Of a stretch of 46,783 nt of DNA, positions 1 to 46,783 are shown piece after piece. The DNA is taken from assembly GCA_016188575.1 (NCBI GenBank), contig JACPHN010000233.1, forward strand, positions 1 through 46,783, written 5' to 3'. The notes under the pieces are model-generated. The model made no database searches and was not told the DNA's origin. It was given only the letters and a program-made list of their open reading frames with translations. This DNA comes from Candidatus Schekmanbacteria bacterium (GTDB lineage Bacteria; CSSED10-310; JACPHN01). Position 1 is the stretch's first letter. Every line of letters begins with the position of its first letter. The translations under genes were made by a program, and so were the position numbers.

Positions 1-2
1 CG

Positions 3-203
3 ATCGTGATGGGACCGCGCGCCATTCTTGCGGATGAGCCGACCGGAAACCTCGACAGTCGGACTTCCGGCGAGGTTCATGACGTCATGCGTTGGATCAA
101 CCGTACTCTCGGTGTAACCTTTATCATAGCGACGCACGACGAGAGGCTCGCCGGCAAGGCGGACCGGATCGTGCGGATCGCCGACGGATTGATCGTCCAA
201 TAG
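3..203 (+). CDS. ABC transporter ATP-binding protein, C-terminal part (LolD/MacB type)
   Basis: This is the last 66 or so residues of an ABC ATPase whose 5' end lies left of the window. The Walker B region and D-loop are visible (ILADEPTGNLD), followed by the H-loop (IIATHD) and a short closing segment typical of the LolD/MacB/FtsE-like group that partners lipoprotein-releasing or MacB-type permeases. ATP hydrolysis on the cytoplasmic face is the expected role. No permease gene follows, so any partner must lie upstream. The stop is 21 nt before the in-frame upstream ATG of clpC, so the two may be co-transcribed. The substrate cannot be told from this fragment. Confidence 0.85.
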   Translation: MVMGPRAILADEPTGNLDSRTSGEVHDVMRWINRTLGVTFIIATHDERLAGKADRIVRIADGLIVQ

Positions 204-231
204 CGCCTGGGAGAGGCAAGAGATATGGAAG

Positions 232-238
232 AGGAGGG
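232..238 (+). promoter_or_regulatory. Ribosome binding site deciding the clpC start
   Basis: AGGAGGG lies 7 nt before the ATG at 246. It supports that codon over the in-frame ATG at 225, which would place this purine tract inside the coding sequence. Confidence 0.6.
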
Positions 239-245
239 CAGCCGC

Positions 246-2693
<2,448 letters not shown>

Positions 2694-2712
2694 CCGAGGG
2701 GACCGTGGGGAG

Positions 2713-3537
2713 ATGCGCAAGATCACCGAGGAGGCGCTCAAGGTTCGCGAACGGTTTCGCAACCGCCCCGCGCCAGTCATCCCCGACAGCGCCAGAGGAT
2801 CGCGCCGGGGAGAGGAGAGCTGCGCGGAGTGCGGCGGCAGCCGGTGGCGCGTCGTGCGCCGGCCGGAAGGGGATTTCGCCGAGCCGTGCGGGTGTGCGTT
2901 CGGCGACGAGCTTCGCGGTCAGCTCGCGTTGGCGCGAATTCCGAAGCGGTATCAGCAATGCTACCTCGACGCCTACCGGCCGCTGAACCCGAGCCAGAGG
3001 TCCGCGTTCCACCTCGCGCAGGCGTACGCGGGAAAGTACCCCCTCGTGGACGGCGGCCTGCTTTTCATCGGGCCTCCGGGCAGCGGCAAGACGCACCTGG
3101 CAGTAGGCGTTCTGGTCTCCCTGCTGCGAAAGGGCGCCGACTGCTTCTTTCTGAGCTCCGTCGAGCTCACCCAAGAGATCGCCGACAAGCCGATTTCTGA
3201 GCGGGATTGGGCGCTCGTCGATCGCGCGCGCGACGCCGAGGTGCTGCTGCTGGACAACATCGGTGGTCATCGCGCCACCACCGTCAGTCAGGACGCGCTC
3301 CTCAGCGTGCTCGATCGCCGCTACGGTGAGGAGCTCGTGACCATTGCCACATCGGGATTTCCAGACACCCGCACGGGGGAGGATGTGGCCGAATGGGAGC
3401 TGCACGGGACCTCGCCGGATACGCTGGCGGATCGCATCGGGCTGAGAACCCGATCGTTGCTGGCCCATATGTGCCAAACCATAAAAGTGCTCGGGCCCGA
3501 CGGACGCCCGGACAGAGAACCGAACATGCTGAGGTAG
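2713..3537 (+). CDS. DnaC/IstB-like AAA+ ATP-binding protein
   Basis: A protein of about 274 residues starting MRKITEEALKV, 19 nt after clpC. It has a probable zinc-binding pattern, CxxC near residues 37-40 and CxC near 58-60. A P-loop GPPGSGKTHLA lies near 119 and a Walker B-like AEVLLLDNIGG follows. This layout matches the DnaC/IstB/DnaI helicase-loader family, in which a Zn-binding N-terminus precedes an AAA+ core. There is no istA transposase next to it, so an IS21 origin is unlikely. A longer open frame upstream lies inside clpC and is not credible. The exact function, helicase loading or another ATPase task, cannot be settled from sequence. Confidence 0.8.
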   Translation: MRKITEEALKVRERFRNRPAPVIPDSARGSRRGEESCAECGGSRWRVVRRPEGDFAEPCGCAFGDELRGQLALARIPKRYQQCYLDAYRPLNPSQRSAFHLAQAYAGKYPLVDGGLLFIGPPGSGKTHLAVGVLVSLLRKGADCFFLSSVELTQEIADKPISERDWALVDRARDAEVLLLDNIGGHRATTVSQDALLSVLDRRYGEELVTIATSGFPDTRTGEDVAEWELHGTSPDTLADRIGLRTRSLLAHMCQTIKVLGPDGRPDREPNMLR

Positions 3538-3540
3538 GTA

Positions 3541-4014
3541 ATGGGAAGGCTGATAAAAGTGTTCCTGGGTGTCGTGCTGCTGGCGTATTTGGGCGTCTTC
3601 ATGTGGGCGAACAAGAACACCGTGTATGTGTACTACTGGCCCTCTCAGGATGCGATCATTCCGATCCTGTGGTATACGACCGCCGGGGCCGAAACGGCAG
3701 ATGTCTCCCCGCCGCACGCCGAATCGCAGATGGAGGAGACCATGCCCACGAGCCACGCGGCCGATGCCAAGCCTACCTGGCAGCCGCGGCCCGTTCCTGT
3801 CTTTCTGCTCGTACTGCTCGCTCTGGCCGCGGGATATGCGCTGTGCTGGGCGCTCAGCGCGGCACTGCTCACCAGACAGGTGCTCGCCCGAAAGAGCCTA
3901 CAGCGGAAAGTCAAAGAGCTGACCGAGCAGATCGACGCCATGCAAAAGGTGGCGCCGCCAAGCGACGACAAGCTGGTGGTTGCCGAGCTGGCTGCCAGCG
4001 GGACGCCCCGGTGA
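3541..4014 (+). CDS. LapA (DUF1049)-domain membrane protein
   Basis: A 157-residue protein starting 3 nt after the preceding stop. The first transmembrane helix is at about residues 5-24 and is followed by a NKNTVYVYYW segment typical of LapA/DUF1049 domains. A second helix lies at about 82-105, then a short coiled coil (QRKVKELTEQIDAM). In Proteobacteria, LapA (YciS) works with LapB in control of LPS synthesis. Here the long loop between the helices carries extra polar sequence, and no lapB is seen. The downstream lptFG fusion fits an LPS-linked role, but this is inferred from position. Confidence 0.72.
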   Translation: MGRLIKVFLGVVLLAYLGVFMWANKNTVYVYYWPSQDAIIPILWYTTAGAETADVSPPHAESQMEETMPTSHAADAKPTWQPRPVPVFLLVLLALAAGYALCWALSAALLTRQVLARKSLQRKVKELTEQIDAMQKVAPPSDDKLVVAELAASGTPR

Positions 4015-4478
4015 CACTGACCGGCGCGACGGACAAGAAATGGGAAAAGCGGCCGGCACGGGACTCGGTCACATCGTTGGACGCACCGGCGCGGCGCTGG
4101 ATTCGGCTGGTCGCAGCCGGTGTTCTCGCAACGGCTGCGATCGTCATGGCTGTGCTCGTGGCGGTGGCGGTTGCGGGCAGGGAGGAAGTGGAACGGTCCA
4201 TCCTTGAATACGGGCTTGCCGCTGCCGTAGACGGGGCAACGCTACCTTTGCACGGCGCTTTTTCGCCCGAGCGCCTTCGCCATACCGCGTCGCAATTCGT
4301 GGAGGCCTATATTCACGGCGGCAGCGTCACGACGGAAGAGCTTCACGCGGTATATTCCGTGGTCGCCGCCGCGTGCGCCGACCGCTCGGTGACCGCAGCC
4401 GAGGCGCTATCCATGCAGCGGCAGATCGACGAGGCGCTGCTGCCCGCCGCGACCGACTCCGCGTCGCCGGCGGAGTGA
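4011..4478 (+). CDS. Small single-pass membrane protein, unknown function
   Basis: About 155 residues from a GTG at 4011 that overlaps the upstream stop as GTGA, which implies translational coupling. One strong hydrophobic helix lies at about residues 30-54 (LVAAGVLATAAIVMAVLVAV). A soluble C-terminal part of about 95 residues follows, predicted mostly helical and ending in an Ala/Ser/Pro tail. I recognise no family. The tight spacing on both sides, with lptFG starting 13 nt later, puts it in the same operon as the LapA-like and LPS-export genes. A longer upstream reading frame runs over two other genes and is rejected. Confidence 0.65.
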   Translation: MTLTGATDKKWEKRPARDSVTSLDAPARRWIRLVAAGVLATAAIVMAVLVAVAVAGREEVERSILEYGLAAAVDGATLPLHGAFSPERLRHTASQFVEAYIHGGSVTTEELHAVYSVVAAACADRSVTAAEALSMQRQIDEALLPAATDSASPAE

Positions 4479-4490
4479 GAGCCTCCTCCG

Positions 4491-6869
4491 GTGCGCATGC
4501 TTGATCGCTACATCTTGGCGGAGCTGTTCCGGTTCGGCGGGATGGGGTTTTTCGTCTTTACGTTTCTGCTTCTCACCAACGCCATCTTGCGCATGCTGGA
4601 GCGACTGGCAACCCGCGGTGTGCCGGTTTCGAGCATCCTGGAGCTGACGGGTCTCAGCCTTCCCTACATCACCGTTCTGACCATTCCGATGTCGGTTCTT
4701 GTTGGCGTTCTTCTGACGTTCGGGCGCCTCAGCTCCGACAGTGAGATCACGGCGATGAGGGCCTGCGGGGTCGGGCTCGGGGGGCTGGTGCGCCCGGTCC
4801 TGATCTATGCGATCGCAAACGGTTTGCTGTGTTCTTACATATTTGTAGAGATTCTACCGAGAAGCAACTTCTTGCTCCAGAATCTTCGATTCGAGATCAT
4901 GCAGAGCAAGATAAACATTGGAATTGAGCCACGAACATTTACAGACGACTTTAACCACTTCGTGCTTTACGTGGACGATATTGATCAAAAAACATCCACA
5001 TTGCACAAAGTATTTCTGGCGTCCGAGAAACCAGGCGAGCCGAAGCAAATCTATTTTGCTCAGCGCGGTTGGATATTGGCAGATGAAAGCAAACAGGTTC
5101 TTACTATTCGTCTTCAAAATGGCGTGCGCCACGAAGTCCCGAAGACGATGGATGCCTATATCGCCGACCAGTTTGATCGTCTGGAAAAGACGATCGACAT
5201 GGGCTTCCTGCAGCAAGCTGTCAGCACCACCAAAGGCGATCGCGAGAAGACGATCACCGAGCTTCTGGAAACGATCGAGGCCAGGAAGGCTGAGGGTGCC
5301 TCTCCCAATCGCCACTGGGTAGAGATCCACAAGCGCTTCTCGATTCCGTTCGCGTGCGTGGTTTTCGGCTTGATTGGAGTGCCGCTGGGCATCGTCACGC
5401 GCCGCGGCGGCAAGTCGTCCGGGTTTGCGACCAGTCTGGCGCTCTTTCTCATTTACTGGATCTTCCTGCGCAACGGCGAGCAACTTGGGGACGAGGGGAT
5501 TCTTCCGCCCTGGCTCGCAATGTGGATGCCGAACATGATCCTCGGAGGATTTGGCCTTTTCCTGCTGCGTCGAGCCGCGCGCGAGCGGGAGATCGCGGCC
5601 TTCAGGTGGCTCGGCGATGCGCTGTTCAGTGCGCGGGAGTGGCTCGTGCGACCTGGAAGGGGGCGCCGGCACCGGCAAGTGTACGATGTCCCGGCGCCAC
5701 CGCGCGAGCTGGGTTTTGCGGATCGCCGCACCGCATCCGGGCCGCCGCGATTTCGGCGCGCCTTTGGGCTCTTCAGTTTCCCGGGATTGCTTGATCGTTA
5801 CGTCGGGCGCCAGTATCTGAAGCTCCTCACTTATGTCATCGTTTCCTTCCTGTCGATCTCCGCGATTGTTGTGTTTTTCGAGCAGGCCGACGACTTTCTG
5901 AAGCATCAGACGCCAAGCCCGGTGATCCTCCGCTTCCTGGGGGCAGAGATGCCGCAGTACCTCTTTTACGCGCTACCGCTCGGAGTGCTCGTTGGCACCA
6001 TGCTCTGCCTGAGCCTGCTGTCGCGATCCAGCGAGCTGACCGCCATCATGGCCTGCGGCATCAGCCTGCCCCGCGCGGTCCTGCCGGTGTTGCTCACGGG
6101 CCTGCTGCTGAGCGGTGGTGGCTTCGCCTTGAACGAGTACGTCCTGCCGCACACCAACGCGGAAGCCGAGCGGATTCTCTCCGAGGAAGTCAAGCACGTC
6201 AAGTTGCACGGCGCGTTTCGCGGCAACCGGCAGTGGCTGCGCGGGAAGGGGGGCGAAATCCTCTACTATCGGGTTTTTGACGAGGCCAAGACGGTGATGC
6301 ACGGATTTACGGTGTTTCAGCTCTACGATACGGGGCTGCCGCGCCGTCGCATCGACGCGGAAAACGTGGCCTATGCGGGCGGCGGCTGGGGCTACGAACA
6401 AGGGCGCGTGCTTGATTTCGCGGTGGATGGCCGGCTCACCGCCAAGACCTCCCGCTCTTTTGCCCGCGCGGCCGCGGACCTTCAGGAAACGCCCGATGAT
6501 TTTGTCCGCGAGCACGTGACGAGCCGAGAGATGGACTTTCGCCAACTCTCTGACTACATCTCATCGCTGCGGGAGCGGGGCTACAGTGTGCTGCGGTACG
6601 AAACCGATCTGCACGCAAAGCTCGCGCTGCCGCTGGTGAGCCTGGTCATGGCAATTCTCGGCGTGCCGTTTGCCGCGCGCTGGAGCCGGAGTGGGGTGCT
6701 TTCGGGCGTGGGCCTGAGCTTGGGGCTTGGCGTCATCTACATGATCCTGTTTCACGTCGGCATCTCGCTAGGCCACGCGGGACGGTTGCCTGCCGCCGTT
6801 GCCGCGTGGTTGCCCAACGCTACGTTTGGAGCGGTCGGACTGCTGCTGATGGGCCGACTCAGGACGTGA
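4491..6869 (+). CDS. lptFG: Fused LptF-LptG lipopolysaccharide ABC exporter permease
   Basis: A 792-residue protein made of two complete YjgP/YjgQ permease units. The first (about 1-370) starts MLDRYILAELF and contains the IPMSVLVGVLL and SSDSEITAMRACG segments. The second (about 430-792) starts again with LLDRYVGRQYLKL and repeats the pattern with LPLGVLVGTMLCL and SSELTAIMACGISL. An Arg/Pro-rich linker (about 372-428) joins them. Each half has paired N- and C-terminal helices around a periplasmic jellyroll. LptF and LptG are normally separate proteins forming a heterodimer with LptB2 to extract LPS from the inner membrane. The start may be GTG 4491 or ATG 4497. Bases 4810-5170, in the first periplasmic domain, are clearly AT-richer than the rest. 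Confidence 0.88.
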   Translation: MRMLDRYILAELFRFGGMGFFVFTFLLLTNAILRMLERLATRGVPVSSILELTGLSLPYITVLTIPMSVLVGVLLTFGRLSSDSEITAMRACGVGLGGLVRPVLIYAIANGLLCSYIFVEILPRSNFLLQNLRFEIMQSKINIGIEPRTFTDDFNHFVLYVDDIDQKTSTLHKVFLASEKPGEPKQIYFAQRGWILADESKQVLTIRLQNGVRHEVPKTMDAYIADQFDRLEKTIDMGFLQQAVSTTKGDREKTITELLETIEARKAEGASPNRHWVEIHKRFSIPFACVVFGLIGVPLGIVTRRGGKSSGFATSLALFLIYWIFLRNGEQLGDEGILPPWLAMWMPNMILGGFGLFLLRRAAREREIAAFRWLGDALFSAREWLVRPGRGRRHRQVYDVPAPPRELGFADRRTASGPPRFRRAFGLFSFPGLLDRYVGRQYLKLLTYVIVSFLSISAIVVFFEQADDFLKHQTPSPVILRFLGAEMPQYLFYALPLGVLVGTMLCLSLLSRSSELTAIMACGISLPRAVLPVLLTGLLLSGGGFALNEYVLPHTNAEAERILSEEVKHVKLHGAFRGNRQWLRGKGGEILYYRVFDEAKTVMHGFTVFQLYDTGLPRRRIDAENVAYAGGGWGYEQGRVLDFAVDGRLTAKTSRSFARAAADLQETPDDFVREHVTSREMDFRQLSDYISSLRERGYSVLRYETDLHAKLALPLVSLVMAILGVPFAARWSRSGVLSGVGLSLGLGVIYMILFHVGISLGHAGRLPAAVAAWLPNATFGAVGLLLMGRLRT

Positions 6870-6872
6870 CCG

Positions 6873-7589
6873 CTATTTGACCAGCCAGTCCCCAAGCATC
6901 GGATCTGCGGCAGTGGCGTCCTTGATCGCCTGGATTGTCCCGGCGCGTGCTTGCATCTTGACCCGCTCGTAAGCCAGGCGGGGGCTCAGCGCGAAATCTC
7001 GAGCCACCTCCACGGCCCTGCTCAGGATGCTGGCGGGGGGCTGCAGCTCATCGAGAAAGCCCCAGCTCAACGCCCGGTCGGCTCCGACGTTACGCCCCCC
7101 CAGCACCAAGTTGCGGACCACCGGCGGTGAGAGCTCCGCCGCAACCAGACACATGGGGCCTGCAGGGAACGGAATCCCCACTCGCACCTCGGTCAGCCCG
7201 AACTTCGCAGCAGGGTCCTCAGGGCCGACACGGTAGTCAGCCGCCAGCGCGACCACGAAGCCGCCGGCAATGGCGTGACCGCCGATCGCCGCAACCATGG
7301 GAAGCGGGCATGAGTAGAATGAAAGGATAAGCGAGTTGATGCGGCCCACCAACTCCCGCAACTGCTCTGGCGTGTACGCCGGAACTGCCTTGAGATCCAA
7401 CCCTGCGGAGAAGATTCCCGATTTGCCGGTCAGGACAATGGCGTTCACCCCCGACTGCTGAACCGCGGATGAATAGGCTGTCTCGAGAGCGCGCACGAGC
7501 CCGAGATCGATGGCATTCACGGGTGGTCGATTGAAGGCGAGAATTGCCACGCCATGGTCCGTTGTGATGTCAACGAGATTGGCTGTCAC
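6873..7589 (-). CDS. Enoyl-CoA hydratase/isomerase (crotonase) family protein
   Basis: A 238-residue crotonase-fold protein. The CoA-binding and oxyanion-hole segments are visible: FSAGLDLKAV, then AIGGHAIAGGF, then FGLTEVRVGIPFPAG. One catalytic Glu is present in LTEVRVG. The other Glu of true hydratases, after the GGG/AGG motif, is replaced by a hydrophobic residue (AGGFVVAL). It may therefore be an isomerase, hydrolase or other crotonase member rather than a classic hydratase. It lies 87 nt downstream of the NYN gene on the same strand. Its stop is only 3 nt from the converging lptFG stop, which leaves no room for a dedicated terminator. The substrate is unknown. Confidence 0.82.
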   Translation of the reverse strand: MTANLVDITTDHGVAILAFNRPPVNAIDLGLVRALETAYSSAVQQSGVNAIVLTGKSGIFSAGLDLKAVPAYTPEQLRELVGRINSLILSFYSCPLPMVAAIGGHAIAGGFVVALAADYRVGPEDPAAKFGLTEVRVGIPFPAGPMCLVAAELSPPVVRNLVLGGRNVGADRALSWGFLDELQPPASILSRAVEVARDFALSPRLAYERVKMQARAGTIQAIKDATAADPMLGDWLVK

Positions 7590-7676
7590 GCTTGTGCTCC
7601 TGCGAGCCGCAATGCCGAGATGGGGCGATGTGCGGGGGTGACCGCGGTGTCCAGGTGGAGACGCGGCCAGGCCGCC

Positions 7677-8606
7677 TCACTCCTGAGCGTCAGGTGCTTT
7701 TTCCGGCGCTTCCGCCGCGGCGGCCTTCGCCGGCTTGTCCGCCGTGCTCCGCCGGCGGCGCCGCCGGGGGGCGGGAGTCTCGGCCGCGCTCAGCAAGCTC
7801 ACCGCATTGCGACCGGCTTCCACCTCGGCGCTTGCGGCCGCGGCATCCCGCGGTCGGCCGACTCCGACACCCGTGATGACGTAGGTGCCGCTCTTGGGGT
7901 CTGTCCTGAGCCCGATGAGCCCAAAGCGCGCCGCGTCCTCCAGCACCTGGGAGAACGTCGTATAACCGAAGAAGCTCTCCGCGAAATCCGGCCGCTTTCG
8001 CTTCATCGCCTGCTTGACCATCGACCCCCACAGCACTTCGCGTCCTTCTCTCATCAGGGCCAGAGTGGCGTCGACGAGCAGCTCGAAACACAACACCTTA
8101 TTATTGGGTATGTCAGGTCGCTCTACAACTTTGTGCTCTTCGCGAATGAGATCTTCGTAGTAGATAAATTCATCGCAATTTTCTACGAGGAGCGAGCTTA
8201 CTGTATGCTTTACTCCCAATCCTATTACACGTTTGTCATTTTCCTTGAGCTTTGATACGAGCGGAGAAAAATCGCTGTCGCCGCTCGCGACTGCAAAGTA
8301 GTCAATATGAACCTTGGAATAGCAAAGGTCCATGGCGTCAACACACAGTCTAATGTCCGCGCTGTTTTTTCCCACCTGTCTCCGCTGTGGGATTTCGATG
8401 AGCTCAATTGCAGCATCATGAAGTATTAACTTTATGTCTTTGTATCGTTCCCAGTCTGCATAGGCGCGCTTTACTATCAGCTTCCCTTTTTCAAGAAGGC
8501 GTGCTAACACGAGCTGAACGTCAAAACGCTTGTAGCCGGATTCTTTGATACCCAGGGCAATGTTCTCATAATCTATAAACAAGGCCAGGTTGTTTTCCCG
8601 TTCCAC
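7677..8606 (-). CDS. NYN-domain putative RNase with C-terminal OST-HTH/LOTUS domain
   Basis: About 309 residues from a GTG at 8606 (mature start VERENN). The GGAG before it sits 9 nt away. A TTG at 8615 or an ATG at 8744 are alternatives. The N-terminal NYN (LabA/DUF88, PIN-like) domain shows LALFIDYENIALG, a basic helix, RLCVDAMDL, and ASGDSDFSPL, which supply the conserved acidic residues of the metal site. A LOTUS/OST-HTH-like segment follows (about 185-265, WGSMVKQAMKRKRPDF and FGYTTFSQVL). The tail is low-complexity Arg/Ala/Pro (PRRRRRRS). Family members are RNA-binding ribonucleases or RNA-silencing factors. Bases 8100-8600 coding the NYN core are much AT-richer than the flanks. It is divergent from tamB. 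Confidence 0.85.
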   Translation of the reverse strand: MERENNLALFIDYENIALGIKESGYKRFDVQLVLARLLEKGKLIVKRAYADWERYKDIKLILHDAAIELIEIPQRRQVGKNSADIRLCVDAMDLCYSKVHIDYFAVASGDSDFSPLVSKLKENDKRVIGLGVKHTVSSLLVENCDEFIYYEDLIREEHKVVERPDIPNNKVLCFELLVDATLALMREGREVLWGSMVKQAMKRKRPDFAESFFGYTTFSQVLEDAARFGLIGLRTDPKSGTYVITGVGVGRPRDAAAASAEVEAGRNAVSLLSAAETPAPRRRRRRSTADKPAKAAAAEAPEKAPDAQE

Positions 8607-8775
8607 GCTTGGCAACTCCAGGTCTCCTGAGGAGTGTATCGATCTGCGGCGTAGACTAGCAGCTTTTTCCCCGCGCCGAAAGTGTCTGCAACCGCGCTTC
8701 GGCGACCCGCGCCACTGCTGTCGGCTCCGCACTGTGGCTGGCAAAGCCGAATTAGCTCGTGATACGTATTGCTCT
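8607..8775. promoter_or_regulatory. Divergent intergenic region between NYN gene and tamB
   Basis: This 169 nt gap separates the two divergent start codons and must hold promoters for both the leftward NYN-crotonase unit and the rightward tamB-omp85 unit. I could not fix -35/-10 boxes with confidence. Confidence 0.4.
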
Positions 8776-11700
8776 ATGTTTTCTCGGTTTGTCCGGCAAG
8801 TCCTGAAGCTTCAAGCCGTCGTGTTCCTGGGGTTCGCGGTCCTGCTCGTCCTGGTGATGGCGGCGCTCCACCTGCCGGCCGTCCAGCAGTACCTGGCCGC
8901 GGAGATCTGTAGCGCGATCGGTGCAAAGCTCGATCGCGAGGTCCGCGTCTCGCGCCTGCGTTTTACGCTGGCAGGATGGGTATCTGTCGACGACTTTTAT
9001 CTCGGTGGCCGCGCCGGCTTTCCTGGCCCCTTCATTCACGCTGGCCACGTCGAAGCCCGGGTGGACCCGCTGGCGCTGATTGCGGGCAAGGTCTGGGTCG
9101 TGCGTGCGCGCATCGAGCGGCCGACGGTCCGCGTGCTCTTCGACGAGACTGGGCGAAACAACGTTCCGGGCCCAGGAAACGGTGACAAGAATGAGCGGGA
9201 GCGTGCTTCCGACCCGATCGAGAAACTCTTCGGCTGGCTCTACCTCGATGCCGTAACGTTTCATGAGGGGGTCGTGCTTGTGGAGCATCGCAAGTCGGGA
9301 GTGCGCGTCGAGGCGGAAAACGTTGGCGGTCGGCTGGTCGGCAGCGCAGATCCGGTCGCCTACGATATCCAGCTCAGACCTTTCTCCGCGAGCGTCACCA
9401 TCAAGGAGATCATCGTGATCCCGGCGGCCGTTGAGCATGCCGAAGGCACCTGGACAGCCGCCGGATTCGACTTTACCGCTGCCCGAGCAAGTGTCCTTGG
9501 CGGCAGCTCGGTGCTGATTGCCAATCGGGTGGCGATTCTGGATCTGCGGGACCCCAGCCTGGTGCTTGCGGGGGAACTCGACGCGGACCTGTCAGAAGTC
9601 GCACGCACCTTCAGGACTCAACCGATGCGGGGTCGAGCTCGATGCGACACTGCCGCTGCCGGCGTGCCATCGGAGCTGCTGTTTCAAGGCGCGATATCGG
9701 CGGACCTCGTGAATACTCTGGGCGCTACAATTCGAGCCGTCCGCGCCCGCTACGCGGTGGGAGGCGACGGGCTGCGCGTCAGCGACGTCACGGCGAGGCT
9801 TGCCGAGGGCGCGCTGGAAGCCGAGCTCGCCCTGCAATTCGGGCGGCCTGGACGCGTCCCCATCGTGCTCGATGCCGTGCTGAACGGTGCCAGGGTGAGC
9901 CAGCTCGCAGCCATGTATGGTTTGCCGAATGCGCTCACCGGGCTCGTCACCGGGCGTTTGCACCTGGAAGGCCCCGACGTGCGCTTTCCCTCTCTCGTCG
10001 CGAACGGTGAGCTCGCGGTGCTACCCGGCAACGATTCGCCTGGCGAGACCCACCTCCCGTCGAGCTCAGACCTCGACATTCCCGTCGCGGCGCGTGCTCC
10101 CTTCCGGCTCGAGAATGGCCGGCTGTCTATTCCCGACGTCTCTGTTGCAACCCCGATCGCCTCCTTGGGGGGAAGGGGTCATGTCGACGTTCGGGGAGAT
10201 TCTCTCGACCTGTTTGCCGGCGCCCGCATTCTTGACGTAGGTCGCCTTCGCCGCGAGCTCGACCTTGCCCTGACCAAGGCGTCCTTGCCGACCATCCCCT
10301 GGCACGAGATGCGCGGCGCGGGGGCCGCGTCCGCTCACGTTTCCGGCAAACTCCGCGGCGCCCCGCTTGTCGACATCTCCGCGGAGCTTGTAGACGTTGC
10401 GTGGGGGACGCTGGAAGCAGGCCATCTGGCGGCCGATGTCCGCATCGATCCCGGCAAGCGCCTGCTCACGATCCATCGAGCTACCGCCGCTCGTCTCGCC
10501 GGTTCACCCGGGCTCGCGGGCTCGCTCGAGGCGTCCGGGACTGTGAGCCTTCGCGACTCACGGCCCTTGTCGGCTCTGATTTCCGGTGACCTCCCGGCGT
10601 CTGTTGGTCGGATCCGAGCTCCCCAGATGGCGTTGCGGGTGCGCTCCCACTTTCTTCCCTCCGAACGCCTGCTGGACCTGATCGGAGCGAACGTGCCCGT
10701 GCAAGGACTCGTCGACCTGGAGCTCGAGCTCACGGCGAATTCCGCAGCGGCGACGGGGAACGCGGAGATGACGCTGTCGCGCGGAACCATTGCCGGCTTG
10801 GAGGTCGATCGGCTCCTCGCGGTCATGCAGCTTCTCCCCGGCACGCTCCATGCCCAGGGCACGGCGCTGCACGGCGGCGAGCGGGTCGCGGCCGAGCTGA
10901 CGTTGCATCACGATGGCGCATACCAGGTGTCCCTGTCGACTACGCCGCTGGAGCTTACCCTCGTCGAGCGGTTGCTGCGCCGGAGCCTGCCGGTTACGGG
11001 AATTCTCTCCCTTTCGGCCAGCGGTTCCGGCACCCTGGCTCACCCCGCCGCGTCGCTTACGATTCGCGGCGCGCATTTCCGCATCAAGGACAGCGAGGAC
11101 GCCTGGGCAAACCTGGGCGGAAGCCACGCCGAGCTCGCAGTGGCAAACGGGGAGCTAAGCGCGAGGGTGACGTTTCTGGAGCTGGGCCACCGGGCGGAGG
11201 GGCGGCTCCACTTCGTGCCCGGCTATCCTGGTGAGCTGCGAGCGTTTTTTGCTGGACTGAGCGTGGAGCAGGTTCTGGCGCTTGCGGGGCAGCACAAGTG
11301 GACGCGCCTGTTCGGCGGTAACCTCGATGGCCAGGTCGCGATTCGGGGCCCATTTCAGAAGCCGGAGAAGCTCGTCGCCGAAGCCCGCATCGATCGCGCT
11401 GGAATCAAGGCCGCGGAGCTGCCCCTGCAACTGACCTCCGTGGCGCGACCGACGCTTCGAGATGGGCATCTGGACTTTGACCGCCTGCAGTTGGTCGGAC
11501 CATCGACGGCGCTGGCGATCAGTGGTTTCCTGGATTTCTCGCCGCCGTGGAAAGTTGGGGTGCACCTGGAAGGCGATGCAAACCTGGCGGTGCTGCAGCA
11601 CTTCGCCGCGGCTATCGACGAGGCTTCGGGGCGGGTCATCGCCGCGGTCGACCTGACAGGCAGCGCCGCCGGCGTCACCTTTGGCGGGCGGGCTTCGGTG

Positions 11701-12849
11701 CAGGATGGACGCCTCCATCTGCGATCACTCGGCGCTCCCATCGAACAGATCAGCGGCGCCGTCCTCTTCAACGGCGATCGCTTTCGCCTCGATGCCTTTT
11801 CCGCAACGCTTGGCGGAGGTACCCTGGACGCATCGGGGACGATCCTGTTGACCAAGTCCATCCCCGATCTGCAACTTGCGGTCAAGGCCTCCGGGGTCCA
11901 GTACCGCCACACTGATGGGGGCTTTGACGCCAAGCTGAGCGGTAGGATCTCGGTCGCTGGCCCGGCGCTCACGCCCGAGGTTTCGGGCGAAATTCAGATC
12001 GACGGCGGCTTGTATTCTCGCGATCTGAACTACCGCGGAATCCTGGGATCACGAGTTCTCCATTTGGTGCTTGGGTATCGCGAGGTGGCTCCCGCGGACG
12101 CCCCGGCGCCGCCTTTCGATCCGCGGTTTCGGCAGTTGCACGTCGCCACGGTTGGCAACCTGCGGGTTGAAAACAACATCGCCCAGATGAGCTTGCACGC
12201 TGATGTGTCGCTGCTTGGATCCTTCTCGCGTCCGGGGATTCTCGGGCACATAGAGGCAACGGAGGGCGCAATCATCTTCGAAGGACGGCGCTTCAAGCTG
12301 CTTTCCGGGACCTTTTTTTTCCGGAATCCCACGGAGATCAACCCCGAGGTCGACCTGGAAGCGGAAGCGTTGATCGATCAGACGCAGCTTACGATCCGCC
12401 TATCGGGCCAGGCGCCGCGAATCGCGCTGGAGATCGATTCCGATCCGCCACTCAGCCTCGGGGACAAGCTCGCCTTGATCACCCTCGGAAAGACCGGACA
12501 GCAGCTCGCCGGATCAACGGGGGCGGTGGCTGGGGCCGAGGCTGGTGCCTATTTGACCGGTGAGCTTCAGGAGCGGCTTGCCGAGCGCATGAAGGCAGTC
12601 TGGGGTTTCGATCGCTTCGGGGTGGACCCGATTTTTGCCTCGACGGAGCGGACTGCCGGGCTCCGCCTGACAGTTGGCAAGCAGGTCACCGAGGACCTCT
12701 ACGTCACCTACTCTTTCGACGTTACCGGCGCCCAGAACCAGCTCGTCCTGCTCGAATACCGTCTAGGCGAGCATGCCTCGCTGGTGGGGGAACGGCTCGA
12801 GGATGGCTCATACGGCGCCAACATCAAGTTCTCGTTCCGCTATGAGTGA
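8776..12849 (+). CDS. tamB: TamB-like translocation and assembly module inner-membrane protein
   Basis: About 1,357 residues from the ATG at 8776 (MFSRFVRQVLKL). One N-terminal signal anchor lies at about 10-33. A very long series of beta-rich, AsmA/TamB-like segments follows, which is the hydrophobic-groove bridge across the periplasm. The C-terminal DUF490 region (about 1000-1357) contains LGDKLALITLG and ends in YGANIKFSFRYE, a beta-terminal sequence suited to docking with an Omp85 barrel. Family role: TamB-type proteins act in outer-membrane protein insertion and phospholipid transport between membranes. The gene overlaps the following omp85 gene by 8 nt. The open frame runs further upstream to 8590, but 8776 gives the proper signal anchor. 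Confidence 0.9.
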   Translation: MFSRFVRQVLKLQAVVFLGFAVLLVLVMAALHLPAVQQYLAAEICSAIGAKLDREVRVSRLRFTLAGWVSVDDFYLGGRAGFPGPFIHAGHVEARVDPLALIAGKVWVVRARIERPTVRVLFDETGRNNVPGPGNGDKNERERASDPIEKLFGWLYLDAVTFHEGVVLVEHRKSGVRVEAENVGGRLVGSADPVAYDIQLRPFSASVTIKEIIVIPAAVEHAEGTWTAAGFDFTAARASVLGGSSVLIANRVAILDLRDPSLVLAGELDADLSEVARTFRTQPMRGRARCDTAAAGVPSELLFQGAISADLVNTLGATIRAVRARYAVGGDGLRVSDVTARLAEGALEAELALQFGRPGRVPIVLDAVLNGARVSQLAAMYGLPNALTGLVTGRLHLEGPDVRFPSLVANGELAVLPGNDSPGETHLPSSSDLDIPVAARAPFRLENGRLSIPDVSVATPIASLGGRGHVDVRGDSLDLFAGARILDVGRLRRELDLALTKASLPTIPWHEMRGAGAASAHVSGKLRGAPLVDISAELVDVAWGTLEAGHLAADVRIDPGKRLLTIHRATAARLAGSPGLAGSLEASGTVSLRDSRPLSALISGDLPASVGRIRAPQMALRVRSHFLPSERLLDLIGANVPVQGLVDLELELTANSAAATGNAEMTLSRGTIAGLEVDRLLAVMQLLPGTLHAQGTALHGGERVAAELTLHHDGAYQVSLSTTPLELTLVERLLRRSLPVTGILSLSASGSGTLAHPAASLTIRGAHFRIKDSEDAWANLGGSHAELAVANGELSARVTFLELGHRAEGRLHFVPGYPGELRAFFAGLSVEQVLALAGQHKWTRLFGGNLDGQVAIRGPFQKPEKLVAEARIDRAGIKAAELPLQLTSVARPTLRDGHLDFDRLQLVGPSTALAISGFLDFSPPWKVGVHLEGDANLAVLQHFAAAIDEASGRVIAAVDLTGSAAGVTFGGRASVQDGRLHLRSLGAPIEQISGAVLFNGDRFRLDAFSATLGGGTLDASGTILLTKSIPDLQLAVKASGVQYRHTDGGFDAKLSGRISVAGPALTPEVSGEIQIDGGLYSRDLNYRGILGSRVLHLVLGYREVAPADAPAPPFDPRFRQLHVATVGNLRVENNIAQMSLHADVSLLGSFSRPGILGHIEATEGAIIFEGRRFKLLSGTFFFRNPTEINPEVDLEAEALIDQTQLTIRLSGQAPRIALEIDSDPPLSLGDKLALITLGKTGQQLAGSTGAVAGAEAGAYLTGELQERLAERMKAVWGFDRFGVDPIFASTERTAGLRLTVGKQVTEDLYVTYSFDVTGAQNQLVLLEYRLGEHASLVGERLEDGSYGANIKFSFRYE

Positions 12850-15811
12850 GCCGCTGTGGTGCCGCGGGTGCTACCTGGCCTTGGCGCTCACCGTGCTTCT
12901 CAGCCCCGTCTCGGCCAGCGATTCCAGCGTTGGGCCGCTTGCTCCCGCCATGTCGGCGGCCGGGCCTATCGCTCCAGGCGCCGGCCCGGCGCTCATGGCG
13001 AGTTATGCAGGAAGGGTTGTTGGTGCCGTAACTCTGCGCGGCGCGGAGGGAATCGATGAGCGTCTCGACGAGTATCTGCTGCAGCGGCCTGCAGACCGCC
13101 TGGACCCGGAGCTGCTGCGGCAAACGATGCGGCTGCTGCACCTGCTGGGCCGGTTCAGAAGCATCTCCGTCGCGCTGCACCCCGGCCACGGCGACACCGT
13201 AGACGTCACGTTTGACGTCATCGCCTTGCCTCTGGTGCGGGCGCTGAGGTTCAGCGGCGATGGCGCGTTGCTCAAGTGGCGCGGGCCCTGGGGCGTGCGC
13301 CGCCGTGACTTGGAGCGCGCCGCGGTGGACATTGCGGCGGGTCTTCCGTTCCGGCAGGCTGCGGCCGACGACGCGACTCATCGCGTGGCGGAAGTCTATC
13401 GCCGCCACGGGTACTGGGAGGCGAGCGTGAAGGCGATGGTAACCGAGGTCGCTGCTGGTGGCGACGTCGCGATCGAGATCCGCATTGACCGGGGCGAGCC
13501 GATGCGCGTCAGTCGCGTCGACCTTTCCGGTGCAGATGCCCTCGGTTTTGCTGACAAGCTCAAGAAGAGGCTGCACCACAAGCCGGGCCGGCGGCTCGTC
13601 ATGGACGAGCTCGAGAAGGATCGGGAAAGACTGCTACGCGATCTCGCCCGCCGCGGTTTTCCTTTCGCGACCGCGGAGCTGACCGTTGGCAAACCTGCAG
13701 ACGACGGCAGGAGCGTCCCAGTTGCGATCCGGATCGAACCCAAGCAGCGCCTGAATGTCGAGCTCACCGTGCCTCTGCACGCCTGGAACCTGCATTGGCT
13801 GCTCTTCAAGCTCGTGGGCAACTACCGCCTGGGGCGGGCCATGATCTCGGATGTCCTGCCGATCTGGGAGCGACGCAGCATGGACCCGACCACACTGCGC
13901 GAAGCGACCGAGAGTCTGCAGCGCTTGTGGCAGAGCCATGGCTATCCGGATGCGGATGTCCGGGTCACCGCTCAGAACGGCGAGGACATTCAGGACGATG
14001 CCCGCACACCCGCGGACCGTATCTCCTCGGCGAGCGTTTCTGTCGCCGTTTCCGAAGGTCACCGCATGCGCGTTGGGCGGATATCGTTCGCGGGGAACCG
14101 GCAGATCCTCTCGGCCGAGCTGCTTGGCGCGATGAATTTGCGCCCGCGCGGGTGGCGTTCACCCCTGTTCCGCAAGGAGGTGCTCGAGAGCGACGTCGCC
14201 GAGCTCGCGCGCCGGTATCGGGCGCGCGGGTTCCGCAATGTTTCCGTCCGTGTCGCGCAGGTTTCGTATCGGCGTGAGCGAATCGCCGACATTGACATCC
14301 AGATCGACGAGGGCCTCCGGTCCGTCGTGACCGCCGTCCACGTTATCGACCCGCGGCAAACGCGCAACACGGACGAGCTGGCCGGCGAGCTCCCGTTCGG
14401 CGTGGGAGATCCCTACGTTCAGGCGCTTGTGGACGCGGGCGCTGACCTCGTCCGCGAGCGCTACCACCAGCGCGGCTTTGCTTCAGTCTCCGTGGATCCC
14501 GAGGTCGAGCTGGTGGACTTCGGTCGCCAGGCGACCGTCCGGTATCACGTCGAGCCCGGCATGCAGTATTTGCTCGATCACATCGTCATCGCTGGCGCTC
14601 CGGGAACGAAGCGGCGCGTTATCCGCCGCGGCATCTCACTGCAATCTGGTGCACCGCTCAGCGTGGAAGGCATCTTCGCCATACGCCAGGAGCTGCAGCG
14701 CGCTCGCCTTTTCGATGTCGTCACGGTGGTGCCGAGCACAGTCGGCGAGGTGAAGCGGCAGCATACGACCCTGCGGAACCTCGTCGTGCGCCTCAAGGAC
14801 CGCAAGGCCGGCCTGTTCGAATTCGGTTTCGGTTGGGCGACCGAGGATGGCGCGCGGACGTTTGGAACGATCGGGCACACCAATATCATGGGCAGCGCCC
14901 GCCGTATAACGCTCTCGGCGGATATCAGCGAGCGCCGCCAGAAGCTCCTGGCGCGCTACTCGGAGCCGTGGATCTGGGCAACCCGCATGGAGCTCTCCAT
15001 TCGCACCTACATCGATCGGGAGAAGCTCACGGGCTTTTCGTTCGAGCGCTCCGGCGCCAGCGGGGTGCTGCTGCAGAAGGAGATGGTGCGCTTTTTGCAA
15101 GGGTCCGCCGAATATCGGCGCGAGTCGGTTCGCATTTTTGATCTCGGCCCGGGATCGTCGATTACCAGGGACTTCCATGGACGAGTAGACGTGGCCGAGG
15201 TCGTAGGCTCGATCACCCTGGATTCCCGAGACGACCCGTTCGCTCCGCGCCGCGGCACGCTGAGCTCCTTGAGCCTGCACTGGTCCACTCCCGCCCTCGG
15301 CGCCGAAGTGAGCTACCTGAAAGTCACTACGGGCGGCCGCTGGTATTTCCGCTTGCAGGACCAGGCGGTGGTCGCCGCCGCATTTCGCGCCGGGCTCAGT
15401 GACCGTGAGCTGCCCCTATCCGAGCGCTTCTTCATCGGGGGTGCGACCACTATGCGCGGCTTCTCCCGTTTTTCCGCCGGCCCATTTACCCGGCAGCTCC
15501 TCATTCACGCCGGCGAGACTGCGTCCCGGGAAAGCCGCAGCTTCGTCGGTGGCAATGCCATGCTGCTTTGCAACGTGGAGCTTCGCTTTCCCTTGCTATG
15601 GGGATTCAACGGCACGACGTTCGTCGACGTGGGAAATGCGTGGCGGAATCTCGAGGACGCCAGGCTCGACGACTTGCGCTATACCGCGGGAGCCGGTCTC
15701 AACTTCACGACACCAGTCGGGCCGGTGCGCTACGAGGTGGGGTGGAACCTCGATCCTCGCGATGGGGAAGAGGGGGTGGAGAGTCATCTGAGCGTCGGGT
15801 TCGCGTTCTAG
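12842..15811 (+). CDS. Omp85/TamA-like outer-membrane protein with seven POTRA-like units
   Basis: About 989 residues from ATG 12842, overlapping the tamB stop. A signal peptide (LALALTVLLSPVSA) is followed by about 630 residues that I divide into seven POTRA-like alpha/beta units. Typical pieces are VRALRFSGD, MRVGRISFAGN and YLLDHIVIAGAPG, each opening a unit. The C-terminal surface-antigen (D15) barrel occupies roughly 665-989. It carries the loop-6 signature MRGFSRF and ends LSVGFAF with a terminal aromatic. BamA has five POTRAs and TamA three, so this protein is longer. The overlap with tamB argues for a TamA role, though a second BamA copy is possible. The final stop shares CTAG with the converging gene. 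Confidence 0.9.
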   Translation: MSEPLWCRGCYLALALTVLLSPVSASDSSVGPLAPAMSAAGPIAPGAGPALMASYAGRVVGAVTLRGAEGIDERLDEYLLQRPADRLDPELLRQTMRLLHLLGRFRSISVALHPGHGDTVDVTFDVIALPLVRALRFSGDGALLKWRGPWGVRRRDLERAAVDIAAGLPFRQAAADDATHRVAEVYRRHGYWEASVKAMVTEVAAGGDVAIEIRIDRGEPMRVSRVDLSGADALGFADKLKKRLHHKPGRRLVMDELEKDRERLLRDLARRGFPFATAELTVGKPADDGRSVPVAIRIEPKQRLNVELTVPLHAWNLHWLLFKLVGNYRLGRAMISDVLPIWERRSMDPTTLREATESLQRLWQSHGYPDADVRVTAQNGEDIQDDARTPADRISSASVSVAVSEGHRMRVGRISFAGNRQILSAELLGAMNLRPRGWRSPLFRKEVLESDVAELARRYRARGFRNVSVRVAQVSYRRERIADIDIQIDEGLRSVVTAVHVIDPRQTRNTDELAGELPFGVGDPYVQALVDAGADLVRERYHQRGFASVSVDPEVELVDFGRQATVRYHVEPGMQYLLDHIVIAGAPGTKRRVIRRGISLQSGAPLSVEGIFAIRQELQRARLFDVVTVVPSTVGEVKRQHTTLRNLVVRLKDRKAGLFEFGFGWATEDGARTFGTIGHTNIMGSARRITLSADISERRQKLLARYSEPWIWATRMELSIRTYIDREKLTGFSFERSGASGVLLQKEMVRFLQGSAEYRRESVRIFDLGPGSSITRDFHGRVDVAEVVGSITLDSRDDPFAPRRGTLSSLSLHWSTPALGAEVSYLKVTTGGRWYFRLQDQAVVAAAFRAGLSDRELPLSERFFIGGATTMRGFSRFSAGPFTRQLLIHAGETASRESRSFVGGNAMLLCNVELRFPLLWGFNGTTFVDVGNAWRNLEDARLDDLRYTAGAGLNFTTPVGPVRYEVGWNLDPRDGEEGVESHLSVGFAF

Positions 15812-17124
15812 GGATTCCCGAACGGGCGGAAGGCGGCGCCTGCGCACAGACCGTCGCGCACCGACTCCGCAATCCCTTGAAACTGCCACCGCGCGTAGCG
15901 ACCGACCATGAGGATGCCGTTTTCCTCGAGCGCCGCAAGTGCTTCTTCGCGCCACTTTGAACCCGGCCGCCGCCAGGTGTACGCCACCTCGATCCAGGTC
16001 GGATGAACGACCTCAGGCGCGGCGAGGAAGCCCCAGCTCTGGAGCTCTGCGACTACCTGGCGACCATACCGTTCGATCTCCGGTGCGCTCGGGCGCTGCC
16101 CCCCAGGATATGCGCGTTCGACGTACATCGCGACGCGGCGCGGTAGCCCACTTCCACGAGGAAGGAAAGCGAGACTGACGTTGTCGTAGAATCCCACGCG
16201 GTGAAAGCCGCTCTGGCTATCCGGGACGTAAACCCAGTGATCCTCCGGGCACGACTCGCCGCGCGTACCGCCGACGTTCAGGACCAGGACTGACGTGTGC
16301 GGGTCGGGCGCTGACGACAGGTGCAGGTCGGCAAGGGACATGGTCTGGTTCAGAGGAAGCGTGCAGATCACCCGCGAATATGTGATTCGGGAACCTGTGC
16401 CAAGATGGATCCGCCTGTTTGCGGGGTCGATCGCGGTAACCGCCTGGCCACAACGCACGTCACAGGGCGCGGCCAGCTCCTTGATAAGAGCGTCCAGCCC
16501 ATCACGCGGGTAGAGGTATGAGACATTGTAGCCGACGGCCGGCGAGCTCTCGATGAAGCCCTGGACCACGTTCTCCCGGTTGATTGGCGACTTGAATGGG
16601 TCCTGGGGGGCGATTTCCTTCCAGTATCCCGCGGTGTAGAGCTCGTGAAATGGGTCAAAGAAGAGCTCGCACAGAGTTGGACCGAAGTTGGCTCGAAGCC
16701 AGTCGCTCATGGTCACGGGCGGCGCGACTGCTGGTCTCAGGATTTCGGCGAGCGCTCTTGCGGCCAGGCGATGGTCGAGCGCGGCAAGGTGATTCTGAAT
16801 CGGATACGGCAGATAACGCCCCTGGTGCGACAGGAAGACCGACGACTGGCGCACGTGCCGTTCCACGGGGGAGAGGCGTCCGATGAGATCGAGCACTGGC
16901 GGCTCGCCGCCAAAGATCCAGTGTCCGCCGCCGACCTCGAACCGATAGGCATCCCCGTCCGGTGGCCGCTCGTGCATCGGTATTTCGGAGTGTGGGTGCA
17001 GATAGTACGAAGAGCAGATTCCGCCGGGTCGCTCGGCGGCTTCGTATACCGGCAACCCCGAAGCCCGGCCGGCGGCGACTCCCGTGACGCCGCCGCCAAG
17101 AATGCAGACGCCGTGATCCGTCAT
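15808..17124 (-). CDS. FAD-dependent oxidoreductase, UDP-galactopyranose mutase / protoporphyrinogen-oxidase-like
   Basis: A 438-residue flavoprotein. The N-terminal dinucleotide-binding motif is CILGGGVTGVAAG, with a ribose-binding Glu in YEAAERPGGICSS. A GGGHWIFGG segment and the substrate-side motif LPYPIQNHL follow. The last two are typical of UDP-galactopyranose mutase and related flavoproteins in surface-polysaccharide clusters. It overlaps kdsA by 4 nt (ATGA), so it is the last gene of the glycan operon. Context favours a sugar-nucleotide or polysaccharide step over heme synthesis. No dedicated galactofuranosyltransferase is in view, so the exact reaction is not established. It converges on the omp85 gene, with both stops inside CTAG at 15808-15811. 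Confidence 0.78.
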   Translation of the reverse strand: MTDHGVCILGGGVTGVAAGRASGLPVYEAAERPGGICSSYYLHPHSEIPMHERPPDGDAYRFEVGGGHWIFGGEPPVLDLIGRLSPVERHVRQSSVFLSHQGRYLPYPIQNHLAALDHRLAARALAEILRPAVAPPVTMSDWLRANFGPTLCELFFDPFHELYTAGYWKEIAPQDPFKSPINRENVVQGFIESSPAVGYNVSYLYPRDGLDALIKELAAPCDVRCGQAVTAIDPANRRIHLGTGSRITYSRVICTLPLNQTMSLADLHLSSAPDPHTSVLVLNVGGTRGESCPEDHWVYVPDSQSGFHRVGFYDNVSLAFLPRGSGLPRRVAMYVERAYPGGQRPSAPEIERYGRQVVAELQSWGFLAAPEVVHPTWIEVAYTWRRPGSKWREEALAALEENGILMVGRYARWQFQGIAESVRDGLCAGAAFRPFGNP

Positions 17125-18011
17125 GAACGCGGCACCCAGGCGCTTGCCCGGCAGTATGCCGCGAGCTCGGAAAGTTCGCCGGCGAACGGCTCGAAGTCTT
17201 CCAGGCGCATCTGACTGCCGGCATCGGAGAGCGCGCAGGCGGGGTCAGGGTGGGTCTCGCAAAACACGGCATCACAGCCCACGGCAACTGCGGCTCTGGC
17301 CAGCGGTGCGACGAATTCGCGCCGTCCCGAGCTCACGCCTGCCGCGCCCCCGGGAATCTGGACCGAATGCGTGCAGTCATAGACCACGGGGCAGGCGCAC
17401 TGGCGCATGATGACGAGCGATCGCATATCCACCACGAGGTCGTGATACCCTAACATGGTGCCCCGCTCGGCAACCAGGATCGCTCCGCCTCCCGACGACT
17501 TTGCCTTCTGCACGATATGACTCATGTCGTCGGGGGCAAGGAACTGGCCCTTTTTTACGAGCACCGGCTTGCCGGTGCGCGTTGCCGCCAGCAGCAAGTC
17601 AGTTTGTCGGCACAGAAACGCCGGGATCTGGAGCAGGTCGACTACCGCTGCTGCCTTGTCGGCCTGTGCCGGCTCATGAATATCCGTGACTACCGGCAGC
17701 CCCGTCTCCTTGCGCACCGCATCGAGGATTCGCAGACCGGCCTCGAGCCCCGGGCCGCGGTAGGAGTCCACCCGTGTTCTGTTCGCCTTGTCGAATGATG
17801 CCTTGAAGACCAGCGGGATGTGCAGGCTCTCAGCGATTTTTCGCAGCGAGCGGGCGGCGCTCAGGGCGAAGTCCCTGCCCTCCAGCACGCATGGCCCCGC
17901 GATGAAGGCCAGTCGCCGTCCATCGCCGATTTCGACGTGGTCCGCCCCCGGCCCCCCGATGGCGACGTATGGGGGCCCGGATTGCTCGTCCGTGTCGACC
18001 ACTGCCCGCAC
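17121..18011 (-). CDS. kdsA: 3-deoxy-8-phosphooctulonate (KDO-8-P) synthase
   Basis: A 296-residue enzyme that condenses PEP and arabinose-5-phosphate to KDO-8-phosphate, the committed step to the KDO of LPS. Signature segments are FIAGPCVLEG, FKASFDKANRT, VKKGQFLAP, YDCTHSVQ and FCETHPDP with SDAGSQM. The Cys in AGPC, with His in THSVQ, Glu in FCETH and Asp in SDAG, are the metal ligands of the metal-dependent class. Metal-independent enzymes such as that of E. coli have Asn in place of the Cys. The N-terminus carries about 25 residues beyond the usual core. It lies 24 nt after gmd and overlaps the flavoprotein gene by 4 nt. Confidence 0.93.
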   Translation of the reverse strand: MRAVVDTDEQSGPPYVAIGGPGADHVEIGDGRRLAFIAGPCVLEGRDFALSAARSLRKIAESLHIPLVFKASFDKANRTRVDSYRGPGLEAGLRILDAVRKETGLPVVTDIHEPAQADKAAAVVDLLQIPAFLCRQTDLLLAATRTGKPVLVKKGQFLAPDDMSHIVQKAKSSGGGAILVAERGTMLGYHDLVVDMRSLVIMRQCACPVVYDCTHSVQIPGGAAGVSSGRREFVAPLARAAVAVGCDAVFCETHPDPACALSDAGSQMRLEDFEPFAGELSELAAYCRASAWVPRS

Positions 18012-18035
18012 CTTTCCGGCCGTCGAAGCCGCTCG

Positions 18036-19124
18036 CTAGACCCGCGAAAAAACGCGATCACCGTCCATTGTTGACACCTGGTCAACCCAACTGTGCCACC
18101 CGGAGAACTTGTCATCAATGATCCGGCGACCCTCGCCGGGACAGGCGAGCCCCGCCAGCTCGAGATCGGCATCCACCATGATGCGCACAAGCTCTCGGAA
18201 GCGCACGCGCGGCAGCCAGCCGAGCTTCTCGCGGGCCTTGGCGGGGTCGGCGAGCAGGTAGTCGACCTCGGTAGGCCGGAACAGCTCGGGATCGATGCGC
18301 ACGTAGTCATTCCAGTCCAGGTTGACGTAACCAAAGGCTTCGTCGAGGAATTCCCGCACCGTCCGCGCTTCTCCAGTGCCGATGACGTAGTCGTCGGCGC
18401 GGTCTTGCTGCAGCATCAACCACATGGCCTCGACATACTCCGGAGCGTAGCCCCAATCCCGCTTGGCGTCCAGGTTTCCGAGCGAGAGCACGGCTTCTCG
18501 CCCGGCCACGATACCGGCGAGTGTCCGGGTGATCTTGCGCGTGACGAATGCCTCACCGCGGCGGGGTGATTCGTGGTTGAACAGGATGCCATTGCAGGCA
18601 AACATGCCGTACCCTTCGCGATAGTTCCGGGTCAACCAGTACGAGTACACTTTTGCGGCCGCATACGGGCTTCGAGGTTGAAACGCGCTGTCCTCGCACT
18701 GGGGCGGCGACGCACCGCCGAACATCTCACTGGAAGACGCCTGGTAGAACTTGGCAGCGGGGCACGACTTGCGAATCGCTTCCAGGATGCGCGTTGTTCC
18801 GAGCCCGGTGATGTCGCCCGTGTAATCGGGGAGATCGAAGCTCACGCGCACATGGCTCTGGGCCGCCATGTTGTAGACCTCGTCGGGCCGGGTCGCGGCG
18901 AGAACGCCAAGCAGGCTGCCCTCGCTCGCGAGGTCGCCGACGTGCAGATGGAGCGCGCGCTCTGTGCGGTGGCGACTCGCCCGCGTCAGGTGATCGATGC
19001 GGCGCGAATTGCCGGAGCTGCTGCGACGAAGCAGCCCATGCACCTCGTAGCCCTTCGAGAGGAGGAGCTCGGCCAGATATGAGCCGTCCTGCCCCGTGAT
19101 GCCAGTGATGAGTGCGCGTTTCAT
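18036..19124 (-). CDS. gmd: GDP-mannose 4,6-dehydratase
   Basis: A 362-residue extended short-chain dehydrogenase. It begins with the NADP-binding motif [17 protein letters not shown]. The catalytic set is visible as SSSEMFG (Ser/Glu) and the [10 protein letters not shown] Tyr-x3-Lys. The closing segment [21 protein letters not shown] is typical of Gmd. It converts GDP-D-mannose to GDP-4-keto-6-deoxy-D-mannose, precursor of GDP-L-fucose, D-rhamnose or perosamine. No fcl, rmd or per gene follows here, so the final sugar is unknown. A good GGAGG (19132-19136) lies 7 nt before the start. A stem-loop separates it from the PAPS synthase gene upstream. Confidence 0.93.
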
Positions 19125-19131
19125 ATTGTGA

Positions 19132-19136
19132 CCTCC
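19132..19136 (-). promoter_or_regulatory. Ribosome binding site of gmd
   Basis: GGAGG on the minus strand, 7 nt before the gmd ATG and directly after the stem-loop at 19138-19164, so folding could affect access to it. Confidence 0.6.
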
Positions 19137-19137
19137 G

Positions 19138-19164
19138 GAGCGGCGGGGCTATTACCCCCCGCTC
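19138..19164 (-). promoter_or_regulatory. Strong stem-loop between sat-cysC and gmd
   Basis: GAGCGG-C-GGGG (19138-19148) pairs with CCCCCCGCTC (19155-19164), giving ten base pairs, one bulged C and a 6-nt loop. No U-tract follows on the minus strand, so it does not look like an intrinsic terminator. An mRNA stabiliser, partial attenuator or processing site within the operon is more likely. Confidence 0.55.
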
Positions 19165-19168
19165 GCCC

Positions 19169-20884
19169 CTACCTGCTGGCGATGAACCCTTCTGCTTCCA
19201 GATGGAGCAGAATCTGCTGAGCGGCCTCGTGTGCCGTCATCTTCGACGTGTCGATCACGATCTCCGCTCCTTCCGGGGCCTCATAGGGGTCGTCCACGCC
19301 GGTGAATCCGGTGAGCAGCCCGGCGCGCGCCTTCGCGTATAGGCCTTTGCGGTCGCGCTCCTCGCACACCTCAATCGGCGTGTTAACGTAGACTTCAATG
19401 AAACCGCCGACCTCACCGACCATCTCCCTGACTTCGCGGCGGATCGATGTGTATGGAGCGATCGGAGCGCAGATTGCCACCCCTCTATTTTTCGTGATCT
19501 CGCTCGCGACAAATCCGATGCGGCGAATGTTGAGGTCCCTGTGCTCCTTGGAGAAGCCGAGCTCACTCGAAAGGTGCTTGCGCACGATGTCGCCATCCAG
19601 AAGGGTTACGGGACGCGTGCCGATTTCGAGCAGCTTGGCGAGGAGCACGTTGGCCACCGTGGACTTGCCGGATCCGGACAGGCCCGTGAAGAAGACTGTG
19701 AACCCCTGTGAGGCGCGCGGAGGGTACGAAGTCCGCAGCACTTCCACGACCTCGGGGTAGGAAAACCACGCGGGAACGTCGAGCCCTTCGCGCAGTCTTC
19801 GCCGCAGCTCGGTGCCGGAGATGCCCAGCACCTTGGCCCCCTGTGGCACCTCGTTCTTGGGCACGTACTGCGTCATCTGTTCGACGAAGACCATCTCCTC
19901 GAACGGCAACATCTCGATCCCGATCTCCCCGGCAAAGGAGCCGACGAGCTGCTGCGCCTCATACGGACCGTAGAACGGCCGTCCCTGGCGATCGTTACCG
20001 GGTCCTGCGTGGTCGCGGCCGACGATAAAGTGGCTGCAGCCGAAGTTCTTCCGAATGATGGCGTGCCAGAGCGCTTCGCGAGGGCCTCCCATACGCATCG
20101 CCAGCGGCAGGATGCTCAGCGCTGTCGTTTGCTCAGGGTAGTGACCGAGAATGGCCTGGTAGCAGCGAACGCGAGCAAAGTAGTCCACATCACCGGGGCG
20201 TGTGCGGCCGACGACAGGGTGCAGCAGGAGATTCGCTTTGGCCAGTGCCGCCGCCCGCTTGGTGAGCTCGACGTGCGCCCGGTGCATGGGGTTTCGGGTC
20301 TGAAACGCCACGATCTTGCGCCACCCGAGCTTGGCGAACACGCTGCGGAGCTCCGCCGGAGTGTGGCGCAGGTGCGTGTAGGTGTGGTGCGGCGGCATCT
20401 CGACACCGTCAACGGCACCGCCCAAATATACCGGGTTCATGCGGTGCAGGAGGTCGAATACGCCCGGGTGGGTATCGTCGAGCGAGCCGAACACCTTCTT
20501 GGCCTCGCTTTCCCGGTCCGGAACCCACTTGTCGGAGACGGTGATAATCGCCAGCACCATGCCTTCGGGGTGCCGCAGCGCGAGGCGATCCCCGCAGCTA
20601 ATGGTCGCGGCGAAAGCGGCGGTCACGTCCAGGCAAATGGGCATCGGCCACGGCATGCCGTCGGCCAGCCGCATGTCATCGCAGACCGCGGCGTAGTCTT
20701 GCGCGGAAAGGAAGCCGCGCAGCGGCGAAAAGGCGCCGCACATGAGCAGCTCGAGGTCGCTCACCTGCCTGGGGGTCAGGTCCCAGGAGGGCAGGTGAAC
20801 CGCCTCCGTTCTGAGGTCGCGAATCTGTGGGTCGTTGGCCAAAAGGCGCTGTAGGGTGCCGCCATGAGGTTCGATGAGGTCCAT
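19169..20884 (-). CDS. Bifunctional sulfate adenylyltransferase / adenylylsulfate kinase (PAPS synthase)
   Basis: About 571 residues from ATG 20884 (MDLIEPHGG, the usual start of this family). A GTG at 20911 is in frame, and neither start has a clear ribosome site. The N-terminal ATP-sulfurylase part has the nucleotide-binding motif QTRNPMHRAH near residue 191 and GRDHAGPG. The C-terminal APS kinase has P-loop GLSGSGKST near 398, then DGDIVRKHLSSELGFS and DVPYEAP-like FTGVDDPYEAP. Together they turn sulfate and ATP into APS and then PAPS. It heads an operon with gmd, kdsA and a mutase-like flavoprotein, which suggests PAPS for glycan sulfation as well as, or instead of, cysteine synthesis. 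No sulfotransferase is in the window. Confidence 0.92.
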   Translation of the reverse strand: MDLIEPHGGTLQRLLANDPQIRDLRTEAVHLPSWDLTPRQVSDLELLMCGAFSPLRGFLSAQDYAAVCDDMRLADGMPWPMPICLDVTAAFAATISCGDRLALRHPEGMVLAIITVSDKWVPDRESEAKKVFGSLDDTHPGVFDLLHRMNPVYLGGAVDGVEMPPHHTYTHLRHTPAELRSVFAKLGWRKIVAFQTRNPMHRAHVELTKRAAALAKANLLLHPVVGRTRPGDVDYFARVRCYQAILGHYPEQTTALSILPLAMRMGGPREALWHAIIRKNFGCSHFIVGRDHAGPGNDRQGRPFYGPYEAQQLVGSFAGEIGIEMLPFEEMVFVEQMTQYVPKNEVPQGAKVLGISGTELRRRLREGLDVPAWFSYPEVVEVLRTSYPPRASQGFTVFFTGLSGSGKSTVANVLLAKLLEIGTRPVTLLDGDIVRKHLSSELGFSKEHRDLNIRRIGFVASEITKNRGVAICAPIAPYTSIRREVREMVGEVGGFIEVYVNTPIEVCEERDRKGLYAKARAGLLTGFTGVDDPYEAPEGAEIVIDTSKMTAHEAAQQILLHLEAEGFIASR

Positions 20885-21584
20885 GTTTCTAGCGTCCGGT
20901 GATGGGTACACTCAACATGGCGTGGTCCTTGCCACGCCCCAGAAGCGAGGTGCCGTGAGGCAACGCGAGCGGCGGCCTACAGACGATGAAAATGACGGTG
21001 GCGAAGTGTAGCCCTGCTCGGAGCAAGGTGCAATAGGAGGCAGGCCCTCCGGATCCACCACCGGTTCGACGTCGACGCGACGGCGCCTCCCTCCATCCCT
21101 TCCCCAGACGCGCTCGGACAAGACGGATGCCGCTTCTGGTCCGCCTCCCCCCGCTTGCAGGGGGAGGGACGGAGGGGGGTATTCGCGATGCGCTTTTCGC
21201 TCAGCTTGCAAGCGCCGAGGCGAGGGATTCAGGGCGGCGCCTGTTCTTGCCAACAGACGCATAGACTCACTATCATATCTCATGATGCGGCTCGGACTCG
21301 CTTACCGGACTATTCGGTCCGGCGAACACGCAACGGGGATCACTCAGGCGTTGGAACTTACAGAAGAGGAGGTCCGACCTTAGGACCCGTAACGAAATAA
21401 CTGTTGCATTCGGCCGGCTGCGAAGGCCGCCGGCTTCGTCTCTCCTCCTCACCGTATCGCTCCATTGATACGCTTCGTCGTCGTTCCTCGCCAGCGGCCT
21501 TCTCGCTCGGCCTCGGTGCCTGGGAACCACAGCCAATATATCTCGAAGCCGCACGGAAGCTCCTCCAACCAGGTCTATTGTAAC
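20885..21584. other. 700-nt non-coding stretch before the methyltransferase gene
   Basis: No credible gene was seen. It must contain the promoter of the leftward glycan operon near its left end and that of the methyltransferase near its right end. It also holds dispersed repeat copy A and a 6-bp perfect hairpin CCGGAC-6-GTCCGG at 21305-21322. Short open frames here lack coding character. Confidence 0.5.
21142..21237 (+). repeat. Dispersed GC-rich repeat, copy A
   Basis: A C-rich tract and G-rich tract around CTTGCAG lead into GGGACGGAGGGGGG (21166-21179), then GCGATGCGCTTTTCGC and a GATTCAGG end. The same order of blocks occurs, inverted, in copy C at 38365-38466. The core also occurs in copy B at 22881-22925. 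It resembles an extragenic REP-like element. Confidence 0.7.
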
Positions 21585-22874
21585 ATGCCGGTGAATCTCT
21601 CGCTGTTCGAAAACGCTCCTGCTTCTCGACGCGCCGCTCTTGGTCCAAATGATTTCCCTGATGGAATTCGGCATTTTCGAGACCACGGGAGCGCCACGCT
21701 GGAGACTGCGGCGCACGTGGAGAGCGCCGGTGGCACGCTCATTTATGTACCGATATTCATCAATGAGTTTTGGACGTCCAAACAGCGGGCCGCACACTCT
21801 ATCCACGAGATCTCATATAGAGCTTGCTTCAAACCGCAACTACCCGCATTCTTCATTGATCGCCTCACGAAACATGGCGACAGAGTTTACGATCCATTCA
21901 TGGGCCGTGGAACAACCCTGATCGAATCAGCGCTTCGCAGCCGCATACCAATAGGTTGCGACGTGAATCCCCTTTCTTCCGTTCTCGTCAGGCCGAGACT
22001 GAATCCCCCAACGTTACTCGATATAAAGAGACGTCTATCTTCCATAAGGCTGGATCAGGTTTGCACGATGCCAGAAGACTTGCTAGTATTCTATCATCCC
22101 GAGACCCTTGCACAGATTTGTGCGCTCAGAGAGTACTTCCTTGAGAAGGAGGCCGCAAATGGCATGGATTCTGTGGATCAATGGATCAGGATGGTGGCCA
22201 TAAACCGCCTGACCGGACATTCCTCCGGCTTCTTCTCGGTATATACCATGCCGCCAAACCAGGCCGTTTCCATTGTATCTCAGCGAAAGATCAATGAGAA
22301 AAGAAAACAGATTCCACAAGTACGCAACATTACCGACATCATATTGAAAAAATCGAAGTCTCTTGTCAAGGATCTCTGTCCATCAGATACTGAGAATCTC
22401 AGGAAAACGTCGCGGCATGCAACCTTGCTCACCAGAGATTCGCGACGCACGCCTGAAATAGAGAGTCAATCGGTTTCACTTGTTGTAACATCGCCCCCTT
22501 TCCTCGATATTGTGGACTACGCGACCGACAATTGGCTTCGTTGCTGGTTTATTGGGATTGATGCTACATCAGTTCCCATCGCCATTCTCAAACATCTCAG
22601 TGACTGGAAGCAGCACATGTTTGAAGCTTTCCAGGAGCTGGCCCGGGTGCTCCGAATCGGTGGATATATTGCTTTCGAAGTCGGTGAGGTTCGCGGCGGA
22701 AAGATCAAGCTGGAGGAAGCAGTAATTCCATGCGCTGTAAATGCAGGTCTAGAACCTGTGCTCGTCTTGATCAACCAACAAGAATTCACGAAGACGGCCA
22801 ATTGCTGGGGTGTCGAAAATAACAGCAAGGGCACGAACACGAACCGGATCGTATTGGCGAAACGCTGCTCCTGA
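21585..22874 (+). CDS. Site-specific DNA methyltransferase (N6-adenine or N4-cytosine type), orphan
   Basis: About 429 residues from ATG 21585 (MPVNLSLFENAP). The open frame reaches back to 21465, but that stretch is low-complexity. Motif I is DPFMGRGTTLIES near residue 103, which binds S-adenosylmethionine. Catalytic motif IV is TSPPFLDIVDYATDNW near 302. The 200 residues between them, with many basic residues, may hold target recognition. Motif I comes before motif IV, unlike the usual beta class in which DPFxGxGTT follows SPPY. Codon use is noticeably AT-richer than in neighbouring genes, a sign of transfer. No restriction endonuclease or specificity gene is adjacent, and it is bracketed by repeat copies A and B. 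Confidence 0.85.
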   Translation: MPVNLSLFENAPASRRAALGPNDFPDGIRHFRDHGSATLETAAHVESAGGTLIYVPIFINEFWTSKQRAAHSIHEISYRACFKPQLPAFFIDRLTKHGDRVYDPFMGRGTTLIESALRSRIPIGCDVNPLSSVLVRPRLNPPTLLDIKRRLSSIRLDQVCTMPEDLLVFYHPETLAQICALREYFLEKEAANGMDSVDQWIRMVAINRLTGHSSGFFSVYTMPPNQAVSIVSQRKINEKRKQIPQVRNITDIILKKSKSLVKDLCPSDTENLRKTSRHATLLTRDSRRTPEIESQSVSLVVTSPPFLDIVDYATDNWLRCWFIGIDATSVPIAILKHLSDWKQHMFEAFQELARVLRIGGYIAFEVGEVRGGKIKLEEAVIPCAVNAGLEPVLVLINQQEFTKTANCWGVENNSKGTNTNRIVLAKRCS

Positions 22875-22880
22875 CGTAGA

Positions 22881-22925
22881 CCCCGCCCTCACCTCGCCCC
22901 ACAAACGGGGGAACGGAGGGGGGCG
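22881..22925 (+). repeat. Dispersed GC-rich repeat, copy B
   Basis: A short copy with C-rich block, small CCCC-ACAAAC-GGGG type fold and the core GAACGGAGGGGGG (22911-22923). It starts 6 nt after the methyltransferase stop, in the same orientation as copy A. It overlaps the 3' end of the YCF48-like gene on the other strand. The tail shared by A and C is missing. Confidence 0.6.
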
Positions 22926-25387
22926 CCTACGACACTTCGAAAGGAGCATCGCAAGCCCTTCGGCCGACGCCGTATTCTTGACCGCAACGCCAGCCAACCG
23001 CCGAACGGCAATGCCAGGAGCAGGGTCGCAAGCGGCGAGATCGCCGGGACTGGGCGGTCATCGTCGGCGTTGATCACCAGCACACTGGTCGTCTTCAGCC
23101 CCGCGTAGCGGGGATCCGTACTGGTGCTTGCGCCGAGACGCACGCGGTACACCACATCGCCGTCCACCTCCTTGTCGTCAACTCCCGATACCGTAACGGT
23201 TTGCACAGTGCTCCAGTTGCTGGGGTCAAACACCAGCCTGTCCGGCGCGACGAGCCCCTCCGACGGGTCGCTCGCGCTCACCTCGATCTCTACCGAGGCA
23301 GCAGGCGCAATCCTGAGCGCCACCCCAAAGCTGGCCGATCCCGCTGCCGACTCGGACGTGGTGAGGCTGGCTCCAGCGAAGACGTTGATCAATGGGCGGT
23401 TCAGCGAAAATGCACCCCCGCCGGCTGTCCCCGCGTAGATCGGCGCGTCAGGATCAGGCGCCAGCATGAGGGCACGCACATCGGCAATCCGCAACCCCAC
23501 ATTGAGCTCGCCGAGTGAGACGGCAAAGGGGTTGTCTACCGGCCTGAAAACGCCGCGGCTCGTGCCGACATAAACCGCCTGCGGCGAGGTCGGATCCGGA
23601 GCCACGGTCCAGACGGCCGCATCGATCGGGTTCAGGAATGGTGCCCAGCTCTCGCCGCCATTTGTGCTCTTGAATACCTCGCCCCAGATACCCGCGTACA
23701 CAATCCGCGGCTCTTGAGAATCGACTGCCACCGCGTAGACGGCACCCGGCGTCATGCCGTCGCTCGCCATTACCCACGTACGGCCTCCATCCGTCGTCTT
23801 GGCTACGCCTTCGGTCGAACCCGCAAACAGCGTTTGCGGCGCCAGTGGGTCGAGCGCGAGCGCAAAGATGCCCGAGCTCGTCAGCCCGCTTCCGGTCGGT
23901 GCCCAGCCCTGGCCCCCGTCGGTCGTCTGAAATACGCCGCCGTCCATCGTGCCCGCATAGATCGTCGACGGCGCGGTTGGATCGAGGGCCAGGGCGCGCA
24001 CATCAGTGCCCAACAGACCGGTGTTGGCCGCCTGCCAACTGCTACCGCCGTTGCTGCTCGCGAACACGCCGCCACCAAGACTGCCCGCGAAGATCGTCTG
24101 GGGCGAGGTCGGGTCCACGGCGAGGGCGCAGACGCTCAGACTTCCCAGATCCGCGCTCTCGTTTCCCCAGGTTGCACCACCGTCGCTGCTCTTGACAACA
24201 CCGCCCGAGAGCCTTCCAGCGTACAAGGTCGCCGCTGACGTTGGGTCCAGGGCCAGGGCGCACACCCTGGAGCTGGTTATGCCCTCGCTCGCGGGTTCCC
24301 AGCGAGAACCGCCGTCCGTGCTCTTGAACACGGCGGCATCCTCCGTGCCGGCGTACACGGTCTCCAGCGACCCGGGATCCACGGCAAGTGCGCGCACCGT
24401 TGACGCCTCGATGCCGGTGCTCGCGGCGCTCCAGGTCGCGGCGCCATCGTCGCTGCGGAACACTCCGGTCCCCCACGTCCCCGCATAAACCACGCCCGAA
24501 TCCCCCGCCAGCGCCAGGATGTCGAGGTTGGTCAGCCCGGCTCCTGCCTGGCCCCAGGTGGTCCCCGTGTCCGTGCTCTTGAAGACGCCCCCCTCGACCG
24601 AACCCGCGTAGAGCGTGTCTGGTGCAGCGCTGTCGATGGTCAGCGCCCGCACATCCAGGCTGGAGAGCCCGGCGCTTGCCGCCGTCCAGCTTCCGCCGTC
24701 GTCGAGGCTCTTGAAGACGCCGCCGCCTGCGGTGGCCGCGTACAGCGTCCCGGTGACCCTGGGATCCACTGCCAGAGCCGTCACCGACGAGTGGGTCAAC
24801 CCGGAAGAGCTGGATGACCAGTTGGCGGCCTCGTCTCTGCTGACGAAGATGCCCATTCCCCAGGTACCCGCGTAGACGGCGGTAGGGGAGTAAGCGGAGA
24901 TGACCAGCGCGTTGATGAAGGGGGAGGTCAGGCCGTCGTTGGTCGAGGCCCACTGACTCCCGCCGTCGGTCGATTTGGCAACGCCGCCACCCCAGCTTGC
25001 AGCATAGAGGACCTGGGGGGAGCTGGGATCGACCGCCAGGGCACGGACCCGGAAGTCGTCGAGCCCGGTGTTGATCGCAATCCAGCTCAGGCCACCGTCG
25101 GTGCTCTTGAACACGCCGCCGCCCTCGGTGCCCACGTAGATCGTCTCTGGGGACGTGGGATCGATGGCCAGGCAGATCGCGCTGCCTCCCACCGGCCCGA
25201 TGCTTGTCCACGCTTCGGTCGCGCCCAGATCGCCCTGGGGTCGGAGCAGTGCGAGAGCGAGGGCAAGGCCTGACGCGAGGAGCAGCCGCGCTGTTGGGGC
25301 ACGTCTTGTTGCCGTGCTCCAGGCGGAGGTTCGTTGTCGAAAAAGGGACAGGTTCGGAGTACGGCCGGCGATCGGTCGAGAAAACAT
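22889..25387 (-). CDS. Exported YCF48/BNR-like repeat protein (14 repeats) with Calx-beta-like module and C-terminal anchor
   Basis: About 832 residues from ATG 25387, with GGAG 8 nt upstream. The N-terminal export signal has a long basic n-region and the core LLLASGLALALALL. Twelve clear repeats of about 44 residues follow (VRALAVDPSSPQVLYAASW, then GGGVFKSTDGG..W), plus two degenerate ones, giving 14. This would suit two seven-bladed propellers. A Calx-beta-like stretch follows (LVFDPSNWSTVQTVTVSGVD). Near the end is PVPAISPLATLLLALPFGG with RIRRR, a sorting-signal-like tail. About 22 further residues are read through repeat copy B, perhaps after loss of an original stop. It starts 19 nt after the giant gene, so one operon. 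Probably surface or periplasmic; ligand unknown. Confidence 0.82.
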   Translation of the reverse strand: MFSRPIAGRTPNLSLFRQRTSAWSTATRRAPTARLLLASGLALALALLRPQGDLGATEAWTSIGPVGGSAICLAIDPTSPETIYVGTEGGGVFKSTDGGLSWIAINTGLDDFRVRALAVDPSSPQVLYAASWGGGVAKSTDGGSQWASTNDGLTSPFINALVISAYSPTAVYAGTWGMGIFVSRDEAANWSSSSSGLTHSSVTALAVDPRVTGTLYAATAGGGVFKSLDDGGSWTAASAGLSSLDVRALTIDSAAPDTLYAGSVEGGVFKSTDTGTTWGQAGAGLTNLDILALAGDSGVVYAGTWGTGVFRSDDGAATWSAASTGIEASTVRALAVDPGSLETVYAGTEDAAVFKSTDGGSRWEPASEGITSSRVCALALDPTSAATLYAGRLSGGVVKSSDGGATWGNESADLGSLSVCALAVDPTSPQTIFAGSLGGGVFASSNGGSSWQAANTGLLGTDVRALALDPTAPSTIYAGTMDGGVFQTTDGGQGWAPTGSGLTSSGIFALALDPLAPQTLFAGSTEGVAKTTDGGRTWVMASDGMTPGAVYAVAVDSQEPRIVYAGIWGEVFKSTNGGESWAPFLNPIDAAVWTVAPDPTSPQAVYVGTSRGVFRPVDNPFAVSLGELNVGLRIADVRALMLAPDPDAPIYAGTAGGGAFSLNRPLINVFAGASLTTSESAAGSASFGVALRIAPAASVEIEVSASDPSEGLVAPDRLVFDPSNWSTVQTVTVSGVDDKEVDGDVVYRVRLGASTSTDPRYAGLKTTSVLVINADDDRPVPAISPLATLLLALPFGGWLALRSRIRRRPKGLRCSFRSVVGAPLRSPVCGAR

Positions 25388-25395
25388 GGTCTTGG

Positions 25396-25399
25396 CTCC
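25396..25399 (-). promoter_or_regulatory. Ribosome binding site deciding the YCF48-like gene start
   Basis: GGAG on the minus strand 8 nt before ATG 25387. Upstream in-frame starts at 25417 and 25534 lie inside the giant gene and have no comparable site. Confidence 0.5.
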
Positions 25400-25406
25400 G
25401 TGGCAC

Positions 25407-28400
25407 CTAGACACCATACCGCCTTCGGGCGCGGCGGGCGCGCAGCAACGCCGTGCCCACGCCGAGCAGCGCGGCAACCAGCAAGGCGAGCGACGATTCC
25501 AGGGGCACGTCCGGATCCCCACCGATGACCGCAAGCTCCGGACCCTCGACGGGGGCGCCGAGCACTCTGAGCGAGCTGCCGCCCATGGCCTGTATCACCA
25601 CCGCCGAGTCATCTGGCACGGTGGCCTGGAGCGTGGCACCGATCGCGGTGCTCGCGCGAACCCTGACGACTACCAGCAGCGTGGTCTGCGTTCCCGGCGC
25701 CAGCTCACAAAGGCCAACGTTGTCGAAGAGCAGATTGCCAGCGCCATCCTGAATGGCACGCGCCAGGTAGGAATCCCCCTCATCGAGCACCCCGTCGCCG
25801 TCGCGATCGTAGGCGAGCCAGGCAAACGAAACGGTCTTGCGAGCCGCCCCCGCCAGGGCGATCCGCAGAGATCTCAGGCACGAGCTGGGTGCGGCCTTGG
25901 ACACCCGCAGGTTGATGCCGAGAAGCACGGAGGGCTTCCCCCCGGCGCCGATCAGCCGGTACTGGGTCCCCTGGTTCGCGCTCACCGCCACCCCGTCGAA
26001 GACCCGTATCCCATTGCTACCGCCGATCTCACTCCACACACCCGCATTGTTGCGCGCCCGCGCCCAGATGAAGTACCGCTCCCCTGCGCTCAGCGACAGA
26101 CCTGCCATCAGCTCGGTGCGCTGAGCCGTGTCAGTCCATGGCACCACATCGCAGCCTCCGCCGCTCGTGCCGGCGCAGTACTGGTAGCCGACGACACCGG
26201 AGTCGGGATCCTCGGCCCTCCACACGCCCAGCAGCGGCTCGCCGGACGCCAGCCAGTCCCCGTTGTCGTAGACCCGGGGCGTCGAAGGCGGCGTCCCGTC
26301 AATCGACACCACCGGTAACTCGACCACGAGCTGCGGGCTACGCAACCCGCTGGTCAGGTCGCCGCCGTACGCGGCCACAGCCACCCGGTAACGCCGGCCC
26401 CTGGTCAGCTCGGTGTCGAGCAGCACGCTCGTCTCTCCGATGACGGGCACAACGTCTTCGAGGCGCTCGGTAGACCGCATTCCCTGGCAGTAGACGCGGT
26501 ATCCGACCGCCCCCGGCACGGCGCTCCAGCTCAGCAGGACCGCGTTTCCCGACGGAGTGGCGTCTACCCACGCGGGTGCTGCCAGGATCGACTCCGGCTT
26601 GACCAGCACGGAACCGCTGGCGTACGCGACCCGAGGTACGTTCTCGCCATCGTCCGCCACCGCGTAGATGCGATACTGCCCGGGCGGCACGGCCGAAGTG
26701 TCCCATTCGAGCTTCCCATCCCGGGCCGGCAGGCCGGTGGCGATGGTGGTTCCATCCAACGCCTCCGCGCCAGTGCCATAGTAGACAGACACCTGCGCGT
26801 CACCATCGGCGTCCGTCGCCGCGTAGGCGATGGTCACTTTGCTCTGGGCCGAGACATCCACCGCCGGCGCCGTCACGTGAATCGTTGGGGGCGAGTTTGG
26901 AACCACCAGCTCGACCACGTACTCGGATGCCGTCGGATTGCTCAAGGCCAGCGACCACGGCCCGGCCTCCGGTGCCACCACCCGGTACCACGCATCGATC
27001 GTCCCGCGGCGGTAGAAAATGCGCGGGTCGTCCGTGTCCGGGCTGATGAGCCCCCCCGTCGGCGTGTGCAGCGTGAAGTCGGTCGCCTCACTCGCCTCGC
27101 TCCAGCCGACGCGGACCAGGAGCTGCTCTACCCCCGGCGGCACCGTCCAGAGCTGCTCGTACCGCGCCGGCAGCAGACCGGCGGGTTGCGCGACGTCCAG
27201 TGTTCGGTAGCGCCAGGGCGCCCAGCCGGGCTTTCTCAGATTGACCCCGAAGCTCACGTCAGCGAAATTCGCCGACTTGAAGAACGTCCATTTCACGCTC
27301 ATGACGAAGGCAACGTCCGCGATGCCGGCCGGGATCACGAGCTCGGCGCGGAACCTCTCGTTGTCGGCCGTCGCCTCGATGCTCGCAAGGCTTGTGCCGC
27401 CTACCCAGGGGACGAAGTCCGGGATCTTCATGTCGCCTCGCATCCGTGCCCTGAGCTCGGGCGGAAAATACGAGATGACGAGCGTGCCGGTGTAGAAACC
27501 GCCGGGCCACGCGACCCAGCCTTCCGCCTTTGCCCCCGCCTTCGGCGCCCACACGACCTGCAACTTCGCGGCGCCGATTTGCACGATGCCGAGCAGCTTC
27601 GCCGTTCCCTGCACCGTCGCGGAGCCGTCGAGTCTGATCTCGAGCTCGCCGTCGTAGCTCATGAGCGCGATATCATCCAGAAACTTCTTGCCCTGCGTCA
27701 GGCCCACCCCCCCCAGGATGACCAGGTTCGTTTTGGAAAAAGGCCGGTATCCGAGACCCTCGATACCGGCTTCGATGCTCTGCAAGTAGACCCCCGTCGA
27801 CCCGATCGGCTTTTCGATATCCTCGAGCCACAGCACGACCGTGTCGAGGCGGCCCTCGATGATCCCTACCGTGGCGCCGGCCCACATCTCCTTTACCTTG
27901 AAGCCGCCTCCTATCTTGAGGGACTCGGTCCTGCCGTTCCAGCCGAGCTCACTGAGCTTGAAGATGCCATCCTCATCGGGAATGACGACCTCCCCACTCA
28001 CCGAGAACCCCCCGAACATGACTTCCTTTCCGGGGCAGAGCCGCGCGTCCTCCAGCTCGAGCTCGGCTTTACCGCCGCTGGCGAAGTACATCAGCGGGAT
28101 GTTGAAGCTGCCGTTCACCGTAACGCAGTTGTCCTCGAGGTCAAGCTCGCTCACATCCACGTTGAGGCCGAGGAGGAGCGGGTGAATCTCCGCGGGCACA
28201 GGAACGAACATCGGCTCCTCGGCGGCGAGCACCGTTCCGTCTACGGTGAATCGCGCGCTTCTATCGGTCACCTCGACTCGCTTCCGCAATAATCCGACCC
28301 CGTCGGCATAGAGTCGGTCGTTGGTTTGGAAATCCTTTGGGCCTGGACGGACAGTGATCATCTGATCCGTCCCGAGCACGCCGTTGAACCGGACGTTTTT

Positions 28401-31400
28401 TTCCATGAACACCGTATCGTCGCTCCCCCAGCGCCGAATGGCGCTGATGACGATGTCGTCGATCTGAAGTGCCCCAAGGACGACGACCCCGTCCGAGCTG
28501 ACCGGCTCGCTCACATTGCCCCAGGCGTCGGTCGCTCTGACCCAGACGAAGTGGGTAAGGCCCGATGTGGCCTGAGAGGAGGAAGTCCAGCTCGTCGCCA
28601 TCCCTACGTTCTGCCAGACGGTAGGGATGGGGCTCCGGGCCAGCTCTTCGCTGGTGCCGACCTCGTAGTAGGCGATCACGCCATTGTCGTGGAATCCCGA
28701 CCAGTTCGCCGAGAGGGTGCCGTGGTCCTGTTCGTCGATGTCCGCCCCGGTTCCATCGTTCACCGACCCGGACATCTCGGGTGGGCTGTCGTCGGTCTTC
28801 GCGCCGTCGGACCACGCCAGGGCTGACCAGTTGCCGGCGACGTCCTGTACAGTCACGCTGGCGTAGTAGGTCTCGCCCTTTTTCAAAGCGAGCACCGGTG
28901 CAACCATCGCAGTGGCCTGGACGGCTACGGGGCCCCAGAGATAGCTAGCAGAGCTCCGTGTCGTGGCCAGCCCCACATGGTAGGCAGGTCGCAGACCGCT
29001 GTGCACGTCGCGGAATCCTTCCCAGTGGGCGCTGAGCGGTGTTTCCTTCGTTGGCAGGAGATCGATGTCGGCGCCCCCACCGCCGTCGCTCACGGTCCCG
29101 GCGATGGGCGGAACGGAATCGACCATGACGCCGTCGGAAACCGCCGGATCGCTCAAGTTGCCCAGCGCGTTGGTGGCCCGGACCCCAACGTAGTAGGTCG
29201 TTCCGTCGTGGAGCGCGAGACCTCCAACTGTGGCTTGCGTGACCACGCCCACGTACGTCCAGCCCTGGACATCGGTAGCGGCAAGCGCCGACCCGATCGA
29301 AAACTCGTAGGCGGTGATCGTCGAGCTCGCATCGGTGAAACCCGACCACCGAGCCGAGATCGTAGTCCGCGACTGCTGGACGTCTTGGTCCACCGCCCCG
29401 TTGCCGTCGAGGACCGTGCCTGGCTGTGGTCCGTCCAAGCGGATCACTACGCCATCGGATGCTGCCGCGTCGCCGCGGTTTCCAATCGCGTCCACGGCCC
29501 GGACGCCGACGTAGTAGGAGACCAGATGTTGCAGAGAGAGGGCCGAGTTGCTGGCCTCGGTTCCGTCGACGCGCGTCCAGTCCTGGACCATTGTCCCGGA
29601 TTGCGTGGCAATCATCCACTCATAGTAGGCGAGCTGGGCCCCGTCGGCAGTGAATCCCGACCAGCGAGCGGAGATCGTTGTAGCCGATCCTTGCATGTCG
29701 ATGTCCACGGGCCCCAGGCCGTCCCAAACGGTTCCGGGCGAGGGCCCCGTCAAGTCGACGGCAACGCCGTCCGAGGTGGCAATGCCGCCGGTGTTGCCGA
29801 GCATGTCGTAGCCGCGGACGGAGACGAAGTAGGTGGTGCCGGCCGCGAGCGCCAGCGCCGCGTTCGTCGCAGACGAGACGTTGCCGAGGCTGGTCCATCC
29901 CTGCAGCTCGGTCCCGCCGGCGGTGCGGCCGATCGCCCACTGGTAGCCGGCGAGGCCACTCCCCGCACTGGCGAAGCCGCTCCAGTTGGCCCAGATGGTG
30001 GTGGTAGCGGTTTGAAAATCCACATCCGCCCCCGTCCCGTCGTTTACCGAGCCCGCGGTCGGCCCGGTCAGGTCAATGGTCACGCCGTCCGTGGTTGCGG
30101 CCGCGCCGACATTGCCGGCGCCGTCGACGCCCCGCACCGCGACGTAGATGGTCATCCCGTCTGCCAGCGTCAGCCCGCTCCTGGTCGCGGACGACACGTT
30201 GCCCACGCGGGTCCACCCCTGGAGCTGCGTACCGCCCGCGGTCGTGCCGATGGCCCAGTCGTAGGCGGCGACGCCGACACCGACGTCGGCGAACCCACTC
30301 CAGTTGGCCGCAATCGTCGTCGCCGACGCCTGGAAGTCGATGTCCGTGCTGCTCCCGTCATTCACCGTTCCCGCTGTCGGCGGCGTTCCGTCCACGGTCA
30401 CCCCGTCGGACGACGCCGCGCCGCCCACATTTCCCACGGCGTCGACGGCGCGCACCGACACCCAGTAGGTGCTCCCCAACGCCAGGGTCAGGCCACCGGT
30501 GGTCGCCGCGGTGACATTGCCGGCGCTCGTCCAGCCCCGGACTTGGGTTCCGCCCGGGCTCGTGCCGATCGCCCAGTCGTAGGAGGCAATCCCGCTGAGC
30601 GCGTCGCTGAAGCCCGACCAGTTGGCGTCGATGACGGTCGCCGAACCCTGATAATCCACGTCGGCGCCCGTGCCATCCCGAACCGTTCCCCCGGTTGGCG
30701 CCACGAGGTCAGCCATGACCCCGTCGGAAGATACCGGGTTTCCTACGTTCCCCACGGCGTCGACGGCGCGCACCGACACCCAGTAGGTGCTCCCCGACGC
30801 CAGGGACAGGCCACTGGCGGTCGCCGCGGTGACGTTGCCGGCGCTCGTCCAGGCCCGGATCTGGGTTCCGCCGAGGCTCGTGCCGATCGCCCAGTCGTAA
30901 GAGGCAATCCCGCTGAGCGCATCGGCGAAGCCCGACCAGTTGGCGACGATGACAGTCCCTGAGCCCTGATAGTCCACATCGGCTCCAGCACCGTCCAGGA
31001 CTGTTCCCGCCGTTGGCGCCACGAGGTCGACGATGACCCCGTCGGACGACGCCGGGCTCCCTACGTTTCCCATGGCGTCGACGGCCCGCACCGACACCCA
31101 GTAGGTGCGCCCCGACGCCAGGGACAGGCCACTGGCGGTCGCCGCGGTGACATTGCCGGCGCTCGTCCAGGCCCGGATCTGGGTTCCGCCGAGGCTCGTG
31201 CCGATCGCCCAGTCGTAGGAGGCAATCCCGCTGAGCGCATCGGCGAACCCTGACCAGTTGGCGTTGATGACGGTCGACGAGCCCTGATAATCCACATCGG
31301 CACCGGCGCCGTCCAGCACCGTCCCCCCGGTTGGCGCCGCGAGATCGACGGTGACCCCGTCGGACGTCGCCACCGACCCCACGTTGCCGGCGACGTCCGA

Positions 31401-34400
31401 GGCGCGCACGGAGACGTAGTAGGACCCTCCGGCCTGGAGCGCGAGCGCCGCGTTGGTGACACTCGTCAAGAGTGCCACATTCGTCCACGCCTGAACCTCC
31501 GTTCCGCCCGGAGAGGTTCCGATCGCCCACTCGTAGGCGGCGATCCCGCTGCCGCCCTCGGCGAACCCCGACCAGTTGGCCGAGAGCGTCGTGAGCGACG
31601 TCCGATAGTCGATGTCCGCACCGTCCCCGTCGTTGACGGTTCCGGCCGCCGGGGACGTGGCGTCGACGGTCACGCCGTCGGAGCTCTTTGGCGAGCCGAC
31701 GTTGCCCACGCCGTCGATCGCGCGCAAGGAGACGTAGTAAGTCGTCGCGTCGGCGAGGGCCAGCGACGCGTTGGTGGCTGCGAGGACGTCCCCGACGTTC
31801 GCCCAACTCTGCACCTCGGTGCCCCCGGGCGTGGTGCCGATCGCCCATTCGTATGAGGCGACCCCGCTCGCCGCGTCCGCGAAGCCCGACCACGTCGCCG
31901 AAATCGTCGTCGTGTCGGTCTGCCATGTGAGCTCTGCCCCTGCGCCGTCGCTGACCGCGCCACCCGCCGGCGGCGTGACGTCCACCCGAACGCCATCGGA
32001 GATTGCCGCCGGTCCGGTATTGCCGACGTTATCCGTGGCGCGAACGGAGACATAGTGGTCGACCTCGGCCAGTGCCAACCCGGATGCCGTAGCGCTGACG
32101 TCGCTACCGGCGCCCGTCCATCCGCGCACTTCCGTTCCGCCGGGCGTCGTGCCGATCGCCCATTCGTAGGAGGCGACCCCGCTCGCCGCATCGGCGAAAC
32201 CCGTCCAGTTGGCCGAGATCGTCGTGGAGGATTGCTGAAAGTCGACGTCCGCACCCGTGCCATCGGCGACCGACCCCGCGGCCGGTCCGCTGGAGTCCAC
32301 CCGGACTCCATCGGAGACGGCGGCCGTTCCGGCGTTGCCGACGTTGTCGGTGGCGCGCACCGACACATAGTAAGGCGCCTCCGGCAGCGTGAGCCCGCTG
32401 TTGCTGGCACTCACGGCCAGACCCACATCCGTCCACGCCTGCACGTCACTTCCACCGGGCGTCGTCCCGACCGCCCACTCGTAGGAGGCGATGCCGCTGG
32501 CGGCATCGGAGAAGCCGGACCAGTTGGCCGAGATCGTGGTCGTCGATTGCTGAAAGTCCCCGTCCGCGCCCGCTCCGTCGGCGACCGTCCCGGGCGAGGG
32601 CCCGGCCGTATCCACCGTGATGCCGTCGGACACGGCCGGGGTGCTCGCGTTGGAGACGTTGTCGAGCGCCCGCACCGCCACGTAGTAGGTTCCCTCGGCC
32701 AGGCTCAACGACGGGTTGGTCGCGCTCACCGCCATGCCCACGCCGGTCCAGCTCTGGATCTCCGTTCCGCCGGCCGTGGCCCCAATCGCCCACTCGTAGC
32801 TGCGAAGCCCCGTTTCCCCATCGCCGAAGCCCGACCAGTTGGCCGAAATCGTCGTGGTCGAGACCTGGAAGTCGATATCCGCCCCTGCACCGTCGTCGAC
32901 GCTGCCCGCCGTGGGTGCAGTCGCGTCCACCATGACCCCGTCGGAAACGGCCGCGGATCCCACCTGACCGAGGTTGTCCGTCGCTCGCACGCTCACGTAG
33001 TAGGTGCCATCGGCGAGGCTCAAGCCGGTGGTGCTGGCGCTGGTTGCGACGCCAACGCCCGTGAAGCCCTGGACCTCGCTGCCCCCCGGCGTACTGCCGA
33101 TCGCCCACTCGTAGGAGGCGACGCCGCTGCCGCCGTCGGAGAAGCCCGCCCAGTTGGTTGCAAGGGTCGTCTTGGAGCTCTGGGCGTCGATGTCGGCGTC
33201 CGTCCCATCGCTGACCGTGCCGGCCGCGGGCGGCGTGGCGTCGGCGGCGACGCCGTCGGAAGTGCCCGCCGGTCCGGGGGTGGCGAGGTCGTCGACGGCC
33301 CGCACGGAGACGTAGTAGGCGGTCCCCTCCGACAGGCTCAGGCTGCTATTGGTGGCATTGGTTACCAGGCCGACGTTGGTCCAGCCCTGGAGCTCCACGC
33401 CGCCACGGGTCGTGCCGATCGCCCACTCGTAGGAGGCGATCGCGCGTCCAACGGGCGGCGTGAATCCGGACCAGTTGGCCGCCATGGTGTCCAGGGAGGT
33501 CTGGAAGTCGACGTCGCTCCCCGCCCCGTCGTCGATGCTTCCGGCGCTGCCCAGAGCGGTGTCGGGGGTCACGCCGTCAGAGGTCGCCGCGGAGCCGGTG
33601 TTCCCGGCGTTGTCCAGCGCCCGAGCCGAAACGTAGTAGCTCGTCGCGGGGTTCAGACTCAGGCCGCCGTTCGTCGCCACGGTGGCCGTGCCCACCCCGG
33701 TCCAGGTCTGAACGTCGGTCCCACCGGGCGATGTTCCGATTGCCCACTCGTAGGACGCGATTCCGCTCACGCCGTCGGTGAATCCCGACCAGTTGGCGGA
33801 AAGGCTCGCCGTGGACCCCTGGACATCGATGTCGGCAGCGGTCCCGTCGGAGACGACCCCGGCTGCGGGGCCATCAGTATCCACCGTGACGCCATCGGAG
33901 ACCGCCGCTGCGCGTACGTTGTCCAGGTTGTCATGGCCGCGTACCGTCACGTAGTAGGTCGTGCCGTCGCTCAGGCTCAGCCCCGACTGCGTGGCGGAGG
34001 TGCTCAGGCCAATGTTCGTGAAGGCCTGCACCTCGGTCCCACCGTCCGTGGTGCCGATTGCCCACTCGTAGTACGCGACGCCGCTGCCCTGATCCGGGAA
34101 GGCGGACCAGTTGGTGGAAAGTGTCGTCGTCGAGCTCTGGTAGTCGATGTCCGCCGCCGGGCCGTCATTGATCGTAGTTGGATCGGGCCCCGCCGTGTCC
34201 ACCTGGACGCCGTCGGAGAGCGCCGCGGAACCGACGCTTCCGACGCCGTTCACGGCCCGCACCGCCGTGTAGTAGGTGCCGAGGTGAGCAAGGCTCAGGC
34301 CACTCTGCGTCGCCGTCTGGGTGAATCCCGCCGAGGCCCACGCCATGATCTCCTGACCCCCGGGCGTGCTCCCGATCGCCCACTCGTAGGAGGCGATCCC

Positions 34401-37400
34401 GCTGGTCGCGTCGGCGAAGCCCCACCAGTTGGCCGAGATCGTCGTGAGGGAGGTCTGGAAGGCGATGTCGCTCACCGGGCCGTCCCCGGCGGAGCCGGCC
34501 GCCGGTGGCGTCGTGTCGACCGTCACGCCGTCGGACGTCGCCGGCGCGCCCGAATTGCCCACGGCGTCGGTCGCGCGAACGGAGACGAAGTAGGTGGTGG
34601 CGTGGGCCAAGGTCAGGCCGGCGTTGCTCGCCGAGGTCGACAGCCCGGCGCTGGTCCAGCCCTGGACCTCTGTACCGCCGGAGGTGGTCCCGATCGCCCA
34701 CTCGTAGGAGGCGATGCCGCTGCCCCCATCGTTGAAACCGCTCCAGCTCGCGGCGATGGTGGTCGTCGAGAGCTGGTAGTCCACATCCGCGCCCGCCCCG
34801 TCATCCACCGCACCGGCCCCGGGCCCCGCCGTGTCCACCGTCACACCGTCGCTGGTCGCGACGTCCCCGGTGTTGCCGGCCCCGTCGATCGCCCGCACGG
34901 AGACGTAGTACGTGGTCCCGTCGAAAAGCGTCAAAGACGAGCTCGTACCACTGAGGACGTCGCCAACGCTCGTCCACCCCTGCACCTCGGTTCCTCCCGA
35001 GCTGGTGCCGATCGCCCACTCGTAATCCGCAATGCCCGTGCCGCCGTCGGAGAATCCGGTCCAGTTGGCGACGATCGTGTCCACCGACACCTGGAAATCG
35101 ATGTCCGCACCGCCGCCGTCACGGACCGTCCCGGCGGCCGGCGGCGTGCCGTCCACGGTGACTCCGTCGGTCGATGCGACGTCGCCGACGTTCCCGACCG
35201 CGTCGACGGCCCGAATCGATACCCAGTAGGTCGTCCCCTCGCTCAAGGTGAGGTCAGTCCGGTTCGTCGAGGTTACGTCGCCGACGTTGACCCACCCCTG
35301 CACCTCGGTTCCACCCGACGTGGTGCCAATCGCCCACTCGTAGGAGGCGATCCCGCTCAGGGGGTCGTTGAAGCCTGACCAGTTGGCCTGGATGGTCGTC
35401 GTTGACGCCTGATAGTCGACATCCGCCCCCGACCCGTCGGCGACTGTCCCGGCCGTCGGCCCCGTCGTGTCCACCCGTACCCCGTCGGAGACCGCCGCCG
35501 TGCCCGTGTTGCCGGCAACGTCGATTCCCCGCACGGAAACGTAGCACAGGGTGCCGTTTGCCAGGCTGAGCGACCCATTTGTGGCGCCTGTGCTGGCGCC
35601 CACGTTGGTGAACCCCTGCACGTCGATTCCTCCAGGGCTCGTCCCGATCGCCCACTCGTAGGAGCCGATCCCGCTCCCGACATCGCTGAAACCGCTCCAG
35701 TTTGCGTTGATTGTCGAGATCGACGACTGGAAGTCGAGGTCCGCGTCGGCCCCGTCGTTGACGGCCCCCCCCGTTGGTGGACTGGCATCGACCAGCACGC
35801 CGTCCGAGCTGACAGGGGTGCTCGGCAGCGAGTCCTCATCGACGGCGCGAACGGAGACGTAGTAGGTGGTGCCGCTGCTGAGCGACAGCGAGCCGTTGCT
35901 GCCGCTCGTGGTCAACCCGACATTGGTAAAGCCCTGCACCTCCGTGCCCCCCGCGGTCGTACCGATGGCCCACTCGTAGCTGCCGATCCCGCAGCCGTCG
36001 TCCGTGAAGCTGTTCCAATTGGCCACAATGCTCGTGGTGGAGGTCTGGATGTCGATGTCCGCGCCAGCGCCGTCGTTGACCGCTCCAGCGGCTGGGGGTG
36101 TCGAGTTGCAGAGGCCGGATGAGAACCTCCCGAGGAGCAGATCGCTATTGTTGGAATCAATCCACTGGGCGCCCACCATAAAGACCGACCCGTCCGGGCC
36201 GACAGTCACTTGCCGGGCCGAGTCAGACCAGGAGAAGGTGCCGCCCAGGTAGGTGGTCTGCTGAAGCGTGGTAAGCGCCGGATCGAGCCGCGCGACATAG
36301 GCATCCCCCCCGCCCTGCATCGTATCCACAGCGCTACCCGTAGTCCCGGGGAAGCTCGCGGACTCCGTAAATCCGGCCACGTAGAGGGCGCCGTTGCCGA
36401 GTGCACACCCGGCGTCGCTGTCGCCGTCATTGCCTGTTCCACCCAGGTAGGTTGCATTGGTCCGAGACAGAAGGTCCAGGGAAAAGAGTGCCACGATCAC
36501 ATCTCTTACTCCCGCAAAAGTTGGCTGTGCGCCTCCGCTCGTCCCCGGAACGCCGCTGCCGGCTGTTACCCCGCAGAGGTAGACCCCACTGCCGCCAAGC
36601 GCCAGGTCCCAGCCATATTCACCCGCCGGGCCGCCGAAGTAGGTTGCCCGGGCGCCCGAGATAAGGTCACGGTCCAACCGTGCAAGGAAGGCGTCCAAGC
36701 TGCCGCCCGGAGAGCTCTGCGCAGCCCCGGATACCCAGGGCCAAGAGGTCGCGTTGGTGTCACCCGCAACGAAAACGCCGCTGGCGCTGACCCGGACGGC
36801 CCGGACTGAATCGTCATTGTTACCGCCAACGTAGGTGGCCCGAACGAGGGAGCTCAGGTCGGTGTTGAAACGAGCGGCGAAACCGTCGCTTGCGCCCTCG
36901 AAGCTGCTGTCGGCGCTTCCCGAAACTCCGGGTAGGGCCGAGGACGTGGTCGTCCCAACCAGGTACACGTCACTGTCGATCGCCGCCACGCGAGCCGTGG
37001 TCTCGTCGCCAGCCGTCCCGAAGTAGCTCGATTTTTCGAGGGTCTTCAGGTCCGAGCTGAGGCGCGCGACGAAAGCATCGTATCCACCTTGCCAGGTGGC
37101 CTGGTAGCCCCCGCTCGTGGGGAAATTGCCTGAATTGGTGACCCCCGACACGAAGACCTTGTTGGTGAGCAACGCCACGCCCACGCCGTCTTCAGAACCA
37201 CCGCCGCCCAAGTAGGTCGCCTGGTACAATGTCCCCAGCGTCAAGTCAAGACGCAGCGCGACCGCGTCATACTGGCCCGCGTTACTCGGTTGCGCCCCAC
37301 CGGTCGTTCCCGGAAACTGGTCCCCCGGGTTTTCATAGTAGCTTTTTCCCACCACGTAGACGTCAGTGCCGGTTATGGCAATGTCGGTTGCGAGGTCATA

Positions 37401-38264
37401 ACGGTTCCCACCGCGGTAGCTGTAATGGAGCAGCGGATCGATGACGAGCGGGTAGTCCGGGTCGTAGCCGTCGCCGATCTCGAACCCGTAGACCTGCCCG
37501 TCCAGGCGATACGCCACCGTGACCGGCGCGCGGCCGCTTTCCCGCTCTTGGTAGGCGACCGGCCTGGTGAAGGCGAGGTCGCCGTTGCCAGTCGTCGCAA
37601 CGAGCGTCCCGTCGTCGCCGGCGCGCAGCGAGGCGCCCTCCATCTCGAGCCGGATCCGATCCGGCTGGGCCCCTTTGGCGACTCGGAAGATCTTCTCGAC
37701 GTTCTTTCCCCTCGCCACGAGCTCCACGTCGATCCCCTTCCAGACCTCGCCGAGCTCGACGGCTCGACGCGTCTTGACCTCCGGTCGCCAGCGGTCGGGA
37801 TCGTTGCCGATAAAGAAGCTGAGATTGGTCGGTGACACCTCGCCTCCCGCCGGCGACGGCGTGCCGCCGGCGAAGCGCTCGACAATCGCCCAGCCCGAGC
37901 CGCTTGCGGCCTCCGGCTCGCCGGCGCCCATCGCCGCATGGGCAACCCCGCCCTGGAGCTCCTCGCCCCGTTCGGGCCGCGGTGGCAATGCGTAGACCAG
38001 CTCCCCCTCGTGGGTTACAAAGACCGCACCGGCGAACGTCTGGGCGTAGTAGGCCACACGCTCGTCCACCTGGCCCTCGTTGTCGATGAAGGGAACGACG
38101 ACCTGCGCCAGCCGCTCCGCGACCTCTTCGGAAGTCGGGGCCGCTTGTTCATTCGGATCGTGGAAGTGGAACCAGAGAGCGAAACCGGCGATCAGCGCCG
38201 CGGCGACGGCGGCACCTCGACACACACGTGACGGCAATCCGCGGACGCTACGCAGAATGAACAT
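25407..38264 (-). CDS. Giant exported repeat protein (about 4,285 residues) with SBBP propeller and 24 tandem repeats
   Basis: Start ATG 38264 (MFILRSVRGL) has GGAGAGGG just upstream; ATG 38333 is an alternative. Order: signal anchor (about 15-33); an N-terminal domain with IDNEGQVDERVAYY and VIDPLLHYS, typical of proteins with SBBP propellers; seven SBBP repeats marked by TYLGG (about 345-717); 24 tandem repeats of about 106 residues (718-3262) with ANWSGF, YEWAIGT, YYVSVRA and SDGV landmarks, probably beta-sandwich modules; a unique region (3263-3890) with beta-rich pieces; a fibronectin-III-like domain (about 3893-3985); one more divergent copy of the repeat (about 3985-4085); and a C-terminal VPLESSLALLVAALLG helix with RARRARRR. 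A very large surface or matrix protein is likely; adhesion is a guess. It is the first gene of a two-gene operon. Confidence 0.88.
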   Translation of the reverse strand: MFILRSVRGLPSRVCRGAAVAAALIAGFALWFHFHDPNEQAAPTSEEVAERLAQVVVPFIDNEGQVDERVAYYAQTFAGAVFVTHEGELVYALPPRPERGEELQGGVAHAAMGAGEPEAASGSGWAIVERFAGGTPSPAGGEVSPTNLSFFIGNDPDRWRPEVKTRRAVELGEVWKGIDVELVARGKNVEKIFRVAKGAQPDRIRLEMEGASLRAGDDGTLVATTGNGDLAFTRPVAYQERESGRAPVTVAYRLDGQVYGFEIGDGYDPDYPLVIDPLLHYSYRGGNRYDLATDIAITGTDVYVVGKSYYENPGDQFPGTTGGAQPSNAGQYDAVALRLDLTLGTLYQATYLGGGGSEDGVGVALLTNKVFVSGVTNSGNFPTSGGYQATWQGGYDAFVARLSSDLKTLEKSSYFGTAGDETTARVAAIDSDVYLVGTTTSSALPGVSGSADSSFEGASDGFAARFNTDLSSLVRATYVGGNNDDSVRAVRVSASGVFVAGDTNATSWPWVSGAAQSSPGGSLDAFLARLDRDLISGARATYFGGPAGEYGWDLALGGSGVYLCGVTAGSGVPGTSGGAQPTFAGVRDVIVALFSLDLLSRTNATYLGGTGNDGDSDAGCALGNGALYVAGFTESASFPGTTGSAVDTMQGGGDAYVARLDPALTTLQQTTYLGGTFSWSDSARQVTVGPDGSVFMVGAQWIDSNNSDLLLGRFSSGLCNSTPPAAGAVNDGAGADIDIQTSTTSIVANWNSFTDDGCGIGSYEWAIGTTAGGTEVQGFTNVGLTTSGSNGSLSLSSGTTYYVSVRAVDEDSLPSTPVSSDGVLVDASPPTGGAVNDGADADLDFQSSISTINANWSGFSDVGSGIGSYEWAIGTSPGGIDVQGFTNVGASTGATNGSLSLANGTLCYVSVRGIDVAGNTGTAAVSDGVRVDTTGPTAGTVADGSGADVDYQASTTTIQANWSGFNDPLSGIASYEWAIGTTSGGTEVQGWVNVGDVTSTNRTDLTLSEGTTYWVSIRAVDAVGNVGDVASTDGVTVDGTPPAAGTVRDGGGADIDFQVSVDTIVANWTGFSDGGTGIADYEWAIGTSSGGTEVQGWTSVGDVLSGTSSSLTLFDGTTYYVSVRAIDGAGNTGDVATSDGVTVDTAGPGAGAVDDGAGADVDYQLSTTTIAASWSGFNDGGSGIASYEWAIGTTSGGTEVQGWTSAGLSTSASNAGLTLAHATTYFVSVRATDAVGNSGAPATSDGVTVDTTPPAAGSAGDGPVSDIAFQTSLTTISANWWGFADATSGIASYEWAIGSTPGGQEIMAWASAGFTQTATQSGLSLAHLGTYYTAVRAVNGVGSVGSAALSDGVQVDTAGPDPTTINDGPAADIDYQSSTTTLSTNWSAFPDQGSGVAYYEWAIGTTDGGTEVQAFTNIGLSTSATQSGLSLSDGTTYYVTVRGHDNLDNVRAAAVSDGVTVDTDGPAAGVVSDGTAADIDVQGSTASLSANWSGFTDGVSGIASYEWAIGTSPGGTDVQTWTGVGTATVATNGGLSLNPATSYYVSARALDNAGNTGSAATSDGVTPDTALGSAGSIDDGAGSDVDFQTSLDTMAANWSGFTPPVGRAIASYEWAIGTTRGGVELQGWTNVGLVTNATNSSLSLSEGTAYYVSVRAVDDLATPGPAGTSDGVAADATPPAAGTVSDGTDADIDAQSSKTTLATNWAGFSDGGSGVASYEWAIGSTPGGSEVQGFTGVGVATSASTTGLSLADGTYYVSVRATDNLGQVGSAAVSDGVMVDATAPTAGSVDDGAGADIDFQVSTTTISANWSGFGDGETGLRSYEWAIGATAGGTEIQSWTGVGMAVSATNPSLSLAEGTYYVAVRALDNVSNASTPAVSDGITVDTAGPSPGTVADGAGADGDFQQSTTTISANWSGFSDAASGIASYEWAVGTTPGGSDVQAWTDVGLAVSASNSGLTLPEAPYYVSVRATDNVGNAGTAAVSDGVRVDSSGPAAGSVADGTGADVDFQQSSTTISANWTGFADAASGVASYEWAIGTTPGGTEVRGWTGAGSDVSATASGLALAEVDHYVSVRATDNVGNTGPAAISDGVRVDVTPPAGGAVSDGAGAELTWQTDTTTISATWSGFADAASGVASYEWAIGTTPGGTEVQSWANVGDVLAATNASLALADATTYYVSLRAIDGVGNVGSPKSSDGVTVDATSPAAGTVNDGDGADIDYRTSLTTLSANWSGFAEGGSGIAAYEWAIGTSPGGTEVQAWTNVALLTSVTNAALALQAGGSYYVSVRASDVAGNVGSVATSDGVTVDLAAPTGGTVLDGAGADVDYQGSSTVINANWSGFADALSGIASYDWAIGTSLGGTQIRAWTSAGNVTAATASGLSLASGRTYWVSVRAVDAMGNVGSPASSDGVIVDLVAPTAGTVLDGAGADVDYQGSGTVIVANWSGFADALSGIASYDWAIGTSLGGTQIRAWTSAGNVTAATASGLSLASGSTYWVSVRAVDAVGNVGNPVSSDGVMADLVAPTGGTVRDGTGADVDYQGSATVIDANWSGFSDALSGIASYDWAIGTSPGGTQVRGWTSAGNVTAATTGGLTLALGSTYWVSVRAVDAVGNVGGAASSDGVTVDGTPPTAGTVNDGSSTDIDFQASATTIAANWSGFADVGVGVAAYDWAIGTTAGGTQLQGWTRVGNVSSATRSGLTLADGMTIYVAVRGVDGAGNVGAAATTDGVTIDLTGPTAGSVNDGTGADVDFQTATTTIWANWSGFASAGSGLAGYQWAIGRTAGGTELQGWTSLGNVSSATNAALALAAGTTYFVSVRGYDMLGNTGGIATSDGVAVDLTGPSPGTVWDGLGPVDIDMQGSATTISARWSGFTADGAQLAYYEWMIATQSGTMVQDWTRVDGTEASNSALSLQHLVSYYVGVRAVDAIGNRGDAAASDGVVIRLDGPQPGTVLDGNGAVDQDVQQSRTTISARWSGFTDASSTITAYEFSIGSALAATDVQGWTYVGVVTQATVGGLALHDGTTYYVGVRATNALGNLSDPAVSDGVMVDSVPPIAGTVSDGGGGADIDLLPTKETPLSAHWEGFRDVHSGLRPAYHVGLATTRSSASYLWGPVAVQATAMVAPVLALKKGETYYASVTVQDVAGNWSALAWSDGAKTDDSPPEMSGSVNDGTGADIDEQDHGTLSANWSGFHDNGVIAYYEVGTSEELARSPIPTVWQNVGMATSWTSSSQATSGLTHFVWVRATDAWGNVSEPVSSDGVVVLGALQIDDIVISAIRRWGSDDTVFMEKNVRFNGVLGTDQMITVRPGPKDFQTNDRLYADGVGLLRKRVEVTDRSARFTVDGTVLAAEEPMFVPVPAEIHPLLLGLNVDVSELDLEDNCVTVNGSFNIPLMYFASGGKAELELEDARLCPGKEVMFGGFSVSGEVVIPDEDGIFKLSELGWNGRTESLKIGGGFKVKEMWAGATVGIIEGRLDTVVLWLEDIEKPIGSTGVYLQSIEAGIEGLGYRPFSKTNLVILGGVGLTQGKKFLDDIALMSYDGELEIRLDGSATVQGTAKLLGIVQIGAAKLQVVWAPKAGAKAEGWVAWPGGFYTGTLVISYFPPELRARMRGDMKIPDFVPWVGGTSLASIEATADNERFRAELVIPAGIADVAFVMSVKWTFFKSANFADVSFGVNLRKPGWAPWRYRTLDVAQPAGLLPARYEQLWTVPPGVEQLLVRVGWSEASEATDFTLHTPTGGLISPDTDDPRIFYRRGTIDAWYRVVAPEAGPWSLALSNPTASEYVVELVVPNSPPTIHVTAPAVDVSAQSKVTIAYAATDADGDAQVSVYYGTGAEALDGTTIATGLPARDGKLEWDTSAVPPGQYRIYAVADDGENVPRVAYASGSVLVKPESILAAPAWVDATPSGNAVLLSWSAVPGAVGYRVYCQGMRSTERLEDVVPVIGETSVLLDTELTRGRRYRVAVAAYGGDLTSGLRSPQLVVELPVVSIDGTPPSTPRVYDNGDWLASGEPLLGVWRAEDPDSGVVGYQYCAGTSGGGCDVVPWTDTAQRTELMAGLSLSAGERYFIWARARNNAGVWSEIGGSNGIRVFDGVAVSANQGTQYRLIGAGGKPSVLLGINLRVSKAAPSSCLRSLRIALAGAARKTVSFAWLAYDRDGDGVLDEGDSYLARAIQDGAGNLLFDNVGLCELAPGTQTTLLVVVRVRASTAIGATLQATVPDDSAVVIQAMGGSSLRVLGAPVEGPELAVIGGDPDVPLESSLALLVAALLGVGTALLRARRARRRYGV
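28475..36112 (-). repeat. 24-copy, 318-bp in-frame tandem repeat array
   Basis: Twenty-four consecutive units of about 106 codons lie inside the giant gene. Each opens with a PPxAGTVxDGxGADxDxQ-like head. Spacing is exact where checked: the GGATTATCAGGG-type head (CCCTGATAATCC on the plus strand) recurs at 30646, 30964 and 31282, 318 bp apart. Units vary most near both ends of the array (units 21-24 and 1-2). Confidence 0.9.
30392..31345 (-). repeat. Three near-identical neighbouring units (16-18) of the array
   Basis: These three successive 318-bp units share long identical DNA runs, for example the stretch encoding the GIASYDWAIGTS segment and the AGNVTAAT segment. Other units share mainly protein-level similarity. 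This suggests recent duplication or gene conversion. Confidence 0.75.
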
Positions 38265-38571
38265 ACGCCCCCTCTCCGATTGATATTGCTGGACAGAGCC
38301 CTCCGTCTCGAACAACCAGGATTGAAGATTCATTCTGGGTGGGTTCTCCTCCAATTGCAATGGGCGGCTGCTGGACCTGAACCCGCCGCCAACGCGCCGC
38401 AAGCTGCGCGGGAAGCGCATCACGGAGCCCCCCTCCGTTCCTTCCTCGGCTTGCGGGGAGGACGGCAGGAGGCGCTGTCGCGTCGACGTCAAACCGCCGG
38501 TGGAATTGGGGATGACTCCTGTAGGCGCTCGGCGTGCGCAGTGCGCGTGACGCGTAGCCGCTGGAAGAGAG
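38265..38571. other. 307-nt gap upstream of the giant gene
   Basis: It contains the ribosome site of the giant gene (GGAGAGGG, 38270-38277) and dispersed repeat copy C. The promoter of the surface operon is presumably here, but no boxes could be assigned. The open frame running back to 38492 is only readthrough of the repeat. Confidence 0.5.
38365..38466 (-). repeat. Dispersed GC-rich repeat, copy C
   Basis: On the minus strand it reads C-rich block, GCAAGCCGAGG, GGAACGGAGGGGGG, GTGATGCGCTTCCCGCGC, and GGTTCAGG, matching copy A block by block over about 90 nt. It lies upstream of the giant gene, between it and the ThuA-like gene. Confidence 0.7.
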
Positions 38572-39375
38572 CTATCCGGTCAGCGTGCGCCTGCGCGGTC
38601 TCGATACCAGCGCGAGCGCCCCGAGACCCGAGCCGAGCAGAAGCGACATCGCGCTGCTCGCGGAGACGTCGTCCGCGAGCTCACCCGCGGCCCACAGGAT
38701 CGCGGCGCGCAACAGCTCGACGTCGTCGAGCCCCGCGGTCGGTCCATACACGTTGAAGCCGATGAATGCGACGCTCCCTTCACCGTAGCGGTTCGCGGCA
38801 ATGCCGCGCGGGATTCCATCGGCGCTCGCGAGATCCAACCCGGCGGTTGCCCAGGCGACGGCCGGTGCCACCTCCCCGTACTGTCCCGCCGGCCTTGCTG
38901 GCCATTGTGGTCCAAGGCCGGACGTGATCGCGTGCGGCGTCTGCAGCGCCACCTCGACGGCGTCGGATTTGCCGGCGGCGAGCGCCGTGTTGGCGATCAG
39001 GTCGGGTCCCCAATCGCCGATTTGCACCACGCCGTGGCCGCTCTCGACCCACGACATCAGGCCTCCCGGTGCGTCGGGTCCCGGTCCCTGGCCGGGATGA
39101 CTGACATACACCTTGCAGTCCGAGGACCGCGGCGCGTTCGTCAGCCGGAGCACGAACCCGAGGCCGTCCAGCGTGTTGCGGAGATAAGCCTCCTCGCCCC
39201 CGTCTCCGCCTTGCGGCACGCACACGATGGCCGCCGCGCCCGGTTGCGGGCCCGCGCGCAGCGGCGCCGCGGCGACCGCGAGGAGCAGCGCGAGCGCCAC
39301 GACGCTCGCCACGCGCTTGTTCGCTCCCCCCCCCCGCCAGCAGCGGGAAGATGACCAGTTACCCCAGTAGATCAT
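38572..39375 (-). CDS. Exported ThuA/GATase-like protein with C-terminal anchor
   Basis: A 267-residue product from ATG 39375. This codon overlaps the upstream kef stop as TGATG, which favours coupled translation. A hydrophobic export signal lies at about 24-42 (VVALALLLAVAAAPLRAG). The body looks like a class-I glutamine-amidotransferase or ThuA-like fold: AAIVCVPQGG, a strand-helix pattern, SGHGVVQIGDWG, then NRYGEGSVAFIGFNVYGP and a C-terminal helix. The catalytic Cys and His of amidotransferases are not evident, as in many ThuA-like proteins. The end is AMSLLLGSGLGALALVSRPRRR. A G10 tract (39326-39335) lies within codons 14-17. GTG 39312, just after the tract, is an alternative start. Confidence 0.65.
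   Translation of the reverse strand: MIYWGNWSSSRCWRGGGANKRVASVVALALLLAVAAAPLRAGPQPGAAAIVCVPQGGDGGEEAYLRNTLDGLGFVLRLTNAPRSSDCKVYVSHPGQGPGPDAPGGLMSWVESGHGVVQIGDWGPDLIANTALAAGKSDAVEVALQTPHAITSGLGPQWPARPAGQYGEVAPAVAWATAGLDLASADGIPRGIAANRYGEGSVAFIGFNVYGPTAGLDDVELLRAAILWAAGELADDVSASSAMSLLLGSGLGALALVSRPRRRTLTG
39326..39335 (-). repeat. Homopolymer G10 tract near the 5' end of the ThuA-like gene
   Basis: Ten consecutive G on the coding strand, about 40 nt after the ATG at 39375. It is the longest homopolymer I noticed in the window. Length change by slippage would shift the frame before the signal peptide. Confidence 0.8.
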
Positions 39376-41204
39376 CAGCCACTCACTGGTTGCCCGCCTC
39401 GACTGAGCGCCTCATCGTCGCCCGGCTCGGCGGCGGGAGCCGGCGAGAACAGCGCCGCCAGCGAAAGGCGGCCACCGAAGAGCTCGGTGCGAATGCGGTC
39501 CTTCTCCCGATCGATCTGCTCTGCCGTGGCGCCAAGCTGACGCATGAGAAACTCGGTCATGCTGAGAGCCAGCTCCCCCTCCCCAGAAAAGACCACGTCG
39601 GCGCCCGCGTGGCGCAAGGCCGGCACCTCCCTGAGATGGGTCGCGCGCGCGAAGACCCGGATCTTGGGATTGGCCTCCCGCGCCAGCCGGATCGCCTCGC
39701 CGCTGCCGTGCATGCCCGAGCCGCTGAGGATGAAGACCATGGCGCGCTCCGTCTCGGCTTCCGCGAGCGTCGCTTTGTGAGTGGCGTCTCCGTAGACCGC
39801 CCTGAAGCCGCCGGCACGCAGGCTGCGGACCGTGTCGAGATTGAGCTCGATGATCGTCGGCTCGATTCCGTTGTCCCGCAGCAGGCGGACCAGAGTGCGT
39901 CCAACCGGTCCGTAGCCCACAATCACGGCGTCGGTGCGCCGTCCGGAGGAATCTGGCGCCGTAGCCCCCAGGCTGCGCGCGGCCGGCGCCAACGCACGTT
40001 GGCTCAACCAGCTCCACAGGCGGTCCCAGCGCTTCGCCTGCGCCGCGAAAACGTCGATCAGGCGGTAGAACACGGGATTGAGGCTGATCGAGACGATGGC
40101 TGCGGCAATGACCGCGTTGGTCGCCTGGTCGGAGAGGATACCGAGCTGCCTGCCGAGAGCGGCCAGAATGAAGGAAAACTCACCGATCTGCGCCAGGGCC
40201 ACGGCTACCGCCAGGGCGGTGCGCGGCGGATGGCGTAACACGAGCATGATCAAGAGCGCCGCCAGGGGCTTCCCCACGAGGATGATGCCGAGCGTCGCCG
40301 CCACGAGCCGAGGCGCCGCCACCAGGTGATCGGGGCTGAAGAGCATGCCCACCGAGACAAAAAACAAGACGGCAAACGCGTCGCGCATGGGCATCGCCTC
40401 GGCCGCCGCCCGAGAGCTGAAGTCCGAGCGGCCCACGACCATCCCTGCGAGGAAGGCCCCGAGAGCCATCGAAGCGTCGAAGAGCCTCGCCGCCCCGAGC
40501 GCAATGCCAAGCGCCAGCACCAGGACGCTCAACGTGAAGAGCTCGCGAGAGCGAGTTGCGGCCATCCCGGCCAGCAGCCGGGGGAGAAGCCGCCCACCCA
40601 CGAGCACGATGAAGACCACGAGCAGGCCCATCTTCAGCAACGCTGACCCCACCGCAAGCGCGACCGCGGCCGCCCCCGGCGAGTCGGTTCGGGCCACGAC
40701 CGGCAAGAGCACCAGCACGAAAACCGTAAACAAGTCCTCGACCACCAACCAGCCGACGGCGATGTGACCGGCAGGGGTGTGCAAGTCGTTGTTGTCGACG
40801 AGAATGCGCAGCAGCACGACGGTGCTCGCGACGGAAATCGCCAGACCGAACATCAGGCCGGCCGGCCAGCCCCAGCCGAAGCGCACGGCCACGATACTGC
40901 CCAATACCGTCGTGACGAGGCTCTGCACGAGGGCCCCGGGAACTGCGACGCGGCGGACCGCCATCAACTCCTTGAAGTGAAAGTTGAGACCAACGCCGAA
41001 CATGAGGAGAATGACCCCGATTTCGGCGAGCTGGCCCGCAAGCTCCTTGTTTGCCACGAAGCCTGGCGTATTTGGCCCGACCGCGACTCCCGCCAGCAGG
41101 TACCCGACAATCGGCGACAGTCCAAGCCGGTGAGTGAGGTAGCCCAAGAACAGGGCCGCTCCCAGCCCGATGGTCAGGGTCAAGATCAGGTCGGACTCGT
41201 GCAT
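39375..41204 (-). CDS. Kef-type monovalent cation/proton antiporter with RCK (TrkA-N) domain
   Basis: A 609-residue CPA2-family protein from ATG 41204 (MHESDLILTLTIG). The first 400 residues contain about 12 hydrophobic helices with characteristic segments GLSPIVGYLLAGVAVGP, FGVGLNFHFKEL, and ALAQIGEFSFILAALG. A C-terminal RCK/TrkA-N nucleotide-binding domain follows, with VIVGYGPVGRTLVRLL and VYGDATHKATLAEA, then a charged tail. Family role: potassium or sodium efflux in exchange for protons, gated by NAD(H) or glutathione adducts. The open frame reaches 41474, but that extension lacks coding character. The start has no clear ribosome site and is preceded by a 7-bp inverted repeat. It overlaps the ThuA-like gene by 1 nt. 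Confidence 0.9.
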   Translation of the reverse strand: MHESDLILTLTIGLGAALFLGYLTHRLGLSPIVGYLLAGVAVGPNTPGFVANKELAGQLAEIGVILLMFGVGLNFHFKELMAVRRVAVPGALVQSLVTTVLGSIVAVRFGWGWPAGLMFGLAISVASTVVLLRILVDNNDLHTPAGHIAVGWLVVEDLFTVFVLVLLPVVARTDSPGAAAVALAVGSALLKMGLLVVFIVLVGGRLLPRLLAGMAATRSRELFTLSVLVLALGIALGAARLFDASMALGAFLAGMVVGRSDFSSRAAAEAMPMRDAFAVLFFVSVGMLFSPDHLVAAPRLVAATLGIILVGKPLAALLIMLVLRHPPRTALAVAVALAQIGEFSFILAALGRQLGILSDQATNAVIAAAIVSISLNPVFYRLIDVFAAQAKRWDRLWSWLSQRALAPAARSLGATAPDSSGRRTDAVIVGYGPVGRTLVRLLRDNGIEPTIIELNLDTVRSLRAGGFRAVYGDATHKATLAEAETERAMVFILSGSGMHGSGEAIRLAREANPKIRVFARATHLREVPALRHAGADVVFSGEGELALSMTEFLMRQLGATAEQIDREKDRIRTELFGGRLSLAALFSPAPAAEPGDDEALSRGGQPVSG

Positions 41205-41212
41205 GGGGCCAT

Positions 41213-41241
41213 GGTAGCGCGGAAGCATGGGCGCCGCTACC
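41213..41241. promoter_or_regulatory. 7-bp inverted repeat upstream of the kef gene
   Basis: GGTAGCG (41213-41219) and CGCTACC (41235-41241) form a perfect dyad with a 15-nt spacer, 8 nt before the kef start codon. It may be an operator or a hairpin that limits ribosome access. Confidence 0.4.
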
Positions 41242-41354
41242 GTCGCGCCGGCATCTGCAGGCCGCCTGCGCCAGCGTGGCGAACAACGAGCCGCACCAGT
41301 AACAGAAACCGTCATCGCGACGAAATCTGTCGTCGCGCCCCGCCACAAAGGTGA

Positions 41355-41410
41355 GCAAGATCTGGAGCGCCAGTCACCCGGTGCGGCCCTATCGCTGGTC
41401 CCGATCTTGC
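41355..41410. promoter_or_regulatory. 8-bp inverted repeat in the leader of the secreted-protein gene
   Basis: GCAAGATC (41355-41362) and GATCTTGC (41403-41410) enclose 40 nt that could form a nested stem (GCCAG with CTGGT). It lies about 85 nt before ATG 41494. It could be a structured 5' UTR or a binding site. Confidence 0.35.
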
Positions 41411-41480
41411 AACTATGGAGAGCGACATCACCGCCCACGGGGTTCGCCCATTCGCAGCACGCTCCGTACATCACCTACCA

Positions 41481-41486
41481 GGAGAG
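41481..41486 (+). promoter_or_regulatory. Ribosome binding site deciding the start at 41494
   Basis: GGAGAG lies 7 nt before ATG 41494. The open frame extends to 41227, but only this start gives a proper signal peptide and ribosome site. Confidence 0.65.
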
Positions 41487-41493
41487 ACGAAAA

Positions 41494-42243
41494 ATGCAGA
41501 ACGCGTTGTCGAGTCAGCCCAACCGCCGCGCCGGGCTTGCCTGTTCCAGCCTGTTGCTCCTGATTTTCGCGGCGCCTGGGCCCGCTCCGGCGGCGGCAGC
41601 GGGTGGCGTCGCCGTTTCCGGGACCGAAATTCTGATTTGCGGTGCTGACACGCTCCGCTTCTATCTCTTCGATGCCGACCACTGGACTGTCGCCGAATAC
41701 TGGCGCGGCCCCTATGTGTTCCCCGACCACAGTACCGGTGACCGCGTCGTGCACGAGCGGCGATCGAACATGCTCACCGCGATCTGCAACCGCCACGCCG
41801 CGGCGTTCGAAACGAGTCGCAACCTGAAGGTGGGTGCGAAGCCACTCCCCGGTTCCGCCGAGCTCTTTGCGCTGTATGACAGCCGCACCGGCAATCGCCT
41901 GGGTACCGTATGGATCGACATGAAGCCGCCCTTCGCGGATCAAGGCACGGTGGGATTTCAGCGCTTCTACGCCTGCCCGGACGGCGGCTATGTGCACAAT
42001 GTTGCGGCCTTCTACACCGGGCTGGACGCCGCGGCCATCGCTGCCGACCCCGCCACGCGCGAAAACGAATACATCGGCCTGTTTCGTTCGCGGCTCGAAC
42101 GCTCGCTGGAGGCGCACATGACCTCCGAGGAGGGCTGCAAGCGCATCACCAAGCAAGACTTCGCGTGGGAATTCCCGAGCGGCCACGGCGTCCATTACGA
42201 TGTCATCGATCCTCCGGCACTCTTGCTGGCCATGGACGAGTAA
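41494..42243 (+). CDS. Secreted protein of unknown function with four cysteines in the mature part
   Basis: A 249-residue protein with a signal peptide (SSLLLLIFAAPGPAPAAAAG, cleavage likely near residue 37). The mature part has four Cys (ICGAD, AICNR, YACPD, EGCKR) that could form two disulfides. Aromatic segments include RFYLFDADHWTVAEYW, and it ends HYDVIDPPALLLAMDE. I recognise no family. It is transcribed away from kef and converges on the kinase gene, so it is probably a single-gene unit. A periplasmic or secreted location is inferred from the signal. Function is not assigned. Confidence 0.75.
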   Translation: MQNALSSQPNRRAGLACSSLLLLIFAAPGPAPAAAAGGVAVSGTEILICGADTLRFYLFDADHWTVAEYWRGPYVFPDHSTGDRVVHERRSNMLTAICNRHAAAFETSRNLKVGAKPLPGSAELFALYDSRTGNRLGTVWIDMKPPFADQGTVGFQRFYACPDGGYVHNVAAFYTGLDAAAIAADPATRENEYIGLFRSRLERSLEAHMTSEEGCKRITKQDFAWEFPSGHGVHYDVIDPPALLLAMDE

Positions 42244-42295
42244 GAACAGGTCGGGAGCACTCCAGCGGAAAGCCTTGCCGGCGCGCGGTGGCGGC

Positions 42296-45200
42296 TCACG
42301 GAAGCGCGGGCAGCGTGGCGGCGCCGAGGGCGGAATCTCTCGAGACCGTGTCCGCGGACAGCGTGTCGCCGCCATCCGCGCCCGCGCCGGTTCCGGCAGG
42401 CATGGTGCGAGCGAGCTCGTCGAGCTGCCTGGCGGCCGCGACCTCCTCGGGGCATCCAAGCGCGGCGCCAAGGCGGAGCCGGCGCCACCGCGCCCCCTGA
42501 TTGTCGCCGAGCGCCGCGGCAGCCGGACACATGGTGAGCGCTTCTTTGGCAAGCGCGGTGAACCCCGCTGCGAGCAGCGCCTCGGCGGTCGCGAGCAGCA
42601 GGGTGTCGGTGGCCTCGCGCACGAGCTGATAGCGCCGATGGGCTGCGCGCAGCTCGGTATCGGCGAGCGCGCTGCGTAGCCGGTCTAGCAACGCGGTCCA
42701 GGGGCCGGTCGCCGCCGAGAATCTCGCCTCATGGAGGCCCAGTCGCAACTCTGCAAGCATGGCGTGGGAGGACAATCCCGCGCGACGCGCCTCGTCAGCC
42801 GCTGCCAGGCCGGCCACCGCCGCCTCCACGGGGGCGGCGATGTCGTGATCGGCGAGCTCCAGTAGCAGCATGGCGACCTTCCAGCGATCCCTGGCGGTAC
42901 CGCCCCGGGCCGCCACGAAGTGGGCCTCATGCGCGGCCTCGCCGGCGCCGCTTCTGTCGCCGAGCACCGCAGCGGCGCGCGCCGCCCACACGAGGCACTC
43001 CACGTGCCAGCGTGTCTCCCCGCCCTGCGCGAACGACTGTCGCGCCGCCCGCAGCCGCTCTCGCGCGCTTGCCGTCTGGCCCAGGCGCAGCTCGCATCCC
43101 GCGAGCTGCACGGCCGCGGGTAGCGCGTAGGCGGCGCGATGGTGGCGCTGGGCAGTCTCAGTCATCTCCGCAAACCAGTTGCAGGCGGCCCCATACCGGC
43201 CCTGCTCCTTGAGGAGCTGACCGATTTCGTTGAGGCAAACGAGCTCCTCTTGCAGGGCGCCACATGCGCGGAACCCCTGCTTCGCCTCCTGCAGCATCGC
43301 GAGTGCTGCGCTGCTCTCGCCTTTGGCACGGCGCACCCTGCCGACGGCGGCGCACCACTGGGCTTCCTGGTACGCCAAACCGCGCGCCCGGGAGCGGGAT
43401 TTCAGCTCGTTCAGGATCCCCTCCGCGCGCTCCAGATCACCCCGGAGCTCACAGGCGTTGGCGAGGCGCATGAGGCAGCCGTCGCGGATCGGGCTGTCGG
43501 CCTCGCGGAGATCAGCGGAAACCGCCGCCTGCAGCTCCCGCAGGCCCTCATCCCATTGCCCCAGACCCATGAGCGCCCACCCTCGCCAGCTCCACGCCTC
43601 GCGGTGCCACAGCGCCACCTGCCAGGAGGCGTCGGGAACAGGCCGCGCCAGCAAGGTCACGGCCCGAGTGAGCTCCGCGAGGGCGTCGGCGAAGCGGTTT
43701 TCACCGATCCAGGCCAGACCCTGGAAGTAGTGGCCGCGCCCCTCGTAGCGCGCCACGTCCGCGCCGCCCAGAGCGAGCCCGGCCATGCTCCGGGCGTCCT
43801 GCAGGATGGCGTCGGAGCGGCCCAACTGGTCGGAGATGACGCAGCGGAGATCGAGAACCTCGAGCAGGCGCGGAGTGTCCGCGCCCGGCCCGGAGGCGTC
43901 CGCGGAGAAGGCTTCCGCGGCGCGCGTGAGCCACGTCCAGGCTTCGCCCGCCGCGTGAGCGCCGGCCGCCTTGCGCCCCGCAATCGCCCAGGCGCGCGCC
44001 GCCCGGCGCCGTTCACCGGCCGCCGCCCAGTGATCCCCGAGGGCACCGGCAAGTTGCTCTCTCTCCTCCTCGGGCAAGGTCTCCAGCGCGCCCGCCGCGG
44101 CTCGATGCAGGCCGGCGCGCCGCCCCTCGCCGATCCGCGCGTACGCCGCCTCCCGCAGCTTGTCGTGCACGAACGCGAAGCGGTCCGGCGAAAGCTCGCG
44201 GATCACGTGCTTGCGAAGAGTCTCCTGCAGGGCCGCGAAGAGAACCTCCCCGGCAAGTCCCGAGACGGCCGCCAGGAGCGCCCCCGTCGACTCGCGCCCG
44301 AGGACCGCGGCGGCCTCCACGAGCTCCAGCGCGGCGCCGCCCAGTCCGCGCAGCCGGTGCTCGACGAGATCGCGCAGCGCCCTGGGAAGCGGGAGCAGCG
44401 CCGCCGAATCGCCCGGCGCTTCGCTCAGGACGCGCGCTGCGGCTGGTGAGAGCCGCCATCGTCCCGCCAGGTCGCGATGCAGGAGCCCCTCTTCGACGCT
44501 GGCGCGCAGCAGCTCCGCCACAAATAGCGGATTGCCTGCGGAGTGGCGCGCGAACAGCTCAACAAGGCCGGCGGGCACCTGGCGCAGCGACAGCATGCTG
44601 CGGACCATCTTGTCCACGTCCGCCGCCGTGAGTCGGTCGACCACCCGCGCGGACAGGAAAGGAAGCTGCGCGAGGTCCAGGAGCGCCTGTGGGGCGGCCT
44701 CCGTGCGATAGGCTGCCAGCACCAGCACCGGCACCGGCCGATCGGCCAGGCGATGTAGCCAATGTTCCAGCCACGCCAGCGTCAGCTCATCGGCCCAGTG
44801 AAGGTCGTCTAGCACGAGCAGGACCGGGCACTCCGCCGCCATCTGCCCAAGCGTCTCTCCGAGCGCCGCAAACAGCCGGAGTCGCCCTTCGTCGCGGGCG
44901 AGCACCACCGGCTCCGGATAGGCATCCTGCCCGGGAAGATGGCGCAGTGACGGTTCGAAGGCGGCCAGCAGGCGGGCGCGCGCCCCGAAGAGGCGATCCG
45001 TTTCCTCCTGGCCCCATTCCCGGCAGCGGTCGGCCAGCTTTCGCAGCGGACCGCGAAGAGCCTGCAGCGGCACGTCGCCGCGACCCTCGCTCCACAGGTG
45101 TCCGGCGGTCGGCGGCAGGCAGTTGCCGGTGAGGACGACGAGGTCGCGAGCGGCGGCGCGGCGCCCTGCCTCCACCACCAGGCGCGTCTTGCCGACGCCG

Positions 45201-46327
45201 CTCTCGCCGCCCAGAAACAAGGCACCACCGCTGCCGGCGCCGCGCAGCGCCGCGAGTCGCTCCTCTATCTCCGCCAGGATCGCCGCCCGGCCAACGAAGG
45301 GCGGCCGGTACAGGTAGGGTCTGGGTTTCGGGTGGCCGTTTCGCGGTTCGGCGCCCGTGTCGGCCGCTACGCCGCCAGCGCTCTCCGGGACCTGAGCCCA
45401 CTGGCTGCTCGGCGTCGCTGCGACCGCGCCGCTCTCTATCCCTCCCTGTTCGTGCGGGCGGAGCTGACGTGGGGGGTTTTCCCGCAGTCGCACGGGCGGT
45501 GGATTCAGCAGCACGCGCGGGCGCCCCGCCAGCAGCACCCGCGCCACGTCGCTCGCATAGCCGAGGCGATCATCCGGATGCTTTTCGAGCAGCCGGTGGA
45601 CGAGCTCATCCAGCTCCGCCGAGACCTGCGGGTTCACTGTGCGGAGCCGCTCTGCCTGCCCCTCCAGGTGCCCCCGCACCAGCGCCCGCACGGTTGCCCC
45701 GGCGAACGGCGGCCGCCCGGCCAGGTACTCGTAAACCATGCAGCCGAGCGCATACAGATCCGCCCGCGCATCCGTCAGCTCACCGCGAATCCGCTCGGGC
45801 GCCATGTACAGCAGCGAGCCGGCAGTCTGCTCTTCCACCTCCAGTCGCTCGCGAATTACGTCCCCGCCGAACTCCGCCGCCAGTCCGAAGTCCACGAGCA
45901 GCGGCGCCCCATCCTCCCGGACCAGGACGTTCTCCGGCTTCAGGTCATGATGGACGATGCCTTCGCCATGCACATAAGCCAGCGCGCCGCAAAGCTGCGC
46001 CATGAGGTCCAATACCGCCTCGCCCGGCCGCCGCCAATACGCGCGCAGCTCGACGCCCTTGACGAGCTCCATGGCGAACCACGGCAGCCCCTTGTCCAGG
46101 CCGCTCTCCACGATACGCACGACGTACGGATGCCGAAGGCGCTCCAGGGCAGCGATCTCCCTGCGAATTGTCGGCACGACCGCGGCGGTCGCTGTCCGCA
46201 CGGCCTTGACCGCAACCTCGACGCCGGACTGCGGATGGCGCGCCCGGTACACCGCACCCATCCCGCCTCGCCCGATGAGCCCCAGCACCTCATACGGCCC
46301 AATCTGCTGTGTGTTCTCTTCCGCCAT
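42296..46327 (-). CDS. Ser/Thr protein kinase fused to STAND-type ATPase and TPR region (PknK-like)
   Basis: A 1,343-residue multi-domain signalling protein. The kinase (about 10-270) shows the glycine loop GRGGMGAVYRA, the ATP-binding Lys in VAVKAV, catalytic loop HHDLKPENV near residue 130, DFGLAAE, and APERIRG. A linker with Pro follows. The AAA_16/STAND ATPase has P-loop GGESGVGKTR near 370 and Walker B LLVLDDLHWAD. The C-terminal half (about 740-1300) is an all-helical, Ala/Arg-rich TPR-like solenoid. No transmembrane helix is visible, so it is probably cytoplasmic. Comparable proteins (PknK group) sense signals through the solenoid and switch the ATPase and kinase. No cognate transcription regulator is adjacent. 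The ribosome site is weak. Confidence 0.88.
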   Translation of the reverse strand: MAEENTQQIGPYEVLGLIGRGGMGAVYRARHPQSGVEVAVKAVRTATAAVVPTIRREIAALERLRHPYVVRIVESGLDKGLPWFAMELVKGVELRAYWRRPGEAVLDLMAQLCGALAYVHGEGIVHHDLKPENVLVREDGAPLLVDFGLAAEFGGDVIRERLEVEEQTAGSLLYMAPERIRGELTDARADLYALGCMVYEYLAGRPPFAGATVRALVRGHLEGQAERLRTVNPQVSAELDELVHRLLEKHPDDRLGYASDVARVLLAGRPRVLLNPPPVRLRENPPRQLRPHEQGGIESGAVAATPSSQWAQVPESAGGVAADTGAEPRNGHPKPRPYLYRPPFVGRAAILAEIEERLAALRGAGSGGALFLGGESGVGKTRLVVEAGRRAAARDLVVLTGNCLPPTAGHLWSEGRGDVPLQALRGPLRKLADRCREWGQEETDRLFGARARLLAAFEPSLRHLPGQDAYPEPVVLARDEGRLRLFAALGETLGQMAAECPVLLVLDDLHWADELTLAWLEHWLHRLADRPVPVLVLAAYRTEAAPQALLDLAQLPFLSARVVDRLTAADVDKMVRSMLSLRQVPAGLVELFARHSAGNPLFVAELLRASVEEGLLHRDLAGRWRLSPAAARVLSEAPGDSAALLPLPRALRDLVEHRLRGLGGAALELVEAAAVLGRESTGALLAAVSGLAGEVLFAALQETLRKHVIRELSPDRFAFVHDKLREAAYARIGEGRRAGLHRAAAGALETLPEEEREQLAGALGDHWAAAGERRRAARAWAIAGRKAAGAHAAGEAWTWLTRAAEAFSADASGPGADTPRLLEVLDLRCVISDQLGRSDAILQDARSMAGLALGGADVARYEGRGHYFQGLAWIGENRFADALAELTRAVTLLARPVPDASWQVALWHREAWSWRGWALMGLGQWDEGLRELQAAVSADLREADSPIRDGCLMRLANACELRGDLERAEGILNELKSRSRARGLAYQEAQWCAAVGRVRRAKGESSAALAMLQEAKQGFRACGALQEELVCLNEIGQLLKEQGRYGAACNWFAEMTETAQRHHRAAYALPAAVQLAGCELRLGQTASARERLRAARQSFAQGGETRWHVECLVWAARAAAVLGDRSGAGEAAHEAHFVAARGGTARDRWKVAMLLLELADHDIAAPVEAAVAGLAAADEARRAGLSSHAMLAELRLGLHEARFSAATGPWTALLDRLRSALADTELRAAHRRYQLVREATDTLLLATAEALLAAGFTALAKEALTMCPAAAALGDNQGARWRRLRLGAALGCPEEVAAARQLDELARTMPAGTGAGADGGDTLSADTVSRDSALGAATLPALP

Positions 46328-46567
46328 CGTGCTTTGAGCCTACCCGGCTCGACGGAACCATGCAACGGCGGCCATTCCAACTCGCGCCTCGGCAGGTTCG
46401 AGTTGACAGGCCGCCCGACATTGAAGAGGATCGCAAGCGGCGCGCGTGAGCCGCACCGCGGCTTCCTGTCTTTGGGCATCGGCAAAATGCGGGTGGTGAT
46501 GCTTTACACCTGAGCACAAGAGGGACTTGCGCAAGATGCGAGCGGGCAGCACGATATCTCCGACTTT

Positions 46568-46783
46568 TCACCTGATAGGAGGGCCTCGTTCATCGTTTCG
46601 GCCACGGCAAAGGTCATGCGGCGTGCCAATAGGCGCATGAGCTGCCCGCGCCGGTCGGGCGGGAACTTCGAGGCCGTCCAGCAGCCAGTCAAAGAGGTCG
46701 CGGGGCCTCGACCCAAAAAATCTCTCGGCAGCAGTGGTTCCGTCCGAACGGCGGAGGAAGTAGTTGTGGATCGTGGTCAGCAC
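46568..46783 (-). CDS. C-terminal end of a probable transposase (partial)
   Basis: The last 71 residues of a protein whose start lies beyond the right edge. The segment LTTIHNYFLRRSDGTTAAERFFG followed by RPRDLFDWLLDGLEVPARP recalls the C-termini of certain insertion-sequence transposases, in which an N-x-RxDGTTAAxRxF pattern is common. That is from memory and unverified. After PARPAR the sequence becomes low-complexity, as if near the natural end or past a lesion. About 240 nt without a gene separate it from the kinase gene start. No inverted repeat end was identified. Confidence 0.45.
   Translation of the reverse strand: MLTTIHNYFLRRSDGTTAAERFFGSRPRDLFDWLLDGLEVPARPARAAHAPIGTPHDLCRGRNDERGPPIR

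Follow-up and report, generated by a model that had tools for sequence, protein, structure and literature searches.

Twenty-four tandem units of predicted FN3 fold in a 4,285-residue protein of Candidatus Schekmanbacteria with export-type termini

The window analysed here, that is the whole stretch of 46,783 nucleotides of contig JACPHN010000233.1 (assembly GCA_016188575.1, Candidatus Schekmanbacteria bacterium), contains on its minus strand an open reading frame of 4,361 residues, or 4,285 when counted from the ATG at 38264. This start, upstream of which lies a ribosome-binding-like stretch, GGAGAGGGGG, matches the length given for the protein in a preliminary description of this DNA. The features of the gene are collected in Table 1: a head made of a DUF7948 domain and propeller-like repeats, a very long array of contiguous units with a predicted fibronectin-III (FN3) fold, and a C-terminal module closing with a transmembrane segment and an Arg-rich tail.

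Table 1. Features of the array gene, as positions in the window
Feature	Position	Strand	Remarks
Whole gene	25407..38264	-	ATG 38264, stop 25407; 4,285 residues from ATG
N-terminal hydrophobic segment (signal or anchor)	38157..38225	-	Hydropathy
DUF7948 domain (PF25778)	37431..38090	-	Pfam 154.6 bits, cut-off 27
About seven SBBP-like propeller repeats	36105..37424	-	By eye; homologues in this genome match SBBP
24-unit array, predicted FN3 fold	28476..36104	-	ORF residues 797-3339; units contiguous, 105-109 residues each
Units 16-18, most recent duplicates	30390..31343	-	83-91% identical
C-terminal body, beta-rich, ~620 residues	26613..28475	-	Common to L040 and L041
Canonical fn3 domain	26298..26612	-	Pfam fn3 26 bits, cut-off 25; conserved in L040 and L041
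25th unit	25998..26297	-	ORF residues 4066-4165 (3990-4089 from ATG); 48-51% identical to its L040/L041 counterpart
C-terminal tail	25407..25997	-	Conserved in L040 and L041; transmembrane segment ~25443-25508, then Arg-rich end

The preliminary description had proposed an array of 24 units of about 106 residues, and both the count and the boundaries are borne out. Aligned locally with unit 4, the other units of the array score 143-384 and unit 25, which stands apart from them, scores 131, while the maximum reached by 500 shuffled units is 85. Four residues, D11, W30, Y43 and G102, are invariant across the alignment of all 25 units (25/25), and the signature DGxGADxDxQ is present in nearly all of them. 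Mean amino-acid identity is 58% for units 1-20 and 54% when all 24 array units are taken together, the most divergent members being units 23 and 24. Units 16-18 form a tandem of 318-bp period (88% matches) and their high identity points to recent tandem duplication; because many deep forks of the tree are unresolved, the history of duplication can be read only for these units and for pairs such as 12-13. The array is real, and it is chiefly notable for its copy number, the domain being ordinary in kind. Literature searches retrieved no paper with the string YEWAIGT, and nothing on the array of this protein.

Ahead of the array, the head-plus-long-stalk architecture put forward earlier is recovered, with DUF7948 at 154.6 bits followed by propeller-like repeats. 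The seven SBBP repeats that had been placed before the array must be understood in a looser sense: seven propeller-like repeats are visible by eye, but the Pfam SBBP profile (PF06739) finds no match in the head, and the tie to that family goes through proteins of the same genome that do match SBBP, with which the repeats align at 35-37% identity. The termini are of export type, hydropathy placing a hydrophobic segment at both the N- and the C-terminus. No clear cleavage site was found in the N-terminal segment, no CTERM sorting model matched the C-terminal tail, and Exosortase_EpsH has one match in the genome. Elsewhere in the window, adjacent TamB-like and Omp85/POTRA genes (8590-15811, plus strand) fit a cell with an outer membrane.

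The C-terminal module, made of the body, the fn3 domain, unit 25 and the tail, is shared without the array by two paralogs, L040 and L041, at ~25-44% identity depending on the part. The body, which has no Pfam match across most of its length, is in part conserved in two further genomes from this phylum (L044 and L045), and its AlphaFold2 model, derived from a six-row alignment, has a mean pLDDT of 41. One of the paralogs (L041, G000:C202, around position 5700) is split over two reading frames within the body, as a result of a frameshift or of an assembly error. A divergent 25th unit had been announced near the C-terminus, after an FN3-like domain; it lies at residues 3990-4089 from the ATG, and the domain that precedes it passes the Pfam fn3 cut-off. 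Identity of this unit to its equivalent in the paralogs is 51% and 48%, as against 32% over the full length to the best-scoring array unit and 29% on average to the array, and in the tree its branch falls among those of the paralogs. Because it is nearer to them on both counts, unit 25 is part of the conserved C-terminal module and not a stray or displaced copy of the array, an origin that we rejected on the same grounds. Seen in this light, the array looks inserted between a head of SBBP type and a C-terminal module that was there before.

What kind of domain the unit is may be approached through the structure predicted for two joined units. Built from 31 two-unit rows, the AlphaFold2 model has a mean pLDDT of 97.0 and a pTM of 0.85, and it folds each 106 residues into an independent seven-strand beta-sandwich, with an identical strand order in both halves, as the earlier reading of the unit had anticipated. 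The top PDB matches of this model are nearly all FN3 tandems (Foldseek, VIA-align 2). Foldseek returned 233 PDB chains at E <= 0.001, the matches listed being FN3-containing chains, and the predicted viral proteins that match the model include many named FN3 proteins. The A77-A78 pair of titin (3lpw_B) superposes with Z 12.8 over 185 aligned residues at an rmsd of 6.8, a high value over two domains, as would be expected if the inter-domain angle differs, and the FN3 tandems of PTP-delta and LAR reach Z 11.6. A profile of the 25 units, run against PDB sequences, finds fibronectin and monobodies, the best match being a three-domain fibronectin chain (3.5e-5) and the best single domain reaching 8.7e-4; these amount to few independent matches, since they are largely fibronectin domain 10 and its engineered copies. 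In the prediction each unit is such a sandwich, with its core Trp on strand B and its Tyr on strand F: in the two-unit alignment W30 is invariant and Y81 nearly so, and both align with fibronectin. The stretch DGxGADxDxQ is conserved between strand A and the Trp-bearing strand B, where it is longer than the equivalent loop of fibronectin. On the strength of the two-unit model, of its FN3 matches and of the FN3 chains found by the unit profile, we assign the unit to the FN3 fold, as a predicted, sequence-divergent domain marked by DGxGADxDxQ between strands A and B.

The profile search that was called for against protein families has been run, and none of the units, taken singly, was seen at or above the cut-off of a Pfam or NCBIfam model. 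Weak matches are scattered over fn3, Ig_J_second, Ig_Rha78A_N, OmpL47-type and a small number of further models. With Pfam fn3 (PF00041), the single units seen stay below the 25-bit cut-off; five of the 25 match at E <= 1, the best at 0.0016, and unit 4 obtains 13.5 bits. This is why the unit is filed under the FN3 fold and not under Pfam fn3. Four of the 25 units match Ig_Rha78A_N (PF25788, cut-off 27.4), the best at E 0.013; summed over the whole array, the score for this model comes to 32 bits and passes its cut-off, as do the whole-array sums for Ig_J_second and Big_3_3. Profile-profile comparison of the units with the canonical fn3 domain of the same protein found nothing (probability 0.4%), both alignments being shallow and that of the fn3 domain counting three rows. 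The earlier remark that no named family was recognised for the unit thus holds in the sense that it lacks a specific Pfam or NCBIfam model; it does not hold as to kind, as the predicted fold is FN3 and the profile retrieves FN3 chains from the PDB.

That same lack of a match at cut-off might be taken to herald a new fold, or a domain family that is new in kind. We give this idea practically no credit and have rejected it, as the high-confidence two-unit model matches known FN3 tandems and numerous FN3 structures of the PDB. Another reading is a beta-barrel domain of OmpL47 type sitting in the outer membrane, as the corresponding model (NF047446, cut-off 40) accumulates 73.3 bits over seven stretches of the whole protein and matches 16 of the 25 units weakly. 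Yet unit 4 by itself obtains 18.2 of the 40 bits, no long hydrophobic segment is present in the array, and the predicted structure is one of separate beta-sandwiches matching FN3 domains, with no membrane barrel, so that this reading too is highly improbable; to call FN3-fold units such as these "OmpL47-type beta-barrel" is misleading.

The distribution of the unit helps to place the array in context. For the pattern search a subset of 15 units was used, the alignment of all 25 being too heterogeneous. A single scan of genome contigs yielded 19 loci, which lie in metagenome-assembled genomes (MAGs) bearing the label Planctomycetota, Myxococcales, Bdellovibrionales or unclassified bacteria, and the proteins that they encode carry the unit on unrelated heads, in 1-6 copies, as compared with the 24 found here; in the 12 genomes that were checked there are 1-8 units in each, and the counts of several relatives are lower bounds because their proteins are broken off at contig ends. 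Among 199 genomes from the phylum of L009, a MAG labelled Planctomycetota, three match at E <= 1e-10, two of them previously known, and among 60 relatives of the source genome six give a match at E <= 0.001, several being weak matches that are likely other FN3-like domains. Twenty-four is the largest number of close copies seen in one protein. The same genome also encodes, in a frame of 4,124 residues (L042, G000:C14), 21 more divergent copies placed behind a subtilase domain, with a weak dockerin-like match behind them at the C-terminus; the summed score of this protein, 58 bits, lies above the Pfam fn3 cut-off. The count of copies in homologues, which had been suggested as a check, thus sets off a copy number that is unusual among the relatives found, in a fold that is ordinary.

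Stalks made of FN3-like or Ig-like domains are a known architecture of giant bacterial surface proteins, and comparison with established cases shows what is shared and what is particular. As in the FN3 domains of titin (A77-A78, 3lpw) and fibronectin (FN-III-10, 1fna), there is about one domain per 100 residues, predicted as a seven-strand sandwich, with the strand B Trp and the strand F Tyr in alignment and tandem arrays devoid of linkers; the units differ from these in falling singly below the Pfam fn3 cut-off, in the additional DGxGADxDxQ between strands A and B, and in belonging to a bacterial protein of surface type. The best superposition of a single unit is with the N-terminal Ig-like domain of an alpha-L-rhamnosidase (Ig_Rha78A_N, 6i60), at an rmsd of 2.5 over 104 residues, which is the whole unit; there, however, it is a single domain of an enzyme, whereas here the unit is repeated in a long tandem array, and no catalytic domain was found. 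Four proteins of SBBP/DUF7948 type in the same genome (C111, C225, C185 and C102) have a homologous head, with 33-45% identity, but, unlike the array protein, none of their contigs is among the matches of the unit in that genome. Conversely, a protein of 2,400 residues from the same phylum (L007, genome G002) has the same unit and the same order of propeller head, array and C-terminal transmembrane segment, but its head is an unrelated FG-GAP propeller and it has six copies; BLAST found no similarity between it and the C-terminal body of the array protein.

We may therefore picture the protein as probably a modular extracellular stalk of FN3 fold that presents the SBBP-like propeller, with its DUF7948 domain, away from the cell. 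The 24 linker-less units would make up an extended stalk, keeping the head distant from the C-terminal module with its transmembrane segment and Arg-rich tail, by which the protein would be anchored at the surface. Lengthened by tandem duplication, this stalk would act as a spacer of adjustable length. An FN3 domain has a reach of 3.5-4 nm, so that 24 of them would extend, very roughly, over 80-100 nm. Ligand binding would fall to the head, and it is from this likely role of the head that we infer a probable surface adhesin or receptor. A rather unlikely alternative is that the array is itself adhesive, with many weak sites on its FN3-like units allowing multivalent binding of polysaccharides or of neighbouring cells, and the propeller being incidental. 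Some proteins do use FN3 domains as binding modules, and a loop signature conserved in nearly all units would suit such a role; but DGxGADxDxQ lies near the start of the unit, by the junction with the preceding one, and is not necessarily a loop that is free to bind, while a copy number going from 1 to 24, together with the differing heads of the relatives (subtilase with 21 units, FG-GAP propeller with 6), is typical of spacers.

This position at the junction brings up a further idea, to which we grant a small but slightly better chance: the units might constitute an unnamed FN3 subfamily in which the conserved acidic DGxGADxDxQ, together with the end (SDGVTVD) of the unit before it, would bind a metal ion at each junction and stiffen the stalk into a rod, by analogy with calcium in RTX adhesins. 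With the spacer as the favoured role, a repeat that was apparently unknown becomes a recognizable stalk module of FN3 fold, in an architecture where differing heads of a bacterial surface-type protein are combined with a stalk whose length has been varied by tandem duplication, from 1 to 24 copies. The product of the next gene downstream (22889-25534, minus strand) is a BNR propeller protein, Sortilin/Vps10-like, that has its own C-terminal transmembrane segment and Arg-rich tail; this gene and that of the array may be transcribed together.
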